A stretch of DNA of 64,000 bases from Caenorhabditis elegans. Its lineage: Eukaryota; Nematoda; Chromadorea; Rhabditida; Rhabditidae. How positions within the stretch are numbered: position 1 is the first letter of the stretch; each line of letters begins with the position of its first letter. Under the pieces are notes generated by a model that worked only from the letters and a program-made list of their open reading frames with translations, had not been told where the DNA came from and ran no database searches. Location: NCBI RefSeq assembly GCF_000002985.6, contig NC_003284.9, positions 7,316,001-7,380,000 of the forward strand. The letters run 5' to 3'. The position numbers and the translations under genes are program-made. Positions 1 to 64,000 of the stretch are shown in pieces.

Positions 1-96
1 TGAAAATATTTATTGCCAATTGAAAAAATTTCATTTATTATAAAAATTATATTTATTACATAATCGTACATCAATCAAAACATAATTGTATATCCA

Positions 97-743
97 TTAC
101 TTTGGACATTCTCCAAGTTTCTTGCACACATCCTTTGGTGCAGTTCCGCTTTCAAGCTCCTGAAACATATTTTTTAATTGGGAGGTAATTTAAATGTAAA
201 AGTATCGTTAGTGAGGATTTGGTCTGATTATACTTTAAAAATCTGACATAACGTAAGTATGTAATAAAACACATTTTAGAAATAATTCTCGGTTCTTTAA
301 AATTTTGGTTAAAATGTCAAGCTTGTTCCACCGCAAATAGCTGTACTCCAAATTGTTCAAATTTAGGAAAAGTGAAAGTATGCTGTTTATTTATATCATA
401 ATACTAAAGATAAATCTTAAAGGTTGTTAATATAGACTAGTCGGATGAACTGAAATCTACTCAGACTTGTTACAAATATTTGAATAATTACCTTGATGAT
501 AGGGTCCAGCTTCTCGTTCACATAATGTTCACACTCCTGTGGAGCAAATGGAATCGCGTGGAAAAGTTTCTTGCACTCGGTGTCGAAATCTTTCTTGATA
601 CTTGTCACGTCCTTATCCGCAGATCCATCATAAGTCTTCACAGCAAGTTCACACATTTGGCATCCCAACGAGCTTCTTTCTTTTGGAAGAACAACGCAGA
701 GAGCAACGGCTGCAACAGCAGCAAGCACAAGTACAGTCTTCAT
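97..743 (-). CDS. Saposin-like (caenopore-type) secreted protein, gene A
   Basis: Two exons on the minus strand: 743-492 and 159-97, joined across a 332-bp GT-AG intron; 104 aa. The start at 743 is chosen because MKTVLVLAAVAAVALCVVLP is a good signal peptide and matches the neighbouring paralogues; upstream in-frame codons look like 5'UTR. The mature part is one saposin-B fold: CQMC, then DTEC, QEC, DVC and GEC give six cysteines for three disulphides. Family members (C. elegans SPP proteins) are small amphipathic peptides, several of them gut antimicrobials that permeabilise bacterial membranes. That activity here is inferred from family only. The intron interrupts between IIK and ELES, unlike genes C and D. 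It resembles the C. elegans spp-2 to spp-6 cluster; I cannot say which member. Confidence 0.9.
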
Positions 744-796
744 ACTATACACACTGTTTGAACAGAGAAGTTCAAATTGATGCAACGACAACTTAA

Positions 797-875
797 CTTT
801 TATACTGTTGAGCGAATCACGTGAATAGCGGATTTAAATTCCTGATTGTTTATGATTGGTTAGTTTTCAAGATAA
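797..875 (-). promoter_or_regulatory. Core promoter of saposin-like gene A
   Basis: Read on the minus strand, TATAAAAG lies at 797-804, about 55 bases before the start codon at 743. A GATA-type site (AGATAA on the plus strand) lies at 870-875. GATA sites bound by ELT-2 are the usual driver of intestinal genes in Caenorhabditis, which fits this family; use of the site here is inferred. Confidence 0.5.
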
Positions 876-1340
876 TACGGCATTATGATTACAAAATCAA
901 AATGTAGCTTAAACAATATTTAGTGATCACGAGGTCTTGTGTTTCGGAGAATCATAACTGAAACACCAAGTTTACATTCACTTTGATGCTGAATTTCGGT
1001 CCCTCACTATCATTTAATAAGTTCTATTCAAATGTTCATGATTTGTGGCTACTGATAAATTGTTCCGTGTATCAAAAATGCGTGACTTCGTTAACTATTA
1101 TATTGTCCTGTTTGAAAGTGTGCGATAAAATATTATGATGAAAGTTTCTGCGAAATTTTGAAGGGTTGAAACACATCAGATATATAGATAATCTATGTGT
1201 AACACATTTTCCTATTTGGTTTTGAATTGAAAATGAGATATTTCAATAAACAATAATAAATATATCACTTTTCAATATTCTTATCTGACTGCAAAAAAGC
1301 ATGATTTTCCGTAAAAAACCGTGACTTCCGTGATCTTTGT
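876..1340. other. Intergenic, A to B
   Basis: AT-rich spacer between the divergently arranged genes A and B. It should hold regulatory DNA for both. I see no convincing coding exon or signal-peptide exon for gene B in it. Confidence 0.5.
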
Positions 1341-1662
1341 ATGACTTGTATGACTGGGTTGAGACAACGCAATGCCTTAGACTGCGAGATGTGCAAACTT
1401 GCGGTGAAAAGTGCCGATGGAGATGCTGACAAAGACACCAACGACATCAAAAAGGATTTCGATGCAAAATGTAAAAAGGCATTCCACTCGATTCAGTTTG
1501 CGCCACGAGAGTGTGAGCATTACGTCGATAAAAAGCTGGATCCAATCATTAAAGTAAGTAGAACATATTTTAATGATGAAATATGAAGAACTATTATTTC
1601 AGGAGCTCGAAAGTGGAACATCTCCAAAAGATGTTTGCACAAAACTTGGCGAGTGTTCATAA
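1341..1662 (+). pseudogene. Saposin-like gene B, lacking a signal peptide
   Basis: Plus-strand paralogue with exons 1341-1553 and 1603-1662, separated by a 49-bp intron (GTAAGT ... TTTCAG) at the same position as in gene A (after the codons for IIK). The saposin domain is intact in frame with all six cysteines (CEMC, AKC, REC, DVC, GEC). The first codons (MTCMTGLRQRNALDC) give no hydrophobic leader, and I find none upstream in frame, whereas every neighbour has one in the same exon. A polyadenylation signal AATAAA follows at 1699. It is either a 5'-truncated duplicate (called pseudogene here) or a gene with an unseen upstream exon. Its shared intron position and opposite orientation suggest an inverted duplication related to gene A. 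Confidence 0.6.
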
Positions 1663-2343
1663 ACTTTTATGCCATTTCAAAACTGAAAATTGGTACTGAA
1701 TAAAGCATGCAAAATTTCAATCAATCTGAAGTTATTTATTGATTTTAAGCTTCACTCAATGTAGAGATAACAAGGTTTTTATCAAAATTTTTTTTTAATC
1801 GCAAGTATTTAATTACCGTATTTCTTCTATTAATATGGCTGCAATACTATTTTTCGAATGATCTTCCCGGTTTGCAATAATAATAGGGAGTGCAAGACTG
1901 ATAGGGAGTGCAATACTAAATAAATTTTTTTTTCACGAATTGTTGCAAAAAAAAGCAAAAAATGATGTTAAAAACCTAAAATTATTTAGGCGGGTTTGTA
2001 CCAAAAAAAAATCAAAAATTTATTAACTTTTGTTCATAGGTAAAGCTCCTCGCGTTTTCATTTTCATTGTCCAATAAATTTCATGTTAGAATAAGTGTCA
2101 ATCAGGCGTGTGCGGCTGACTGATTTTTCGGGTGTCGACTAGTACAGCCAGCCAATAAAGTTAGGCAAATCTAGCAAATTTCTTCAAAATTTGTTAGTTT
2201 GTTAAAAATGTTCACGAGCCGAAAAGCAACGAACATTTGTCAGTCGGCTGTTGGCTGGCGCTATCAGCCAAAAACCTCTCTAAAACTGATTTATTAAATT
2301 GTTTAAAAATAAGTTCTCCGGTTCAATTATAACACGTCAATGT
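1663..2343. other. Intergenic, B to C
   Basis: AT-rich spacer. It holds the gene B polyadenylation signal, a copy of a dispersed ACCGTATTT-type repeat (1814-1921) and a short imperfect inverted repeat around 2148 and 2250 (CAGCCAGCCAA against TTGGCTGGC). No gene seen. Confidence 0.5.
1814..1921. repeat. Dispersed ACCGTATTT repeat, copy 1
   Basis: Starts TACCGTATTTCTTCTATTAA and contains repeated GGGAGTGCAA motifs. It resembles segments near 8448, 27485 and 56929, so it is probably a decayed member of one short dispersed repeat family. Confidence 0.4.
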
Positions 2344-2755
2344 TTATGGGCATTCGTGGAGCTTTGTGCACACATCCTTTGGAGCAGTTCCGCTTTCGAG
2401 CTCCTTGATAATGGGGTCAAGCTTGGTGTTTACATAGTGTTCACATTCTTGTGGGGCAAATGGAATAGAGTGGAACAGTTTCTTGCACTCGGTGTCAAAG
2501 TCCTGGAAAAAACTTCCTATTCTATATAGTTGCTAATTTATCTGAGAAACACTACATGATGATGTCATTCTAGTAGCAAAAAGTATATAATAAAATCCTG
2601 ACCTTCTTGATACCATTTACATCCTTGTCAACGGAGCCGTCGTACTTCTTGACGGCAAGCTCGCACATTTGACATCCCAGGGAATTTCTTTGGTGTGGAA
2701 GCACGACGGCGGTGGCTACGAAAACCAAAACGGCTAGCACAAGAAGAGTCTTCAT
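2344..2755 (-). CDS. Saposin-like (caenopore-type) secreted protein, gene C
   Basis: Minus strand, exons 2755-2603 and 2502-2344, with a 100-bp intron; 103 aa. The start is fixed by a signal peptide (MKTLLVLAVLVFVATAVVLP). The mature saposin-B domain has the six expected cysteines (CQMC, TEC, QEC, DVC, HEC) and the proline-bearing VVLPHQRNSLG junction shared with its neighbours. The intron lies between IKK and DFD, a different place from genes A and B but the same as gene D. Function by family: secreted membrane-active antimicrobial or lipid-binding peptide, probably intestinal. No lesion is visible. Confidence 0.92.
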
Positions 2756-2834
2756 ACTGCAAAATGAAACTGCTTGAATGAAATTAGGAATTGAAAATAA
2801 TCTAAATTATCTATCTGGCACGTGTGACGCAGGT

Positions 2835-2880
2835 TATTTTATATCGGCACTCAAGCCTGATTATCTCGTTTTCTGATAAG
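2835..2880 (-). promoter_or_regulatory. Core promoter and GATA sites of saposin-like gene C
   Basis: On the minus strand a TATA box (TATAAAAT, 2836-2843) lies about 80 bases before the start codon. Just upstream are TTATC at 2861 and TGATAA at 2874-2879, a pair of GATA sites of the type used by the intestinal factor ELT-2. Confidence 0.55.
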
Positions 2881-3993
2881 CAGCGTATTCAAATGGGAAT
2901 TATGTTTTTGATCGTTGTCGATTTTAGTTTGATTGCCGGAACAATTGCCGGTACAACCGGAGGAAAACAGTTTATAGAACGGAGTACGTCAGAAGCAATG
3001 CGGGTACATTTTTAGTTCCCATTTACATTTACTGCAAGTACGTATACCGTTTTCCTATTTCTCCTTTCATCCCGCTTTTCAGAAAAATATTTTAAATTTA
3101 ATTTCGGAGTTTTCAACTTTGTAACAAATCACATAATTTGCTATAAAACAAAAATTAAAAATTCACGTTAGTGTAAACCCGTGTGATTTGTGACTAGTTT
3201 TGAATTACGGAAAAAAACATAAATTATTTTCTGCTCAATTACGTGAACAAATGTATTATGCATACGACTTCCTACATTAAACAAATTTTTTTCAGACTCC
3301 CTCTGTCTTTTTGAAGGAATTCGATGACTTTTTGATCTATTGAACTTAATTTTCTGTTGTATCCGTAGATAAACGGAATATTATGTGATTTCACGTGATC
3401 ACAGTTTCGATAATTGTGAAAAAGTTACAGGTATTATATATTGCAAATCATCAAGACGCGGCACTTCCCTGAAATTGTATGTTGTTATCTGTAAAAATTA
3501 GGTGTCCAGGGCAGGACAATTTCACAAAGAAAACTTATCAAACCAAACTCCTAATGTGTCAAAAAAGTATCAAAGGTTTTGAAAAAAGTGTACTCATTTT
3601 TCGCTGTTCAATCAATAATTGTGCGCGAAAAGCTTTCAAGCTTCAAGATAATTCTAGAAACTCAAGAAAAGCTTGCAACGAGCTTTCAGCGTTTCAAGCA
3701 ATAACAGTCACGTGTACATGGTGTGCAGACCGGGCAAGTTCCAAACTCTAAAATCATAATGATACACATTTTTTCAATTGTTCCCCACTCTCCTGGATTG
3801 AAGCTTTTTGGATTACAGTCCTTATCAGTACTATTATGATTCGTTATTAGACTTGAGGCCCTTTCTAAAAAATAAGGTCCAATACATTTCTGGTCACAAT
3901 TATTCTATATTTATCAAAATTCTGGTTGAAACTTTTAAAAATCGAAAATTTATTGGTAAAAGTTTCAAACAAGTAAAAATTTCAATGATCCGT
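2881..3993. other. Intergenic, C to D
   Basis: AT-rich spacer of about 1.1 kb. An open frame at 3479-3751 has no domain, signal peptide or splice context and I do not treat it as a gene. Nothing else recognised. Confidence 0.5.
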
Positions 3994-4353
3994 TTATGGG
4001 CATTCGTTAAGCTTGGTGCACACATCCTTTGGAGCGGTTCCTCCTTCCAGCTCGTGAATGATTGGGTCTACCTTGCTGTTGACGTAATGATCGCATTCTC
4101 TGGTTCCGAATGGGATGGTGTGGAAAAGCTTCTTGCATTCAGCATCGAAATCCTAGAATATTCAAGAGTTGTTGGTTTTTTTCTAGCACGGATTTATTAC
4201 CTTCTTGATGACATTGGCATCCTTATCGGCGGATCCTTCGTATTTCTTGACAACCAACTCACACATTTGACAGCTCAATGCGCTTCTATTTTCTGGGATG
4301 GCAAGTCCTGAGGCAACGGCGACCAAAACGGCTAGTACAAGAAGAGTCTTCAT
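3994..4353 (-). CDS. Saposin-like (caenopore-type) secreted protein, gene D
   Basis: Minus strand, exons 4353-4201 and 4152-3994, with a 48-bp intron (GTAATA ... TTCTAG); 103 aa. Signal peptide MKTLLVLAVLVAVASGLAIP, then a saposin-B domain with six cysteines (CQMC, AEC, REC, DVC, NEC). The exon lengths (153 and 159 nt) equal those of gene C exactly, so C and D are a recent tandem pair. It differs from C at several helix residues (for example FGTRECDHYVNSKVDPIIH). Family role: secreted amphipathic peptide that can act on bacterial membranes; inferred, not shown. Confidence 0.92.
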
Positions 4354-4436
4354 TCTGTAATAAAATAAATTGAAATGAAACACTGAAGCATCAAAACGCA
4401 AGGAAGAATTGAAAGAGCACGCGGTGATAGGGGCGC

Positions 4437-4483
4437 ATTTATAGCAAAAACTTCCCAATTTTGATTACTTGACCATTTGATAA
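4437..4483 (-). promoter_or_regulatory. Core promoter and GATA site of saposin-like gene D
   Basis: TATAAAT on the minus strand at 4437-4443, about 85 bases before the start codon, and a TGATAA site at 4478-4483. The layout copies that of gene C. Confidence 0.55.
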
Positions 4484-5998
4484 GAAGCAGCGTCGAAAGC
4501 GGAGAGCATAATGTATGGAATAGAAAAAAGGTTACAGATCGACAACATATGCATTAAACTCGTGATAAATAGGAAAATTGTCCGGCTTGCAGGAATGTAC
4601 TAAACATTTATACTATGTTGCAATGCATGATAACTGTTTTTTAACGATCCAGATGTATGACATTTAGAATAACGTCAACTTACGTTGTTATTTGTAAATA
4701 TATTTAAACTTTCTTTGGATAGAACGAGTAGGTAATGTACAAATATAAACTCGTTTATGATCAATTTTTTGCGAACTTTCAAGTTAATATAAACATTTAG
4801 TATTATTGCCACGCCACGACATAAACATGAATTTAAAAAATTAATGAAACTATATTTTGAATATATAACTGTTTTCGAGTAAAAATACCACAAAGTAAGA
4901 GAAGTAGGTGTTTATTTTTTTCCAGAAATATATTACTGTTTCGGCGGTAGTATTTAGTTTCCACAACGTTTCAGTGTTTTATTCCGCTCTGATGTTCATC
5001 TGGAAAAATAATGTTGTTCAACTTATTCAATTTTGTAAGACTGCAAAAATAGTCATCAAATAAGTTTAGATTCATAGTAAGTAAAAGTTGTTTAACAAAA
5101 TAGTGTCCACTAGATTTACCGAGAGGTTCGAGGCAATGGATTAGTTTTAGATAAAACTTTATTGTTTCTGAAAATTATGAAAGGACTTGTGGCATTTGTA
5201 TTCGGAGCGGTTTGAAACAACATTTAATATTTTTTTGCAACTATATCTTTGAACGTGAGGTTATTCATTCCGTTTCAGATTTTCCCGCATAGACTGTTTC
5301 TATTAACTTCCCTAGAAACCTAAGATCCTTTGTATGATATTATAACCGATTTATGACTCAATATCGCATAACTCTAACAAAAAACTTATCATGTGGTAAC
5401 ATTCAAAATATTCGCACATTGTCTAGCTTTAAGAGTCAAAATTAATTCACTCCCTATGGGAAAAGTGTTGATATAATTTTTCATTTCCTTGTCTTTGCTT
5501 CTGATCTCCCATTGTGAATAGGGAATTCAAAATTTTCAATCGAAGTTTTGGTAACTGGCCTTTTTTAAGTAAATTTTTTGAAAAAAAAATGGAAGCGATG
5601 CAGCAGGTTTAAAATTTCTATATTGGTCAATGACAACTATTTAAAACATGGTTAAAAATTGGCGAAAATTCAAAAAAACATGTTTTGGCCGACTTACAAA
5701 AGTATAGTCATATTTAACTGAGTTTTCAACCAATATCATCGAACTAACTGCTCATAGATAATTTTTTTCTAACGTTTTGCGTTTTGATATTGGGTCATTT
5801 TAACAACATATAAATGCTTTTAAAGATTTTCCCAAATAATGATATTTTGCTTTGAAATGTTGGACAGACAATGTACCAAGACCATGTCAGAATTAAGACA
5901 ATGCAACAATGTTCATATGGAAAGACTGCATCAGATTGAGACCTATTAATTATAAAATTTCAATAATTTAGAAATTTTAACAGACAAATCAATTATTT
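4484..5998. other. Intergenic, D to coiled-coil gene
   Basis: About 1.5 kb of AT-rich sequence. The only open frame of note (4675-4893, minus) is low-complexity hydrophobic translation of AT-rich DNA. No feature recognised. Confidence 0.5.
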
Positions 5999-6408
5999 TC
6001 ACTTTGTCAGTTCCTCGCCTTTGGCTCCCATAATTACACGTGCATCCATCACAGCTTGAGAAGCTTTTTGTGCAGCAATAATGGCTTTAGCTATTTTCTT
6101 TTTGGTGAGCGTCTCGTTTTCTTTCCGTTCTTGTTCCGTCAATGTTGGGATTTTTTTCAGTACATCGTATTGGTCAAGAGCCTGTTGACATTCAACCCTA
6201 GTTCGTTGCTCGAGCTCCTTCGCTTTTTGAAGCTTTTCCAGTTCTGCGTTTCTCTGAAAAACTGTTTTTAAAGTTCAAATAATTCTGATTCGAAAATTAC
6301 GAGTTCTGCTGTTCGTCTGGCATGTGGGTCGGTAATATTGTCTACTGGAATTGGTGCAGTGCTGACGCTTGGCCGTGAGGATTCAAGAAACCGAAGTGGC
6401 ATTGGCAT
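5999..6408 (-). CDS. Small charged coiled-coil protein, unrecognised
   Basis: Two minus-strand exons, 6408-6301 and 6253-5999, joined by a 47-bp intron with a TTTTTCAG acceptor; 120 aa. The start at 6408 is the first ATG after an AATTTCAG acceptor ending six bases upstream, as expected for SL1 trans-splicing; a second in-frame ATG lies two codons later. The N-terminus (about 1-35) is proline- and serine-rich (RPSVSTAPIPVDN). Residues 35-80 are a strongly charged heptad-like helix (RNAELEKLQKAKELEQRTR). The C-terminus is Lys/Ala-rich (KKKIAKAIIAAQKASQAV). No signal peptide or membrane segment. The single short gene body and canonical splice sites make it a credible gene. I do not recognise the family; the function is unknown. 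Confidence 0.7.
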
Positions 6409-7752
6409 TTTGACTGAAATTTGAGATGGTAAAAAGAGAACTTACTTTTTTGCATTGCACAGATCAAAAATTAAAAAAAAAACAACAAAAAAGGCACAGA
6501 GCAGAAGTTTACATATAAATGAAACCATGGAGATCTTTGCCAAAGTCGCGTTTTATAAAAGTGACTTTTATGCATCATAAAGTCGGAACGAAAATTGATG
6601 AATGGGGTTTGATTTTCACACACACTGAGCGACTAATAAACTAATAGTTCAAGAGAGCAATATCGCTGGGGCAGTTTAAGAAGCGTTTTTTATGTTTCTA
6701 ATCCGGATCTGCATCTCTGAAAATCACGTGCTGGAACGAAACTGCAATTGGAGCTGATGTTAGATGTGAATACATTGACATTAAAAAAAAAATACTAGAT
6801 AGAACAAAATTCAGACTTTTTAAAGTTCATGTTAATGACTGATGTGAAGAATGAGCAAAGATGAATGAGTTTTGCATGAAAAGGGATTAGTACTTGTGAA
6901 TGAGAGTTATCGCATTGGTTTTTGAACGTTTTTAATTAATTCTTAAGCATTGAATATCAACAAGACGAGTAAGGTTTTTGTTCTGAAACTTCACAGTGCT
7001 TGTTTTTTTTAAATTTAGAAGAATTAAGTTAGGATAGTGAAAACTAAAAAGTAAGTAAAGTTGTTCTAACCCTAAAGAATTTTTAAACCAAGCAGGTGGA
7101 AAAATTACAATATAAAACATTACAGCATGATACTTACATATAATTTTAATGACCTTGTTTTGAAATATTAATGTTTCGACCCTTAGTAGTCAAAATTAAA
7201 ATGAGCAAAACGCTGAAAAAAACATCCTGAATAACTCTGCGTCATTATTAATTCTGCCACTTCACTCATTTTGTATCTGATGTTTGTTCACGCTTCGTGG
7301 ATTGACTGATCATTCGGAAAGATATGCTAAACATGATTCATGAAGATAAAGTGGGTCCTGAGGATAGAAGTGAAATTTTATTTCGAATTTAAAATTGAAT
7401 TTTTTATTAATGTAATGCTGCTTTCAAAAATTTCAAAAGAATCGTTCAAAAGCTAATGAAGTATTACGAAATGCTCAAAATCGTTTCCAACGTGATTGCA
7501 GACTAACGTATATGAACTTCAAATTAAAAAAAAAATCGGAAACGTGATTCGAGTAGGTGAATGAAACACCATTTCCTTTTCCAGACATAGTTTTGTTATT
7601 ATTATAATTACTATGAGTGGCTGGGCAAATGAAAAGGTTTGATTTCTAGTCAACCAATGATCACCTTTCGTGAATGGACACAATCGTTATCAGTGGGAAA
7701 ATATAAATTAGCGGCCGTGACATGAGTGCTAATCAAATGCCAACGTTTGTCA
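6409..7752. other. Intergenic upstream of tRNA-Ala
   Basis: AT-rich spacer of about 1.3 kb, with promoter sequence of the coiled-coil gene at its left end. No exon, RNA gene or clear repeat recognised. Confidence 0.5.
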
Positions 7753-7824
7753 GGGGGTATAGCTCAGTGGTAGAGCGCTCCCTTAGCATGGGAGAGGGCT
7801 GGGGTTCAATTCCCCATACCTCCA
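7753..7824 (+). tRNA. tRNA-Ala (anticodon AGC)
   Basis: 72-nt cloverleaf. The acceptor stem GGGGGTA pairs with TACCTCC, followed by the discriminator A. The D arm is GCTCAGTGGTAGAGC, the anticodon stem CTCCC/GGGAG encloses TTAGCAT (anticodon AGC), and the T arm is GGGGTTCAATTCCCC. A and B box promoter elements are internal. An identical gene lies on the minus strand at 62784-62855. Confidence 0.97.
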
Positions 7825-8687
7825 AAACATTTTTCCTCAAAATAGTATCGAATGTTCAAGTTTTGATTTTGGTACAAGGAAAACATAAACGTTTCTCAAA
7901 AGCAAACTGGAGAGCAATATATTAGTGTCAAATTTCGATGAATTGACTAATGCTATGTAGATTCAACCGAGCATTCACAAAAATTTGGTGTGTTTTCTCC
8001 CGCGTAGCATCATTAGAAATAGACAATAAATGAGGACAGTAGAGGCCAGACAAACTAATGTGAGAGAAGGGGACACGAGTGTCAGAACGAGGGGATGCTG
8101 AGAATAGACGAGAACAGATGGGAAACAGTTGATAAACCGATGATTCGATCCTCATACACACTTTTTCTTTTCACAAACAGAGGGAATATTTTGAACAAAA
8201 AATATTTACTCGTTGTTTTGGAGTGTCAAGTTCATAATGCAACAAAGCGTTTGGTGAAATGATATAAACCAACATCACTCACTCTCTCGTGATTTGAAAA
8301 GTTATTATTTCTCTGGGAAAAAATAACTCGTGTGTCTTACGTAAGCTGGGAAGCTGTGCGGAGTTTCTATGGGAATAATTACACAAGGAAACCAAATTGT
8401 GCTGACCAGTAACTCAGATCAAGTAAAAATTACGTCGCAAAGATAAATACCGTATTTTCCCTATTAGTATTGCAGGAAAAACTATTTTCAATTGGTTATT
8501 TTGATTACAATACTAATGGGGACGCAATTTATTTAGGGATGAAAAGCCTATTAGGGAAGCCATTCTAAAAATGAACGTTAATTTTTGAACTATGCTTTTC
8601 ATTTACAAAAACCAAAAATTATCAAGAACTTTAAATAAATTTACGTGTGCCGCAAATTTTACCTGAGTATAAAAACGAATTCACTAA
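7825..8687. other. Intergenic, tRNA to foldback element
   Basis: AT-rich. Contains a dispersed ACCGTATTTTCC repeat copy (8448-8570). The minus-strand open frame 7928-8161 shows no gene signals. The TAA at 8685-8687 is the left target duplication of the foldback element. Confidence 0.5.
8448..8570. repeat. Dispersed ACCGTATTT repeat, copy 2
   Basis: Begins TACCGTATTTTCCCTATTAG and continues TATTGCAGG, with an internal CAATACTAATGGGG segment that partly mirrors the start. It is probably a decayed palindromic short element related to the copies at 1814, 27485 and 56929. Confidence 0.4.
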
Positions 8688-9163
8688 CTAGGGAATGGTC
8701 AGCTTAGGGGTGAGGTACCTAGAGACGCCACATATGCCAAACGGAAGCTGAGATCATTGGCTACAAGAATATGCTTTCAAATTCTGCAACGGACCTCTGG
8801 GAGTCTGGAAATTCTTGTCTGAAATTATGCTTTTGAATGCTCGAAAGTGGTAAGAATTTAGAATTTATTACAGAAAAACGTGAAGTTGAATACCTAGAAA
8901 AGATGAAAATGTGTTTTGATACAGTGCATACAGTACTTGTTTCAAGTATAAAACTAATTTTATTAATTAAACGTTTTCTGTAATAAATTCTAAATTCTTA
9001 CCACTTTCGAGCATTCAAAAGCATAATTTCAGACAAGAATTTCCAGACTCCCAGAGGTCCGTTGCAGAATTTGAAAGCATATTCTTGTAGCCAATGATCT
9101 CAGCTTCCGTTTGGCATATGTGGCGTCTCTAGGTACCTCACCCCTAAGCTGACCATTCCCTAG
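8688..9163. mobile_element. Foldback MITE with about 195-bp arms
   Basis: Two long inverted arms, about 8688-8882 and 8970-9163, nearly perfectly complementary (one extra A near the inner end), around an 87-bp loop. The outer ends read CTAGGGAATGGTCAGC and its complement. The element is flanked on both sides by TAA (8685-8687 and 9164-9166), a 3-bp duplication of the TWA kind typical of PIF/Harbinger elements. There is no coding capacity, so it is non-autonomous. The arms contain GGTACC and CATATG sites but no gene-like sequence. Transcribed RNA would form a long hairpin. Confidence 0.85.
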
Positions 9164-9166
9164 TAA

Positions 9167-11134
9167 ATAAAACCATTTTTCAGAATGTGCAAACACTTGG
9201 TGTTTTGAACTTCAATTTTGTTTCTTAGCACTTTGATCAAAAGTTTTATAGTTATCATTATAATAGTGTTGAAAGCTTAATGTTTTAATTGGCTTTAAAC
9301 AAAAAAACTACACAAAAAACAAGAATTATTGAAGCTTAGAAATTTCTTAAAATCAAGGTTGTTTACTGAAATTCCAAATTTTATGAGCTGCAGACTACAA
9401 TATCATTTGCGATGCATATGGAAATTGCTTAAAACGTTAACAAATATTAAAACAAATATCAAATACAACATTATATTTTACACAAATAGCCCAAAATAAT
9501 TTATTAAATAATTCATATTTGAAGTTACCCCATCAGTTTTCCCAATATTCTCCATTCCATCAAAATTCTCCATTAAATTTTTTTGAATATGAAATAGTAA
9601 TTGAACATTAATTGTTAATTATCTAAGCTTGTTCAAAGTATTGAGCAGCGACTAACAAAAAAGAAGCAACTCAAATTATTCTTGATGATTGATAAACACT
9701 GTAAAGTTAAAAAAAAAACTTTTGAACAAAATTTTCATTCACTTCTATATAAATTGATAATGTAATCAACATATTGAGTTGTATTGCATTCCAGATCTAG
9801 AAAAAACCTAAGCATGGAAATTAAAGAAAATCATGTTTCAAAATTGTTCCAAACTTAGCGGTACGGCTAAAACTTTTAATTATTTTTTTGTTTAAATTTC
9901 CAACGACGTTTTCGATTCATTGGAATTTTTAAAGTTTTGTTTCCGTAAGTAGTGAATGTCGAAAATTTAAAATCCTAAGGTACCAGAGCGTGTTCCTGTT
10001 TAGGGAAATGCATGCCCTGTACATCATCTTCCGTTGAATTTTAATTACTTCTACTAAACATTTTTTTGCTTGACTTTTTTTGCAAAGACTAATATTTTTT
10101 CTGAATAAATAAGTCTGTTGTTTCCTGCACTATTCTGGCATATTTCCTTCCTTTTAATTAGTGAAGTTGTTCCTTTTTTCATCTGATGCTTGTTTTTTCA
10201 AGATACGTCATGTTCTAACTGAAAACAAACATTTTCTTTAGATTCAATTTTTCTTTAAACTCAATTTTAGGTTAACGTTTAGGTTTTAAAAAAATTTCAT
10301 TCAGGTTTGTTTCAAATGTTTAAAAACTTTTATTTTCCACTGAATGAAAACTATTAATATTAAGCAGTACACAAAATGAAAGGTGGATTAGTGAAGTTTT
10401 TTTTTCTTTTTTGAAGAAAAGGCTTCATATATGTTTAAATTGTCAAAAAGTAATATCGAAAACTGAAAGGGTTTGGATCGTTTTGAGTTGTTTGCAGCAG
10501 TACAATTTTTTACAATTACACATTTAATGCAGGCACCATAATGTTTTCAAATTGCTTAGCAGGTCAGTATTCTATGCAATTGTTTATAAAAAGTTATATT
10601 TTTCATGATTGATTCTCTGTTTCCAGCTCAGTTACTGATCAATTCAATAGACGTAATTTAATAACAAATATGCCGCGTTTTTCAATTTTTCACATAAGCG
10701 TTCTTGTTCTTGACCAAATCATTTCTCTCCGAAACCGCAAAATTTCCCATATCTACGCCGGTTATTGAATATTCATTGGTTTGAGCTCACTTTTCATCGT
10801 TCCATAGTCGGTTTCCTCATTCAATTTTCATTAATAATTCAGTATGCATTCACTAAATTTGTCTCCACGGTGATTTAATGAACAAGTCTTTAATGAATTT
10901 AATGCTGCCTGCGGACAAGCTAGATTTAGATGTTCTAATGAATCATCTTTTTAGAATTCATATGTTATTAATGAAACTTCCTTTTATCCCTCTCTTTTCA
11001 TTGCACCAGAGACTTTCAACTTCCGGAAGAAAGAATTCGTTGAAAAGTGCTTCCAAATCGACTGGCTTCTTTTACTACAGGAGGACCCTTTGCTCTGCTT
11101 TTCGCCGTCTGTCGTTTTTTTTTACGCTTTCCCT
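9167..11134. other. Intergenic upstream of sng-1, distal part
   Basis: About 2 kb of AT-rich sequence with no recognised gene. It probably includes neuronal regulatory DNA for sng-1. Confidence 0.45.
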
Positions 11135-11607
11135 TCATGGTCGCACTGGGAGGGGAGCCTTCTGCGCAAAGTTGTGGGCATGAAGAGTGGCTCCGTCCTT
11201 CGTCTTCTTTTTCCCCGCTACTTCTTCATCTTCGCTTTCGGCGTCGTCTTCTCCTTCTCGGCGAGCAGAGAGTGCCTCTATCTTTCTTTTCTTCACTGGA
11301 TGTGTATATGGCGTTTAGAAGTAGAAGCATTCGTGGGACGCACTGAATGTCTTGGAAGAAAGAAAGGAGAAAAGAAGCTCAAGATTACACGCTTTCGTTC
11401 TTTTCGTTCTTTTCATTTCATCTTTTCTTTTGGTCCTTCCGTTTCAATATTTTGTATTTACAATGTTCTTCATTTCATTCCAGCTCATTCCATTTAATAC
11501 TTAGTATGTCTAACAGAATCTGAACACCTCTGACCCCAGTTATCCTAATCTCTATTGTGTGCAAATCTGCATATATTTTTAATCCTCTATATTTCTTTTA
11601 TTTTAGC
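11135..11607. other. GC-richer sng-1 proximal promoter or 5' region
   Basis: Markedly less AT-rich than its surroundings, with CTTCTTC-rich runs. Several overlapping plus-strand open frames (10878-11497) look like composition effects. A minus-strand 60-codon open stretch (11135-11314) is discussed under findings. The region ends in TTTTATTTTAG, the acceptor one base before the sng-1 start codon. Confidence 0.45.
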
Positions 11608-13430
11608 ATGGAGAACGTGCGTGCTTATGGTGCCGGACTAGCTGGCGCCAATTTCGACAAGAACACATTTTTCAAAAAACCAACGGTTTTGTTCAGGTGT
11701 GCTGCATTGGTGAGTTATTTTTTCTGTCTTTGTGGCAAATAATAGATGTAAAAAGTATTTCTAAAAAACAACGAAAAACAAAATTGTTCTGCCTATACTT
11801 TTTGAATTTGAAATAAATATTTTTCAGCTCTTCGGGCTCATACTTTGGTACTCGGTGTCAAAAGGTGGTTGGCACAAACCAAGCGACGCCATTCATCCGG
11901 TATCAAATTACCCACCCAGAGACGAATTTGGGGAAGAAAAATTATTATTTTTGACAGGTGTGCCTTTATGGAAGGAGCTCGTCAACATGCTCGTTCGCCA
12001 CCGCCGTTGGCTTTTTTGCCGTCTGTGGAGCCATTGTTCTAATTGTTCTTGACGCCAAGATGGACCAAATCAGTTCGGTGCCAACAAGAAGGAGAGCTGT
12101 CCTAGCAGATTTAGTTGTATCGGGTATTTAATTTGTGTGTGGAAAATTTGAAAGTAAGAGAATTTCAGCAATTTTCACTGCCATATTTTTGATCGGTTTT
12201 TTCACATTCTGGTCCAAATTATCCGCCTTCGAAGTCGACGAAGACGACGAAAATCCAATAAAGACTAACAACGCGAAATTCGGAATTCTCAGTGCTCTTC
12301 TCTCCTTTTTGGCTTGGGTGCGTCATGAAAAAAGTATAGAGGAATAGGGAAAACGGAGAGGCATCTGTTATCTTTTGACAGAATCTTGAGTTGAAAAGCA
12401 ACCTTTTTGGCCACTGTTATCGAGTGTTACACATCGTCTTTTAAGTGTCAACGTGAAAGGTTGGAGAGAATTTAGTGAAATATGATATAATTTAGTCCAT
12501 CAGAAAGAGATTTGATACTCAAGCGGTTTTCAGTAGAGCATCAAATAGAGAATACTTGCAAATCAATTTTATACATTTTAGGGAGGTGCCGCATTTTTCG
12601 CATGGCGTCGTTACGAAGAAGGAAATCAAGCAACTCATGAGCCCAATTACGATGAACATTTTGGACAAGTGTCGACAGACGTGCAAGATGGTTATGGATA
12701 CGGAGGAGACTCAACCGGTTAGAATAATTTTAAACAAATAGAGAAAAAACTAGTTGAAAATTCTTATGAAAATCGGATCTCAAATTCAGTTTGAAATTTC
12801 AAAATTCTGTGCAGAACACAACTACTCAATTTTTTAGTTCACCACTTTTTCATTGTATTCTTATCACATTTTGTTCAACAAATCTTTAGAAAAACGTTTT
12901 ACACGTATTATATAATTTTTAAGTTTATGACTCTTGAGATATTACATGTTAAAATTGAGCAAAATAGCGTAGTACTAGTAGAACAAAAAATTGATATATC
13001 AAATATACCGGTGAAACCACAAATACTTCAAACTTTGTTAGAAGAATACACAAAAATAATATTTACAATAAACTTATCTGAAACTTCCCAGGAAGTTTGT
13101 TCACTTTTTCAAAAAATTATATATAAGCTAGTTGAAACTTGTTTTACAATTTAAAAAAAAGCAATTTTTTTGAGTTTTCTCTGGAAGAAATATTTTTCAT
13201 AAGTGAATATATGATTTTAGTGGTTTTGAGATTTTCTGCATTGAAAAAATTCATTTTTCTTAACATTTTTTAGCAAAAACTTTTAAAAAAATCACACGTT
13301 GTTTTTTTCAGGAATCGGACATGTTGGCGCACCTCCACCTCAATCCTCATACCAATCTGGTGCTGCACCACAAACCATGCAACAACCACCATCAAACCCA
13401 TACACTCAGTCGGAAGGATATGGTTATTAG
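11608..13430 (+). CDS. sng-1: Synaptogyrin
   Basis: Six exons: 11608-11709, 11828-11899, 11958-12123, 12169-12317, 12582-12717 and 13312-13430; 247 aa, all junctions GT-AG and in phase. It is a synaptic-vesicle membrane protein of the MARVEL fold. There are four hydrophobic segments: about 26-45 (VLFRCAALLFGLILWYSV), 71-89 (FATAVGFFAVCGAIVLIVL), 105-128 and 151-171. The N-terminus (MENVRAYGAGLAGANFD) and the cytosolic tail, rich in Gly, Tyr, Pro and Gln and ending EGYGY, are typical of synaptogyrins. The start codon lies one base after a TTTTATTTTAG acceptor, suggesting trans-splicing or an upstream noncoding exon. AATAAA lies at 13644. The 594-bp last intron is the largest. The protein modulates vesicle recycling in neurons (family knowledge). 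No lesion seen. Confidence 0.95.
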
Positions 13431-13981
13431 TTTTTTAGCCAAACAAAAAAAAACACATACAAATGGACCTGAGCACTTGTAGATCTCGTAGATCTTTTTA
13501 ATTCCAATTTAATTTATTTCTAATTTAATTTTAATATATCTTTGAAACGTAGACAGGAAACTAATATGCAATAATATGAAAGATCTCAATCCATCAGTTT
13601 TTCTCGAAAAAATTCACGATTGTTTTGTTCGTTGATATAACTTAATAAATAGGAACTCTGAAATTTCATAATATCGGTTTTCTCGTGAATAAACTTATTC
13701 GTATTTCCGTCTTGTTGTGTTTGTCAAACAACAATCAATGAAAGTGATGACTCTATCACAATATCATCATGAGTTGATTCTGAATTGACACAAAAGACAG
13801 TGGAAGAAGGGAAAAGAGATACCGATTGACTGATTGTGTAACGCCCCGATGAAGAAGACGTTGATGTTTACGATGGCGATTTTGATTTAAAGTGGAAGAA
13901 AGTTCAAGACTGTATCAACCTTTCCTCTGGTCATTCCAATTTTTAAACATTTTTAAATCGTCTTCAAGTTTTATTTTCAAC
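13431..13981. other. Intergenic, sng-1 to first transthyretin-like gene
   Basis: Holds the sng-1 3'UTR with AATAAA at 13644-13649 and the promoter of the next gene. Nothing else recognised. Confidence 0.5.
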
Positions 13982-14567
13982 ATGCTATCTTCAACCTCTA
14001 TCGTATTGTTTTTTGCTACCATCTCTTGCTGTAGCGCTCTTCTTTTTGGCCTCATAGGGTCTGAACAGGTATGTTTTTGCAACTATACTCAAAGAAAGTA
14101 GTCTAGTACAGTCTGTTGCGGTCACCGGAAAATTAACATGCAATGGAGAGCCAGCAGCGCACGTCCGTGTGAAGTTGTACGAAAAGGAAACAAGTAGGCT
14201 TTAACAGGAAATTGATAACATGATTAGTTAATTTTCAGCTCTTGATGTGCTATTAGATGAAGGAACAACTGATGAAAATGGTGAATTCAAGCTGCAGGGA
14301 CACAAGGTGGAAGTCAGTACCATTGATCCAAAGTTGAATATCTACCACAAGTGCAACTACAAAGGAGTAAGCTATTCCAATGTTTATTTGGATTATTATT
14401 TGATCTTGTTTTTACTGAGAAATATTCAGATTTGTTATCAAAAATCTTCTCTCACTATTCCGGACAATTTTGTTACTGAAGGAGAGGTTCCACAAAAAAC
14501 ATTCAATGTAGGAATCATCAATCTTGCCAACAAGTTTAGCGGTGACTCAACGGATTGTCTTAACTAA
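13982..14567 (+). CDS. Transthyretin-like secreted protein 1
   Basis: Four exons: 13982-14068, 14112-14193, 14239-14366 and 14430-14567; 144 aa. It belongs to the nematode transthyretin-like (TTR, DUF290) family of small secreted beta-sandwich proteins. The signal peptide is in exon 1 (MLSSTSIVLFFATISCCSAL). The family pattern follows: VTGKLTCNGEPAAHVRVKLY, then DVLLDEGTTDENGEF, then DPKLNIYHKCNY. Four conserved cysteines are visible (LTC, HKC, ICY, TDC). Functions are mostly unknown; one C. elegans member (TTR-52) bridges apoptotic cells to a phagocyte receptor. AATAAA at 14621. It is a tandem duplicate of the gene at 15191, with an extra intron in exon 1. C. elegans ttr-30 lies near sng-1, so this or the next gene may be its orthologue. 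Confidence 0.9.
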
Positions 14568-15190
14568 TTTTCTATTTTGTTTTCTTTTCATGACATCACT
14601 TTTTCAAAGTTATACGTTTTAATAAATTGTTCCTAAAAGAAAATTTGATAAAACGAAGTCACATCATTGAAAAGTCTCAGTTGATCGAATAGTTTGCCAA
14701 ATGAGATCAACTTTCGTCGGTCGACATTTTTCTTGAAACATTTGCTATAAAACTTCTCGTCCTCGATAGATTTTTCACATTGACCATAGTTGTTTATTTC
14801 AGTTAACCCACCCTGCATTCATTGATTTCAAAATTTAAAGTAGATTCAAGACAAGAGACTGTTAGTGAAAGAGGGTGAAGAAGGTGACGAGACCGAATAA
14901 CTAAGATGCGCATTATTTTTTTTGTTTCTCTTTGTTCTCTTTTTCTGTTATCTATCTGACCACTAGATTTTGACGTCGTCGGTTGGTTTCATCACAGTTT
15001 TTCACAGGTATACTTTCCCTAGATCATGTTAGTGTCAATTCTTGATTACTGTTTGCCTTGACCTACACCTTGTTTTATTCTAGATTTGATTCACTCGATT
15101 TTCAACAAGACAGTGCAGAATACTTTTGATTGTTGTTTTTAAATTACCTTACTTTAGCAATTATGGTTGTTTGAAATTATTTTATTTCAG
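14568..15190. other. Intergenic between the two transthyretin-like genes
   Basis: 3'UTR of the first gene (AATAAA 14621-14626) and the promoter of the second. Ends in TTATTTCAG directly before the next ATG. The minus-strand open frame 14633-14818 is not supported. Confidence 0.5.
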
Positions 15191-15729
15191 ATGTCATCCG
15201 TATACTCATGCCTTATTCTTCTAACTTTCATTGTTGCTTCATTTTGTATTTCAATTGAAATAGGAAATCTTCAATCGGTTTCTGTGAACGGAACACTTTT
15301 GTGTAACGACAAACCAGCAAAAAACATAAAAGTGAAGCTGTACGAAGAGGAAGCTAGTGAGTTGAGCCACCCCCGACTAGACTACAAAAAGATTTATGAG
15401 TATTTGTATGTTCAGTTCTTGACGTCCTGCTCGACGAACGATTCACCAAAGACGATGGAACTTTTGAAATGGCGGGATCGAAGTCCGAAGTCACCACAAT
15501 TGATCCAAAATTGAACATTTATCACAAGTGTAACTATGATGGAGTGAGAGTTTGTTATAGTTGCTAAGGTTTTCATTCATTTGGTTTTCAGATATGCGTT
15601 CGTAAAATTTCAATTCTTATTCCAACAGAGTATATCACCAATGGAGAAAAACCTGCTCGCACATTCAATGTTGGAGAGCTCAATCTGGCATCCAAATTCA
15701 GCGGACAATCAACTGATTGCTTCAATTGA
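15191..15729 (+). CDS. Transthyretin-like secreted protein 2
   Basis: Three exons: 15191-15356, 15416-15543 and 15592-15729; 143 aa. The start codon abuts a TTATTTCAG acceptor, as expected for SL1 trans-splicing. Signal peptide MSSVYSCLILLTFIVASFC, then the transthyretin-like domain: VNGTLLCNDKPAKNIKVKLY, DVLLDERFTKDDGTFEM, DPKLNIYHKCNYDG and a C-terminus ending STDCFN. The last two exons match the lengths of those in the upstream copy (128 and 138 nt), while the first exon is a fusion of that gene's exons 1 and 2, so one copy gained or lost an intron. AATAAA lies at 15819. Extracellular role, ligand unknown. Confidence 0.92.
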
Positions 15730-18700
15730 AGACTGTTTCCCTTGGTACTCCTATCAAAAACCACGAGATCTTATCAAACGTCACTATCATTTCAGTATAC
15801 GTTTTCAATTTTTTGTAAAATAAAGCCATAAATTTTGTAGTGTCTGACTCAACTTTGAAGATCTTTGAATCCTAAAAAAGTATATTGTTCTCGGGACTCG
15901 TGTTTCTTAGAATATGTACTTTTATTAACCATTACCATTGAAGCTGTAGACAGGAAGTGAGAGTGTTTATAACATCTTACAAGCGTGCCTGGAATATTAA
16001 ATGCGTTCCTTTGTTCTCAGTGTGGATGTTTTTTTTGGAAAAGTAACTTTAATGCTTTCCGGTTGACATGATTGTAAATTTCAATAAAATGTAAAATTAA
16101 TACTTAGGATAATCAATTTGAAAAATTTTATGTGTTTTATATAATTGTCAAAAAAGAATATCGAATGTTAAAAAATGAGGAAAATTGAAAATTGATTCTT
16201 ATCATATTTCTAACAGGAATTGATATAAATTTGTTAGAAAATTATTTTTTAACGTTTTCAAACTTCGATAGCAATGTTATATTGTTTTAAAGTTCAGTTG
16301 ATTCTCCCGTTAAACGTTTGTGGAATTATTTGTATTTTTTTTTATTCCTTTTTGTTTTAATATTATTGTGTTGAATGTGAAAATACACCAGTGTTGATTT
16401 TTCCAAAAAATATGCACAAATATCTAACACTGAAGTTCCCATCAAGCTTTCGAAAAAAACTTTTTGAAACGTTTAGAGCATTCTTCCATGTTCGAAGCTG
16501 TACAATTTAAATAAAAATATATTTATATTGAATTATCATACAATGTCCGGTGAAATTTGAAACGAATCTCAATGTTTTGATGAAAATTGAGTAAGTTACA
16601 CTTTTTGACAGGAAATAAAACATTATTTTTAAAACTACTTTGAAATTTTATTACAATAATTGGTATTTTTTATAATGAAAAAAGTAATTTTAAACGTTCT
16701 ACCCACTGACATCAATATGATTCAAGCGCCAAGTCTTATTTTTCGTTTTTTCCGAGACCATACAGTTTTCACTTTTAACTCTTAACTCCCATTCTCACCC
16801 GGAACTGAATATAATACAAAAATAATGATTATTGATAATCATATATATATCTCTCTTATCATTTTCCCAGTGATTTTTCTGTGTTCCCGAACGCAATTAT
16901 TACCTGTATCTTTCTACCCATCTGAACAAAAGAGCAAACATTGAAAGACGAGAAAAAAAAACAAAAATATTTACTGGACCGTAAGACCGAGGTCAGATAA
17001 GATACTTGAAATGTTCTTCCCAGTGTTTTTCTAAGTATGTATGTATGTGTGTATGTGAGACGGTCGGCGCCTGTACTAGTTTGTTTCTGTTTTTGTCGCA
17101 TACAGTTAGATGACTCTATTCTTAATTTTGACGTTTGCATTTCTGTGCTGAACCTGTGGTGAGCCTCCATCAATGTTTAATAACTCATCGTTTTTATTTC
17201 TCAACATCATAAGTTATTTAAAATGTATGTACATGTAAAACAGTTCAGTATGATCATTATTGTTTGCGAAGTCGGTGACAGAAATCATGTGGTTTTTAAG
17301 AAAAGTAAACTGTTTTCGCTTATGTACTTGAATAGTGTTTCACATTTTGTCAGTTGTATTTCAGTTATTGTTTTTCAAAGATAATAGCATACTGTAAAAA
17401 TGTAACTTTTCAAAGCATTTTTTGTTTAAAAATTTCTATAAATCGGGCTGATTTCGTCTTAAGAGTGGAGTCGCGCCTGTGTTCATTCTTAGTGTAGAAA
17501 CAAACTCTAGTTTTTAAAAATTGAAGGGCGAAACACGAATACGCAGCTCAAGCTTTCATGCATTCATATGGTGCTGAAAGGACCAAATATCGTAATAAAC
17601 TGTTTCAAAAAAATTGGAAATGTTTTCGTTTCTAGTAAAAAACGGTGAAAACTCAGTTCTCAACAATTTTTTAGAAGTAGGTTTTCAAGAAAATAATGCT
17701 TTAATTATGTTGAAAATGTTTATATTCCAACATTGGTGGAGTTCAAACATACCACAGTTTTGGCGAAAAATGGCACGAACTAAGATTTTACAACTTTGAC
17801 ACAAACGTGAAAAATTCTAAAATGTTTTGAAACGTTTTATTTAATATTTAATATTTTCCTTTTCCAATAGGCAGGTTTTTAATCAGTTCTCCAGTGGCCA
17901 TACTCCATATTCAAACCTAACACTATCCGGCCAGGTGGTCCCCGTTCTCCAATCGGCTCTCATCGTAAAAGATTAACTACTAATTCTTTTTGGCCATCTG
18001 CAGTGGTCAGACCCAATTTTTCTAAAGGAATACTTTTTTTTAGAGTTCTGCATTTGTTTCTCCAACTATGTTGTAGCATGTTGAAAAATGTCAGTTATTC
18101 AGTCATGAAACCTTGAAATCGATCTCAACAGTAGTTGAATTGATGAGATCAACCCACCTACAAATGTCAATGCACTAACTTTGTACTTCGCCATAAAATT
18201 CAAAATTTTACTTTCAGTCAGTTATGAAGTGTGGCGTCTCAAATTGTTCTACTGATAGCATTTTGAAATAAAAAAATCAAGATAATCAAAACACACCTGG
18301 TCACTCTAAATACCTTTTTACACTAACAAAATCATTCTCGTCTTGATTTCAACATCGATCTCTGCCCAACTCACGGGATGAATATGAGGGCCGTGGCTAT
18401 GCCTGTGTCAGTGATGTGCGTGTGAGTGTGCAACAACGCTCACTGCCAACGCAAAAGTGCGTTGTGATGCAAGAGATTTAGAGAGAACGACAAAGAGGCA
18501 AAGGGAGCGTTTTCTGCCTCGCAGAGGAGGGTCTCCGCTCACAAGTCGGCCTCGTTTCTGCCTCTGTACGTCACGTGATTTGCAGCCGCAACACCACATT
18601 TGACGCAACATCACACAGTCATTTGCCATATCGACTCTCTTGTTTTTCTGTACTCTCTCTCGCTCATTTATCTCGTTCCAGATTATTTCCCAAAGCCGCT

Positions 18701-18778
18701 TGTTTTTACTCGATTTCCTCGTTATACCAATTTAATTTTCGACTTTAAAGTTAAGGTTTCAAATTTTTAGATTCAAAA
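15730..18778. other. Intergenic, 3 kb upstream of epg-7
   Basis: Mostly AT-rich. The last 450 bases (about 18350-18780) are GC-richer with CT-rich stretches and end in an acceptor-like ATTTTTAG before the epg-7 start, so they look like promoter and 5'UTR. Open frames at 16859-17173 and 18408-18629 (minus) lack domains or splice context. A 26-codon minus ORF at 17883-17963 is noted under rejected items. Confidence 0.5.
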
Positions 18779-21700
18779 ATGATAATGTATCATATATTCT
18801 ACATGGATAGGGGCCAGGCCATGGTATTTGATTTAAATGTAAGTTTAAAAACCTGGCTATCAACTCATGAAATAGTAAACTTACAGGCAGAAACTACAAC
18901 ATTCAATGTACTACAGGATATGGTATCCAAGGAGGTTGGTCATCGAATCTCTGATCTGGTATGTGTTTTGTCATTTATTGAAGTCAAAACGTGTAACGGA
19001 TTTGCAGACTTTTCTTGATGAAAGCGGTACTACCCCGGATGGTAACAAAAGTTTGGCAGAGATCAGTACTCTTGGCACTGAAACATCTCCAGTGTACTTT
19101 TTTCTAAAATCTGGAAACGAAAGAGAAAACCACAACGGCAGTGATGTGACGTACATTTTTCAGATGATTGACGATGCTGTTGATCAGGTTAGTTGTTTTC
19201 AAAACATTTATAAGAAAGCAATCTTGTATTCCAGGCACAATACGTTCTGAAAAATCAGGACCCTCTGAAAATCTACATGGAGCTGCCAGAACGAGCAAAA
19301 AACTGTAGAAAAGTCTGCGCAGAGACTTTGCAAATGTGTGCCAGGCTGGTCCAACAGCATAGGTTTTTACATAAGGTAGGATTTCGACAAGAATTTTAAT
19401 TATCAATATTTATTTGAAAGAATCTTTACCTTTCACGATATTCCAGTTACCAAAATTTACAATGGTAATCGTTTCAGGGTTGGTTGGCGTTGATTAACAA
19501 TCTGGATATATCTGTCAGCAAAATGGACAAAAGGGGAAAGAAGTTCAAATTGGTACACTCAAAAAGCGAAGAACTCATTGAAAAGTCGGACACACTCCTG
19601 TTGAACTATTCCGACGTTGTTGAACAATTACGAAGGATCGAAGTTCCTTCGGAAATTTTTGTGAAACCAGCGTCTTTGATGACTTCCACATCAACTCCAA
19701 TCAATCCAGACGAAAAATGTACATTGTTTGATTTTATTGCGATGGCTGATCCAGAAGCATCTCTTGATGGTTTACCTGACTTGGTTAATGAGAAGATTCG
19801 ACAGCTCAAGGAGCAAAATGCTATTAGTGTATATACGAGGCTCCAATCTGTACATGAAACGTCGAAGAATCAAGAGTATCGAGATTTCAAGGGAATTAAT
19901 AAACGATTTTCTCAGCTTGAGTTTAGTTTGAAAAGCTGTGAAGGTAAGTAAAAACTAGAACTAGGCCTATAACTTAAAATAACAACATATATTTTTAGAA
20001 AGAAAAAACTTGGTTCACAAACTAGTCGCTCAAATTTTGGAAACTCCGAAAATCAATGACCAGAATAAGCTACCACCAATTATCGAAGAACACCGTCAAT
20101 GCATGCTGACTATTTTCGAAAACTTTTCAGAATTTCGAAATATGGTCCGCGTTTTTGATCAGTCAAAACAGGAAATTCTAAAAAATTTGCGAACGAGAAT
20201 GTCTGGATTTGTGGTTCAAAACTACGATCGATTACGCGTTGTTCTCAACGACATTGTACAGTACGAATACAAAAGCAATGCAGTTCGCATTCACATGGAT
20301 CTTATTGGTCAGATTCGAGATGCACCGATTCTTTATTCACAGAGTGTTTCGGAAATTGTACGCCGCCGACTTTTGAAAACCGAACTGGAAGAATGGCACA
20401 CTGATCATTCCACTAAGTGTGCTCAGTTTAGTACCGACGAGGAAAAGAGTCGGGAACAACTTGGACGAAAACTTAAGAAACATTTTCTTCATGCACTTTT
20501 CCCAGGACTTTTCGATAACTTGCCTGAGTTTTATGTAAAAGCTCCGTTGGAAAAATATGACACAGATTTACCAAATATTGCAAAAGAGTACATCAAGGAT
20601 CTACGGGACGCTCTTCCAGAATTGGAACCTTTTCTGAAAGTGACACTGCCAAATGTTGCAAGCAAACTTGCCACAAAGTAAGAAATATATTTTGGGTTTT
20701 TGAGAAAATTTGTTTGAGTTTCAGGGGTAGTAAACAGCATCCATCGTTTGGACAGACTCGCGTTGAAAGTTTTCTGACGGATGAACCGATGAGAATGGCT
20801 AGATCTCATTTCAACTATTCACCGGCGGCTTGGCTCAGGTACTTAATTAATCTTTTTTTATCTTTTCATTGTAATATTCCAATTTCAGCGAGGATGGAGG
20901 AGATTCATCCCCGGTTCCCCAACCGCTGATGTGCCGCTCACCGGAAAATGCTCTTCGCGAGTCACAGTGTCGATCGATTCCATATGTTCCATCGCTTCAG
21001 CAGTTGGAGGGACTGGTAACTATTTTATTTCCAATTCTTTATGATTTTTAATTTATGACTTCAGGATGGTCCCGCTCCAGGTTCTTCTGCGCCTATCAGC
21101 ATTCCGAATTCAACGTCATCTCGTATTAACTTCAAGCAATCTGGACGTCAGCAAAGTTCTCAAGACTTGCATCACGTTGGCTCTGCTGTTTCATCAGACA
21201 CTTCTTTGCTTGGACACGAGACTCCTGTCAAAATGGAGGACACTGTGTTGATGACAGAAAACAAATCGGAACTGAATCTTGAATCGAATATGAATGACAG
21301 TAACGATAGTATCGATTCTCTACTTGACGTTTACGAGCACATTGATTATTCGGCAGAAGATATTCTTCTTGGATTATCGGACCACACAGTCCAATTGGAA
21401 GACGCGGTGAAGCGACTCTCCAAAATGCAGAATATCGTTGCGAATATGACACCGAGAAATGAGAAACTGTTCAAATATCTTCATCAAACTGCTCCCCGCG
21501 ACTTTGAGATAATTATTCATGACGGTGACAAATTGAAAAATCGTGTTAAAGAACTTGGCGAAAGTGTGGAAAGTCTTGAAACAGAGCTAGAAAACAAGAA
21601 AAGCACAGAGTCTAATTTGGAGGCAAAACTTGCGGAAATGACAGTTTCTCATAAAAAAGAAATTGAAAATACTCAAGCGGAATGTATAAAGCGAATGTCT

Positions 21701-23849
21701 GTCGAGTTTGAACTGATGACAGATAGTATGTCAAGGCAGAGCAAAGAGCAAATTGAGGTGAGTTCAATTCAACAAGCGCTGGCATCTTAAAACCATTTTC
21801 CAGAGCAAAGATCGTGAAATTGAAGAACTGAAAGCAAAACTGGAGAAGCAGAACATCGCTCATGAGAAAGCACTTCGTAACGATCCGTACTCTGAAGAAT
21901 ATAAACGTACTCTCACAGCTGAAATCCGCGCAGAACTTGAAAAAGAGTTCAAACAACGCATCGAAGTCATCACAAAAGCGGTGGAGTGCAAGAAAGACGA
22001 AGCATTTGCACGTCAAGAAAAAACCTTGGAAATTGAAAATAGAGTCTTATCCTCTGAGAATGAGTCAAAGTCAAAGAAACTGGAGGCAATGAATCGTGAG
22101 AAGGAGCAGCTGGAGTCGTTGATCCGCCAGATGCCAGAAGGAGAAGTTATACTGGACGAGTTCAATGCTTTGAAAGAAAGTCAACCATCGGCTCAAATCA
22201 AAGACAGATTTGCTGCAATTCGATCGAGAATGGAGAGGAGCACCGACGGAAAATGCCTTGACACCAACAAAGTACTTCTCATCGACAATATCCTCAAGGT
22301 TCACAAACTTCAGCAATTAGTAAACGAAAGAGAGCAGTATCGAGATGTTATCAAAAGTCAACCAGGAGGTGACCAAGTTTTGCAATTCTTGGAAAACTCT
22401 ACGCCTACAGTGCCAGTGGATATGGAAGCCTACTTCAACGAGCTCACTAATTTTTCCGGATCATTTGACGAAGCCGGGCGGAAGATTGCCAAGATTCACG
22501 AAATTGCAATGGAAACCATTTGGCTTCAAGCACTAGTTCGTGCTAATCTAGGCGGGCCGTCTTTGAGAGACATCTCAGCTGATATCCACAAAGAAAGTTA
22601 TCAGAAGGATGTAGAAACAGTGACGTCTATTGCGATGATGGATATTTTCATCGACCACGATAGGTAAAATTTTACAACAATTTTGTGTCGATTTCCGCAT
22701 GTTTACTATTTCAGAGATGAAATCAAGAAACTCACTCGAACATTGCAAATTTGGTTGAATACTAATGTGTCGAGTCTCCGATCCGGTGGAACGTACGCAA
22801 TCGAAGATTCTCCAAAGATCAGAGAATGTGCTTCCAAATATAAATCAAGTGAGTGTTGAGCATAGTCTGAACTTTCCGCAACATTTCTGGCGCCCTGTAA
22901 ATTATGTACACTGTACTACAATGCGCTGAACTACACAAGCGCAATAGTGCGCTACCGAGCAAGCGTTCTCTTTTTTTTTTTTTAGCCTGAATCTTTAATT
23001 TTATTGACAAAAACAGAATTTCTTGTAGCACATTCACGCAATAGCCTTTTTCAAAAACTTATTATTGGTTAGCTGGCAAACTGAGAATTTAGCGTGTAGG
23101 TAATCCTATTAATTTTCGTAAGTAATTCTCCGTGAGAGTATATTTCTAAATTTCAAACAACTTTCAATGCACAGCGGTTGTGCGAAGAAACGGGAAAAAA
23201 GTTGTTCTTTGAGTAGTCTGACAAATTGTGAAAAATTGCAGTAACTTAATAATTCTTACAGTGGCTCTCAAAGTTTCCACCTACCAAGGAATGGAGGAAA
23301 GTTTCTATCAACCAATGGCAGCCAGCACCATCCAGGTTGCTACTTCTCCATCCGAACTGGAAGTGGAAAGAAGCAGCCAAAACACTATCTGTACACAAAC
23401 ACGCCTATGCCTCCCCGCCATGAATCTTTTGGTGTCAGTTCAAGATATCAAAATTGGTTGTGCGGTTATTGTTATCTGGCACCAGGCACATAACGCTTAT
23501 GTCATTTTTTGGTGAGTGTTGTGCGGATTTTTATTAAAAAAAAACTATTTTATTCCAGCTCAAGCCCGAATCGTTACTTCGTGAAAGAATCGTCGATTCG
23601 TCGTTTGGGAATCAACACACAGAACGCAGCCACTCGCCGCAACTGGATAATTGCGCGAGTTGTTCGTTCTGACAGTTGCTCTATCAAGAAGCCAGTTAAC
23701 CGGTATGCTCTGATCATTTCTTTTTCTAATTCATATTTATAATTTATTCCAGGTACAACTTGCCAATTGGCACTATCGTCCGTCGCGTTGAGGTGGAAGC
23801 TGTGAATATGGATTTTGAAGGGGACTTCAATCATATTTCTATTGCCTGA
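18779..23849 (+). CDS. epg-7: FIP200/ATG11-like autophagy scaffold EPG-7
   Basis: Fourteen exons: 18779-18838, 18887-18958, 19008-19187, 19235-19375, 19478-19943, 19999-20677, 20725-20838, 20889-21015, 21065-21757, 21804-22663, 22715-22848, 23262-23511, 23559-23702 and 23753-23849. Every junction is GT-AG and in phase, giving 1338 aa. The N-terminus (MIMYHIFYMDRGQAMVFDLN) and the first ~85 residues form the ubiquitin-like head of the ATG11/FIP200 family. The next several hundred residues are a helical ATG17-like region. About 700-960 is a long coiled coil (LKNRVKELGESVESLETELE). The end (about 1200-1338, ... RYFVKESSIRRLG ... RNWIIARVV ...) is the Claw domain that binds cargo receptors. In C. 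elegans EPG-7 links the SQST-1/p62 cargo to the autophagy machinery. The 413-bp intron 11 is the longest. No lesion seen. Confidence 0.95.
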
Positions 23850-24684
23850 TCCTTTAGCGTTCATTAAAAATTCTGGTCCAAAAATTGTAAATGTCATGTC
23901 CCTCTTTTTTTTGTTTCTGAAAAATGTAAATTCCTTTCATAACGTAAGCTTTATACGTTCATGTCCCCTTTACCTCTTTTGTTCTCCCAACTCGTCAGTC
24001 TTTTGGGCCCGTCAAAATCTTTTGGTCTTACTGGTACTGTATAGGTATATATTTAATTGTTCATTTTTGAAATGCTGCTTCGTGGTCCAAATAACCTGAT
24101 ACCTTGATATGGATATTTGAAATGAATGTTGCAAATTTAGAATAATTGAAAACCAACAACTATTATTTTTGTTTCAAAGTAAACTATTAATTTCACTGTA
24201 TTGAATTTCTGTTTGTATATGAACACAATACAAATGCGATAATTTCAGAATTTAAATGAATAAAAAAAGTAAAATCAGAGGAAAAATGGTATCAAAGTCG
24301 GAAAACGCACTGATTTTTTATCAAAAAAATATCCTTATAGAAAAATGGAACAATTAAAATTGGTTTTTCCTGTTGTCTCACTTTTGAGTATATTTTCTAA
24401 CGTTTTTCAAGTAAAACGGATTCAAATTAGAGTTAAAATCACAAAATTCATTTTCAGTGCGATTAAAATCCTGAATCGTTGTTGCGCAGTGTTTTGTTAC
24501 CCATCCTACACTCTCCCTTTTTTGCCCGCACTCTCTCCACGCGCCTTTTCTTCAAAAATATTGCGCGTCAAATCTGTTATGTGATCTGCATTATGCGCAA
24601 ACTGTGCAATCACTGCAAGAAAGAGGAAACCGGGAACATTTTTTTGAACGCGGGAACGGAACGGGGCGTGGCTTCCTTGGTCAG
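23850..24684. other. Intergenic downstream of epg-7
   Basis: AT-rich 3' region of epg-7, becoming GC-richer and pyrimidine-rich from about 24480. No coding exon recognised; short open frames here have no family features. Confidence 0.5.
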
Positions 24685-24692
24685 TATAAAAG
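24660..24692 (+). promoter_or_regulatory. TATA-type promoter candidate
   Basis: GGGGCGTGGC (a GC-box-like sequence) starts at about 24664 and a clean TATAAAAG lies at 24685-24692, followed by pyrimidine-rich sequence. There is no adjacent ORF. It could start a noncoding first exon for the aldo-keto reductase at 25536, or an unannotated RNA. Confidence 0.35.
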
Positions 24693-25535
24693 GGAAGAAA
24701 TCTGGGGCAACTGACATTGTTTTCCATTTTTCCTGCTTATTTTTTCCTTTTTTACGTTGCCGTGACCTCTCTCTCTCTCGCCTATCCTCTCCTTGGCACT
24801 CACTTTCCCGGTGCTCATGAATCAAATCATGTTCAAATTAGCTGGTAAAAATGCTGCTTGAAAATAAAATAAAACTAACAGTTCTAGAATGTAGATTGAT
24901 ATCTTACCCTTATCAGTAGACGTTTATAAAATGCGCTTAATTTCGCCTACTACAAACGCACCTCCTAAGTAACACTTTTGAAACACTGAAAATGATACAA
25001 ATTTCCATTTAAAATTTCGTTATCTCCGAAATACGTCCACGGTGCATGCTTCGAACAATAAAATGTCATCATTTTTTGACCCACAGATTCTCTCTCATTC
25101 TCCCCTAACCTCCTGCGTATCATTTATATTTTGCTGGCAAACTATTGCATTTCGGGAACAAGATACACCATTGGTCTCTCTCAAACTGATTCCTACCGAC
25201 AGCTGCTATCGCTTGATAAAGATGATTTTTTTTGAATATAAATACCGTGAGGCATAAGGTAGATTAAATCAGCGCCCTCAACCCTTTTTTGGAAATAACT
25301 TGAATAGTGTCAAGGTTTGTAAGATTTTCATCAGCCCTCCCTCCCCTCTTAGCATTCTCTATTTCTATTTCCGTCTGATCAAATATAGCACAATCGTCTG
25401 TTAGTTATCAAACTTTGGACAATTTTATTTGCCGATTTTCTTTTACTCTATACTTTATCACCTCGTTTTGTTCTCAAAAATTTCACATTTCTATTTTTTC
25501 AATTTTAGAATCTCCTCAACACTCGGTCCATCACC
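24693..25535. other. Upstream region of the aldo-keto reductase
   Basis: Pyrimidine-rich and AT-rich DNA ending in CAATTTTAG at 25509, an acceptor 26 bases before the start codon, which marks either SL1 trans-splicing or an upstream noncoding exon. Confidence 0.5.
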
Positions 25536-26640
25536 ATGTCTTCCGCAACTGCTTCCATCAAGCTTTCCAACGGAGTTGAGATGCCGGTCATCGGTCTCGG
25601 AACCTGGCAGTCAAGCCCCGCCGAAGTCATCACCGCCGTGAAGACCGCCGTCAAAGCTGGCTACCGTCTCATCGATACCGCATCCGTATACCAAAACGAG
25701 GAAGCCATCGGAACTGCTATCAAGGAGCTTCTCGAGGAGGGAGTTGTCAAACGTGAGGAGCTGTTCATCACTACTAAGGTTTGCAAAAATAGCATCTTTA
25801 TATTATTTTATACAAATCCGGTTTTACAGGCTTGGACTCACGAGTTGGCTCCGGGAAAACTGGAGGGTGGACTTCGCGAGTCCCTCAAGAAGCTTCAACT
25901 GGAGTACGTCGACTTGTACCTTGCTCACATGCCAGCTGCATTCAACGATGACATGAGCGAGCACATCGCTTCGCCAGTGGAGGACGTCTGGCGTCAGTTT
26001 GATGCAGTCTACAAGGCCGGACTTGCCAAGGCTGTCGGTGTCTCCAACTGGAACAACGATCAGATTTCTCGTGCTCTTGCTCTTGGATTGACACCAGTTC
26101 ACAACTCCCAAGTCGAGCTTCATCTCTACTTCCCACAGCACGACCACGTCGATTTCTGCAAGAAGCACAATATCTCGGTCACTTCCTACGCCACTTTGGG
26201 AAGCCCAGGACGTGTCAACTTCACTCTTCCAACTGGACAGTAAGTTTAACAAGTAGCTTGTTCCTTTTCTCAACACCTATTTGCAGGAAATTGGACTGGG
26301 CTCCAGCTCCATCCGACCTTCAAGACCAAAATGTGTTGGCTTTGGCTGAGAAAACCCACAAGACTCCAGCCCAGGTGCTCCTCCGCTACGCTCTTGATCG
26401 TGGATGCGCAATCCTTCCAAAGTCGATCCAAGAAAATCGCATCAAGGAGAACTTCGAGGTGTTCGACTTCTCTCTCACTGAAGAGGACATTGCCAAGCTC
26501 GAGGAGAGCAAGAACTCGCAGCGTCTCTTTCTTCAAGATTTGTAAGTTTATAGGACAAAATGACTGAAACTTTAGTAACCCAACTCTTTTTCAGTATGAC
26601 CGGACACCCCGAGGATGCCTTTGCTGCTGAGCGCAAGTAG
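25536..26640 (+). CDS. C07D8.6: Aldo-keto reductase, intact copy
   Basis: Four exons: 25536-25778, 25830-26239, 26287-26541 and 26595-26640; 317 aa, the normal length for the family. It is an NADPH-dependent cytosolic reductase of aldehydes and ketones with an (alpha/beta)8 barrel. The catalytic tetrad is present: Asp47 (LIDTAS), Tyr52 (SVYQNEE), Lys81 (FITTK) and His114 (LAHMP). VGVSNW and ILPKSIQENRIKENFEVFDF, the cofactor-binding loop, are also intact. The start MSSATASIKLSNGVEMPVIG matches my memory of C. elegans C07D8.6, a protein of known crystal structure; I could not verify this. The codons are GC-ended and uniform, suggesting strong expression. AATAAA lies at 26764. Its closest relative is the broken copy that starts 1.4 kb downstream. 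Confidence 0.93.
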
Positions 26641-28046
26641 ATCACCGTCATCCACAACTGGTTCTTCGTTCATCATTTCAAAGTTCAATTTCCCATTCAC
26701 ATTCGTCACACGTTCTCTTTCCTTTTTGGCATGTATTTCTCAGCATGATTGCTTTATTTCAAAAATAAATACGTTGATCTAAATTTTGAACCCCAAAAAA
26801 CATCACATAAGTCTGTCATCATCTTTGCCAGCCTGTCAGCCCTACCTTCCTTTTTTCCAGTCGAAAAAAAAACTCGAGTCTCCTACTCTGTGAGATAGTT
26901 TGGAAATCCCTAGCTCATCTGCGAGGTTTGGACAGAATTTTTCACAATTTGTGGCTCTTCGCTGTAGAGAATTATGCACAGCTACTTTGATGAGATGCAT
27001 CCAATAGAGCCTGCAGTCGTTCAACATTATAAGAGCCACCAATTTTCAATTGTGGCGTCACCATATTTTGTCTAATTAAAGACGGCCCTGATTGTGAGAC
27101 ATATTCTGAGTTGTACCGTTTCCCTTCAAAAATAAGAATAAGCAATCAATTTGTTTGGCAAACTCATACTATTCGAGGGCTAATCGTAATATTCATTCGA
27201 ATTTCTCAAGTTTAAGTTCTTAGAAGGTAAAAAACATAGCGATGAAATATTTTTACAACGCACAAACTTGTTTTCTTCTCAAAATTCTCATATTTTGAAA
27301 TTTCCATGTAAGTTCTGGTAACTTGAACTTTTTCAATTATGAACCAATGATAAACACTGCAAAGTTTTTTTACGTCCATACAGTTCTAGGGCGGTGTGTG
27401 TTGTCATATGTTACATGCTTGATAAGAAATTAATTTGTCAGCAAATCATCAAAACCTAGCTTCATTTTCGTGCCTATAAATGTTTACCGTATACGTATGC
27501 TCTATTGGTAACATTAATTTCCAGACACCTTTTCGGCGTAAAACTATTAGAGACTGCAAGATTAATTTTTGATGGCTTGTTGCAAATTTGGGACTTCTAG
27601 TTTTACTAGAAGTCTACTAAATTTTACTTTGTGCCTAGAATATTTTCGAAAATTCGGGTACTTGTACCACAAACATATATTTCGGCGTTTTTTTTATGTG
27701 AACTATTAAGAAACCCTCGGGAAATGAGATAAATTGTCATTGAAATGTTTAAATTATTGAGGAAATTTTAGACTGCACTACTAATTACTAAAGATGGTTT
27801 CGAGTACAATACTAATGCATACACAATATTAATTGAAACTTCATACTAATATGTAAAAAATACACGGTATATTGTTAATTTTATATCTTTCTCGAAACTT
27901 TTCTATTTCTCTAATATGCAGTTTTTATTGTAGATTTATTGGACCTCAATTACAGTAGATATCCTGAAAAGTATCGTGCGATGATTTTTTCTATATTTAT
28001 TCATTTCATAAGACTGTTATAATAATTTGGTCAGAAATATTTCAGA
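26641..28046. other. Intergenic between the two aldo-keto reductases
   Basis: Contains the 3'UTR of the intact gene (AATAAA 26764-26769), a dispersed repeat copy (27485-27870) and AT-rich sequence. The minus-strand open frame 26842-27042 is unsupported. Ends in an ATATTTCAG acceptor two bases before the next start codon. Confidence 0.5.
27485..27870. repeat. Dispersed ACCGTAT repeat, copy 3, with inverted ends
   Basis: Begins TACCGTATACGTATGCTC and ends TACACGGTAT, so the ends are short inverted repeats. The interior has ACAATACTAATGCATACAC, related to copies 1 and 2. It looks like an old short inverted-repeat element. Confidence 0.4.
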
Positions 28047-28560
28047 ATGCACCAAGCCGGAAACATAAACGATCAAGCTGGACGATCCTCAAATTCTGAT
28101 GGGAATGCATCGGACGACGGACATCCACCAGCGGTAAGAAAATATTCAAGTGCACTTTTAATGAATAGTCGCCTACCACCTCCTCTAAGTATTGTCGCCT
28201 CTGAAAAGCTGACCAACAAATTTTCTACTTCAGCTGACACCAATCTTGTTGAAGTCGTATTTGAAAAATAGTGACGCAAAGTCACATCTGACTCTATCCA
28301 ATGCACATTCTATGCCAGCGGTTGGACTCGGAACGTGGCAGTCAAATGCAGAAGACGTGATTTCAGCGGTCAAAGCAGCAGTGAAAAATGGATACAGTTT
28401 GATCGATACGGCATCTGGCTACAACAACGAAGAATTCATTGGAACTGCTATCAAGGAAGTGATTGCAGAAGGCGTCGTGAAGAGAGAAGACTTGTTCATC
28501 ACTACAAAGGTACCAAATTTATTCTCTAGCTTACGATTAGTTAGTTTATAGCTTTTTGAA

Positions 28561-28565
28561 GGCTT
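28561..28565. repeat. Target-site duplication GGCTT, left
   Basis: GGCTT directly before the 5' LTR, repeated at 49719-49723 directly after the 3' LTR. A 5-bp duplication is normal for LTR retrotransposon integration. Confidence 0.93.
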
Positions 28566-29191
28566 TGTTGTGAGATGATCCCATCTCCCAATTATCTGGT
28601 ACTCTGAGACACTCGCGAATACTCCCATCGTGTTCGCCGTACCAGAAAACCTATAAACCGCTCCTTCCAGTCGCTCTATCTCCCCCTTTCTCTAATCTAA
28701 CGCGCGCCCTCATTTGAATCTCCCGCCAAGCTCAATGGTCTCGCAGCGAGTGTGCGCCGCGGGTCTCACCGCGCGCGCCCTCCTTGCTCGTCCTATTTCG
28801 CTGGCCTAAACTAGTTTCAACTCGACTCCCCTCACTCGTCTCGTCACCGCACCAGCGGCACGTCCTTTCTTTTATAATTCAATTCTTTTATATTTAATCA
28901 ATTCCCCTAATAGTTTATCACCCGCTTTAGCCGGTTGTACAGCAACCTTCCTACACGGAAGATGCTAACATCCGCTAATGAACACCTGATAACTATTCCC
29001 TAATCGACAGTTCCCTTCTCTATTATTCTTAGCTAATAAATGGGGTTTCATGGTAATATCATTCGTTACTCGTTCACACCGCTTATCCTCCTCTTCGCTC
29101 GGCACTCTGCAACCGCCAGTTCTCTCTTAGACTCTTCTTCCGGCTTGACCCCAGTTGCGGCTCCCCAACCCGCTACACTGGGCGGTCAACA
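28566..29191 (+). repeat. 5' LTR
   Basis: 626 bp, TGTTG ... CAACA. It differs from the 3' LTR at only two positions that I can find (A for G in GAGATGRTCCC, and C for G in ACTCGASTCCC). It has an AT-rich TATA-like segment (TTTATAATTC) near 28870 and AATAAA at 29035-29040, directly overlapping an ATG that opens a reading frame to 29225. Near the start GAGATG/CATCTC forms a small hairpin. Confidence 0.95.
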
Positions 29192-29209
29192 TGGTGCATT
29201 GACCGAACC
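29192..29209 (+). promoter_or_regulatory. Primer-binding site (tRNA, possibly Gly)
   Basis: The bases directly after the 5' LTR read TGGTGCATTGACC. TGG pairs with the CCA end of a tRNA. The first eight bases fit the 3' end of nematode tRNA-Gly (GCC) from memory, with two transitions in the next five. The Gly assignment is tentative. Confidence 0.55.
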
Positions 29210-29345
29210 ACCCCAGAGCTCCTAGTGACTCTGGAGTGGAATCGAGCCGTTGGGAAAGAGAGAGCTGTGTGCCCAGAACTAGAGTAGGAAAAAGTAGGAT
29301 CTGAACGGAAACGTGTGATCTGCCAGGACCTCTAATTTATTAGCG

Positions 29346-29795
29346 TCCGCTTCACGTTACTGCTTAATCTGGATCCCCCGGAGGAAGATCTTGATCACCT
29401 TCGGAGAAACCCCCCTCGGGGCCGCGGAGGCGATTTAATATCCCCGGAGGGACCAAGCGATAACTGTAATGACGAAGAGGTTCATGGACGATTCGCTTCC
29501 GCTTCACTTTACTGCTCAATCTGGATCCCCCGGAGGAGAGGAGATCTTGATCACCTTCGGAGAAACCCCACTCGGGGCCGCGGAGGCGATTTAATATCCC
29601 CGGAGGGACCAAGCGATAACTGTAATGACGAAGAGGTTCATGGACGATTCGCTTCCGCTTCACTTTACTGCTCAATCTGGATCCCCCGGAGGAGAGGAGA
29701 TCTTGATCACCTTCGGAGAAACCCCACTCGGGGCCGCGGAGGCGATTTAATATCCCCGGAGGGACCAAGCGGTAACGGTAATGACGAAGAGGTGC
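29346..29795. repeat. 156-bp tandem repeat in the leader, about 2.8 copies
   Basis: GC-rich direct repeats containing CTGGATCCCCCGGAGGA, GGGGCCGCGGAGGCGATT and CCCCGGAGGGACCAAGCG. GGATCC recurs at 29371, 29523 and 29679; the first copy is 4 bp shorter. Because 156 is divisible by three, a minus-strand frame stays open as a 52-residue repeat (29364-29768), probably by chance. Confidence 0.85.
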
Positions 29796-30110
29796 GTGGA
29801 CGACGACAGGACGCTAGCCAAGTTCGAGATATTATCTTTCGAGATATTCTCCTTCGGCTGCTGCTGCTTCTTGGCTCATGACGACGACGGGTCACTTGCT
29901 GGCCAACTTCGGGACATCTTCTCTTCGGAGAACCACTGCCCGCTGTTGGCCCACCGGGACGACGGGACGCTGGCCAATTTCGTGATCTTCTCCTTCATCC
30001 GCTTTTGGCTCTTGGCTCATGACAACGATCGGGATACTGACCAGCCGCTGCACACTTTCCGTCATCCGCTGGTCTCCAATCGGCTTCGACTCGGAATCCC
30101 CCGCGATTAA
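29796..30110. repeat. Imperfect short repeats after the 156-bp array
   Basis: Three diverged copies of a block with GGCTCATGACGACGACGGG, CTNGCCAA and TTC(TCC)TTC elements, roughly 60-75 bases apart. They keep a plus-strand frame open (29781-30110) in which LAHDDDGSLA-like words recur. No known protein; probably decayed tandem repeats. Confidence 0.5.
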
Positions 30111-30304
30111 GGTACATTTCTTGGCCATTTCTTCGACCGCACGATTTTCTTCTACTCCCAGCCAAAAATTTACTTGGCGGGCGAGAAAAACGCATCGAAA
30201 AAATAGAGACCGAATAAAGAAATGACACACATATCGTTCGGGATATCCAGAACATGAAGCAGATCACCCCCTTCGTTGATCATCGAAACTCCTCTCTCTC
30301 TCTA

Positions 30305-30522
30305 CGACACGACTTTGAATCTAAGCATCTTGACGTTTTCTTCTAGGGGGTTTCGTTCAGCATCTGCCTGCAAATACACCGGGTGCCATGCAATGTCAAA
30401 TTCATCCAAAAAATTATTTACTCCCACAGATTCTAAATCATGGGCGAGAGAATTACATGAAATTTTGAGATGGCGAACGCACCTTTAAACGATCCTGATG
30501 ATCAAGTTTCAAAACCGACGTC
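30305..30522 (+). repeat. Internal dispersed direct repeat, copy 1
   Basis: Begins CGACACGACTTTGAATCT and ends in GACGTC. Highly similar to 34892-35111, with small indels. Contains the shared block CATGGGCGAGAGAATTACAT. Confidence 0.85.
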
Positions 30523-33500
30523 TTTCGATTCGACCAGCATTTAAACCTGCAATAGCAGCAATTATTTGCTGACGAATCACTCTTCATCTCTCCTTATTCG
30601 ACTACGCGTCATTTGGACCCACTAAGCTCATAAGATATCCAAAATGGCAGCACAAGTAATTCAGAATTTGATCATTATTCGGAAGACAGCTAAAATGCGT
30701 TTTGCACTTAATGACGAATCTATCTTCTCCCTTTTTTCAATTTTTTCAGGCACTGATACAGGTTCACTGAGCTCAGGAAGTGACCAATCGTGTAGATTCC
30801 GGAATTAAAATACGCGTGGCTGAAGGAATCTGCATGCATTGACGCTCCCCAGAGTTTTGACGAATCCAGTCGGAGCCCATCCTTTCATCTAGTTGAGCGG
30901 TTTCTATTTACCCTTGAGCTGACTTCTCGTTGACTATTTTTCCCCAAAAATCTGTGACGAAACGCATCTGTGACAACTCTCACTAAATTCAGTGATTTTC
31001 CACCTCATATGGAGAAAATTATTGAAGAAATTGTTATCAAAATGTGATTTCAATTTAATTTTAACCAGAAAAAGTCAATTTTATCCGGAAATACTCCGAT
31101 ACACGCTGAAAACTCCTTAAAATTCCACTGAACCACCTCTCGAAACGATTGAAATTCAAATTTTGCGCGGGTTACGGTAGGCGGCGGTGTTTGCACAGAG
31201 TACGCAGAGTGAACATTAGTCTGAGGTCCCACCGAAATTCACACGAATTTTGGGATTTTTTGGGATTTCTACGGATTTTTGATTCATTTTAGCTCATTTT
31301 TTGTGTTTTCTCCTCTGTTTTTTCGAAACTTTTCGCAATGTTTTTTGTTTTTTCAATTGATCTCTTGAATATTCATCGTGAATTACAGTAAACAGCCGGA
31401 TCCCACCGAGAATGAGAAGCTCACACAGCAATACAGGACTCCCTCCTCTTCCAACAACCGCTCAGCTCCCACTTGTAAGATTTTTCGTTGAAAATATTAT
31501 TATCATTCAATTTAAAAAAGCTTATCTCACACTGAGAGACAGTCACCCTGATCTCTCAACCACGAATTTATCTCCAAAAGCCCGGCAGCCCCGGAGCACA
31601 GGGGATGAATTCAAACAACGAGTAAATTGGTTCTCGATCTGTGCTGGCTGGTACAGATCTGCCAAATGAGATTTGAAATTAACAATTTCACTCGTTACCG
31701 CAAATACATATAAAAAATTTTTTTTTTCAAAGTTTCGTAATAATTTTGGATACATCCCTTTTGAGATTAGTTATTTTATCGAAAATGATGATTAAACTTA
31801 AGTCACAAAAAAGACGGACCGAGCACAGCCTCTCTGTTTTTCACTCTGCTTAAATTAATTATCCATATACCTTTTGTTTGCTTATGCTTAAATCTCTCAC
31901 ATCTCACAACATCTTCTATAAAAACTCTGGTTTTACGAACGTTCTATTTTCTAGATGGAAGTGCCCACAACCGTCCCACAAAACTGAGGAAAAGGATTAG
32001 CCAACCGCTTCTCCCGAATCTCTTTGCGACGATCTCGGCCTACTTGCACGGGGAAGGAAAACATCCGAAAGACATCATCCGCTCAAGACACACTTGAGAG
32101 GTCAGTGACTTTTATTGAAGAAACACGATCTACAACAGAAAACGAAGAATTTTTGATATTAGAAAATGTTTTAAAAGAAATAAAAAATGATTTCGAAGGT
32201 TATGGTAGTGACTTCACAATTGCTGAGCACACTCAGTGAATGGAAACGCCATCAAACCACGAGGATCTCCTAATTTCTCAAGAAACGGCCCTAATAATCA
32301 AAAATTAATTCATTTCTTTTCCAGAGATCACCGAAATGTGCAGCAAGGTGCAAGTGACCGTGGAAGAATCCAAGCTGAAAGTGGATAGTTGAGACAAGTC
32401 ATCATCCGCTACCACCATAGCATCTCTCCACTACATCTGCGAAGCAATCGCAAACATACAGGGCATCAGCGACTTGCTACCAACCACTCGACCTAGATAA
32501 ACGACTTGGATGATTGCAACAGGGACCGGGATGCTGTACGAGCCTCCCTCGAGGACTTCATCACTCGCTGTACCCGGAACACGTGTTCCTCCGTGACTGT
32601 TCACGCTGTTGGAATTTTCCACGAAGTTCCATAGCGATGACAACGCAGAGAATCCACGCGATTCTGCACTCAGAAAAGGAGTCATGGATTGGGCTAGAGG
32701 TCAAGACAACTGGACTGAGCATTAAGCAGGCTGGATGGAGTACTATCCAAGCCAACAACCGCTAACTTGCCCATGTATCAGCATCCGGATCTCACCAACC
32801 GCTCTTCATGACCGCCGCGAACAATGCATTATCCGAAAGCTGTTTCAACTCTCCACAATCATCCTGATTTTCGGAACTTGAGTTATCCCGCTGAGGAAAT
32901 GCAAACGCTCGTCATCAATCTCGAACAACTGGTTCGGCATCCGCTTCACTCATCACAATAATAACAATGGCTTATCATCAACTGGCTCACAATCCTCAAA
33001 TTTCGAAACAACACTCAAATGGATCAATTGCCCGGACGCTAAAAGGAGGATTTCAGTGCGCAAGGATTATGAGGCGAGTTTAATTTTTTTTATTCTTTAG
33101 TCAAGGTATTGAAAGTTGTAAAGATGACCGAAAAACCGTAAACAACGCAACCCCAAACTTTCTTTTCGAAAAGAATAAGGACTCCGAACCCCCAACCAGA
33201 AAAATCTTACTGGTTTACAGGTATAGGGGCGCGGAACACAATAGACTAATGTAGACAACATCTGCTTTAGACCTAAACCCTTCATTCTCTCTAGAACTGT
33301 ATCGTTTTGGCGTGGCTCAACATGCTTACATATTTTCCACGTCTACTATAACTATTCATCACCCGCTTAAAATAAAATTATTGAAACTCGTCCGTCCTAT
33401 CCGCCAAAAAATTCTCCAAAAAAGCCAGAGGCTCAGTTCCATCCTAAATTTTTCAAAAAATTTTCCAAATAAATAAACCCTTTACGAGTAGTCTTATCAT

Positions 33501-34891
33501 TCCTTCAATCTCCTTCAAAAAATGAGTTTAGATACTCAATAATTATCTTTATCAATTCTCAATTGTAAATTTAAAAAAGGGGGTGAAAGGCACCAGCCTA
33601 CTTGTATCGAAACCTAAATCAATTTAATTTCCTGAAGCATCTCAAACAATTCGGAGCCGTGTTAATCACCTCCAGAAACTTAAAAGATGCCCTCACAATG
33701 GAAATTAAAACATAAACAACAAATAAATTATTATCTTTTGGAAAAGAAAAAAGTAGCACATCCGCTCTTTTTTCAAACAAAATTTCTTAGACAATCTCAC
33801 CTACATTTCCACAAAAGGTTCTCAAAATTTTTGGAATCTCACTAGTGAATATAGGAAGTATCTCAAAAAAGAAATTACAAAAATAATAATTACAACAGTT
33901 TCTTGCTCTTTGGAGAAGTGAGCAATACAGCCGCTTCTTAAAAAGAGATAAATATGAGTAACTTTTCTTATACGTCTAAAGACTGTTTTAATTAACACGT
34001 ACACACTTAGACTAATAGAGAAAATGCCATAATAAAGAAACTACAACAAAACTTAAAATCTAAAAAAGATTCTTCACAATTTCTTGTGTAGTAGTGACAT
34101 GGTAATACATACACTTCTAACATTAACACGAAATCACAAGAATCTAATCAAATAAATAAAAAGTTTCTTCGACATAAGAGCAGATACCATCCGCTTTTAT
34201 ACAAAAGTTTCTTCCCAACAATGACTCAAATAAGACTGAAGGATCGTTCGAAACATCTGAAGACTTAAGAAGACATTAGGAATTAACTCAAACAAGAATT
34301 TTTTAAACCTAAACCCCCGGAGAGAACTCACCTAATCGGAATAAGTGCTCACATGACACTTATATTCGTTAAAAAGTAATCACAAGGGAAATCACATAAA
34401 ATTTTAAATTATATAAATCCTTTAAAAATAATTTTTTATCACGAAGAGGTTACCAACCGCTTCAACTACAAGTTTCTTATGGTTTACTCACCACGAATAA
34501 TTGAGATCAGACTCCAATTAACACAAAGAGCATTCCAAAGAATCACAAAAAAAAACGGGTTGCGACAGCAACCTTTGCTGGTTAATAAAAACTTAGTTTA
34601 GTAATACAAGGTTACTAGGAATTCTGAGGCTAGTCTACGTCTTCTTAACTCTCGATCATTCAATGATACCACTGAGCTGACACGCGAAAAAGCTGTTATT
34701 CGAACTCAAAGAATGTTTATTATACCACGTGATCACTTAGCGCACAGTCAGAGTGGCAGAATGACACCGGCTATCAAGTAGACATCCGTGCTGACTACGA
34801 CTTTAGGACGTCGACATCCTATGACCGCTAGTTCAGAACATAATACAAACATCCTTCGAATTCGATTCCTTCCTCATATCACCATCCGCTT
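30523..34891. other. Decayed internal region of the retrotransposon
   Basis: About 4.4 kb with no long reading frame. It holds exon-like fragments beside acceptor-like signals: TTTTCTAG ending at 31953, and TTTTCCAG ending at 32324 followed by about 20 open codons. Short coding-like stretches at 31412-31669 and 32024-32239 have no recognisable domain. It may be a degraded pol region or captured host sequence; I cannot tell which. It contains 11 copies of the CAWCCGCT word. Confidence 0.5.
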
Positions 34892-35111
34892 CGACACGAC
34901 TTTGAATCTGACCATCTTGACGTTTTTTTCTAGGGGGTCTCGTTCAGCATCTGCCAGTAAATACACCGGGTGCCATGCTATCTCAAAACTCATCCTAAAA
35001 ATTCTTTACTCCCAACAGATTCTAAATCATGGGCGAGAGAATTACATGAAATTTTGGGATGGCGAACGCACCTTTAAACGATCCTGATGACCAATTTTCA
35101 AAGCTGACGTC
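34892..35111 (+). repeat. Internal dispersed direct repeat, copy 2
   Basis: Second copy of the 30305-30522 block, separated from it by about 4.4 kb and ending about 330 bases before the satellite. Confidence 0.85.
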
Positions 35112-35440
35112 AAATCAAAGTAAGATAGTGGTAATCAGGAACAGTAGTTGAGAAGACATAATAGGAAGACAAACTGACAAAACTCCAGAACATCCAAAAA
35201 CCTCAGTAAAATTAAACTAGACCGGTGAGAAGTCCACGAGTATGGTATGAGCTAGCGTAACAAATTTTAGAACAAATACGTTCCACGTCACCGATTACCC
35301 TATCGGTGGCTACAAAAACAATATTTGACTCTCCAAAAAATTTAAGCGCATAGTTTCCACCACAACTCACGAATCCACTAATTAACCAACAACAACAAAA
35401 AAAAAAAAACCTACTTACCTAGCCTTGATCAAGCTGTGGT
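35112..35440. other. Spacer before the satellite
   Basis: AT-rich, with an A-rich run of about 15 near 35395-35409. No feature recognised. Confidence 0.5.
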
Positions 35441-38400
35441 CGCCGGTCTCGCCTTGAGCGATTCCTTACCCTTAAATGGGCGCCGGTTTCTCTTTGAGCG
35501 ATTCCTTACCCTTAAATGGGCGCCGGTTTCGCTTTGAGCGATTCCTTACCCTTAAATGGGCGCCGGTTTCGCTTAGAGCGATTCCTTACCCTTAAATGGG
35601 CGCCGGTTTCGCTTAGAGCGATTCCTTACCCTTAAATGGGCGCCGGTTTCGCTTAGAGCGATTCCTTACCCTTAAATGGGCGCCGGTTTCTCTTTGAGCG
35701 ATTCCTTACCCTTAAATGGGCGCCGGTTTCGCTTAGAGCGATTCCTTACCCTTAAATGGGCGCCGGTTTCGCTTTGAGCGATTCCTTACCCTTAAATGGG
35801 CGCCGGTTTCGCTTTGAGCGATTCCTTACCCTTAAATGGGCGCCGGTTTCGCTTAGAGCGATTCCTTACCCTTAAATGGGCGCCGGTTTCGCTTAGAGCG
35901 ATTCCTTACCCTTAAATGGGCGCCGGTTTCGCTTAGAGCGATTCCTTACCCTTAAATGGGCGCCGGTTTCGCTTAGAGCGATTCCTTACCCTTAAATGGG
36001 CGCCGGTTTCGCTTAGAGCGATTCCTTACCCTTAAATGGGCGCCGGTTTCGCTTAGAGCGATTCCTTACCCTTAAATGGGCGCCGGTTTCTCTTTGAGCG
36101 ATTCCTTACCCTTAAATGGGCGCCGGTTTCGCTTAGAGCGATTCCTTACCCTTAAATGGGCGCCGGTTTCGCTTAGAGCGATTCCTTACCCTTAAATGGG
36201 CGCCGGTTTCGCTTAGAGCGATTCCTTACCCTTAAATGGGCGCCGGTTTCGCTTAGAGCGATTCCTTACCCTTAAATGGGCGCCGGTTTCGCTTTGAGCG
36301 ATTCCTTACCCTTAAATGGGCGCCGGTTTCGCTTTGAGCGATTCCTTACCCTTAAATGGGCGCCGGTTTCGCTTTGAGCGAGTCCTTACCCTTAAATGGG
36401 CGCCGGTCTCGCTTAGAGCGATTCCTTACCCTTAAATGGGCGCCGGTTTCGCTTTGAGCGATTCCTTACCCTTAAATGGGCGCCGGTTTCGCTTTGAGCG
36501 AGTCATTACCCTTAAATGGGCGCCGGTCTCGCTTAGAGCGATTCCTTACCCTTAAATGGGCGCCGGTTTCGCTTTGAGCGATTCCTTACCCTTAAATGGG
36601 CGCCGGTTTCGCTTTGAGCGATTCCTTACCCTTAAATGGGCGCCGGTCTCGCTTTGAGCGAGTCATTACCCTTAAATGGGCGCCGGTTTCGCTTAGAGCG
36701 ATTCCTTACCCTTAAATGGGCGCCGGTTTCGCTTAGAGCGATTCCTTACCCTTAAATGGGCGCCGGTTTCTCTTTGAGCGATTCCTTACCCTTAAATGGG
36801 CGCCGGTTTCGCTTTGAGCGATTCCTTACCCTTAAATGGGCGCCGGTTTCGCTTTGAGCGATTCCTTACCCTTAAATGGGCGCCGGTTTCGCTTTGAGCG
36901 ATTCCTTACCCTTAAATGGGCGCCGGTTTCTCTTTGAGCGATTCCTTACCCTTAAATGGGCGCCGGTTTCTCTTTGAGCGATTCCTTACCCTTAAATGGG
37001 CGCCGGTTTCGCTTTGAGCGATTCCTTACCCTTAAATGGGCGCCGGTTTCGCTTTGAGCGATTCATTACCCTTAAATGGGCGCCGGTTTCGCTTAGAGCG
37101 ATTCCTTACCCTTAAATGGGCGCCGGTTTCGCTTTGAGCGATTCCTTACCCTTAAATGGGCGCCGGTTTCGCTTAGAGCGATTCCTTACCCTTAAATGGG
37201 CGCCGGTTTCGCTTAGAGCGATTCCTTACCCTTAAATGGGCGCCGGTTTCGCTTAGAGCGATTCCTTACCCTTAAATGGGCGCCGGTTTCGCTTAGAGCG
37301 ATTCCTTACCCTTAAATGGGCGCCGGTTTCGCTTAGAGCGATTCCTTACCCTTAAATGGGCGCCGGTTTCTCTTTGAGCGATTCCTTACCCTTAAATGGG
37401 CGCCGGTTTCGCTTTGAGCGATTCCTTACCCTTAAATGGGCGCCGGTTTCGCTTAGAGCGATTCCTTACCCTTAAATGGGCGCCGGTTTCGCTTAGAGCG
37501 ATTCCTTACCCTTAAATGGGCGCCGGTTTCGCTTAGAGCGATTCCTTACCCTTAAATGGGCGCCGGTTTCTCTTAGAGCGATTCCTTACCCTTAAATGGG
37601 CGCCGGTTTCGCTTAGAGCGATTCCTTACCCTTAAATGGGCGCCGGTTTCGCTTAGAGCGATTCCTTACCCTTAAATGGGCGCCGGTTTCGCTTAGAGCG
37701 ATTCCTTACCCTTAAATGGGCGCCGGTTTCGCTTAGAGCGATTCCTTACCCTTAAATGGGCGCCGGTTTCGCTTAGAGCGATTCCTTACCCTTAAATGGG
37801 CGCCGGTTTCGCTTTGAGCGATTCCTTACCCTTAAATGGGCGCCGGTTTCGCTTTGAGCGATTCCTTACCCTTAAATGGGCGCCGGTTTCGCTTAGAGCG
37901 ATTCCTTACCCTTAAATGGGCGCCGGTTTCGCTTAGAGCGATTCCTTACCCTTAAATGGGCGCCGGTTTCGCTTAGAGCGATTCCTTACCCTTAAATGGG
38001 CGCCGGTTTCGCTTAGAGCGATTCCTTACCCTTAAATGGGCGCCGGTTTCGCTTAGAGCGATTCCTTACCCTTAAATGGGCGCCGGTTTCGCTTTGAGCG
38101 ATTCCTTACCCTTAAATGGGCGCCGGTTTCGCTTAGAGCGATTCCTTACCCTTAAATGGGCGCCGGTTTCGCTTAGAGCGATTCCTTACCCTTAAATGGG
38201 CGCCGGTTTCGCTTAGAGCGATTCCTTACCCTTAAATGGGCGCCGGTTTCGCTTAGAGCGATTCCTTACCCTTAAATGGGCGCCGGTTTCGCTTAGAGCG
38301 ATTCCTTACCCTTAAATGGGCGCCGGTTTCTCTTTGAGCGATTCCTTACCCTTAAATGGGCGCCGGTTTCGCTTTGAGCGATTCCTTACCCTTAAATGGG

Positions 38401-41400
38401 CGCCGGTTTCTCTTTGAGCGATTCCTTACCCTTAAATGGGCGCCGGTCTCGCTTTGAGCGAGTCATTACCCTTAAATGGGCGCCGGTCTCGCCTTGAGCG
38501 ACTCCTTACCCTTAAATGGGCGCCGGTCTCGCCTTGAGCGATTCCTTACCCTTAAATGGGCGCCGGTTTCTCTTTGAGCGATTCCTTACCCTTAAATGGG
38601 CGCCGGTTTCGCTTTGAGCGATTCCTTACCCTTAAATGGGCGCCGGTTTCTCTTTGAGCGATTCCTTACCCTTAAATGGGCGCCGGTTTCGCTTTGAGCG
38701 ATTCCTTACCCTTAAATGGGCGCCGGTTTCGCTTAGAGCGATTCCTTACCCTTAAATGGGCGCCGGTTTCGCTTTGAGCGATTCCTTACCCTTAAATGGG
38801 CGCCGGTTTCGCTTAGAGCGATTCCTTACCCTTAAATGGGCGCCGGTTTCTCTTTGAGCGATTCCTTACCCTTAAATGGGCGCCGGTTTCGCTTAGAGCG
38901 ATTCCTTACCCTTAAATGGGCGCCGGTTTCGCTTAGAGCGATTCCTTACCCTTAAATGGGCGCCGGTTTCTCTTTGAGCGATTCCTTACCCTTAAATGGG
39001 CGCCGGTTTCGCTTTGAGCGATTCCTTACCCTTAAATGGGCGCCGGTTTCGCTTTGAGCGATTCCTTACCCTTAAATGGGCGCCGGTTTCGCTTTGAGCG
39101 ATTCCTTACCCTTAAATGGGCGCCGGTTTCGCTTTGAGCGATTCCTTACCCTTAAATGGGCGCCGGTTTCGCTTTGAGCGATTCCTTACCCTTAAATGGG
39201 CGCCGGTTTCGCTTTGAGCGATTCCTTACCCTTAAATGGGCGCCGGTTTCTCTTTGAGCGATTCCTTACCCTTAAATGGGCGCCGGTTTCGCTTTGAGCG
39301 ATTCCTTACCCTTAAATGGGCGCCGGTTTCGCTTAGAGCGATTCCTTACCCTTAAATGGGCGCCGGTTTCGCTTTGAGCGATTCCTTACCCTTAAATGGG
39401 CGCCGGTTTCGCTTAGAGCGATTCCTTACCCTTAAATGGGCGCCGGTTTCTCTTTGAGCGATTCCTTACCCTTAAATGGGCGCCGGTTTCGCTTAGAGCG
39501 ATTCCTTACCCTTAAATGGGCGCCGGTTTCGCTTAGAGCGATTCCTTACCCTTAAATGGGCGCCGGTTTCTCTTTGAGCGATTCCTTACCCTTAAATGGG
39601 CGCCGGTTTCGCTTAGAGCGATTCCTTACCCTTAAATGGGCGCCGGTTTCTCTTTGAGCGATTCCTTACCCTTAAATGGGCGCCGGTTTCGCTTTGAGCG
39701 ATTCCTTACCCTTAAATGGGCGCCGGTTTCGCTTAGAGCGATTCCTTACCCTTAAATGGGCGCCGGTTTCGCTTTGAGCGATTCCTTACCCTTAAATGGG
39801 CGCCGGTTTCGCTTAGAGCGATTCCTTACCCTTAAATGGGCGCCGGTTTCGCTTAGAGCGATTCCTTACCCTTAAATGGGCGCCGGTTTCTCTTTGAGCG
39901 ATTCCTTACCCTTAAATGGGCGCCGGTTTCGCTTAGAGCGATTCCTTACCCTTAAATGGGCGCCGGTTTCTCTTTGAGCGATTCCTTACCCTTAAATGGG
40001 CGCCGGTTTCGCTTTGAGCGATTCCTTACCCTTAAATGGGCGCCGGTATCGCTTTGAGCGAGTCATTACCCTTAAATGGGCGCCGGTTTCGCTTAGAGCG
40101 ATTCCTTACCCTTAAATGGGCGCCGGTTTCGCTTTGAGCGATTCCTTACCCTTAAATGGGCGCCGGTCTCGCTTTGAGCGAGTCATTACCCTTAAATGGG
40201 CGCCGGTTTCGCTTAGAGCGATTCCTTACCCTTAAATGGGCGCCGGTTTCTCTTTGAGCGATTCCTTACCCTTAAATGGGCGCCGGTTTCGCTTTGAGCG
40301 ATTCCTTACCCTTAAATGGGCGCCGGTTTCGCTTTGAGCGATTCCTTACCCTTAAATGGGCGCCGGTTTCGCTTAGAGCGATTCCTTACCCTTAAATGGG
40401 CGCCGGTTTCGCTTTGAGCGATTCCTTACCCTTAAATGGGCGCCGGTTTCGCTTAGAGCGATTCCTTACCCTTAAATGGGCGCCGGTTTCGCTTAGAGCG
40501 ATTCCTTACCCTTAAATGGGCGCCGGTTTCTCTTTGAGCGATTCCTTACCCTTAAATGGGCGCCGGTTTCGCTTAGAGCGATTCCTTACCCTTAAATGGG
40601 CGCCGGTTTCTCTTTGAGCGATTCCTTACCCTTAAATGGGCGCCGGTTTCGCTTTGAGCGATTCCTTACCCTTAAATGGGCGCCGGTTTCGCTTAGAGCG
40701 ATTCCTTACCCTTAAATGGGCGCCGGTTTCGCTTTGAGCGATTCCTTACCCTTAAATGGGCGCCGGTTTCGCTTAGAGCGATTCCTTACCCTTAAATGGG
40801 CGCCGGTTTCTCTTTGAGCGATTCCTTACCCTTAAATGGGCGCCGGTTTCGCTTAGAGCGATTCCTTACCCTTAAATGGGCGCCGGTTTCGCTTAGAGCG
40901 ATTCCTTACCCTTAAATGGGCGCCGGTTTCTCTTTGAGCGATTCCTTACCCTTAAATGGGCGCCGGTTTCGCTTTGAGCGATTCCTTACCCTTAAATGGG
41001 CGCCGGTTTCGCTTTGAGCGATTCCTTACCCTTAAATGGGCGCCGGTTTCGCTTAGAGCGATTCCTTACCCTTAAATGGGCGCCGGTTTCGCTTTGAGCG
41101 ATTCCTTACCCTTAAATGGGCGCCGGTCTCGCTTTGAGCGATTCCTTACCCTTAAATGGGCGCCGGTTTCGCTTTGAGCGATTCCTTACCCTTAAATGGG
41201 CGCCGGTTTCGCTTTGAGCGATTCCTTACCCTTAAATGGGCGCCGGTCTCGCTTTGAGCGAGTCATTACCCTTAAATGGGCGCCGGTTTCGCTTAGAGCG
41301 ATTCCTTACCCTTAAATGGGCGCCGGTTTCGCTTTGAGCGATTCCTTACCCTTAAATGGGCGCCGGTCTCGCTTTGAGCGATTCCTTACCCTTAAATGGG

Positions 41401-44400
41401 CGCCGGTTTCTCTTTGAGCGATTCCTTACCCTTAAATGGGCGCCGGTTTCGCTTAGAGCGATTCCTTACCCTTAAATGGGCGCCGGTTTCGCTTAGAGCG
41501 ATTCCTTACCCTTAAATGGGCGCCGGTTTCTCTTTGAGCGATTCCTTACCCTTAAATGGGCGCCGGTTTCGCTTTGAGCGATTCCTTACCCTTAAATGGG
41601 CGCCGGTTTCGCTTAGAGCGATTCCTTACCCTTAAATGGGCGCCGGTTTCTCTTTGAGCGATTCCTTACCCTTAAATGGGCGCCGGTTTCGCTTAGAGCG
41701 ATTCCTTACCCTTAAATGGGCGCCGGTTTCGCTTTGAGCGAGTCATTACCCTTAAATGGGCGCCGGTTTCGCTTAGAGCGATTCCTTACCCTTAAATGGG
41801 CGCCGGTTTCGCTTTGAGCGATTCCTTACCCTTAAATGGGCGCCGGTCTCGCTTTGAGCGATTCCTTACCCTTAAATGGGCGCCGGTTTCTCTTTGAGCG
41901 ATTCCTTACCCTTAAATGGGCGCCGGTTTCGCTTTGAGCGATTCCTTACCCTTAAATGGGCGCCGGTTTCGCTTTGAGCGATTCCTTACCCTTAAATGGG
42001 CGCCGGTTTCGCTTTGAGCGATTCCTTACCCTTAAATGGGCGCCGGTTTCGCTTTGAGCGATTCCTTACCCTTAAATGGGCGCCGGTTTCTCTTTGAGCG
42101 ATTCCTTACCCTTAAATGGGCGCCGGTTTCGCTTAGAGCGATTCCTTACCCTTAAATGGGCGCCGGTTTCGCTTTGAGCGATTCCTTACCCTTAAATGGG
42201 CGCCGGTTTCGCTTTGAGCGATTCCTTACCCTTAAATGGGCGCCGGTTTCGCTTAGAGCGATTCCTTACCCTTAAATGGGCGCCGGTTTCGCTTTGAGCG
42301 ATTCCTTACCCTTAAATGGGCGCCGGTCTCGCTTTGAGCGAGTCATTACCCTTAAATGGGCGCCGGTTTCGCTTAGAGCGATTCCTTACCCTTAAATGGG
42401 CGCCGGTTTCTCTTTGAGCGATTCCTTACCCTTAAATGGGCGCCGGTTTCGCTTTGAGCGATTCCTTACCCTTAAATGGGCGCCGGTTTCTCTTTGAGCG
42501 ATTCCTTACCCTTAAATGGGCGCCGGTCTCGCTTTGAGCGAGTCATTACCCTTAAATGGGCGCCGGTTTCGCTTAGAGCGATTCCTTACCCTTAAATGGG
42601 CGCCGGTCTCGCTTTGAGCGATTCCTTACCCTTAAATGGGCGCCGGTTTCGCTTTGAGCGATTCCTTACCCTTAAATGGGCGCCGGTCTCGCTTTGAGCG
42701 AGTCATTACCCTTAAATGGGCGCCGGTTTCGCTTAGAGCGATTCCTTACCCTTAAATGGGCGCCGGTTTCTCTTTGAGCGATTCCTTACCCTTAAATGGG
42801 CGCCGGTTTCGCTTTGAGCGATTCCTTACCCTTAAATGGGCGCCGGTCGCTTTGAGCGAGTCATTACCCTTAAATGGGCGCCGGTTTCGCTTAGAGCGAT
42901 TCCTTACCCTTAAATGGGCGCCGGTTTCGCTTTGAGCGATTCCTTACCCTTAAATGGGCGCCGGTTTCGCTTTGAGCGATTCCTTACCCTTAAATGGGCG
43001 CCGGTTTCGCTTTGAGCGATTCCTTACCCTTAAATGGGCGCCGGTTTCTCTTTGAGCGATTCCTTACCCTTAAATGGGCGCCGGTTTCTCTTTGAGCGAT
43101 TCCTTACCCTTAAATGGGCGCCGGTTTCGCTTTGAGCGATTCCTTACCTTTAAATGGGCGCCGGTTTCGCTTTGAGCGATTCCTTACCCTTAAATGGGCG
43201 CCGGTTTCGCTTTGAGCGATTCCTTACCCTTAAATGGGCGCCGGTTTCGCTTTGAGCGATTCCTTACCCTTAAATGGGCGCCGGTCTCGCTTTGAGCGAG
43301 TCATTACCCTTAAATGGGCGCCGGTTTCGCTTAGAGCGATTCCTTACCCTTAAATGGGCGCCGGTTTCTCTTTGAGCGATTCCTTACCCTTAAATGGGCG
43401 CCGGTTTCGCTTTGAGCGATTCCTTACCCTTAAATGGGCGCCGGTTTCGCTTTGAGCGATTCCTTACCCTTAAATGGGCGCCGGTCTCGCTTTGAGCGAG
43501 TCATCACCCTTAAATGGGCGCCGGTTTCGCTTAGAGCGATTCCTTACCCTTAAATGGGCGCCGGTTTCTCTTTGAGCGATTCCTTACCCTTAAATGGGCG
43601 CCGGTTTCGCTTTGAGCGATTCCTTACCCTTAAATGGGCGCCGGTCTCGCTTTGAGCGAGTCATTACCCTTAAATGGGCGCCGGTTTCGCTTAGAGCGAT
43701 TCCTTACCCTTAAATGGGCGCCGGTTTCGCTTAGAGCGATTCCTTACCCTTAAATGGGCGCCGGTTTCGCTTAGAGCGATTCCTTACCCTTAAATGGGCG
43801 CCGGTTTCGCTTAGAGCGATTCCTTACCCTTAAATGGGCGCCGGTTTCGCTTAGAGCGATTCCTTACCCTTAAATGGGCGCCGGTTTCGCTTAGAGCGAT
43901 TCCTTACCCTTAAATGGGCGCCGGTTTCGCTTTGAGCGATTCCTTACCCTTAAATGGGCGCCGGTTTCGCTTAGAGCGATTCCTTACCCTTAAATGGGCG
44001 CCGGTTTCGCTTAGAGCGATTCCTTACCCTTAAATGGGCGCCGGTTTCTCTTTGAGCGATTCCTTACCCTTAAATGGGCGCCGGTTTCGCTTAGAGCGAT
44101 TCCTTACCCTTAAATGGGCGCCGGTTTCTCTTTGAGCGATTCCTTACCCTTAAATGGGCGCCGGTTTCGCTTTGAGCGATTCCTTACCCTTAAATGGGCG
44201 CCGGTCTCGCTTTGAGCGATTCCTTACCCTTAAATGGGCGCCGGTTTCTCTTTGAGCGATTCCTTACCCTTAAATGGGCGCCGGTTTCGCTTTGAGCGAT
44301 TCCTTACCCTTAAATGGGCGCCGGTCTCGCTTTGAGCGAGTCATTACCCTTAAATGGGCGCCGGTTTCGCTTAGAGCGATTCCTTACCCTTAAATGGGCG

Positions 44401-45420
44401 CCGGTTTCTCTTTGAGCGATTCCTTACCCTTAAATGGGCGCCGGTTTCGCTTTGAGCGATTCCTTACCCTTAAATGGGCGCCGGTCTCGCTTTGAGCGAT
44501 TCCTTACCCTTAAATGGGCGCCGGTTTCTCTTTGAGCGATTCCTTACCCTTAAATGGGCGCCGGTTTCGCTTTGAGCGATTCCTTACCCTTAAATGGGCG
44601 CCGGTCTCGCTTTGAGCGAGTCATTACCCTTAAATGGGCGCCGGTTTCGCTTAGAGCGATTCCTTACCCTTAAATGGGCGCCGGTTTCTCTTTGAGCGAT
44701 TCCTTACCCTTAAATGGGCGCCGGTTTCGCTTTGAGCGATTCCTTACCCTTAAATGGGCGCCGGTCTCGCTTTGAGCGATTCCTTACCCTTAAATGGGCG
44801 CCGGTTTCTCTTTGAGCGATTCCTTACCCTTTAATGGGCGCCGGTTTCTCTTTGAGCGATTCCTTACCCTTAAATGGGCGCCGGTTTCGCTTTGAGCGAT
44901 TCCTTACCCTTAAATGGGCGCCGGTCTCGCTTTGAGCGAGTCATTACCCTTAAATGGGCGCCGGTTTCGCTTAGAGCGATTCCTTACCCTTAAATGGGCG
45001 CCGGTTTCGCTTTGAGCGATTCCTTACCCTTAAATGGGCGCCGGTCTCGCTTTGAGCGATTCCTTACCCTTAAATGGGCGCCGGTTTCGCTTTGAGCGAT
45101 TCCTTACCCTTAAATGGGCGCCGGTTTCGCTTTGAGCGATTCCTTACCCTTAAATGGGCGCCGGTTTCGCTTAGAGCGATTCCTTACCCTTAAATGGGCG
45201 CCGGTTTCGCTTTGAGCGATTCCTTACCCTTAAATGGGCGCCGGTCTCGCTTTGAGCGAGTCATTACCCTTAAATGGGCGCCGGTCTCGCCTTGAGCGAC
45301 TCCTTACCCTTAAATGGGCGCCGGTCTCGCCTTGAGCGATTCCTTACCCTTAAATGGGCGCCGGTCTCGCCTTGAGCGATGCATTACCCTTAAATGGGCG
45401 CCGTCTCGCCTTGAGCGATT
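35441..45420. repeat. 9,980-bp satellite of a 40-bp unit inside the retrotransposon
   Basis: Head-to-tail array: 185 units of exactly 40 bp (35441-42840), one 38-bp unit (42841-42878), 63 more 40-bp units (42879-45398) and a 22-bp partial. Each unit runs CGCCGGTTTCGCTTTGAGCG then ATTCCTTACCCTTAAATGGG. A few variants recur: GCTTAGAGCG, TCTTTGAGCG, and GGTCTCGCTTTGAGCGAGTCATT; edge-type units have GCCTTGAGCG. TCGCT and AGCGA in the unit can pair as a 5-bp hairpin around TTG or TAG, and each unit boundary makes GGCGCC. Stops occur in all frames, so it is noncoding. There are no spacers, so it is not a CRISPR array. Confidence 0.98.
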
Positions 45421-45668
45421 CACCAAATAAGTAGCACTGGTAGCCTTGTACACCCTTCCTCTCTACTTTCCTCATAATTTTTTCTTCCTTTATCACCTTA
45501 ACCTCTTTTAAATTCTAATTTCTTTTAGGTTACTGGTTTAATTATTGTCTTTGGACAATCACCCTCATCTCTCCTAACTATCATTACTCTCGGATCTTCC
45601 CGATCTCCCTCACCGGGACGACGTCGCACGCTCAGAAGGCGGCACGACGATCCCACCAACACCAGCCA
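45421..45668 (+). promoter_or_regulatory. Gag leader with strong splice acceptor
   Basis: Pyrimidine-rich stretch ending TAATTTCTTTTAG at 45529, a good nematode acceptor, 140 bases before the gag ATG. It could allow a transcript from the 5' LTR to splice out the leader repeats and the whole satellite. The donor is not identified. Confidence 0.45.
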
Positions 45669-46049
45669 ATGGCGGGGAAGCCAACGAAAAAACGTACACG
45701 AGGACAGGTGTCCTTGGCGACACGTATCGTAGGCCCCCTCAAAAGGCGTATCAACCACAAGGTTGACGCAGCCAAGCGTATCTTGGCCGAGACTGAGGCA
45801 AAAATGGAAATTCTCCTGAACATGCCTCAGGATCAACTCGTCAGCAGCGAAGACTCGACTTACCTCGACGCACTACTGATTCGTCTCCAGACAATCTTAG
45901 TTGCGCTCGAAGGTATGCGCGAGCTTATCTCTGACAAATTCCGTGACCCGGAAATGATGGCCGACACTAATCGCCATCAATATCACCAGGAGGTGCTCGA
46001 CTACCTCGAAAAGTCATCAACCGCTAGATTCGTAGAGCTAGATTCGTAG
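45669..46049 (+). pseudogene. Gag N-terminal segment, frameshifted at its end
   Basis: ATG-started frame of 126 codons: a basic start (MAGKPTKKRTRGQ) and a helical region rich in Glu and Leu. The stop comes just after a 14-bp tandem duplication (46024-46037 and 46038-46051, CTAGATTCGTAGAG twice). The duplication shifts the frame away from the next segment, which starts in frame 46082. Confidence 0.7.
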
Positions 46050-46081
46050 AGACTCACGACATCCAAAAGCTTGAGACTGAA

Positions 46082-46793
46082 ATGAGAAGCCGAAACATCC
46101 CCATCACCCACTTCGATCCATATCTGCTAGCAACCACCGATGTAGAAACAGGAGCCACCACCGAGGACGATGCCAACGACGAGGAAAGAAGAGACATTGA
46201 GGCAACGATCGAGGACCACGCTCAAAACAATGGGCCGTCCAATCATCGTGTCATCTCCGATCTTCGAACTCCTCACGGTAGCACGCCATCTACAGGAACT
46301 CCGCGTCTATCTTCACCAGGCATGGTCTGGGACAACGAGGGAATGAGCCTGCACGATGAATTACAAATCGCGAACTTGCTCGACCCCGCGAACCCACAGA
46401 GATCTCCAATGGCTCCTGCTGCTCCAACATCATCTGCTGCTGCTCCGACTCTAACTGCTGCTGCTCCGCCGTCATCTGCCAGTGCTCCGATGTCATCCGC
46501 TGCCGCTTACCATCTACATGGTCAACATGGTCAACAACTCGGAGCTCCAGCTCATACCAATGGTGGTACTACTCGCCTCCAGCAGCCGCTTGAACATAGG
46601 ATCCAGACAACTACACAAGGGGTACTCCAAGGGAAACGTGAGCAGCTCGAACAGGGCCCTACGGAGACCCCACTTCTCGTCCAGCAAGCCCCTACAACTA
46701 CGGGCCCAGGTACGCCAATTACGCCACAAAGAGTTCCGAATGCGCGTGCCTTGCAAACACATCAGGCTATAAACAGCCAGGTGAGTTATCCAA
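46082..46793 (+). pseudogene. Gag middle segment, low complexity
   Basis: Open frame continuing the Gag region: an acidic stretch (TEDDANDEERRD) and then an Ala/Pro/Ser-rich linker of repeated SSAAAP-type words. The frame itself stays open to 46900, but Gag-like sequence passes to another frame near 46780-46800, around a 19-nt segment bounded by GT and AG. Confidence 0.6.
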
Positions 46794-47663
46794 GTGCAGG
46801 AGCACAGACTCCTGGCGGCTATCGAAGCTATTGCCACAAGTCAGAGTCAAATGCAATCAGAGTTAACTTCACAAGGCCGCTTAGTACACGTGCTCATTGA
46901 CAGAATGGAAGCTAAGGAAAAGTTAATTGTGGAACCCAAAATTTTAAATACTACCGTCGCCGAAGAGACCAGTAGACCAGCTATGCCACAGCCAACCCAT
47001 GAAACGGCTCAGCAACAGCAAACCACTGACTCCGAGTACGAATATGAGTTTGATTCCGACGACAATAACCAGCAACCGCTTACTCCTCAAACACGTACTC
47101 AAATCCGATACATCGAGGTGAAGAATAATGGTAGTCACGATACTCAAAACTTATTAAAGTACCTCGGCAAATATGATGGTAACTCAAATATTGATTCATT
47201 CCTTACCGACTTCAAAGAATCGGTAATGGAAAACGATAATCTAAATCACGCAAATAAATTTATGATCTTAAAAACTCACCTATTAGGCAAAGCACGTGAC
47301 TGTATCTCTCGAGACCACGTAGCGGCTAAGGCAATTGAGAAGACTATTGCTTCACTGCAAGCAGTGTTTGGGAAGGATGAAAACAAAACCAGCCTTTTAG
47401 CCCAGATCCACACTATCGGTTTTCCACAGTCAGACGTTAAGGGAATGCGTAGGGCGATCGCCAAACACACTATTCTTGCCGAACAGCTAGTGAACATCGG
47501 ATTAGCAGCGAATGACGAGAGAACTTTTACACCTCTCACATCTCGCCTACCACCCGCTATCCGCACAAGAGTCACTCAGTTTTGGGGCTTGAAAGGTGAA
47601 AACGCGACATACCAAGAAATCTTTGACTATGTCACTACTTGTGTTGACGACATGGCAAGATAA
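46794..47663 (+). pseudogene. Gag core with DUF1759-like region
   Basis: 290 open codons without an ATG near the start, so it is the continuation of the upstream segments in a shifted frame. It begins with a coiled-coil-like stretch, then a polar acidic linker (SEYEYEFDSDDNNQ). The conserved core has IDSFLTDFKESV, LLGKARDCISRDHV, KTIASLQAVFGKDE and SRLPPAIRTRVTQFW. This is the arrangement of BEL/Pao Gag (DUF1759), which forms the particle shell. It contains two strict copies of the CAWCCGCT word or its one-base variants, read in different frames. Confidence 0.72.
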
Positions 47664-48941
47664 TCAATCTTGGCCCTTAGACATTTACCAACCGCTGACA
47701 ATCAAACCGAAGTGGGACCACTAGGGATCCCATACTCAGGTCAACCCAATCACGCCAACGCCACCACCCAGAATCAGGGGGACGGGAAATCTAACGATCA
47801 AGGGCTGCATAACACGGGAGGGTGTATGTTGAAAGAACACCAGGGAGACATGAACAATTATCCACCATCCGCTCCACCGGGTCAGCAGTTTTTTCGAGCT
47901 AGCCGGGAAGGCCGGCATTTGGGACAAAACCAGCAATAAGCGGTTTTGGGCAGGCAGGGGAGCACATATACGGAGCCCCCTGCCAACAGCTGTTTTGCCG
48001 CCAGCCTCAAATGTTTCTGTTCTTAACCCAAATACTCTTTCTCCAACATCCGCTATCCCCACTATCAACCCGCTTCTTACCTTTCCTCCAACACTTTCCG
48101 ATTCTGCACAAGTCCTAGCAAAGTCAGAAATTGAACATTTCGCAGCACTCATTTCAAGATCAAACCCAGCACACCAGCTGGCGGCGATGTTTGAAAAGAT
48201 TGCGCAAGACAGCCGGTTACCTTTCATATACAGGTGTACTAAAGAATACAAACGTCTCTTTTTTCCTCATACAGTTTTTGGGACATGGTTATTACTTTTG
48301 ACACATCTACGAGCCACTGTGCTCAATATGAAAACCTCAACCTCCGCGAATTGCTCTTTATCTGGCTTCAACGGTGTAGTTACTCAAATATATTTTGTAT
48401 TCCAAGCACATCAGAAAGAAAGAGCCTCTTACCCAATGCTCATCTTATCAACCGCTGGAATACAACCCATTGCCAGAAACCCCGAGCGAGTGCTCCTCCA
48501 CAAGTCAGACCAAGTAGGCATAGAGTCCACCCGCTTTGAAAGAACTCTAATCCCTGCATCGGTACTACTTGATCGAGGAACACTACTCTTAAACGTTCAG
48601 TATGTCATAGAGAGAATTCTAGGATTCATAGGACACTTAGTGTCTGGAAATTGCGTCAATAAGGTGCTAGGAAACGTTGTCAAAAGGTCAAAAACGCCAA
48701 TTCTCGCATTTCAAAGCTCAGCCTTTTGGCATGAGCCGAGAAAGCCTGATGGATGCGGTAGACCGTATAACATCGTCGACTTTCCATCTGCAAAAACCTT
48801 ACTCCGCTCCTCCAGAAACTCGCTAAGTACCGTGTTCCCAGAATACCTCCAATGTCAAACTAGAACAATAATCCTAAGCCCCATTTTCAATTTTTTTCTT
48901 TTTACCATAACCCCTTAATCCCCACTACTTCTACGATTTAA
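47664..48941 (+). pseudogene. Decayed region after Gag
   Basis: No zinc-knuckle, protease or polymerase motif. A 308-codon frame is open at 47995-48918, but it starts on TTG and its translation looks patchwork; only the first part (SEIEHFAALISRSNPAHQLA) resembles Gag-like helices, and a FWHEPRKPDG stretch is faintly like the BEL/Pao connection region. Best read as rearranged remnants. Confidence 0.4.
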
Positions 48942-49100
48942 AACGCCCGCTTAGATTTACACGAAAGGGTAGGACAAAAGGATAATTTCGAAAACCCCGA
49001 CTTAGACCAAGTCCACGTTGACAGTGAGGATGAAGTTACACTACTTCCTTCACACAACGACGGCCGTCACGTCGACGTTTTCAACCCCGGAGTGTTGTGA
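48942..49100 (+). pseudogene. C-terminal polyprotein remnant ending in the 3' LTR
   Basis: Open frame of 52 codons after a TAA at 48939, acidic (DQVHVDSEDEVTLLPSHNDG), stopping at TGA within the first eight bases of the LTR. In LTR elements the polyprotein often ends at or just inside the 3' LTR, so this is probably the tail of a lost Pol. Only the tail is present. Confidence 0.45.
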
Positions 49101-49718
49101 GATGGTCCCATCTCCCAATTATCTGGTACTCTGAGACACTCGCGAATACTCCCATCGTGTTCGCCGTACCAGAAAACCTATAAACCGCTCCTTCCAGTCG
49201 CTCTATCTCCCCCTTTCTCTAATCTAACGCGCGCCCTCATTTGAATCTCCCGCCAAGCTCAATGGTCTCGCAGCGAGTGTGCGCCGCGGGTCTCACCGCG
49301 CGCGCCCTCCTTGCTCGTCCTATTTCGCTGGCCTAAACTAGTTTCAACTCGAGTCCCCTCACTCGTCTCGTCACCGCACCAGCGGCACGTCCTTTCTTTT
49401 ATAATTCAATTCTTTTATATTTAATCAATTCCCCTAATAGTTTATCACCCGCTTTAGCCGGTTGTACAGCAACCTTCCTACACGGAAGATGCTAACATCC
49501 GCTAATGAACACCTGATAACTATTCCCTAATCGACAGTTCCCTTCTCTATTATTCTTAGCTAATAAATGGGGTTTCATGGTAATATCATTCGTTACTCGT
49601 TCACACCGCTTATCCTCCTCTTCGCTCGGCACTCTGCAACCGCCAGTTCTCTCTTAGACTCTTCTTCCGGCTTGACCCCAGTTGCGGCTCCCCAACCCGC
49701 TACACTGGGCGGTCAACA
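49093..49718 (+). repeat. 3' LTR
   Basis: 626 bp, two differences from the 5' LTR. Starts TGTTGTGAGATGGTCCC (a perfect GAGATGG/CCATCTC hairpin) and ends GGTCAACA. AATAAA lies at 49562-49567, overlapping an ATG at 49567 whose frame runs through the LTR end into the host exon. The bases before it (AACCCCGGAG) are a poor polypurine tract. Confidence 0.95.
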
Positions 49719-49723
49719 GGCTT
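49719..49723. repeat. Target-site duplication GGCTT, right
   Basis: Matches 28561-28565. Together with the LTR end it reads CAACAG followed by GCTTGG, which recreates an AG acceptor at the host exon start. Confidence 0.93.
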
Positions 49724-50435
49724 GGACTAATGAACTTGCTCCTGGTAGACTGGAGGGAGCACTTCGTGATTCTCTCAAGAAACTTCATCTAGAATACGTT
49801 GACTTGTATCTTGCTCATATGCCAACCGCATTCAGTGATGACATGAGCCAAAAAATCGAATCTTCAGTAGAAGACATCTGGCGTCAGTTTGATGCAGTCT
49901 ACAAAGCCGGACTTGCCAAGGCTGTCGGTGTCTCCAACTGGAACAACGATCAGATTCGGTAACTTCCTATGCCACGTTGGGAAGCCCCGGTCGAGTGGAT
50001 TTTACTCTTTCTAATGGACAGTAAGTAATGATGATAAGTATGGTTTTTAAAAACAATTTTTCAGCAAATTAGATTGGGCTTCTGCTCCATCTGAGTTGCG
50101 TGATGAAAATGTGCTGGATCTCGCTAAAAAAATACCACAAGAGCCCCGCTCAAATTCTTCTTCACTACGCCCTTGAGCGTGGAATCGCCATCATTCCAAA
50201 GTCAGTGAATGAAACCCGTATTAAGGAGAACTTCGAATTGTTTGACTTTGAACCCACTCAGAATGAAATTTCAAAGCTCGAAGGAAGCAAAATTTCCCAA
50301 CGTCTATTCCTCCAAGATTTGTGAGTTATCAATAACATTTCATGTTAATCTTTTTAATTCAGCACGATCGGCCACAAAGAAGATGCATTTGCTACTGGCG
50401 GAACTAGATCCTTCCTGAAATTACACATTTCTTAA

Positions 50436-53400
50436 AATTTTTTCTGACGACTCAATAGATTATTTCTTATTTATCACCGAAAACTGATGTTTGATAAAAA
50501 GCGAACATGTTGATGTTCCAGCTGAACGAACAGACTGAATTTTTTATGCGCATATAATATCAGAAATCTTTCAGTTTTAGACACAGATCAATTAACGTAA
50601 TACGCAATATGTCTAAAGCACAATGATGGTATCACTTTTAACTAAATAATTTTTCATTCAGTTTCTGTTTCAATTTTCCAACATTCAACAAACACTTTGT
50701 ATTATATCAGCAGACAGTTTCCACCCATACCAAAACACATTTTTTTTCTAATTAAAAGCATTTTAAAAAGAAAACTTTTCAGCTCTCGCTTTTCCATTTA
50801 TCACATTTGTTTTTATGCATTTTTCACCTGTTTGAACAAATTCGAGATCCATATATTTAATTTGTATTACTTTGAAATTAAAATAAAAGTAAAACACAAC
50901 ACGGAAGCTAAACGTAATTTATATTTTCAGTGGTCTTAATTACAGGGTGGAACTGATTTTAAGAATCTCGTGGGTTTTTCTTAATTACATGTTCACATTG
51001 CTAGTGATTTTCCAAATTTGTGACTTCGAGGCTTAACAACTCCTTGAAGACATCATGCGCCTGCCCGCGGGCTGTCAAAACGCAAGTTTTTGTTTTCAGT
51101 TAAGACAATTGCGAAAAGACTTAGTTACGGTCGCCATGTTGGCACGCAGGTATGCATAACTTAAATTGACTAAATAAATAACGACTATATACAGTATTAC
51201 AGTACTACAGTATAAAACTCTCTTAATAGTTCTAATTAACTAAAATTATATTATACAATTAGAGTTGCCTGAATCTACAAACAAGCGAACAAAAACTTGA
51301 TTTCAAACCAGATTGCTGAAAAGCGTCATGAAATGTTGAGTCTGATGCTTCCAAGTTTGAGAGGCCAGGACTAACATTGCGCTAAATTTCTATAAAAGCC
51401 ACATATAGTACCTATCACCAACTTTTTGTTTTACTTTTCTTTTGAATAGAGTTAATTAACTGCATATTTTCATTTCAAGGCGCGCACGATCTGGAAAACC
51501 TCAATAGAATGATCGTGGATTTTGATTTCTTGACCCGAATATCTTGTACTAATAAATTATCACCTGAGATAATATAATTTTATTAGCACACGACCGGTAG
51601 TTAATGTTTATTTTAAAATTTGTTTGAAGATGCTCTCGAAACTACGTCATCGCATGTTTTCTCAACTTGAGCATAGTTGGTTTTTAGGCTTGACCAAGTC
51701 TTCAATTCATATCTTTATTTTTGAATTTTGTGACCGAAACGAAATATACCCTGATTACGCTTACTGATTTTGTGGTTTTGCAAAAGATACGACGACAACA
51801 CTAGAATTTATGTTTGCTCAAACATACAAAGTGATGAGAACCAACTTAAAAATAATCCTTGTCACTTTTTTAAAGAGTTTATTTAAGTAGGAGACATTTG
51901 TCGTTTGGCTGATACTTTGTAACATGGCAATTTGAGTATTTGTCAAAAACGAATTTTAACCACCAAATTCTCAGAACTATTTTTTTCAAATTCTCTTGAA
52001 TATGTTTAATTTCCCATTTGATCACAGCTTCATTAAAGAAAATGGGTGACCACATTTTCCTATGCTGTTCAAAAGTCCAAAAATCATGAAAAAACTAAGA
52101 TAAATTCATTGTGCATAGACAATTGAAAGTTGTCAAACAAAAAAAATCAAGAACACAATTTGCCAAAAATTGGAATTCTACAACTAGCTGACTTTGACGT
52201 TTGACAAAAATATCATTTACCACCCACTTCCGGAACCAGTCTAATTTGTTAACTAGACACTTCTCATCATGAAATATCTAGTTTAAATTTCATTCTAAAC
52301 TTTGTTGTTACTACCAATGTTCGTCGCCTATGGAACTGACAATATAATTTTTTAGTGACAGACATTTCCGCGTCAAGTTAATGTGAAACAAAAATAGATG
52401 TATGTCTAATGTCCCTTACGTCAATGTTTTCTTCTAACATATTTTGAAAAATTCAGCACAACTATGAGACGTTTTTCAAAATTGTAAATTTTGTTTGAAG
52501 AGCATTAAAAACAGCAATTTTACCATTTTGGTGATGAAATGGTGATGTTTTTCAGGACGAGCATCTTTGAATTGAAGTTCGTCGTTGAAACTGAATGAGG
52601 AACAATTATTTTGGCAATTGTGATATTATCTAGTGCCTATATTTTTGAACCAGCAATTTTCGAAATTGTCGATAGCCAAAAACGAGAACTACCAAAAACA
52701 TTGAAAATTCAAAATTTACATAGGTTTTAAAGACTATATTTGAACTCCGTTGCAGTTTACCTTTCAAGTTTAAAGTGTTCAAATCTCAAATTGAGTACTT
52801 TCTTAATAAAATAACTAACGAAATATTCGAGTGTCGAATAATGCCACGGTTAAACTTTTTAAATATTTTTTGTAATTTTCACAATTTCGTTAAATTTAGA
52901 TATTGTCGAAATTGCCGAGTGCCAAAAAAAATGCCGACAATATAAATAGTTTTAAAAAATAAAAAGATTTTGAAACCAGAAATTTGCGATTTTATCAGTT
53001 ATTTGCGTGTTCTGCAATTGCGCAATTTCTGATTGCCAAAAGTTTCACATATCTTGGTGTAAATTAATGTATGAATTTGTGTAAAACAACAATTAGAAAA
53101 TCATGAACTATAATTTTTCAAATGTTAAGTTTCTTAAAGTTACAACTGATTAATGTACGAGGAACATACAAATTCATGTTAAAATTGTGCAGGGACACTG
53201 AAAATGCGCAAGTTCCGTGGTTCCCAAAAGCTTTAAAATATTCTTAAACACGTCAGACCGGGGAAGTAGACCACATCCTTCAATGTCTTGTCTTGGTTTT
53301 TTGTTTAAATATTTTTGTGTGTGTTGAAAAAAGCAAACAGCATGAGGTTTTGTTTCAATTTTAAATTCTTTCGTGTTTTTCTTAAAATCTTCATAGCCGA

Positions 53401-55999
53401 TGCTGTTCTTGTAAAACAAGTCTGGTTTTGACTAACCACTTGTCAAAAAAGGTGTGTATTCACACTCTCGTTGTGCCTCTCATTTGCTTCCGTTATGGGA
53501 TAATTCCCGAATGCTCTGCTCCATTTTCGGCATTATTTGGCCTAGGACGAAACATGAAAACATTCTCATCTAGTTTCCTCCGTATCATTATTTATTTGTT
53601 TTTAAATATTTTCTCCCACAAATGCGACGTTCTTTTCTCGAGTGTTTTTTGAAATGTTAATTGTTTTTGTCTTTGTGAATTTTAACGGTTTTAGCTGGGC
53701 CAAGCCAGAAACATTTTTGATGTCATATATAATGCCATAAATATTCAATTTAAAGGCAGAAATAGTTATTTTAAACTTCTTACCAAAAGGGTGGCATTTA
53801 GGAACAGATTGATTTTTTGATATTTCTTTTGATTTCTGCTTTACCATAACCAAATTATGTTAAGAGTTCACGTCAGCTCGGAAGTCTTCACATTTTTGCG
53901 TTTTGATACTTTGACGCTGGTTAATTTTCCCCGCAACAAGTCCACCAAAATTCTCAGAAAGGGCAATTTTTCTTGGAGAGTCGAAAAATTGAATTCTGAC
54001 TCAACTGATAGAGTGTGCAAATAGTTGAAATATCAGAAAAGAAATAAGAAATATCAATGTGCGCAGCAGGATATCAAGTACAATTGTGATAATTTGCGAC
54101 AGAATCGTGAGAAAAAGTATGCGTGGGTAGAACTAAACTGATCAAGTTTTCCATTTTTCGAATCAAAGGCATTATCATCATTTCTTTGTAGAAGATAAGT
54201 GTGTACAGAGAATGAATCTAATCTAGTATCTTTTTTTGTTTCTCTATAAGTAGTGCACACAAAATTAAAAGTTCTGAAAATTTGTGTTGCGATTCATTAG
54301 CAATGTGCGCATAATTCTTCAGTGAGCACATTGGTGCTGATAGAGGCTCTATAAATAGTACTGATACTAGGAACAGGTTTCTCATATACAAATCTGAAGA
54401 AGTGTACGAGCGCAATAAAAACATACGAGCCACTTGAGCCATGTGTTCACTTCATGTTCCATGAAAAGTTTCTATTGGTGCTCCTTATTTTTTTTATTCA
54501 ATTGCTCTTTTTCAGTAAGTAAGTTTACAACACAATATGTACTTGCGCCAAAATGCAATTGATAGAAAATTAATTTTCTTCAAACAATCTTCACGAAACT
54601 CTTGTCGTTTCTTGATTATTTGCGTTAATAAAGTAGATCACGTGTTTTCAGCTCGACCATTCGGTGTAATTTGTGCAAACACCGTCACGCGCAAATGCAG
54701 ACATTTTTGCACGCGCTGCGGTGAAATTCCTCTTAGCGAATTCAGATATTTTTGTTTCCCGCCTTTTTTCAAAATTTTCGAGGCGTTGGTCGAGCTGAAT
54801 TTTTAAAGAGCCCTCAAATTCAAAACATACCTAATAAAAATAATAGTTAGAGTAAAAAAGGTCTGAAACCTAGCATCATAAATTTTAAGTATTTCATAAT
54901 TTTATGAAATCGCGAAGTTACTTTTTACAAAAAATTATATCAAAAGTATTCTAATTGACGTAACAAAGCGTAACAATTCGTCACCAATCATGCTGTATCC
55001 ATGTTTTGATGAAAGATCATTACTTTTCAGTTTGCACTTTGCATTTGATCCTCAGCATTAGACACTGTTGAATAACATACTTCCCTATGGAATTGGTAGT
55101 TAACGTCGACAGCGTGACAATTATCTTCTGACGCACTAGGAACCGTCTGGAATGCCAAGAAATTATCATCTTGGACAGCGTCTGAAAACAACTTAATCAA
55201 TGATTACGTGTTGAGATTGCTTTTTGACTAATGATACATGCCAAGATTTTTGGTGGCTACTCCATTTGCTCATTTAGTTTTCCAAGCTCACCCTCTCCTC
55301 GTCGGTTCTCACCTGAACCTCATCCACACGCTACTCGCTAATTTCCGGTTAAACCCATAACCTGTGAGTTTGAATATTGGTCGCCTGCTTTTTCACACCC
55401 GGGTCGGCTTTATAATATGAAACTTCTTTACTATAAGTCTTCAAGGATCATGGCGTCCGAAGCTTCTATTTTTGGCGTTCGCTTCTTTCGGTCTGCTTTA
55501 TGATTTTCTCATAACTTTTTATTGTTGCTTTTGCTAATCTTCTGCTATTCTTTTTTAGGGCAAAGACACTATTTTCCAACTTTGAACTTCCTAGTCAGTC
55601 ACGAACATGCTACTGACTCTGAATAGTATATTCCAAATTTCACTGCAACTTTCTTAAAGTTTGTTACATCTGATTTTTTTTGATTATTCTACTAGTTTTT
55701 ATGTTTCAAACTCCCAAAGTTTATCCCTTCTCCTGACTTTTCTCACCAGTTATGAAAATGCGAAGAAATACATTTTAAATGTTTTAAATCTGCTACTCTT
55801 CACTTTGCGTTAGTACCAATCGTTTTTTTTCCTTTTCAAAGTATGTTTGGAATGTTTCAGTGAACAAACGCAGTGCAGTTCATCTCATATCCGCCTGCCT
55901 CAATGTTTTTTTTCGAGAGCCCTCGTTTATATTGTGCTCTTGATCCAGGGTGCACATCTCTAAAATGTCATCATAGGGTGCGTTAAATTTTCAACACCG
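50436..55999. other. Intergenic desert, left half
   Basis: AT-rich sequence with no supported gene. Short open frames (for example 53174-53419, 54537-54806) show no family features. Probably intergenic and distal regulatory DNA of the gene beginning at 61319. Confidence 0.5.
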
Positions 56000-56928
56000 G
56001 CGAAGTGCTTCCCTGTGTTAATTTTAAGTCGGCCTCCCTCCGCTCCGCAGTCAATGTCCGTTTAGCTATATACAAATGCAATTATGAAACATTGATGCCG
56101 CTCTATTTCTCTTTATCTTTTCGTCCATTCCCTATTAATACATCTATATTCACACCCGCTTCATTAAACTAGTTAGTATTAGGACTCACTTCCAGTAATA
56201 TGTCTGTCCTTCATCAGTTCAATTAGCGCATTCAAATATGTGTCATGCAAATTTTTGTTTTATTGTCGTCACATTTATTGCATTCCTACGTTTGTTTTAT
56301 AAGGTTAGCACAACAGAAAAGCAGCTGCATTTTTTTCAAAATTAACAATAAATTGTGCTGATATTCAGCATTAGTTTCGCACCCACTCAGCATTGTTGAA
56401 CTTAAAATGGCATTTGAAAAGTGTTTCAGTTTTCAATGTCTCGTTCCCACAATTTCCCAAATTTTGCAAAACTGCCAATTGGTATATTGAAATTTTGCTC
56501 TCCTAGTGTGTCACAACGTTGTGTTGTGTATTGAACGTGAAAAGTTAAAATGCTCTGAGCTAAGTAAAGCATGCACAAAACTTGAAACTTCAAAAGAACT
56601 TTATTCATCATTTAAATATAGACTTTTTAGGGAACAAGAATAATCTAATAGGATTATGACGCCTGTGATTGACTCGAAAAATGTCGTAGAATGCAATCTA
56701 ATTTGTTTCTGGGGTTTGCAAATTAGTCTGTGCAGAAATATATACTGTGAACTAACAAATCTAGAACAATTAGACACGTTTTTTATAGTTTTAAAAGGAG
56801 TAGACGGTGAATTCCCTTTGCCGAATTTTCCGGATGCCGTATGTCCCTGATCTGTTACTGCTTTTCTAATAAGTTAATTGATATTAATAATTTTGAAAGG
56901 ACAAGCTACAGAAGCAATTACCGTATTT

Positions 56929-57010
56929 TCCATATTACAGTAGTACCAAACTATTCATCAATACTATCAAATATAGAATAGTATCAATATTTTCGAGCTT
57001 CATTTTTTCC
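56929..57010. repeat. Dispersed ACCGTATTT repeat, copy 4
   Basis: Begins TTACCGTATTTTCCATATTA and has ATAGTATC-type inverted motifs. The most diverged of the four copies. Confidence 0.35.
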
Positions 57011-60000
57011 TTAACTTTCCCTCAGCCTAAATCACCAATGTCATCTTAAAACTGCCGCCGCAGCTCAGAAATCTCATCGTTTTCTATTCAATTCGCAACG
57101 CCTACTCCTTTTTCCTTCACTCGCTACTCCAAATAAAAAAGAAGACAGTTGTAATTTGAGCCACGCCATTCGAAACTTTTTCTTTTATTTTTCTACGTAA
57201 TAATTAGACACCTCATTGCAATACCCCCCAACGATCAACTAACATTTGTGTCGATGACCCTCAACAAGGGCAGACATGTTTTTTGCTTCCTTTTTCTCAC
57301 GTTTTTTGTCGAAAAACCCCCAAATTGCAACTCTTTTTCCATTCATTGCAAACTGATCTTCAAGCATTGGTGTTCATCGTGTCATTGAGTGCTGTTTGAA
57401 CCTCTCTAGTTGTAACTTTCTTAGTTCAAAATGAATTCCTTTTACAATCTTTTGATCATAGCTATAAGGAGAAAAAACAAGTCGGATATAAAATAAGCTA
57501 ATTTTTTTCTAAAAACATTCAAGTAAACTTGTCTGTACATGTTTCCTCGTCATGTGTCCTTCCGTTTTCAAAGTTTATGCTTAGAAAACTACTTCAAAAC
57601 AATTTCGAGTATACAAAAAATTACAGTAAAATTTGCCTGCGTTTGATAAAATAGCAAGTTCATATGAAAATATGTTTTTTTGCATGAAATTGAATGTTTT
57701 CTAATTTTGTAAAATAAAACTCACCTACTCAGTTGATTAACAATATTTTTCATTATTTTAAATAAAATAATTGTAGTAAATCAGTATAATTTTGAAAAAT
57801 ACTGTAAAAAAATAAAAATGTTTCCACAAGTTATAGAAGAAACACAGTGTTTTTTTATTGAAAGACAGAGCAATGTTTTAAAAAGCTTTAAAATGTTAAA
57901 CCTGTTGTGTATTGCCTATCTACAATGAAGTCAATCGTTTTGGAACTGAAGTTGTCTATTAAGTTTTATAACAATAATAAAATCTTGGAAAATTACCAAA
58001 TGATAGGTTTATTGCACGTTTTTCATACTAAAACAACCTATGTTTTATTTAAAAATTGGTTTCCGGGCAACATTTCACCAAACCACTGTTTGCATAGCCG
58101 GTGGACACAAATTTCCTAAACAAGCTTAAAGGTTTGCTTAGCTCATCCAATCTTTGATAGGTAAGCTCGTCACTTTGAATTCATTGCTTTACAATTCTCA
58201 TAATTTTGATCTTTCTGCCGTCCTGAAGTTCATCCAACGTTCTTTCCTTCTCACATCATTATTTTCTCAGTTTCCCATCTCTTTTCCTTTTATTTAAATA
58301 CTCAGTTTTAATTGAAAATTCAAAAACAAACAATTTTGCAAATAAACAATTTCACCTCTTTTAACTTCATTATTTATTCATTCTACCGTATACCAGAATC
58401 TACTGTATTTCTTAATTGTATTGGAAACATTACGATTTCATAAAAAGTTTTTTGATGCAATACTTATTAGTGAAAGATTTTTCTCTACCCCCCTGCGCTT
58501 AATTTGAAGGATTTTCCTAATGCAATACAACTCAAGACGCTCAAAACAATTTGGAATACGATATAAACCCTTGTACAGTTTTTTGTACCCATGTCTGAAC
58601 GAATTTACTCCACATTACTATACAAAAAGTGAGCAATGCGATAAATTTTTGCAGATGACATATACATTTATAGACATAACTAACTTTCTTATTCATTTGC
58701 ATACCAATTTAAAGTATTGAATATAATTACACGAAGATCTGAACCAAAAGATATTCGTTCTAAGATTTCGCATTCTACTTTCAAGTTTTCTCACAATGAT
58801 TTTCAAATGAGTCTCTCGAGTTTTTTTTCTTCAAAATTACTCCCACACTTTTTTGTAATCATATAAATAGAAACTACTCAGTTTTCAAACGCCTTTTTGC
58901 GTTTCCCAACACAAAATCTTTCCTGTATTCAAATTGATCAGTCGAGACTAATTGGGTTTGCACTTTTTTAGACTGACAACGATTTATGTAAATCACTCAT
59001 TTTCAAAGAAAAGCAGCTTTTTTGTAGAATCACAGACAGCCTAATTGTAATGAATTATCAAATTGAATGGAATTTTTAAAAATAGGTTTGTTCGAATTTT
59101 GGTGACCTGATTTTGAGGAAAAACTAGTTTCCTCTTAGATATTCCAGCCTAAAAAATAACGACGATGAATTTTTTTTCTTTATGTATAAAAAACTATACA
59201 AAAATCAACGTGATTTCTTTAAAAATTATACGAAAATGCATTCCAATAAGCTATAATTCTAGAGCAAAGAACAAGTTTTCACTTAGAAACTACAATTACA
59301 CACAATTAAAATGACGCGGGTAATCTTTTCATTTTTGGATCACCACCACAATTCTTTCTATTCGATTTCCATGAAAGTTGGCAAGTTTTTATCTAATAGT
59401 TTTTGAAAAACCAAATTTGTTCATCCAAGTTTCTCAGCACTTTGTCTTCGTCGAACTTAAAAAAGTTTCTTGGACTTTGAGAAATTTGAAGCGCAAAAGT
59501 GAAATTGTAATTTCATACAATTTTGGCATGTTCGTTTGAAAGCGCACGCTGATTTTATGGGTCTCGTCGCGATCTCTGCAACAGTAAGGTTATGATGGAC
59601 CAAACAGAAAACAGGTCGTTTGAGAGATCTCCTCAAATACTGCAAGTAACGTACTTACTGGATTGCTGCAAGAGTTTAAAATCAGAGTTGCTGTCAAGAA
59701 GATAAAGTAAGCAGATTATGAGGCAGTAACCGATCACAACTCTCAAAATCTTGTTTAGAATATTTTTGAACAGTTTCCTCAAAGTAAATTTTAGTGAAAC
59801 CAACTTCACGAAAATGATTTTTTCGTTTTTCAAAATTTGAAAGATCACAAAAAAAAAAACTACATGCTCCGTCTATCTGAGGAACCTCTGATATGAATAA
59901 CTTTGACCCGGAAAAATTTTTGTCATTCAATAAAAATGACATGTATAGACAGAAAAAGCAAAACATTCGGCATTGGCTCATCAGTATTTCTGAATAATGT

Positions 60001-60963
60001 CTAACTTGTTTTTATTGCCTATATACTGCTTCGTTCTTTTCCAGCTCCCAAAAGTCCGCTTGCTCACGGATAATGGGACCTCTGATCCATTTTGTGTTAC
60101 GCTAGGGGAATTGGAATTTGATTTTTTGGCTTTTTATGTTTTGTTTGGAACGTTTCGAACATTTTTAAAATTCAATTTTGTGTTCGAAAAAAGAAATGAA
60201 AAACATTTTACTGGATTCAAAAAGAAGTGTTCCTCGTTTTTCTTTGTTGATGAAAAAGTCTGAAGTAATATTTGAAAGTTTTTTTGAAAAAGAAGATTGT
60301 AGTGGAAAATAGATTAAATCCTGTAGTAACTGAGAATTTGTTGTATTTATCAAAATCTACTTATTCTCACTCCTCATTCCGTAACTTTTCGGAAAAAAAA
60401 TCAGATTTTTTTTGATTTTTGTCATCGAATCTAATAGTATGTAACTCAAGATGAACATTTTATTGCTTAACTTTTCTCGAAAACAGATTGCTCTTGAGTT
60501 ACAAGCGATAACAGATTCAATATCAGATATCTGCCGCTGTAACATTTTTGAAAGATAAGTTTGTAAAATATAATTTACCCGGAATTTTGAACAAAGTATT
60601 TGAACATTTCTTGTGGCTGTAATCTCTTTTAAAAATTATTAGCGACTTTGTAGGGATCTAGATAATTAATGTTGTGAATTCTCTTCTTTTAATCGGCTTG
60701 GAGTAGTGCCAATAGGGATTTACTTCAAATACGCTCAAAATTTGTCACAAAGACCAAATGTCTAAAAAAATAACACTCTCTAGACGCGGCTTAAATTTAC
60801 TTTCCTGGCCCACAAACGTACCAATAATATTTTAAAAAAATCTAGAATCCAAATCTATCAAAACATTTCCGGAATTCCATAATTTTTATTTTTGTTTTTT
60901 TCTTTTCCCTTTTTTTTGGATGGAAAAAAATTTGGCCGTGGTGGAGAGTTGAACTCATTTTTT

Positions 60964-61013
60964 TATAACACTCAACACATAACACTCACCATAACACAAC
61001 ATAACACTCACCA
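60964..61013. repeat. Short tandem repeat of ATAACACTCACC type
   Basis: Four imperfect copies of an ATAACAC(TCA)AC word in about 50 bases, just upstream of the probable gene start at 61319. Confidence 0.6.
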
Positions 61014-61318
61014 AATCTCAATCAGCGCGTTCTCATGCCCTATTACTTGACTATTACAACAACTTTTTTTTCTTTTTACTTTTTTCTCAAATTTTATTGT
61101 AGCACATACATATACGTCTGCTCGCCTACTAATCTCATCAATCCAACCTGATTTGTACTTTCGTAACCCTCTCAGTCTCTCTTTTCTATTCTTTCACATC
61201 ATAGAAAAGAAAACTTGAAGATTTTTGCTCTTCCGTCTTTGGTATTACTCGTCATTTTCATCTTCTCAATTTATTTTGTCTACTCATCCACAAAGTTTCA
61301 GAACAAACGCGGATAGGA

Positions 61319-61369
61319 ATGGACTTCATCAATGAGCTGTTTTTCACCGATACCGATATAGAGGATCTG
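61319..61369 (+). CDS. Probable first coding exon of an unidentified gene
   Basis: An ATG 18 bases after an AAAGTTTCAG acceptor opens 17 codons (MDFINELFFTDTDIEDL) and ends at a clean GTGAGT donor in phase 0. The peptide is acidic and hydrophobic, like the start of some transcription factors, but I do not recognise it. No convincing second exon follows in the remaining 2.6 kb, so the first intron is either long or leaves the window. The tRNA at 62784 would lie in that intron on the opposite strand. Confidence 0.5.
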
Positions 61370-62783
61370 GTGAGTTTTGAGACATAATAAGTGAATTTAG
61401 CGAGAGAAAACGTTTTATGAGATAACAAAAAAATAAAAATATATAGAAATTAAAACTACAAAAGGCAATTAAAAATCCTCAACAATAAATAAGGGCAAAG
61501 CGAATAAAGCCAAAAACTGTTTGTTTTGAAGAGCTCTAACTCTATTATCAAGAAAATTGAACATCCATTCTTTTTGCTATATTTTGCAAACGTTGACTTT
61601 TTTAATGTGTTTTTATTCGATCAAGCTCTTGTGAACTCTTTGAACAGAGAAACGAGATTCCGTACCTCTAAAAGATATCTTTCAATATTTCAAAATGTTC
61701 AATTAATCAATTTTGATAAAGTTGAAGACAACAGAGTTATGAGATATTTAAGTGAATCAGTGGAAGTGCAAGACTAATTGGAAGAATATGTGGAACCATT
61801 CTGAAAAATAGATAAGCGAAACAATTCTGTATTTCTCAAATAACTTCAAAATTGCACTACTGATAATGATTCCTCTTAAAAAATCTCTCGAAATCTTGTT
61901 GGACTGCAACTATTTTGAATAACTAACCTCATATTGAATAAAAAACCTCAAAAAATATTTTCCAGTTTCAGATTTATTTCACAATTATGAACTGAAAACG
62001 CAAAACGCTCAGTGAACAAGTAAATTGTGTATAATAGGATGTTAATTATAATAAATGGAAAAAATTGATTTCGAAAATTTGAACCAACAGAATACATTTT
62101 TCAAAAAATTATAAAAGACCTCATTAGGAAATTCCGCTTTTCTCTTTATAAAGCCTGAACCATAGAAGCAAAAGGTTTCAATAACAAAACGTTACACGGT
62201 TGTCCTCGGAATGTACCAAAACAAAGATATTAAGTTTCTACATTATTACTTTCTGCCAGCGGTAGGATTGATCATTGTTTGTTTCTTTGAGTTTTTGCCG
62301 TATCCACCGCTGATTTTATAATTTCCAGGAATAGTCTTGAAAAATTCGTTTATTCTTGCTGCATTCATAATTTACTTGAGCGCAGTTTAAAAATAACCCA
62401 AACTGAAACTCTGAATCAAGTTGTGATTATAAAATGCAGGTGCAAACGGATAGTTTATATTCGTATGACAACTTATTATTGCTATCTAAGATCATGTTAG
62501 CATTGCATATTCTGCTCAGTTTAAACGGGATAAAATTTTGAACATTCTTTCTTTATTTCTTGTTGACGGATTAATTCTAATTTTGGGAGCGAAGTTCCTC
62601 GCGTTGAAAAAGTTCTCGCCTAGCAGGTGTTTTTCACTTAGTTGTCAAAATTGAAATTCATCCTGTTCACCATTTGAAAAGGCATTCCCAAAGCGTTCAA
62701 AACATACGTGTTCACTTGCAAAATTTAGTTTCTCCAATTTGTAATACACTAAATTTAGAATTACCATTCAACAAAAACGTTTC
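61370..62783. other. Probable large first intron
   Basis: AT-rich, with several TTTCAG sites but no open exon in the expected phase. The open frame 61526-61777 is not supported. Confidence 0.4.
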
Positions 62784-62855
62784 TGGAGGTATGGGGAATT
62801 GAACCCCAGCCCTCTCCCATGCTAAGGGAGCGCTCTACCACTGAGCTATACCCCC
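62784..62855 (-). tRNA. tRNA-Ala (anticodon AGC), second copy
   Basis: Reverse complement of the gene at 7753-7824, identical over 72 nt: same acceptor, D arm, TTAGCAT anticodon loop and T arm. The flanks differ, so it is an old duplicate whose sequence is kept by selection or conversion. Confidence 0.97.
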
Positions 62856-64000
62856 GAACGGTTTCATTAATGAAAAAGATAGGAATGCGCTAGGCGATAT
62901 CTTTTATCAACTGATTGTTGCATGATAATCAGATAGAATGCTTATAAAATGTTGGGGGCTTCATGGTTTGGGTGTTTCAAAAAATCTAGTGCTAACATTT
63001 ACACTTCTTAAAAATTGAGCAGTGATCGAAAACAATAAAACTTGAGACATTCCCCATATGTTATTTTGTGAAGATTGCTCATAAAATAATGGGAAATATA
63101 TTTTTTCAAGTTAGATGTCTGGTCTTAAAGAAAAATATTATGTCAAATACAATATGAATCTGATCTGTTTCCAATAAATCCCACCCATTTCTGTGAATTC
63201 TGAATGCATCGTTCCATCATTCGGTAAAGTGCTTTACTTCAGTAGACCGCAAAAAATTTATTGTCTCTCTCTCTCTCTCTCTCTCTCTATCCGCACATTT
63301 CATTTTATTTTCTCAACGTTTTTTCTCACTGATTTGATTCTTTTTTCATGGTGTGAAAATTCAATCTGCTGAAAGGTGTAATTTAAATGGAAATTTGAAG
63401 CCCGAAATAGTGGAAGGATAGGAAAAGTGTTCTTTTTTGATGGTCAGTGTGTGAAAAACGAAAAGGAAGTTAACGTAGTGCACTTACAGTAATGAGTTCT
63501 AGGTTTTCATGGTAGACCATGTAATTTTTGGATATTCTGAAGTCTTTCTCCTCATCTTTGTACTTTTCAAATATACATTTAAAACAGAAAATCAAAAAGA
63601 AAATAACAAAAAGAAGCTTGTCATTATATTTCGAGATGTACATAGTAATTTGTTTTATTTTTTGAAAGTGCCAAAGCTAATTAGCCTTGGTGATATTTTT
63701 TAAAAAGTTATTAGAGAAAAAATAATACCAAATTTTATCCATTAGGATTGCATGTCAGACTTATTTTTCGAATGTCAAATTAAACTTGATTTGATGCCAT
63801 TCAAAACTAGAAGGTAAATAGTTTTCCATCAATCATTTACAACGCGTTTCAACCTGTTTTATCAGTGAAAACGAAATTACAAAATTCCCGCAAAATTGAC
63901 CTGAAAAAGAGTCAGTGCAAGAAAAAATTGGGTTTCTTTGTAATGAAAACTCTCTGAAAACTACTTTTACAATTATTGCGCGGTAGGCTCAGTGGGCATA
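62856..64000. other. Right end of the window
   Basis: AT-rich, with the CT microsatellite at 63264-63288. No gene recognised; the open frame 63509-63703 is low-complexity. Confidence 0.45.
63264..63288. repeat. (TC)n microsatellite
   Basis: About 12 uninterrupted TC dinucleotides. Confidence 0.95.

Follow-up and report, generated by a model that had tools for sequence, protein, structure and literature searches.

How did a satellite of some 10 kb come to lie within an LTR retrotransposon in the middle of the X chromosome? The array itself is on record. Table 1 of PMC4595182 (Subirana 2015) lists an X satellite at 7,351,421, the place of the array analysed here, and Table 1 of PMC9258534 gives the same 40-base motif for the 'X center' FISH probe X-1. 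The available parts of both papers call it a satellite or tandem repeat only, the word 'retrotransposon' occurs 0 times in their main texts, and our literature search found no paper tying the X satellite to a retrotransposon. The available parts of PMC5850821 name neither Cer8 nor Cer9, and those of PMC10634987 do not name Cer9. The array was known already as a satellite and a FISH target; what is new, as far as our search reaches, is its probable retrotransposon origin.

A pol-less LTR element on the X chromosome

We analysed a window of 64,000 nucleotides of the Caenorhabditis elegans N2 genome (X:7,316,001-7,380,000; the feature coordinates below count from its start). The element measures 21,153 bp from LTR to LTR, with the target duplication outside, and lies at 28566..49718, exactly as in the preliminary description. 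Its features are:

28561..28565, + strand: target-site duplication, left copy (GGCTT), read from the sequence
28566..29191, + strand: 5' LTR, 626 bp
29192..35436, + strand: leader, from the 5' LTR to the array
35437..45421, + strand: array of 249.7 units of 40 bp in a single orientation (TRF)
45519..47663, + strand: gag region, three overlapping ORFs (45519-46049, 46028-46900, 46785-47663), with a DUF1759 match in the third
45528..45536, + strand: GGTTACTGG, present in the window, III, V1, X:17.12, Cer9-1 and Cer8-1 copies
45544..45559, + strand: conserved short hairpin ATTGTC-TTTG-GACAAT, between array and gag
47854..49092, + strand: remaining internal region, where the pol of about 4 kb of the V and III copies is missing
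49093..49718, + strand: 3' LTR, 626 bp
49719..49723, + strand: target-site duplication, right copy (GGCTT), read from the sequence

The two LTRs start with TGTTG, end with CAACA and differ at 2 positions; paired TG...CA LTRs flanked on each side by GGCTT are those of an LTR retrotransposon and bear out the clean LTRs and 5-bp target duplication first described. The longest ORFs of the leader encode 123-181 aa (at 29336-30263). Also within the leader are three tandem units of 156 bp (29339-29803) and a pair of direct repeats of about 220 bp (30302-30522 and 34891-35111).

The DUF1759 match in the third gag ORF scores 22.6 bits, under the curated cut-off of 25.4. No protease, reverse transcriptase or integrase domain was found in the four window ORFs scanned, which places this copy outside the autonomous elements, with all three of their own, and agrees with the earlier view of it as a non-autonomous LTR element with an exceptional array. 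A Pao-type peptidase and a reverse transcriptase, which mark the pol of the BEL/Pao (Cer8/Cer9) clade, are thus absent from the window copy; the sister copy on chromosome III has Peptidase_A17 (E 4.9e-56) and RVT_1 (1.8e-07). Over 7.0-9.9 kb, the window element shows 89.7-93.9% aligned identity to the copies on II, III, V and at X:17.12, and the alignment of the three pol-less copies (window, II and X:17.12) is unbroken across the site of the missing pol. Judged by place and size, the II and V copies are elements that Table 1 of PMC4367959, based on an older assembly release, enters as Cer9-1 and as 'Mixed Cer8 and Cer9 sequence with LTR (cer9)'. Its closeness in sequence to copies with Cer9 names assigns our element to the Cer9 group (BEL/Pao); among these Cer9 or mixed Cer8-Cer9 elements it shares the lack of pol with the II and X:17.12 copies. 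The window and II copies have target duplications of their own; none was seen at the X:17.12 copy, which may be recombinant.

The array and its short counterparts

TRF reports one array of period 40 with 249.7 copies, 96% matches and a score of 18381, spanning 9,985 bp or 47.2% of the element (9,981 bp in the window with the settings of the authors of PMC9258534). This is a long head-to-tail array of one unit, hence a satellite, and the initial count of 249 units making up almost half of the element stands. We ran the proposed search for the unit on the C. elegans genome, using 31 of its letters and allowing up to 3 mismatches. It gave 249 matches on the forward strand and none on the reverse strand or with the control; the same pattern gives 249 matches in the window, all 249 within the array (chance expectation 0.00). 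At that threshold, therefore, the unit occurs at this one place and nowhere else in the genome.

Comparison of array length between copies, also proposed at the outset, gave a clear contrast: the sister copies have 5.8-9 units and the window copy about 250. All five close sisters that we retrieved carry a short array before gag, at the same place, with units of 26-38 bp and spans of 152-291 bp: 37 bp x7.8 in the III copy, 26 bp x9.0 in the V copy (the array stretch of the second V copy is identical), 38 bp x6.8 at X:17.12 and 26 bp x5.8 in the II copy. The core TCGCYYTGAGCGAT is related between these arrays and that of the window. The left edge is common to all, and the right edge is shared by the III, V and X:17.12 copies with the window and absent in II. 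Such correspondence indicates, at the level of sequence, that the array is homologous to the built-in short array of the sisters and is not foreign cargo. The capture of an unrelated satellite by the element might be suggested by an array that fills almost half of it; we reject this very improbable explanation because no other place in the genome has the unit at our threshold, and the sisters have at this very site short arrays that are related to it and share its edges. Nor do the data support the idea of an element that carries and spreads a 10-kb cargo of satellite DNA: since the sister arrays are short and the 40-bp unit is confined to one place, the family spreads a short seed, and the 10-kb block belongs to the window copy itself.

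Two more distant relatives, about 70% identical, have short arrays of unrelated units at the same place too, of 66-bp units in Cer9-1 (V:5.18) and 28-bp units in Cer8-1 (V:18.44), bringing the copies with a pre-gag array to 7 of the 7 others checked (five sisters, Cer9-1 and Cer8-1). BLAST found no match over the arrays between the units of Cer9, Cer9-1 and Cer8-1.

Probable growth of the array

The 248 interior units comprise 18 types and carry 6 private changes. Repeated blocks of 7 units number 29, where permutations give 2.2 (and at most 8 over 100 runs). The longest repeated block has 11 units, a length that 100 permutations also reach but do not exceed. Mean identity shows no trend with lag, and among signs of higher-order periodicity only block repetition is in excess. 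The sister-like state TCGCCTTGAG occurs in 7 of 250 units, 5 at the two ends and 2 in the interior.

From these repeated blocks and few private mutations, the anatomy, the homologous sister arrays and the single genomic location, we consider it probable that the short array built into a Cer9-group element grew in place to become the X satellite. A Cer9-group lineage of BEL/Pao elements carries a short tandem array within its leader, some 100-120 bp upstream of the hairpin and gag. One member without pol, presumably mobilised in trans by the enzymes, including the reverse transcriptase, of related pol-bearing copies, would have inserted into a duplicate of an aldo-keto reductase gene midway along the X chromosome. 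There the array would have lengthened from a few units to about 250 as multi-unit blocks were duplicated again and again, through unequal sister exchange or replication slippage. Growth was most likely mainly posterior to insertion, and array length may still be changing.

Published assemblies bear on this last point. The long-read assembly of VC2010, an N2-derived strain, has 6.65 kb of the array motif according to PMC9258534. This shorter length could mean that assembly error produced the array or determined how long it appears. We give this little credence: the motif is present in the VC2010 assembly and serves as a working X FISH probe, without secondary loci, in the same paper, and WS201 had 9,929 bp and 248 repeats in Table 1 of PMC4595182, even if the exact length is uncertain. 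The difference in length may itself be an assembly error rather than a true change.

Alternatively, the array could have expanded during reverse transcription, by template switching between co-packaged RNAs, and integrated already long. The Discussion of PMC7004042 reports that Macas 2009 proposed the same for plant Tat elements, and the sister units differ (26, 37 and 38 bp, with variants) as if rebuilt at each copying. No sister array exceeds 291 bp, however, so such an event would be exceptional, and both the excess of repeated blocks and the other length seen in VC2010 speak for change within the chromosome; we regard this route as rather unlikely. It is compatible with the counts of private mutations, 6 in the 9,985 bp of the array versus 2 differences in the 1,252 bp of the LTRs (P = 0.22, not significant). 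The early suggestion that the array expanded after insertion is favoured, though short of proof.

Possible roles and known parallels

The hairpin beside the array is kept in 6 of the 6 copies tested, and in the window copy an acceptor-like TTTCTTTTAG precedes GGTTACTGG. Folded as RNA, three window units are much more stable than shuffled sequence (z -5.03), and two sister arrays are unremarkable (z -1.42 and -0.80). As DNA, window units have only a mild advantage over shuffles (z -1.98 on one strand and -2.03 on the other), sister units show nothing unusual (z -1.10, -0.05 and 1.38), and the unrelated units of Cer9-1 fold best (z -4.95). Since the latter have not expanded, hairpin strength is not the reason for the growth of the window copy, and we discarded hairpin-driven expansion.

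In the Drosophila gypsy element, a short-repeat array that binds Su(Hw) and acts as an insulator lies in the leader before gag, the same relative place as the X array. The latter has no known protein partner, and its units differ in sequence across the Cer8/Cer9 clade. The gypsy precedent, the conserved hairpin, the RNA folding of the window units and the persistence of a pre-gag array in all seven other copies while units turn over could indicate a selected functional module (for packaging, insulation or silencing) strengthened by expansion. This is improbable given the lack of similarity between Cer9, Cer9-1 and Cer8-1 units, the ordinary folding of the two sister arrays, and the disruption of the TCGC/GCGA stem by the change 15G>T in 45 of 247 forty-base units. 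The CENP-A score of the array is also low in Table 1 of PMC4595182 (0.638 versus a median of 0.922), short of the above-median affinity that goes with centromere-like satellites of holocentric worms in that study. It is possible, if doubtful, that Cer8/Cer9 elements hold a fixed tandem-repeat slot before hairpin and gag, in which unit sequence is replaced and repetition is kept. Repetitiveness itself would then be functional (in RNA dimerisation and packaging, or in template switching), with the X satellite as a runaway case.

The preliminary description knew of no comparable block, yet plants offer precedents: element-borne arrays of Ogre elements expand into satellites (PMC7004042), and soybean Gmr9/GmOgre minisatellites reach 149 repeats per locus (PMC3305785). 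According to the available parts of these sources, Ogre/Tat elements resemble ours in having short arrays fixed in position within an LTR family, with occasional expansion and pol-less members. Like an Ogre-type satellite, the X array combines fixed-place short sister arrays with an expanded array of a related unit. Ogre/Tat arrays lie downstream of gag-pol (3' of pol) in plant Ty3/gypsy elements, whereas ours lies upstream of gag in animal BEL/Pao kin, so the X element is Ogre-like in its working and not a member of that lineage. It also differs in that one copy, in mid-X, has expanded.

The X satellite is one with a traceable birth, its seed array persisting in sister copies, and illustrates how a mobile element with a small built-in repeat can give rise to a long satellite. 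It lives in a model animal, of which many wild strains have been sequenced, and alleles of this one insertion could tell chromosomal growth of satellites from growth in reverse transcription. The origin proposed here is also that of an X-center FISH target in use.

Two minor observations concern short motifs. The motif CANCCGCT occurs in 30 sense copies and 0 antisense copies, for which we offer no explanation. Conservation of aligned CA[ATC]CCGCT sites is mixed as a sign of selection: the fraction intact exceeds that of CG-matched controls in the III (0.86 versus 0.67), X:17.12 (0.91 versus 0.72) and V1 (0.70 versus 0.63) copies and falls below it in the II copy (0.67 versus 0.76).

The element and its relatives

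The structure first proposed from the sequence, an LTR element with a 5-bp target duplication and about 249 units of a 40-bp repeat making up almost half of it, was borne out. The element (28566–49718) has 21,153 bp, with 626-bp LTRs at 28566–29191 and 49093–49718 that differ at 2 positions and with GGCTT on each flank. TRF places the array at 35437–45421 (249.7 copies of the 40-bp unit), i.e., 47.2% of the element. The leader between the 5' LTR and the array is about 6.2 kb long, and its longest ORFs have 123–181 aa. The gag region is broken into three ORFs, and a domain scan of ORFs found no pol domain in the 3' part.

An LTR search of the 100,286,401-base genome (7 contigs) gave at least 33 matches, and five further two-LTR copies were retrieved (II:2.16, III:13.23, V:8.83, V:8.87, and X:17.12 Mb); II:2.05 Mb has a single LTR without a partner. 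An ORF of the III copy contains Peptidase_A17, RVT_1, and integrase zinc-binding domains, which assigns it to BEL/Pao. The two V copies are identical across the compared 474-base array stretch and are given as identical sequence in Table 1 of PMC4367959. By place and size, on the older assembly release used there, the II and V copies correspond to that table's entries Cer9-1 and 'Mixed Cer8 and Cer9 sequence with LTR (cer9)'. These elements are described in PMC4367959 as targets of HRDE-1 nuclear RNAi, and HRDE-1 targets as lying off the X, with few exceptions.

About 4 kb of pol present in the V and III copies is absent from the window, II, and X:17.12 copies. All three align across the junction without a break, which suggests that several sites received copies of a pol-less form. 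The window and II copies have their own target duplications (GGCTT and TATAT, respectively); none was seen around the X:17.12 copy (sequences L017 and L018). The LTRs of the latter are of different subtypes, differing at 14 of 507 positions and in 121 gap columns, and its sequence looks like that of a chimeric or recombinant element. One V copy (L012, 749–1911) has two leader ORFs of 210 and 166 aa, neither with a Pfam match, in a stretch absent from the window copy.

The array slot before gag

The preliminary description regarded the 10-kb satellite as carried cargo. This is not supported, since each of the five sisters carries a short related tandem array, of at most nine units, at the same site.

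Arrays of the sister copies
III: 37-bp unit, 7.8 copies
V: 26-bp unit, 9.0 copies (second V copy by identity)
X:17.12: 38-bp unit, 6.8 copies
II: 26-bp unit, 5.8 copies

The left edge around TAGCCTTGATCAAGCTG and the related core TCGCYYTGAGCGAT are common to the sister arrays. The right edge, leading into AAATAAGTAGCACTGG, is common to III, V, and X:17.12; in the II copy the array directly abuts gag sequence, without this edge. The distant relatives Cer9-1 (V:5.18 Mb) and Cer8-1 (V:18.44 Mb), with 68–78% identity in the aligned gag stretches, also carry arrays. That of Cer9-1 has 5.9 copies of an unrelated 66-bp unit, and that of Cer8-1 an unrelated 28-bp unit in two stretches of 3.1 and 5.5 copies, the 99 bases between them being uncounted. 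In all six copies tested (window, III, one V copy termed V1, X:17.12, Cer9-1, and Cer8-1; II lacks this part and the second V copy was left out), the array end is followed by GGTTACTGG at a distance of 86–140 bp and by a hairpin at 102–155 bp, whose loop is TTCG in III, V1, and X:17.12.

Conserved feature in the window
45544–45559: hairpin ATTGTC-N4-GRCAAT before gag, kept in six of six Cer8/Cer9 copies tested

The array slot is conserved, the unit sequence is not, and the array is a built-in feature of the element.

Growth of the array and its precedents

The 248 interior units fall into 18 types. The main variable sites are 19T>A (94 of 247 40-base units) and 15G>T (45 of 247), and six changes are private to a single unit. 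Blocks of units recur more often than in 100 permutations: 29 blocks of seven units (permutation mean 2.2, maximum 8) and 79 of five units (mean 28.2, maximum 49). The longest repeated block has 11 units, which is also the permutation maximum, so single long duplications are without support. This pattern fits the growth of worm satellites by duplication of 100–300-base fragments described in PMC4595182. The seven-type run CBDACBE occurs in two tandem copies and a partial one near the right end of the array. The state TCGCCTTGAG, which resembles the sister copies, is found in 7 of the 250 units, five of them at the two ends (the first and the last four) and two in the interior.

At a mutation rate of 2.7e-9 per site per generation, the 2 LTR differences correspond to about 0.6 million generations. 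Private changes per base of the array are fewer than LTR differences, not significantly so (P = 0.22). For this array, PMC4595182 (Table 1) lists 248 repeats in 9,929 bp for WS201, and PMC9258534 (Table 1) lists 6.65 kb for the long-read assembly of the N2-derived strain VC2010. Run with the settings of the latter authors, TRF measures 9,981 bp for the window array, so the 6.65 kb is not a matter of program settings; a true change and an assembly error are both possible. Expansion after insertion, one of the options initially offered, is favoured by the sister copies, which all have at most nine units, and by the difference between assemblies. The evidence leans towards growth in the chromosome, and lengthening during reverse transcription is possible.

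PMC4595182 includes the array among the C. elegans satellites, with a CENP-A score of 0.638 that is low relative to the median of 0.922; in PMC9258534 it serves as the X-1 FISH probe, equated there with the earlier 'X center' probe. The word 'retrotransposon' does not occur in the main text of either paper. The titles and abstract openings listed, a set mostly outside the subscription literature, held no link between the satellite and a Cer element and no evident precedent for BEL/Pao elements with tandem repeats and satellites. Plants offer parallels: short element-borne arrays of Lathyrus Ogre elements, pol-less ones included, have grown into satellites (PMC7004042), and arrays of soybean Gmr9 reach up to 149 monomers (PMC3305785). 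The window array is a real, well-bounded example of a satellite that arose within a retrotransposon. Processes of this kind have been described in plants; what is new here is the place of the array before gag, a BEL/Pao element as its host, and the runaway growth of one copy alone, in an animal.

A further Pao peptidase match is followed, 3.2 kb downstream, by another array, at V:14.76 Mb (locus L034, 8087–9211), with 22.5 copies of a 49-bp unit. The unit equals the V-3 FISH satellite motif given in PMC9258534 (0 mismatches in 49). The 9.9 kb examined around it showed no LTR-like direct repeat, which makes this array only a candidate element component.

A sense-only motif and the insertion site

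The motif CANCCGCT occurs 30 times in sense and never in antisense in the 11,168 non-array bases of the window element (28566–35436 and 45422–49718). Under a second-order Markov model, 500 runs average 1.2 copies, with 5 as the highest count, and the 42,847 flanking bases hold 2 and 2 copies. Sense/antisense counts in the sisters are 30/0 (III), 48/0 (V1), 31/0 (X:17.12), and 17/0 (II). In 7-kb stretches of thirteen further BEL/Pao loci, Cer8-1 included, there are 0–2 sense copies, and Cer9-1 at V:5.18 Mb has none. The sites lie in the LTRs, the leader, and the gag region, and in V1 also in the pol part (10 copies); their conservation between copies is mixed. One guess is that CANCCGCT might be a dispersed RNA-recognition motif.

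The element interrupts a gene copy at a 3' splice site, with PF00248 matches in both exon pieces.

Interrupted gene
28228–28509 and 49720–50440: aldo-keto reductase gene copy

The upstream exon ends in ...DLFITTK and the downstream one starts with AWTNEL; the AG acceptor is re-formed by the LTR end and the duplicated G. Relative to the neighbouring copy at 25509–26545 (85% identity in the exon compared), which appears intact in the parts examined, about 108 bp are missing and a one-base length difference shifts the frame, which makes the interrupted copy look like a pseudogene. A putative ORF (49567–49962) starts at an ATG within the 3' LTR, extends into the host exon, and has a hydrophobic N-terminal stretch. 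Elsewhere in the window, at 7753–7824 and 62784–62855, lie two genes for tRNA-Ala (AGC), one on each strand.
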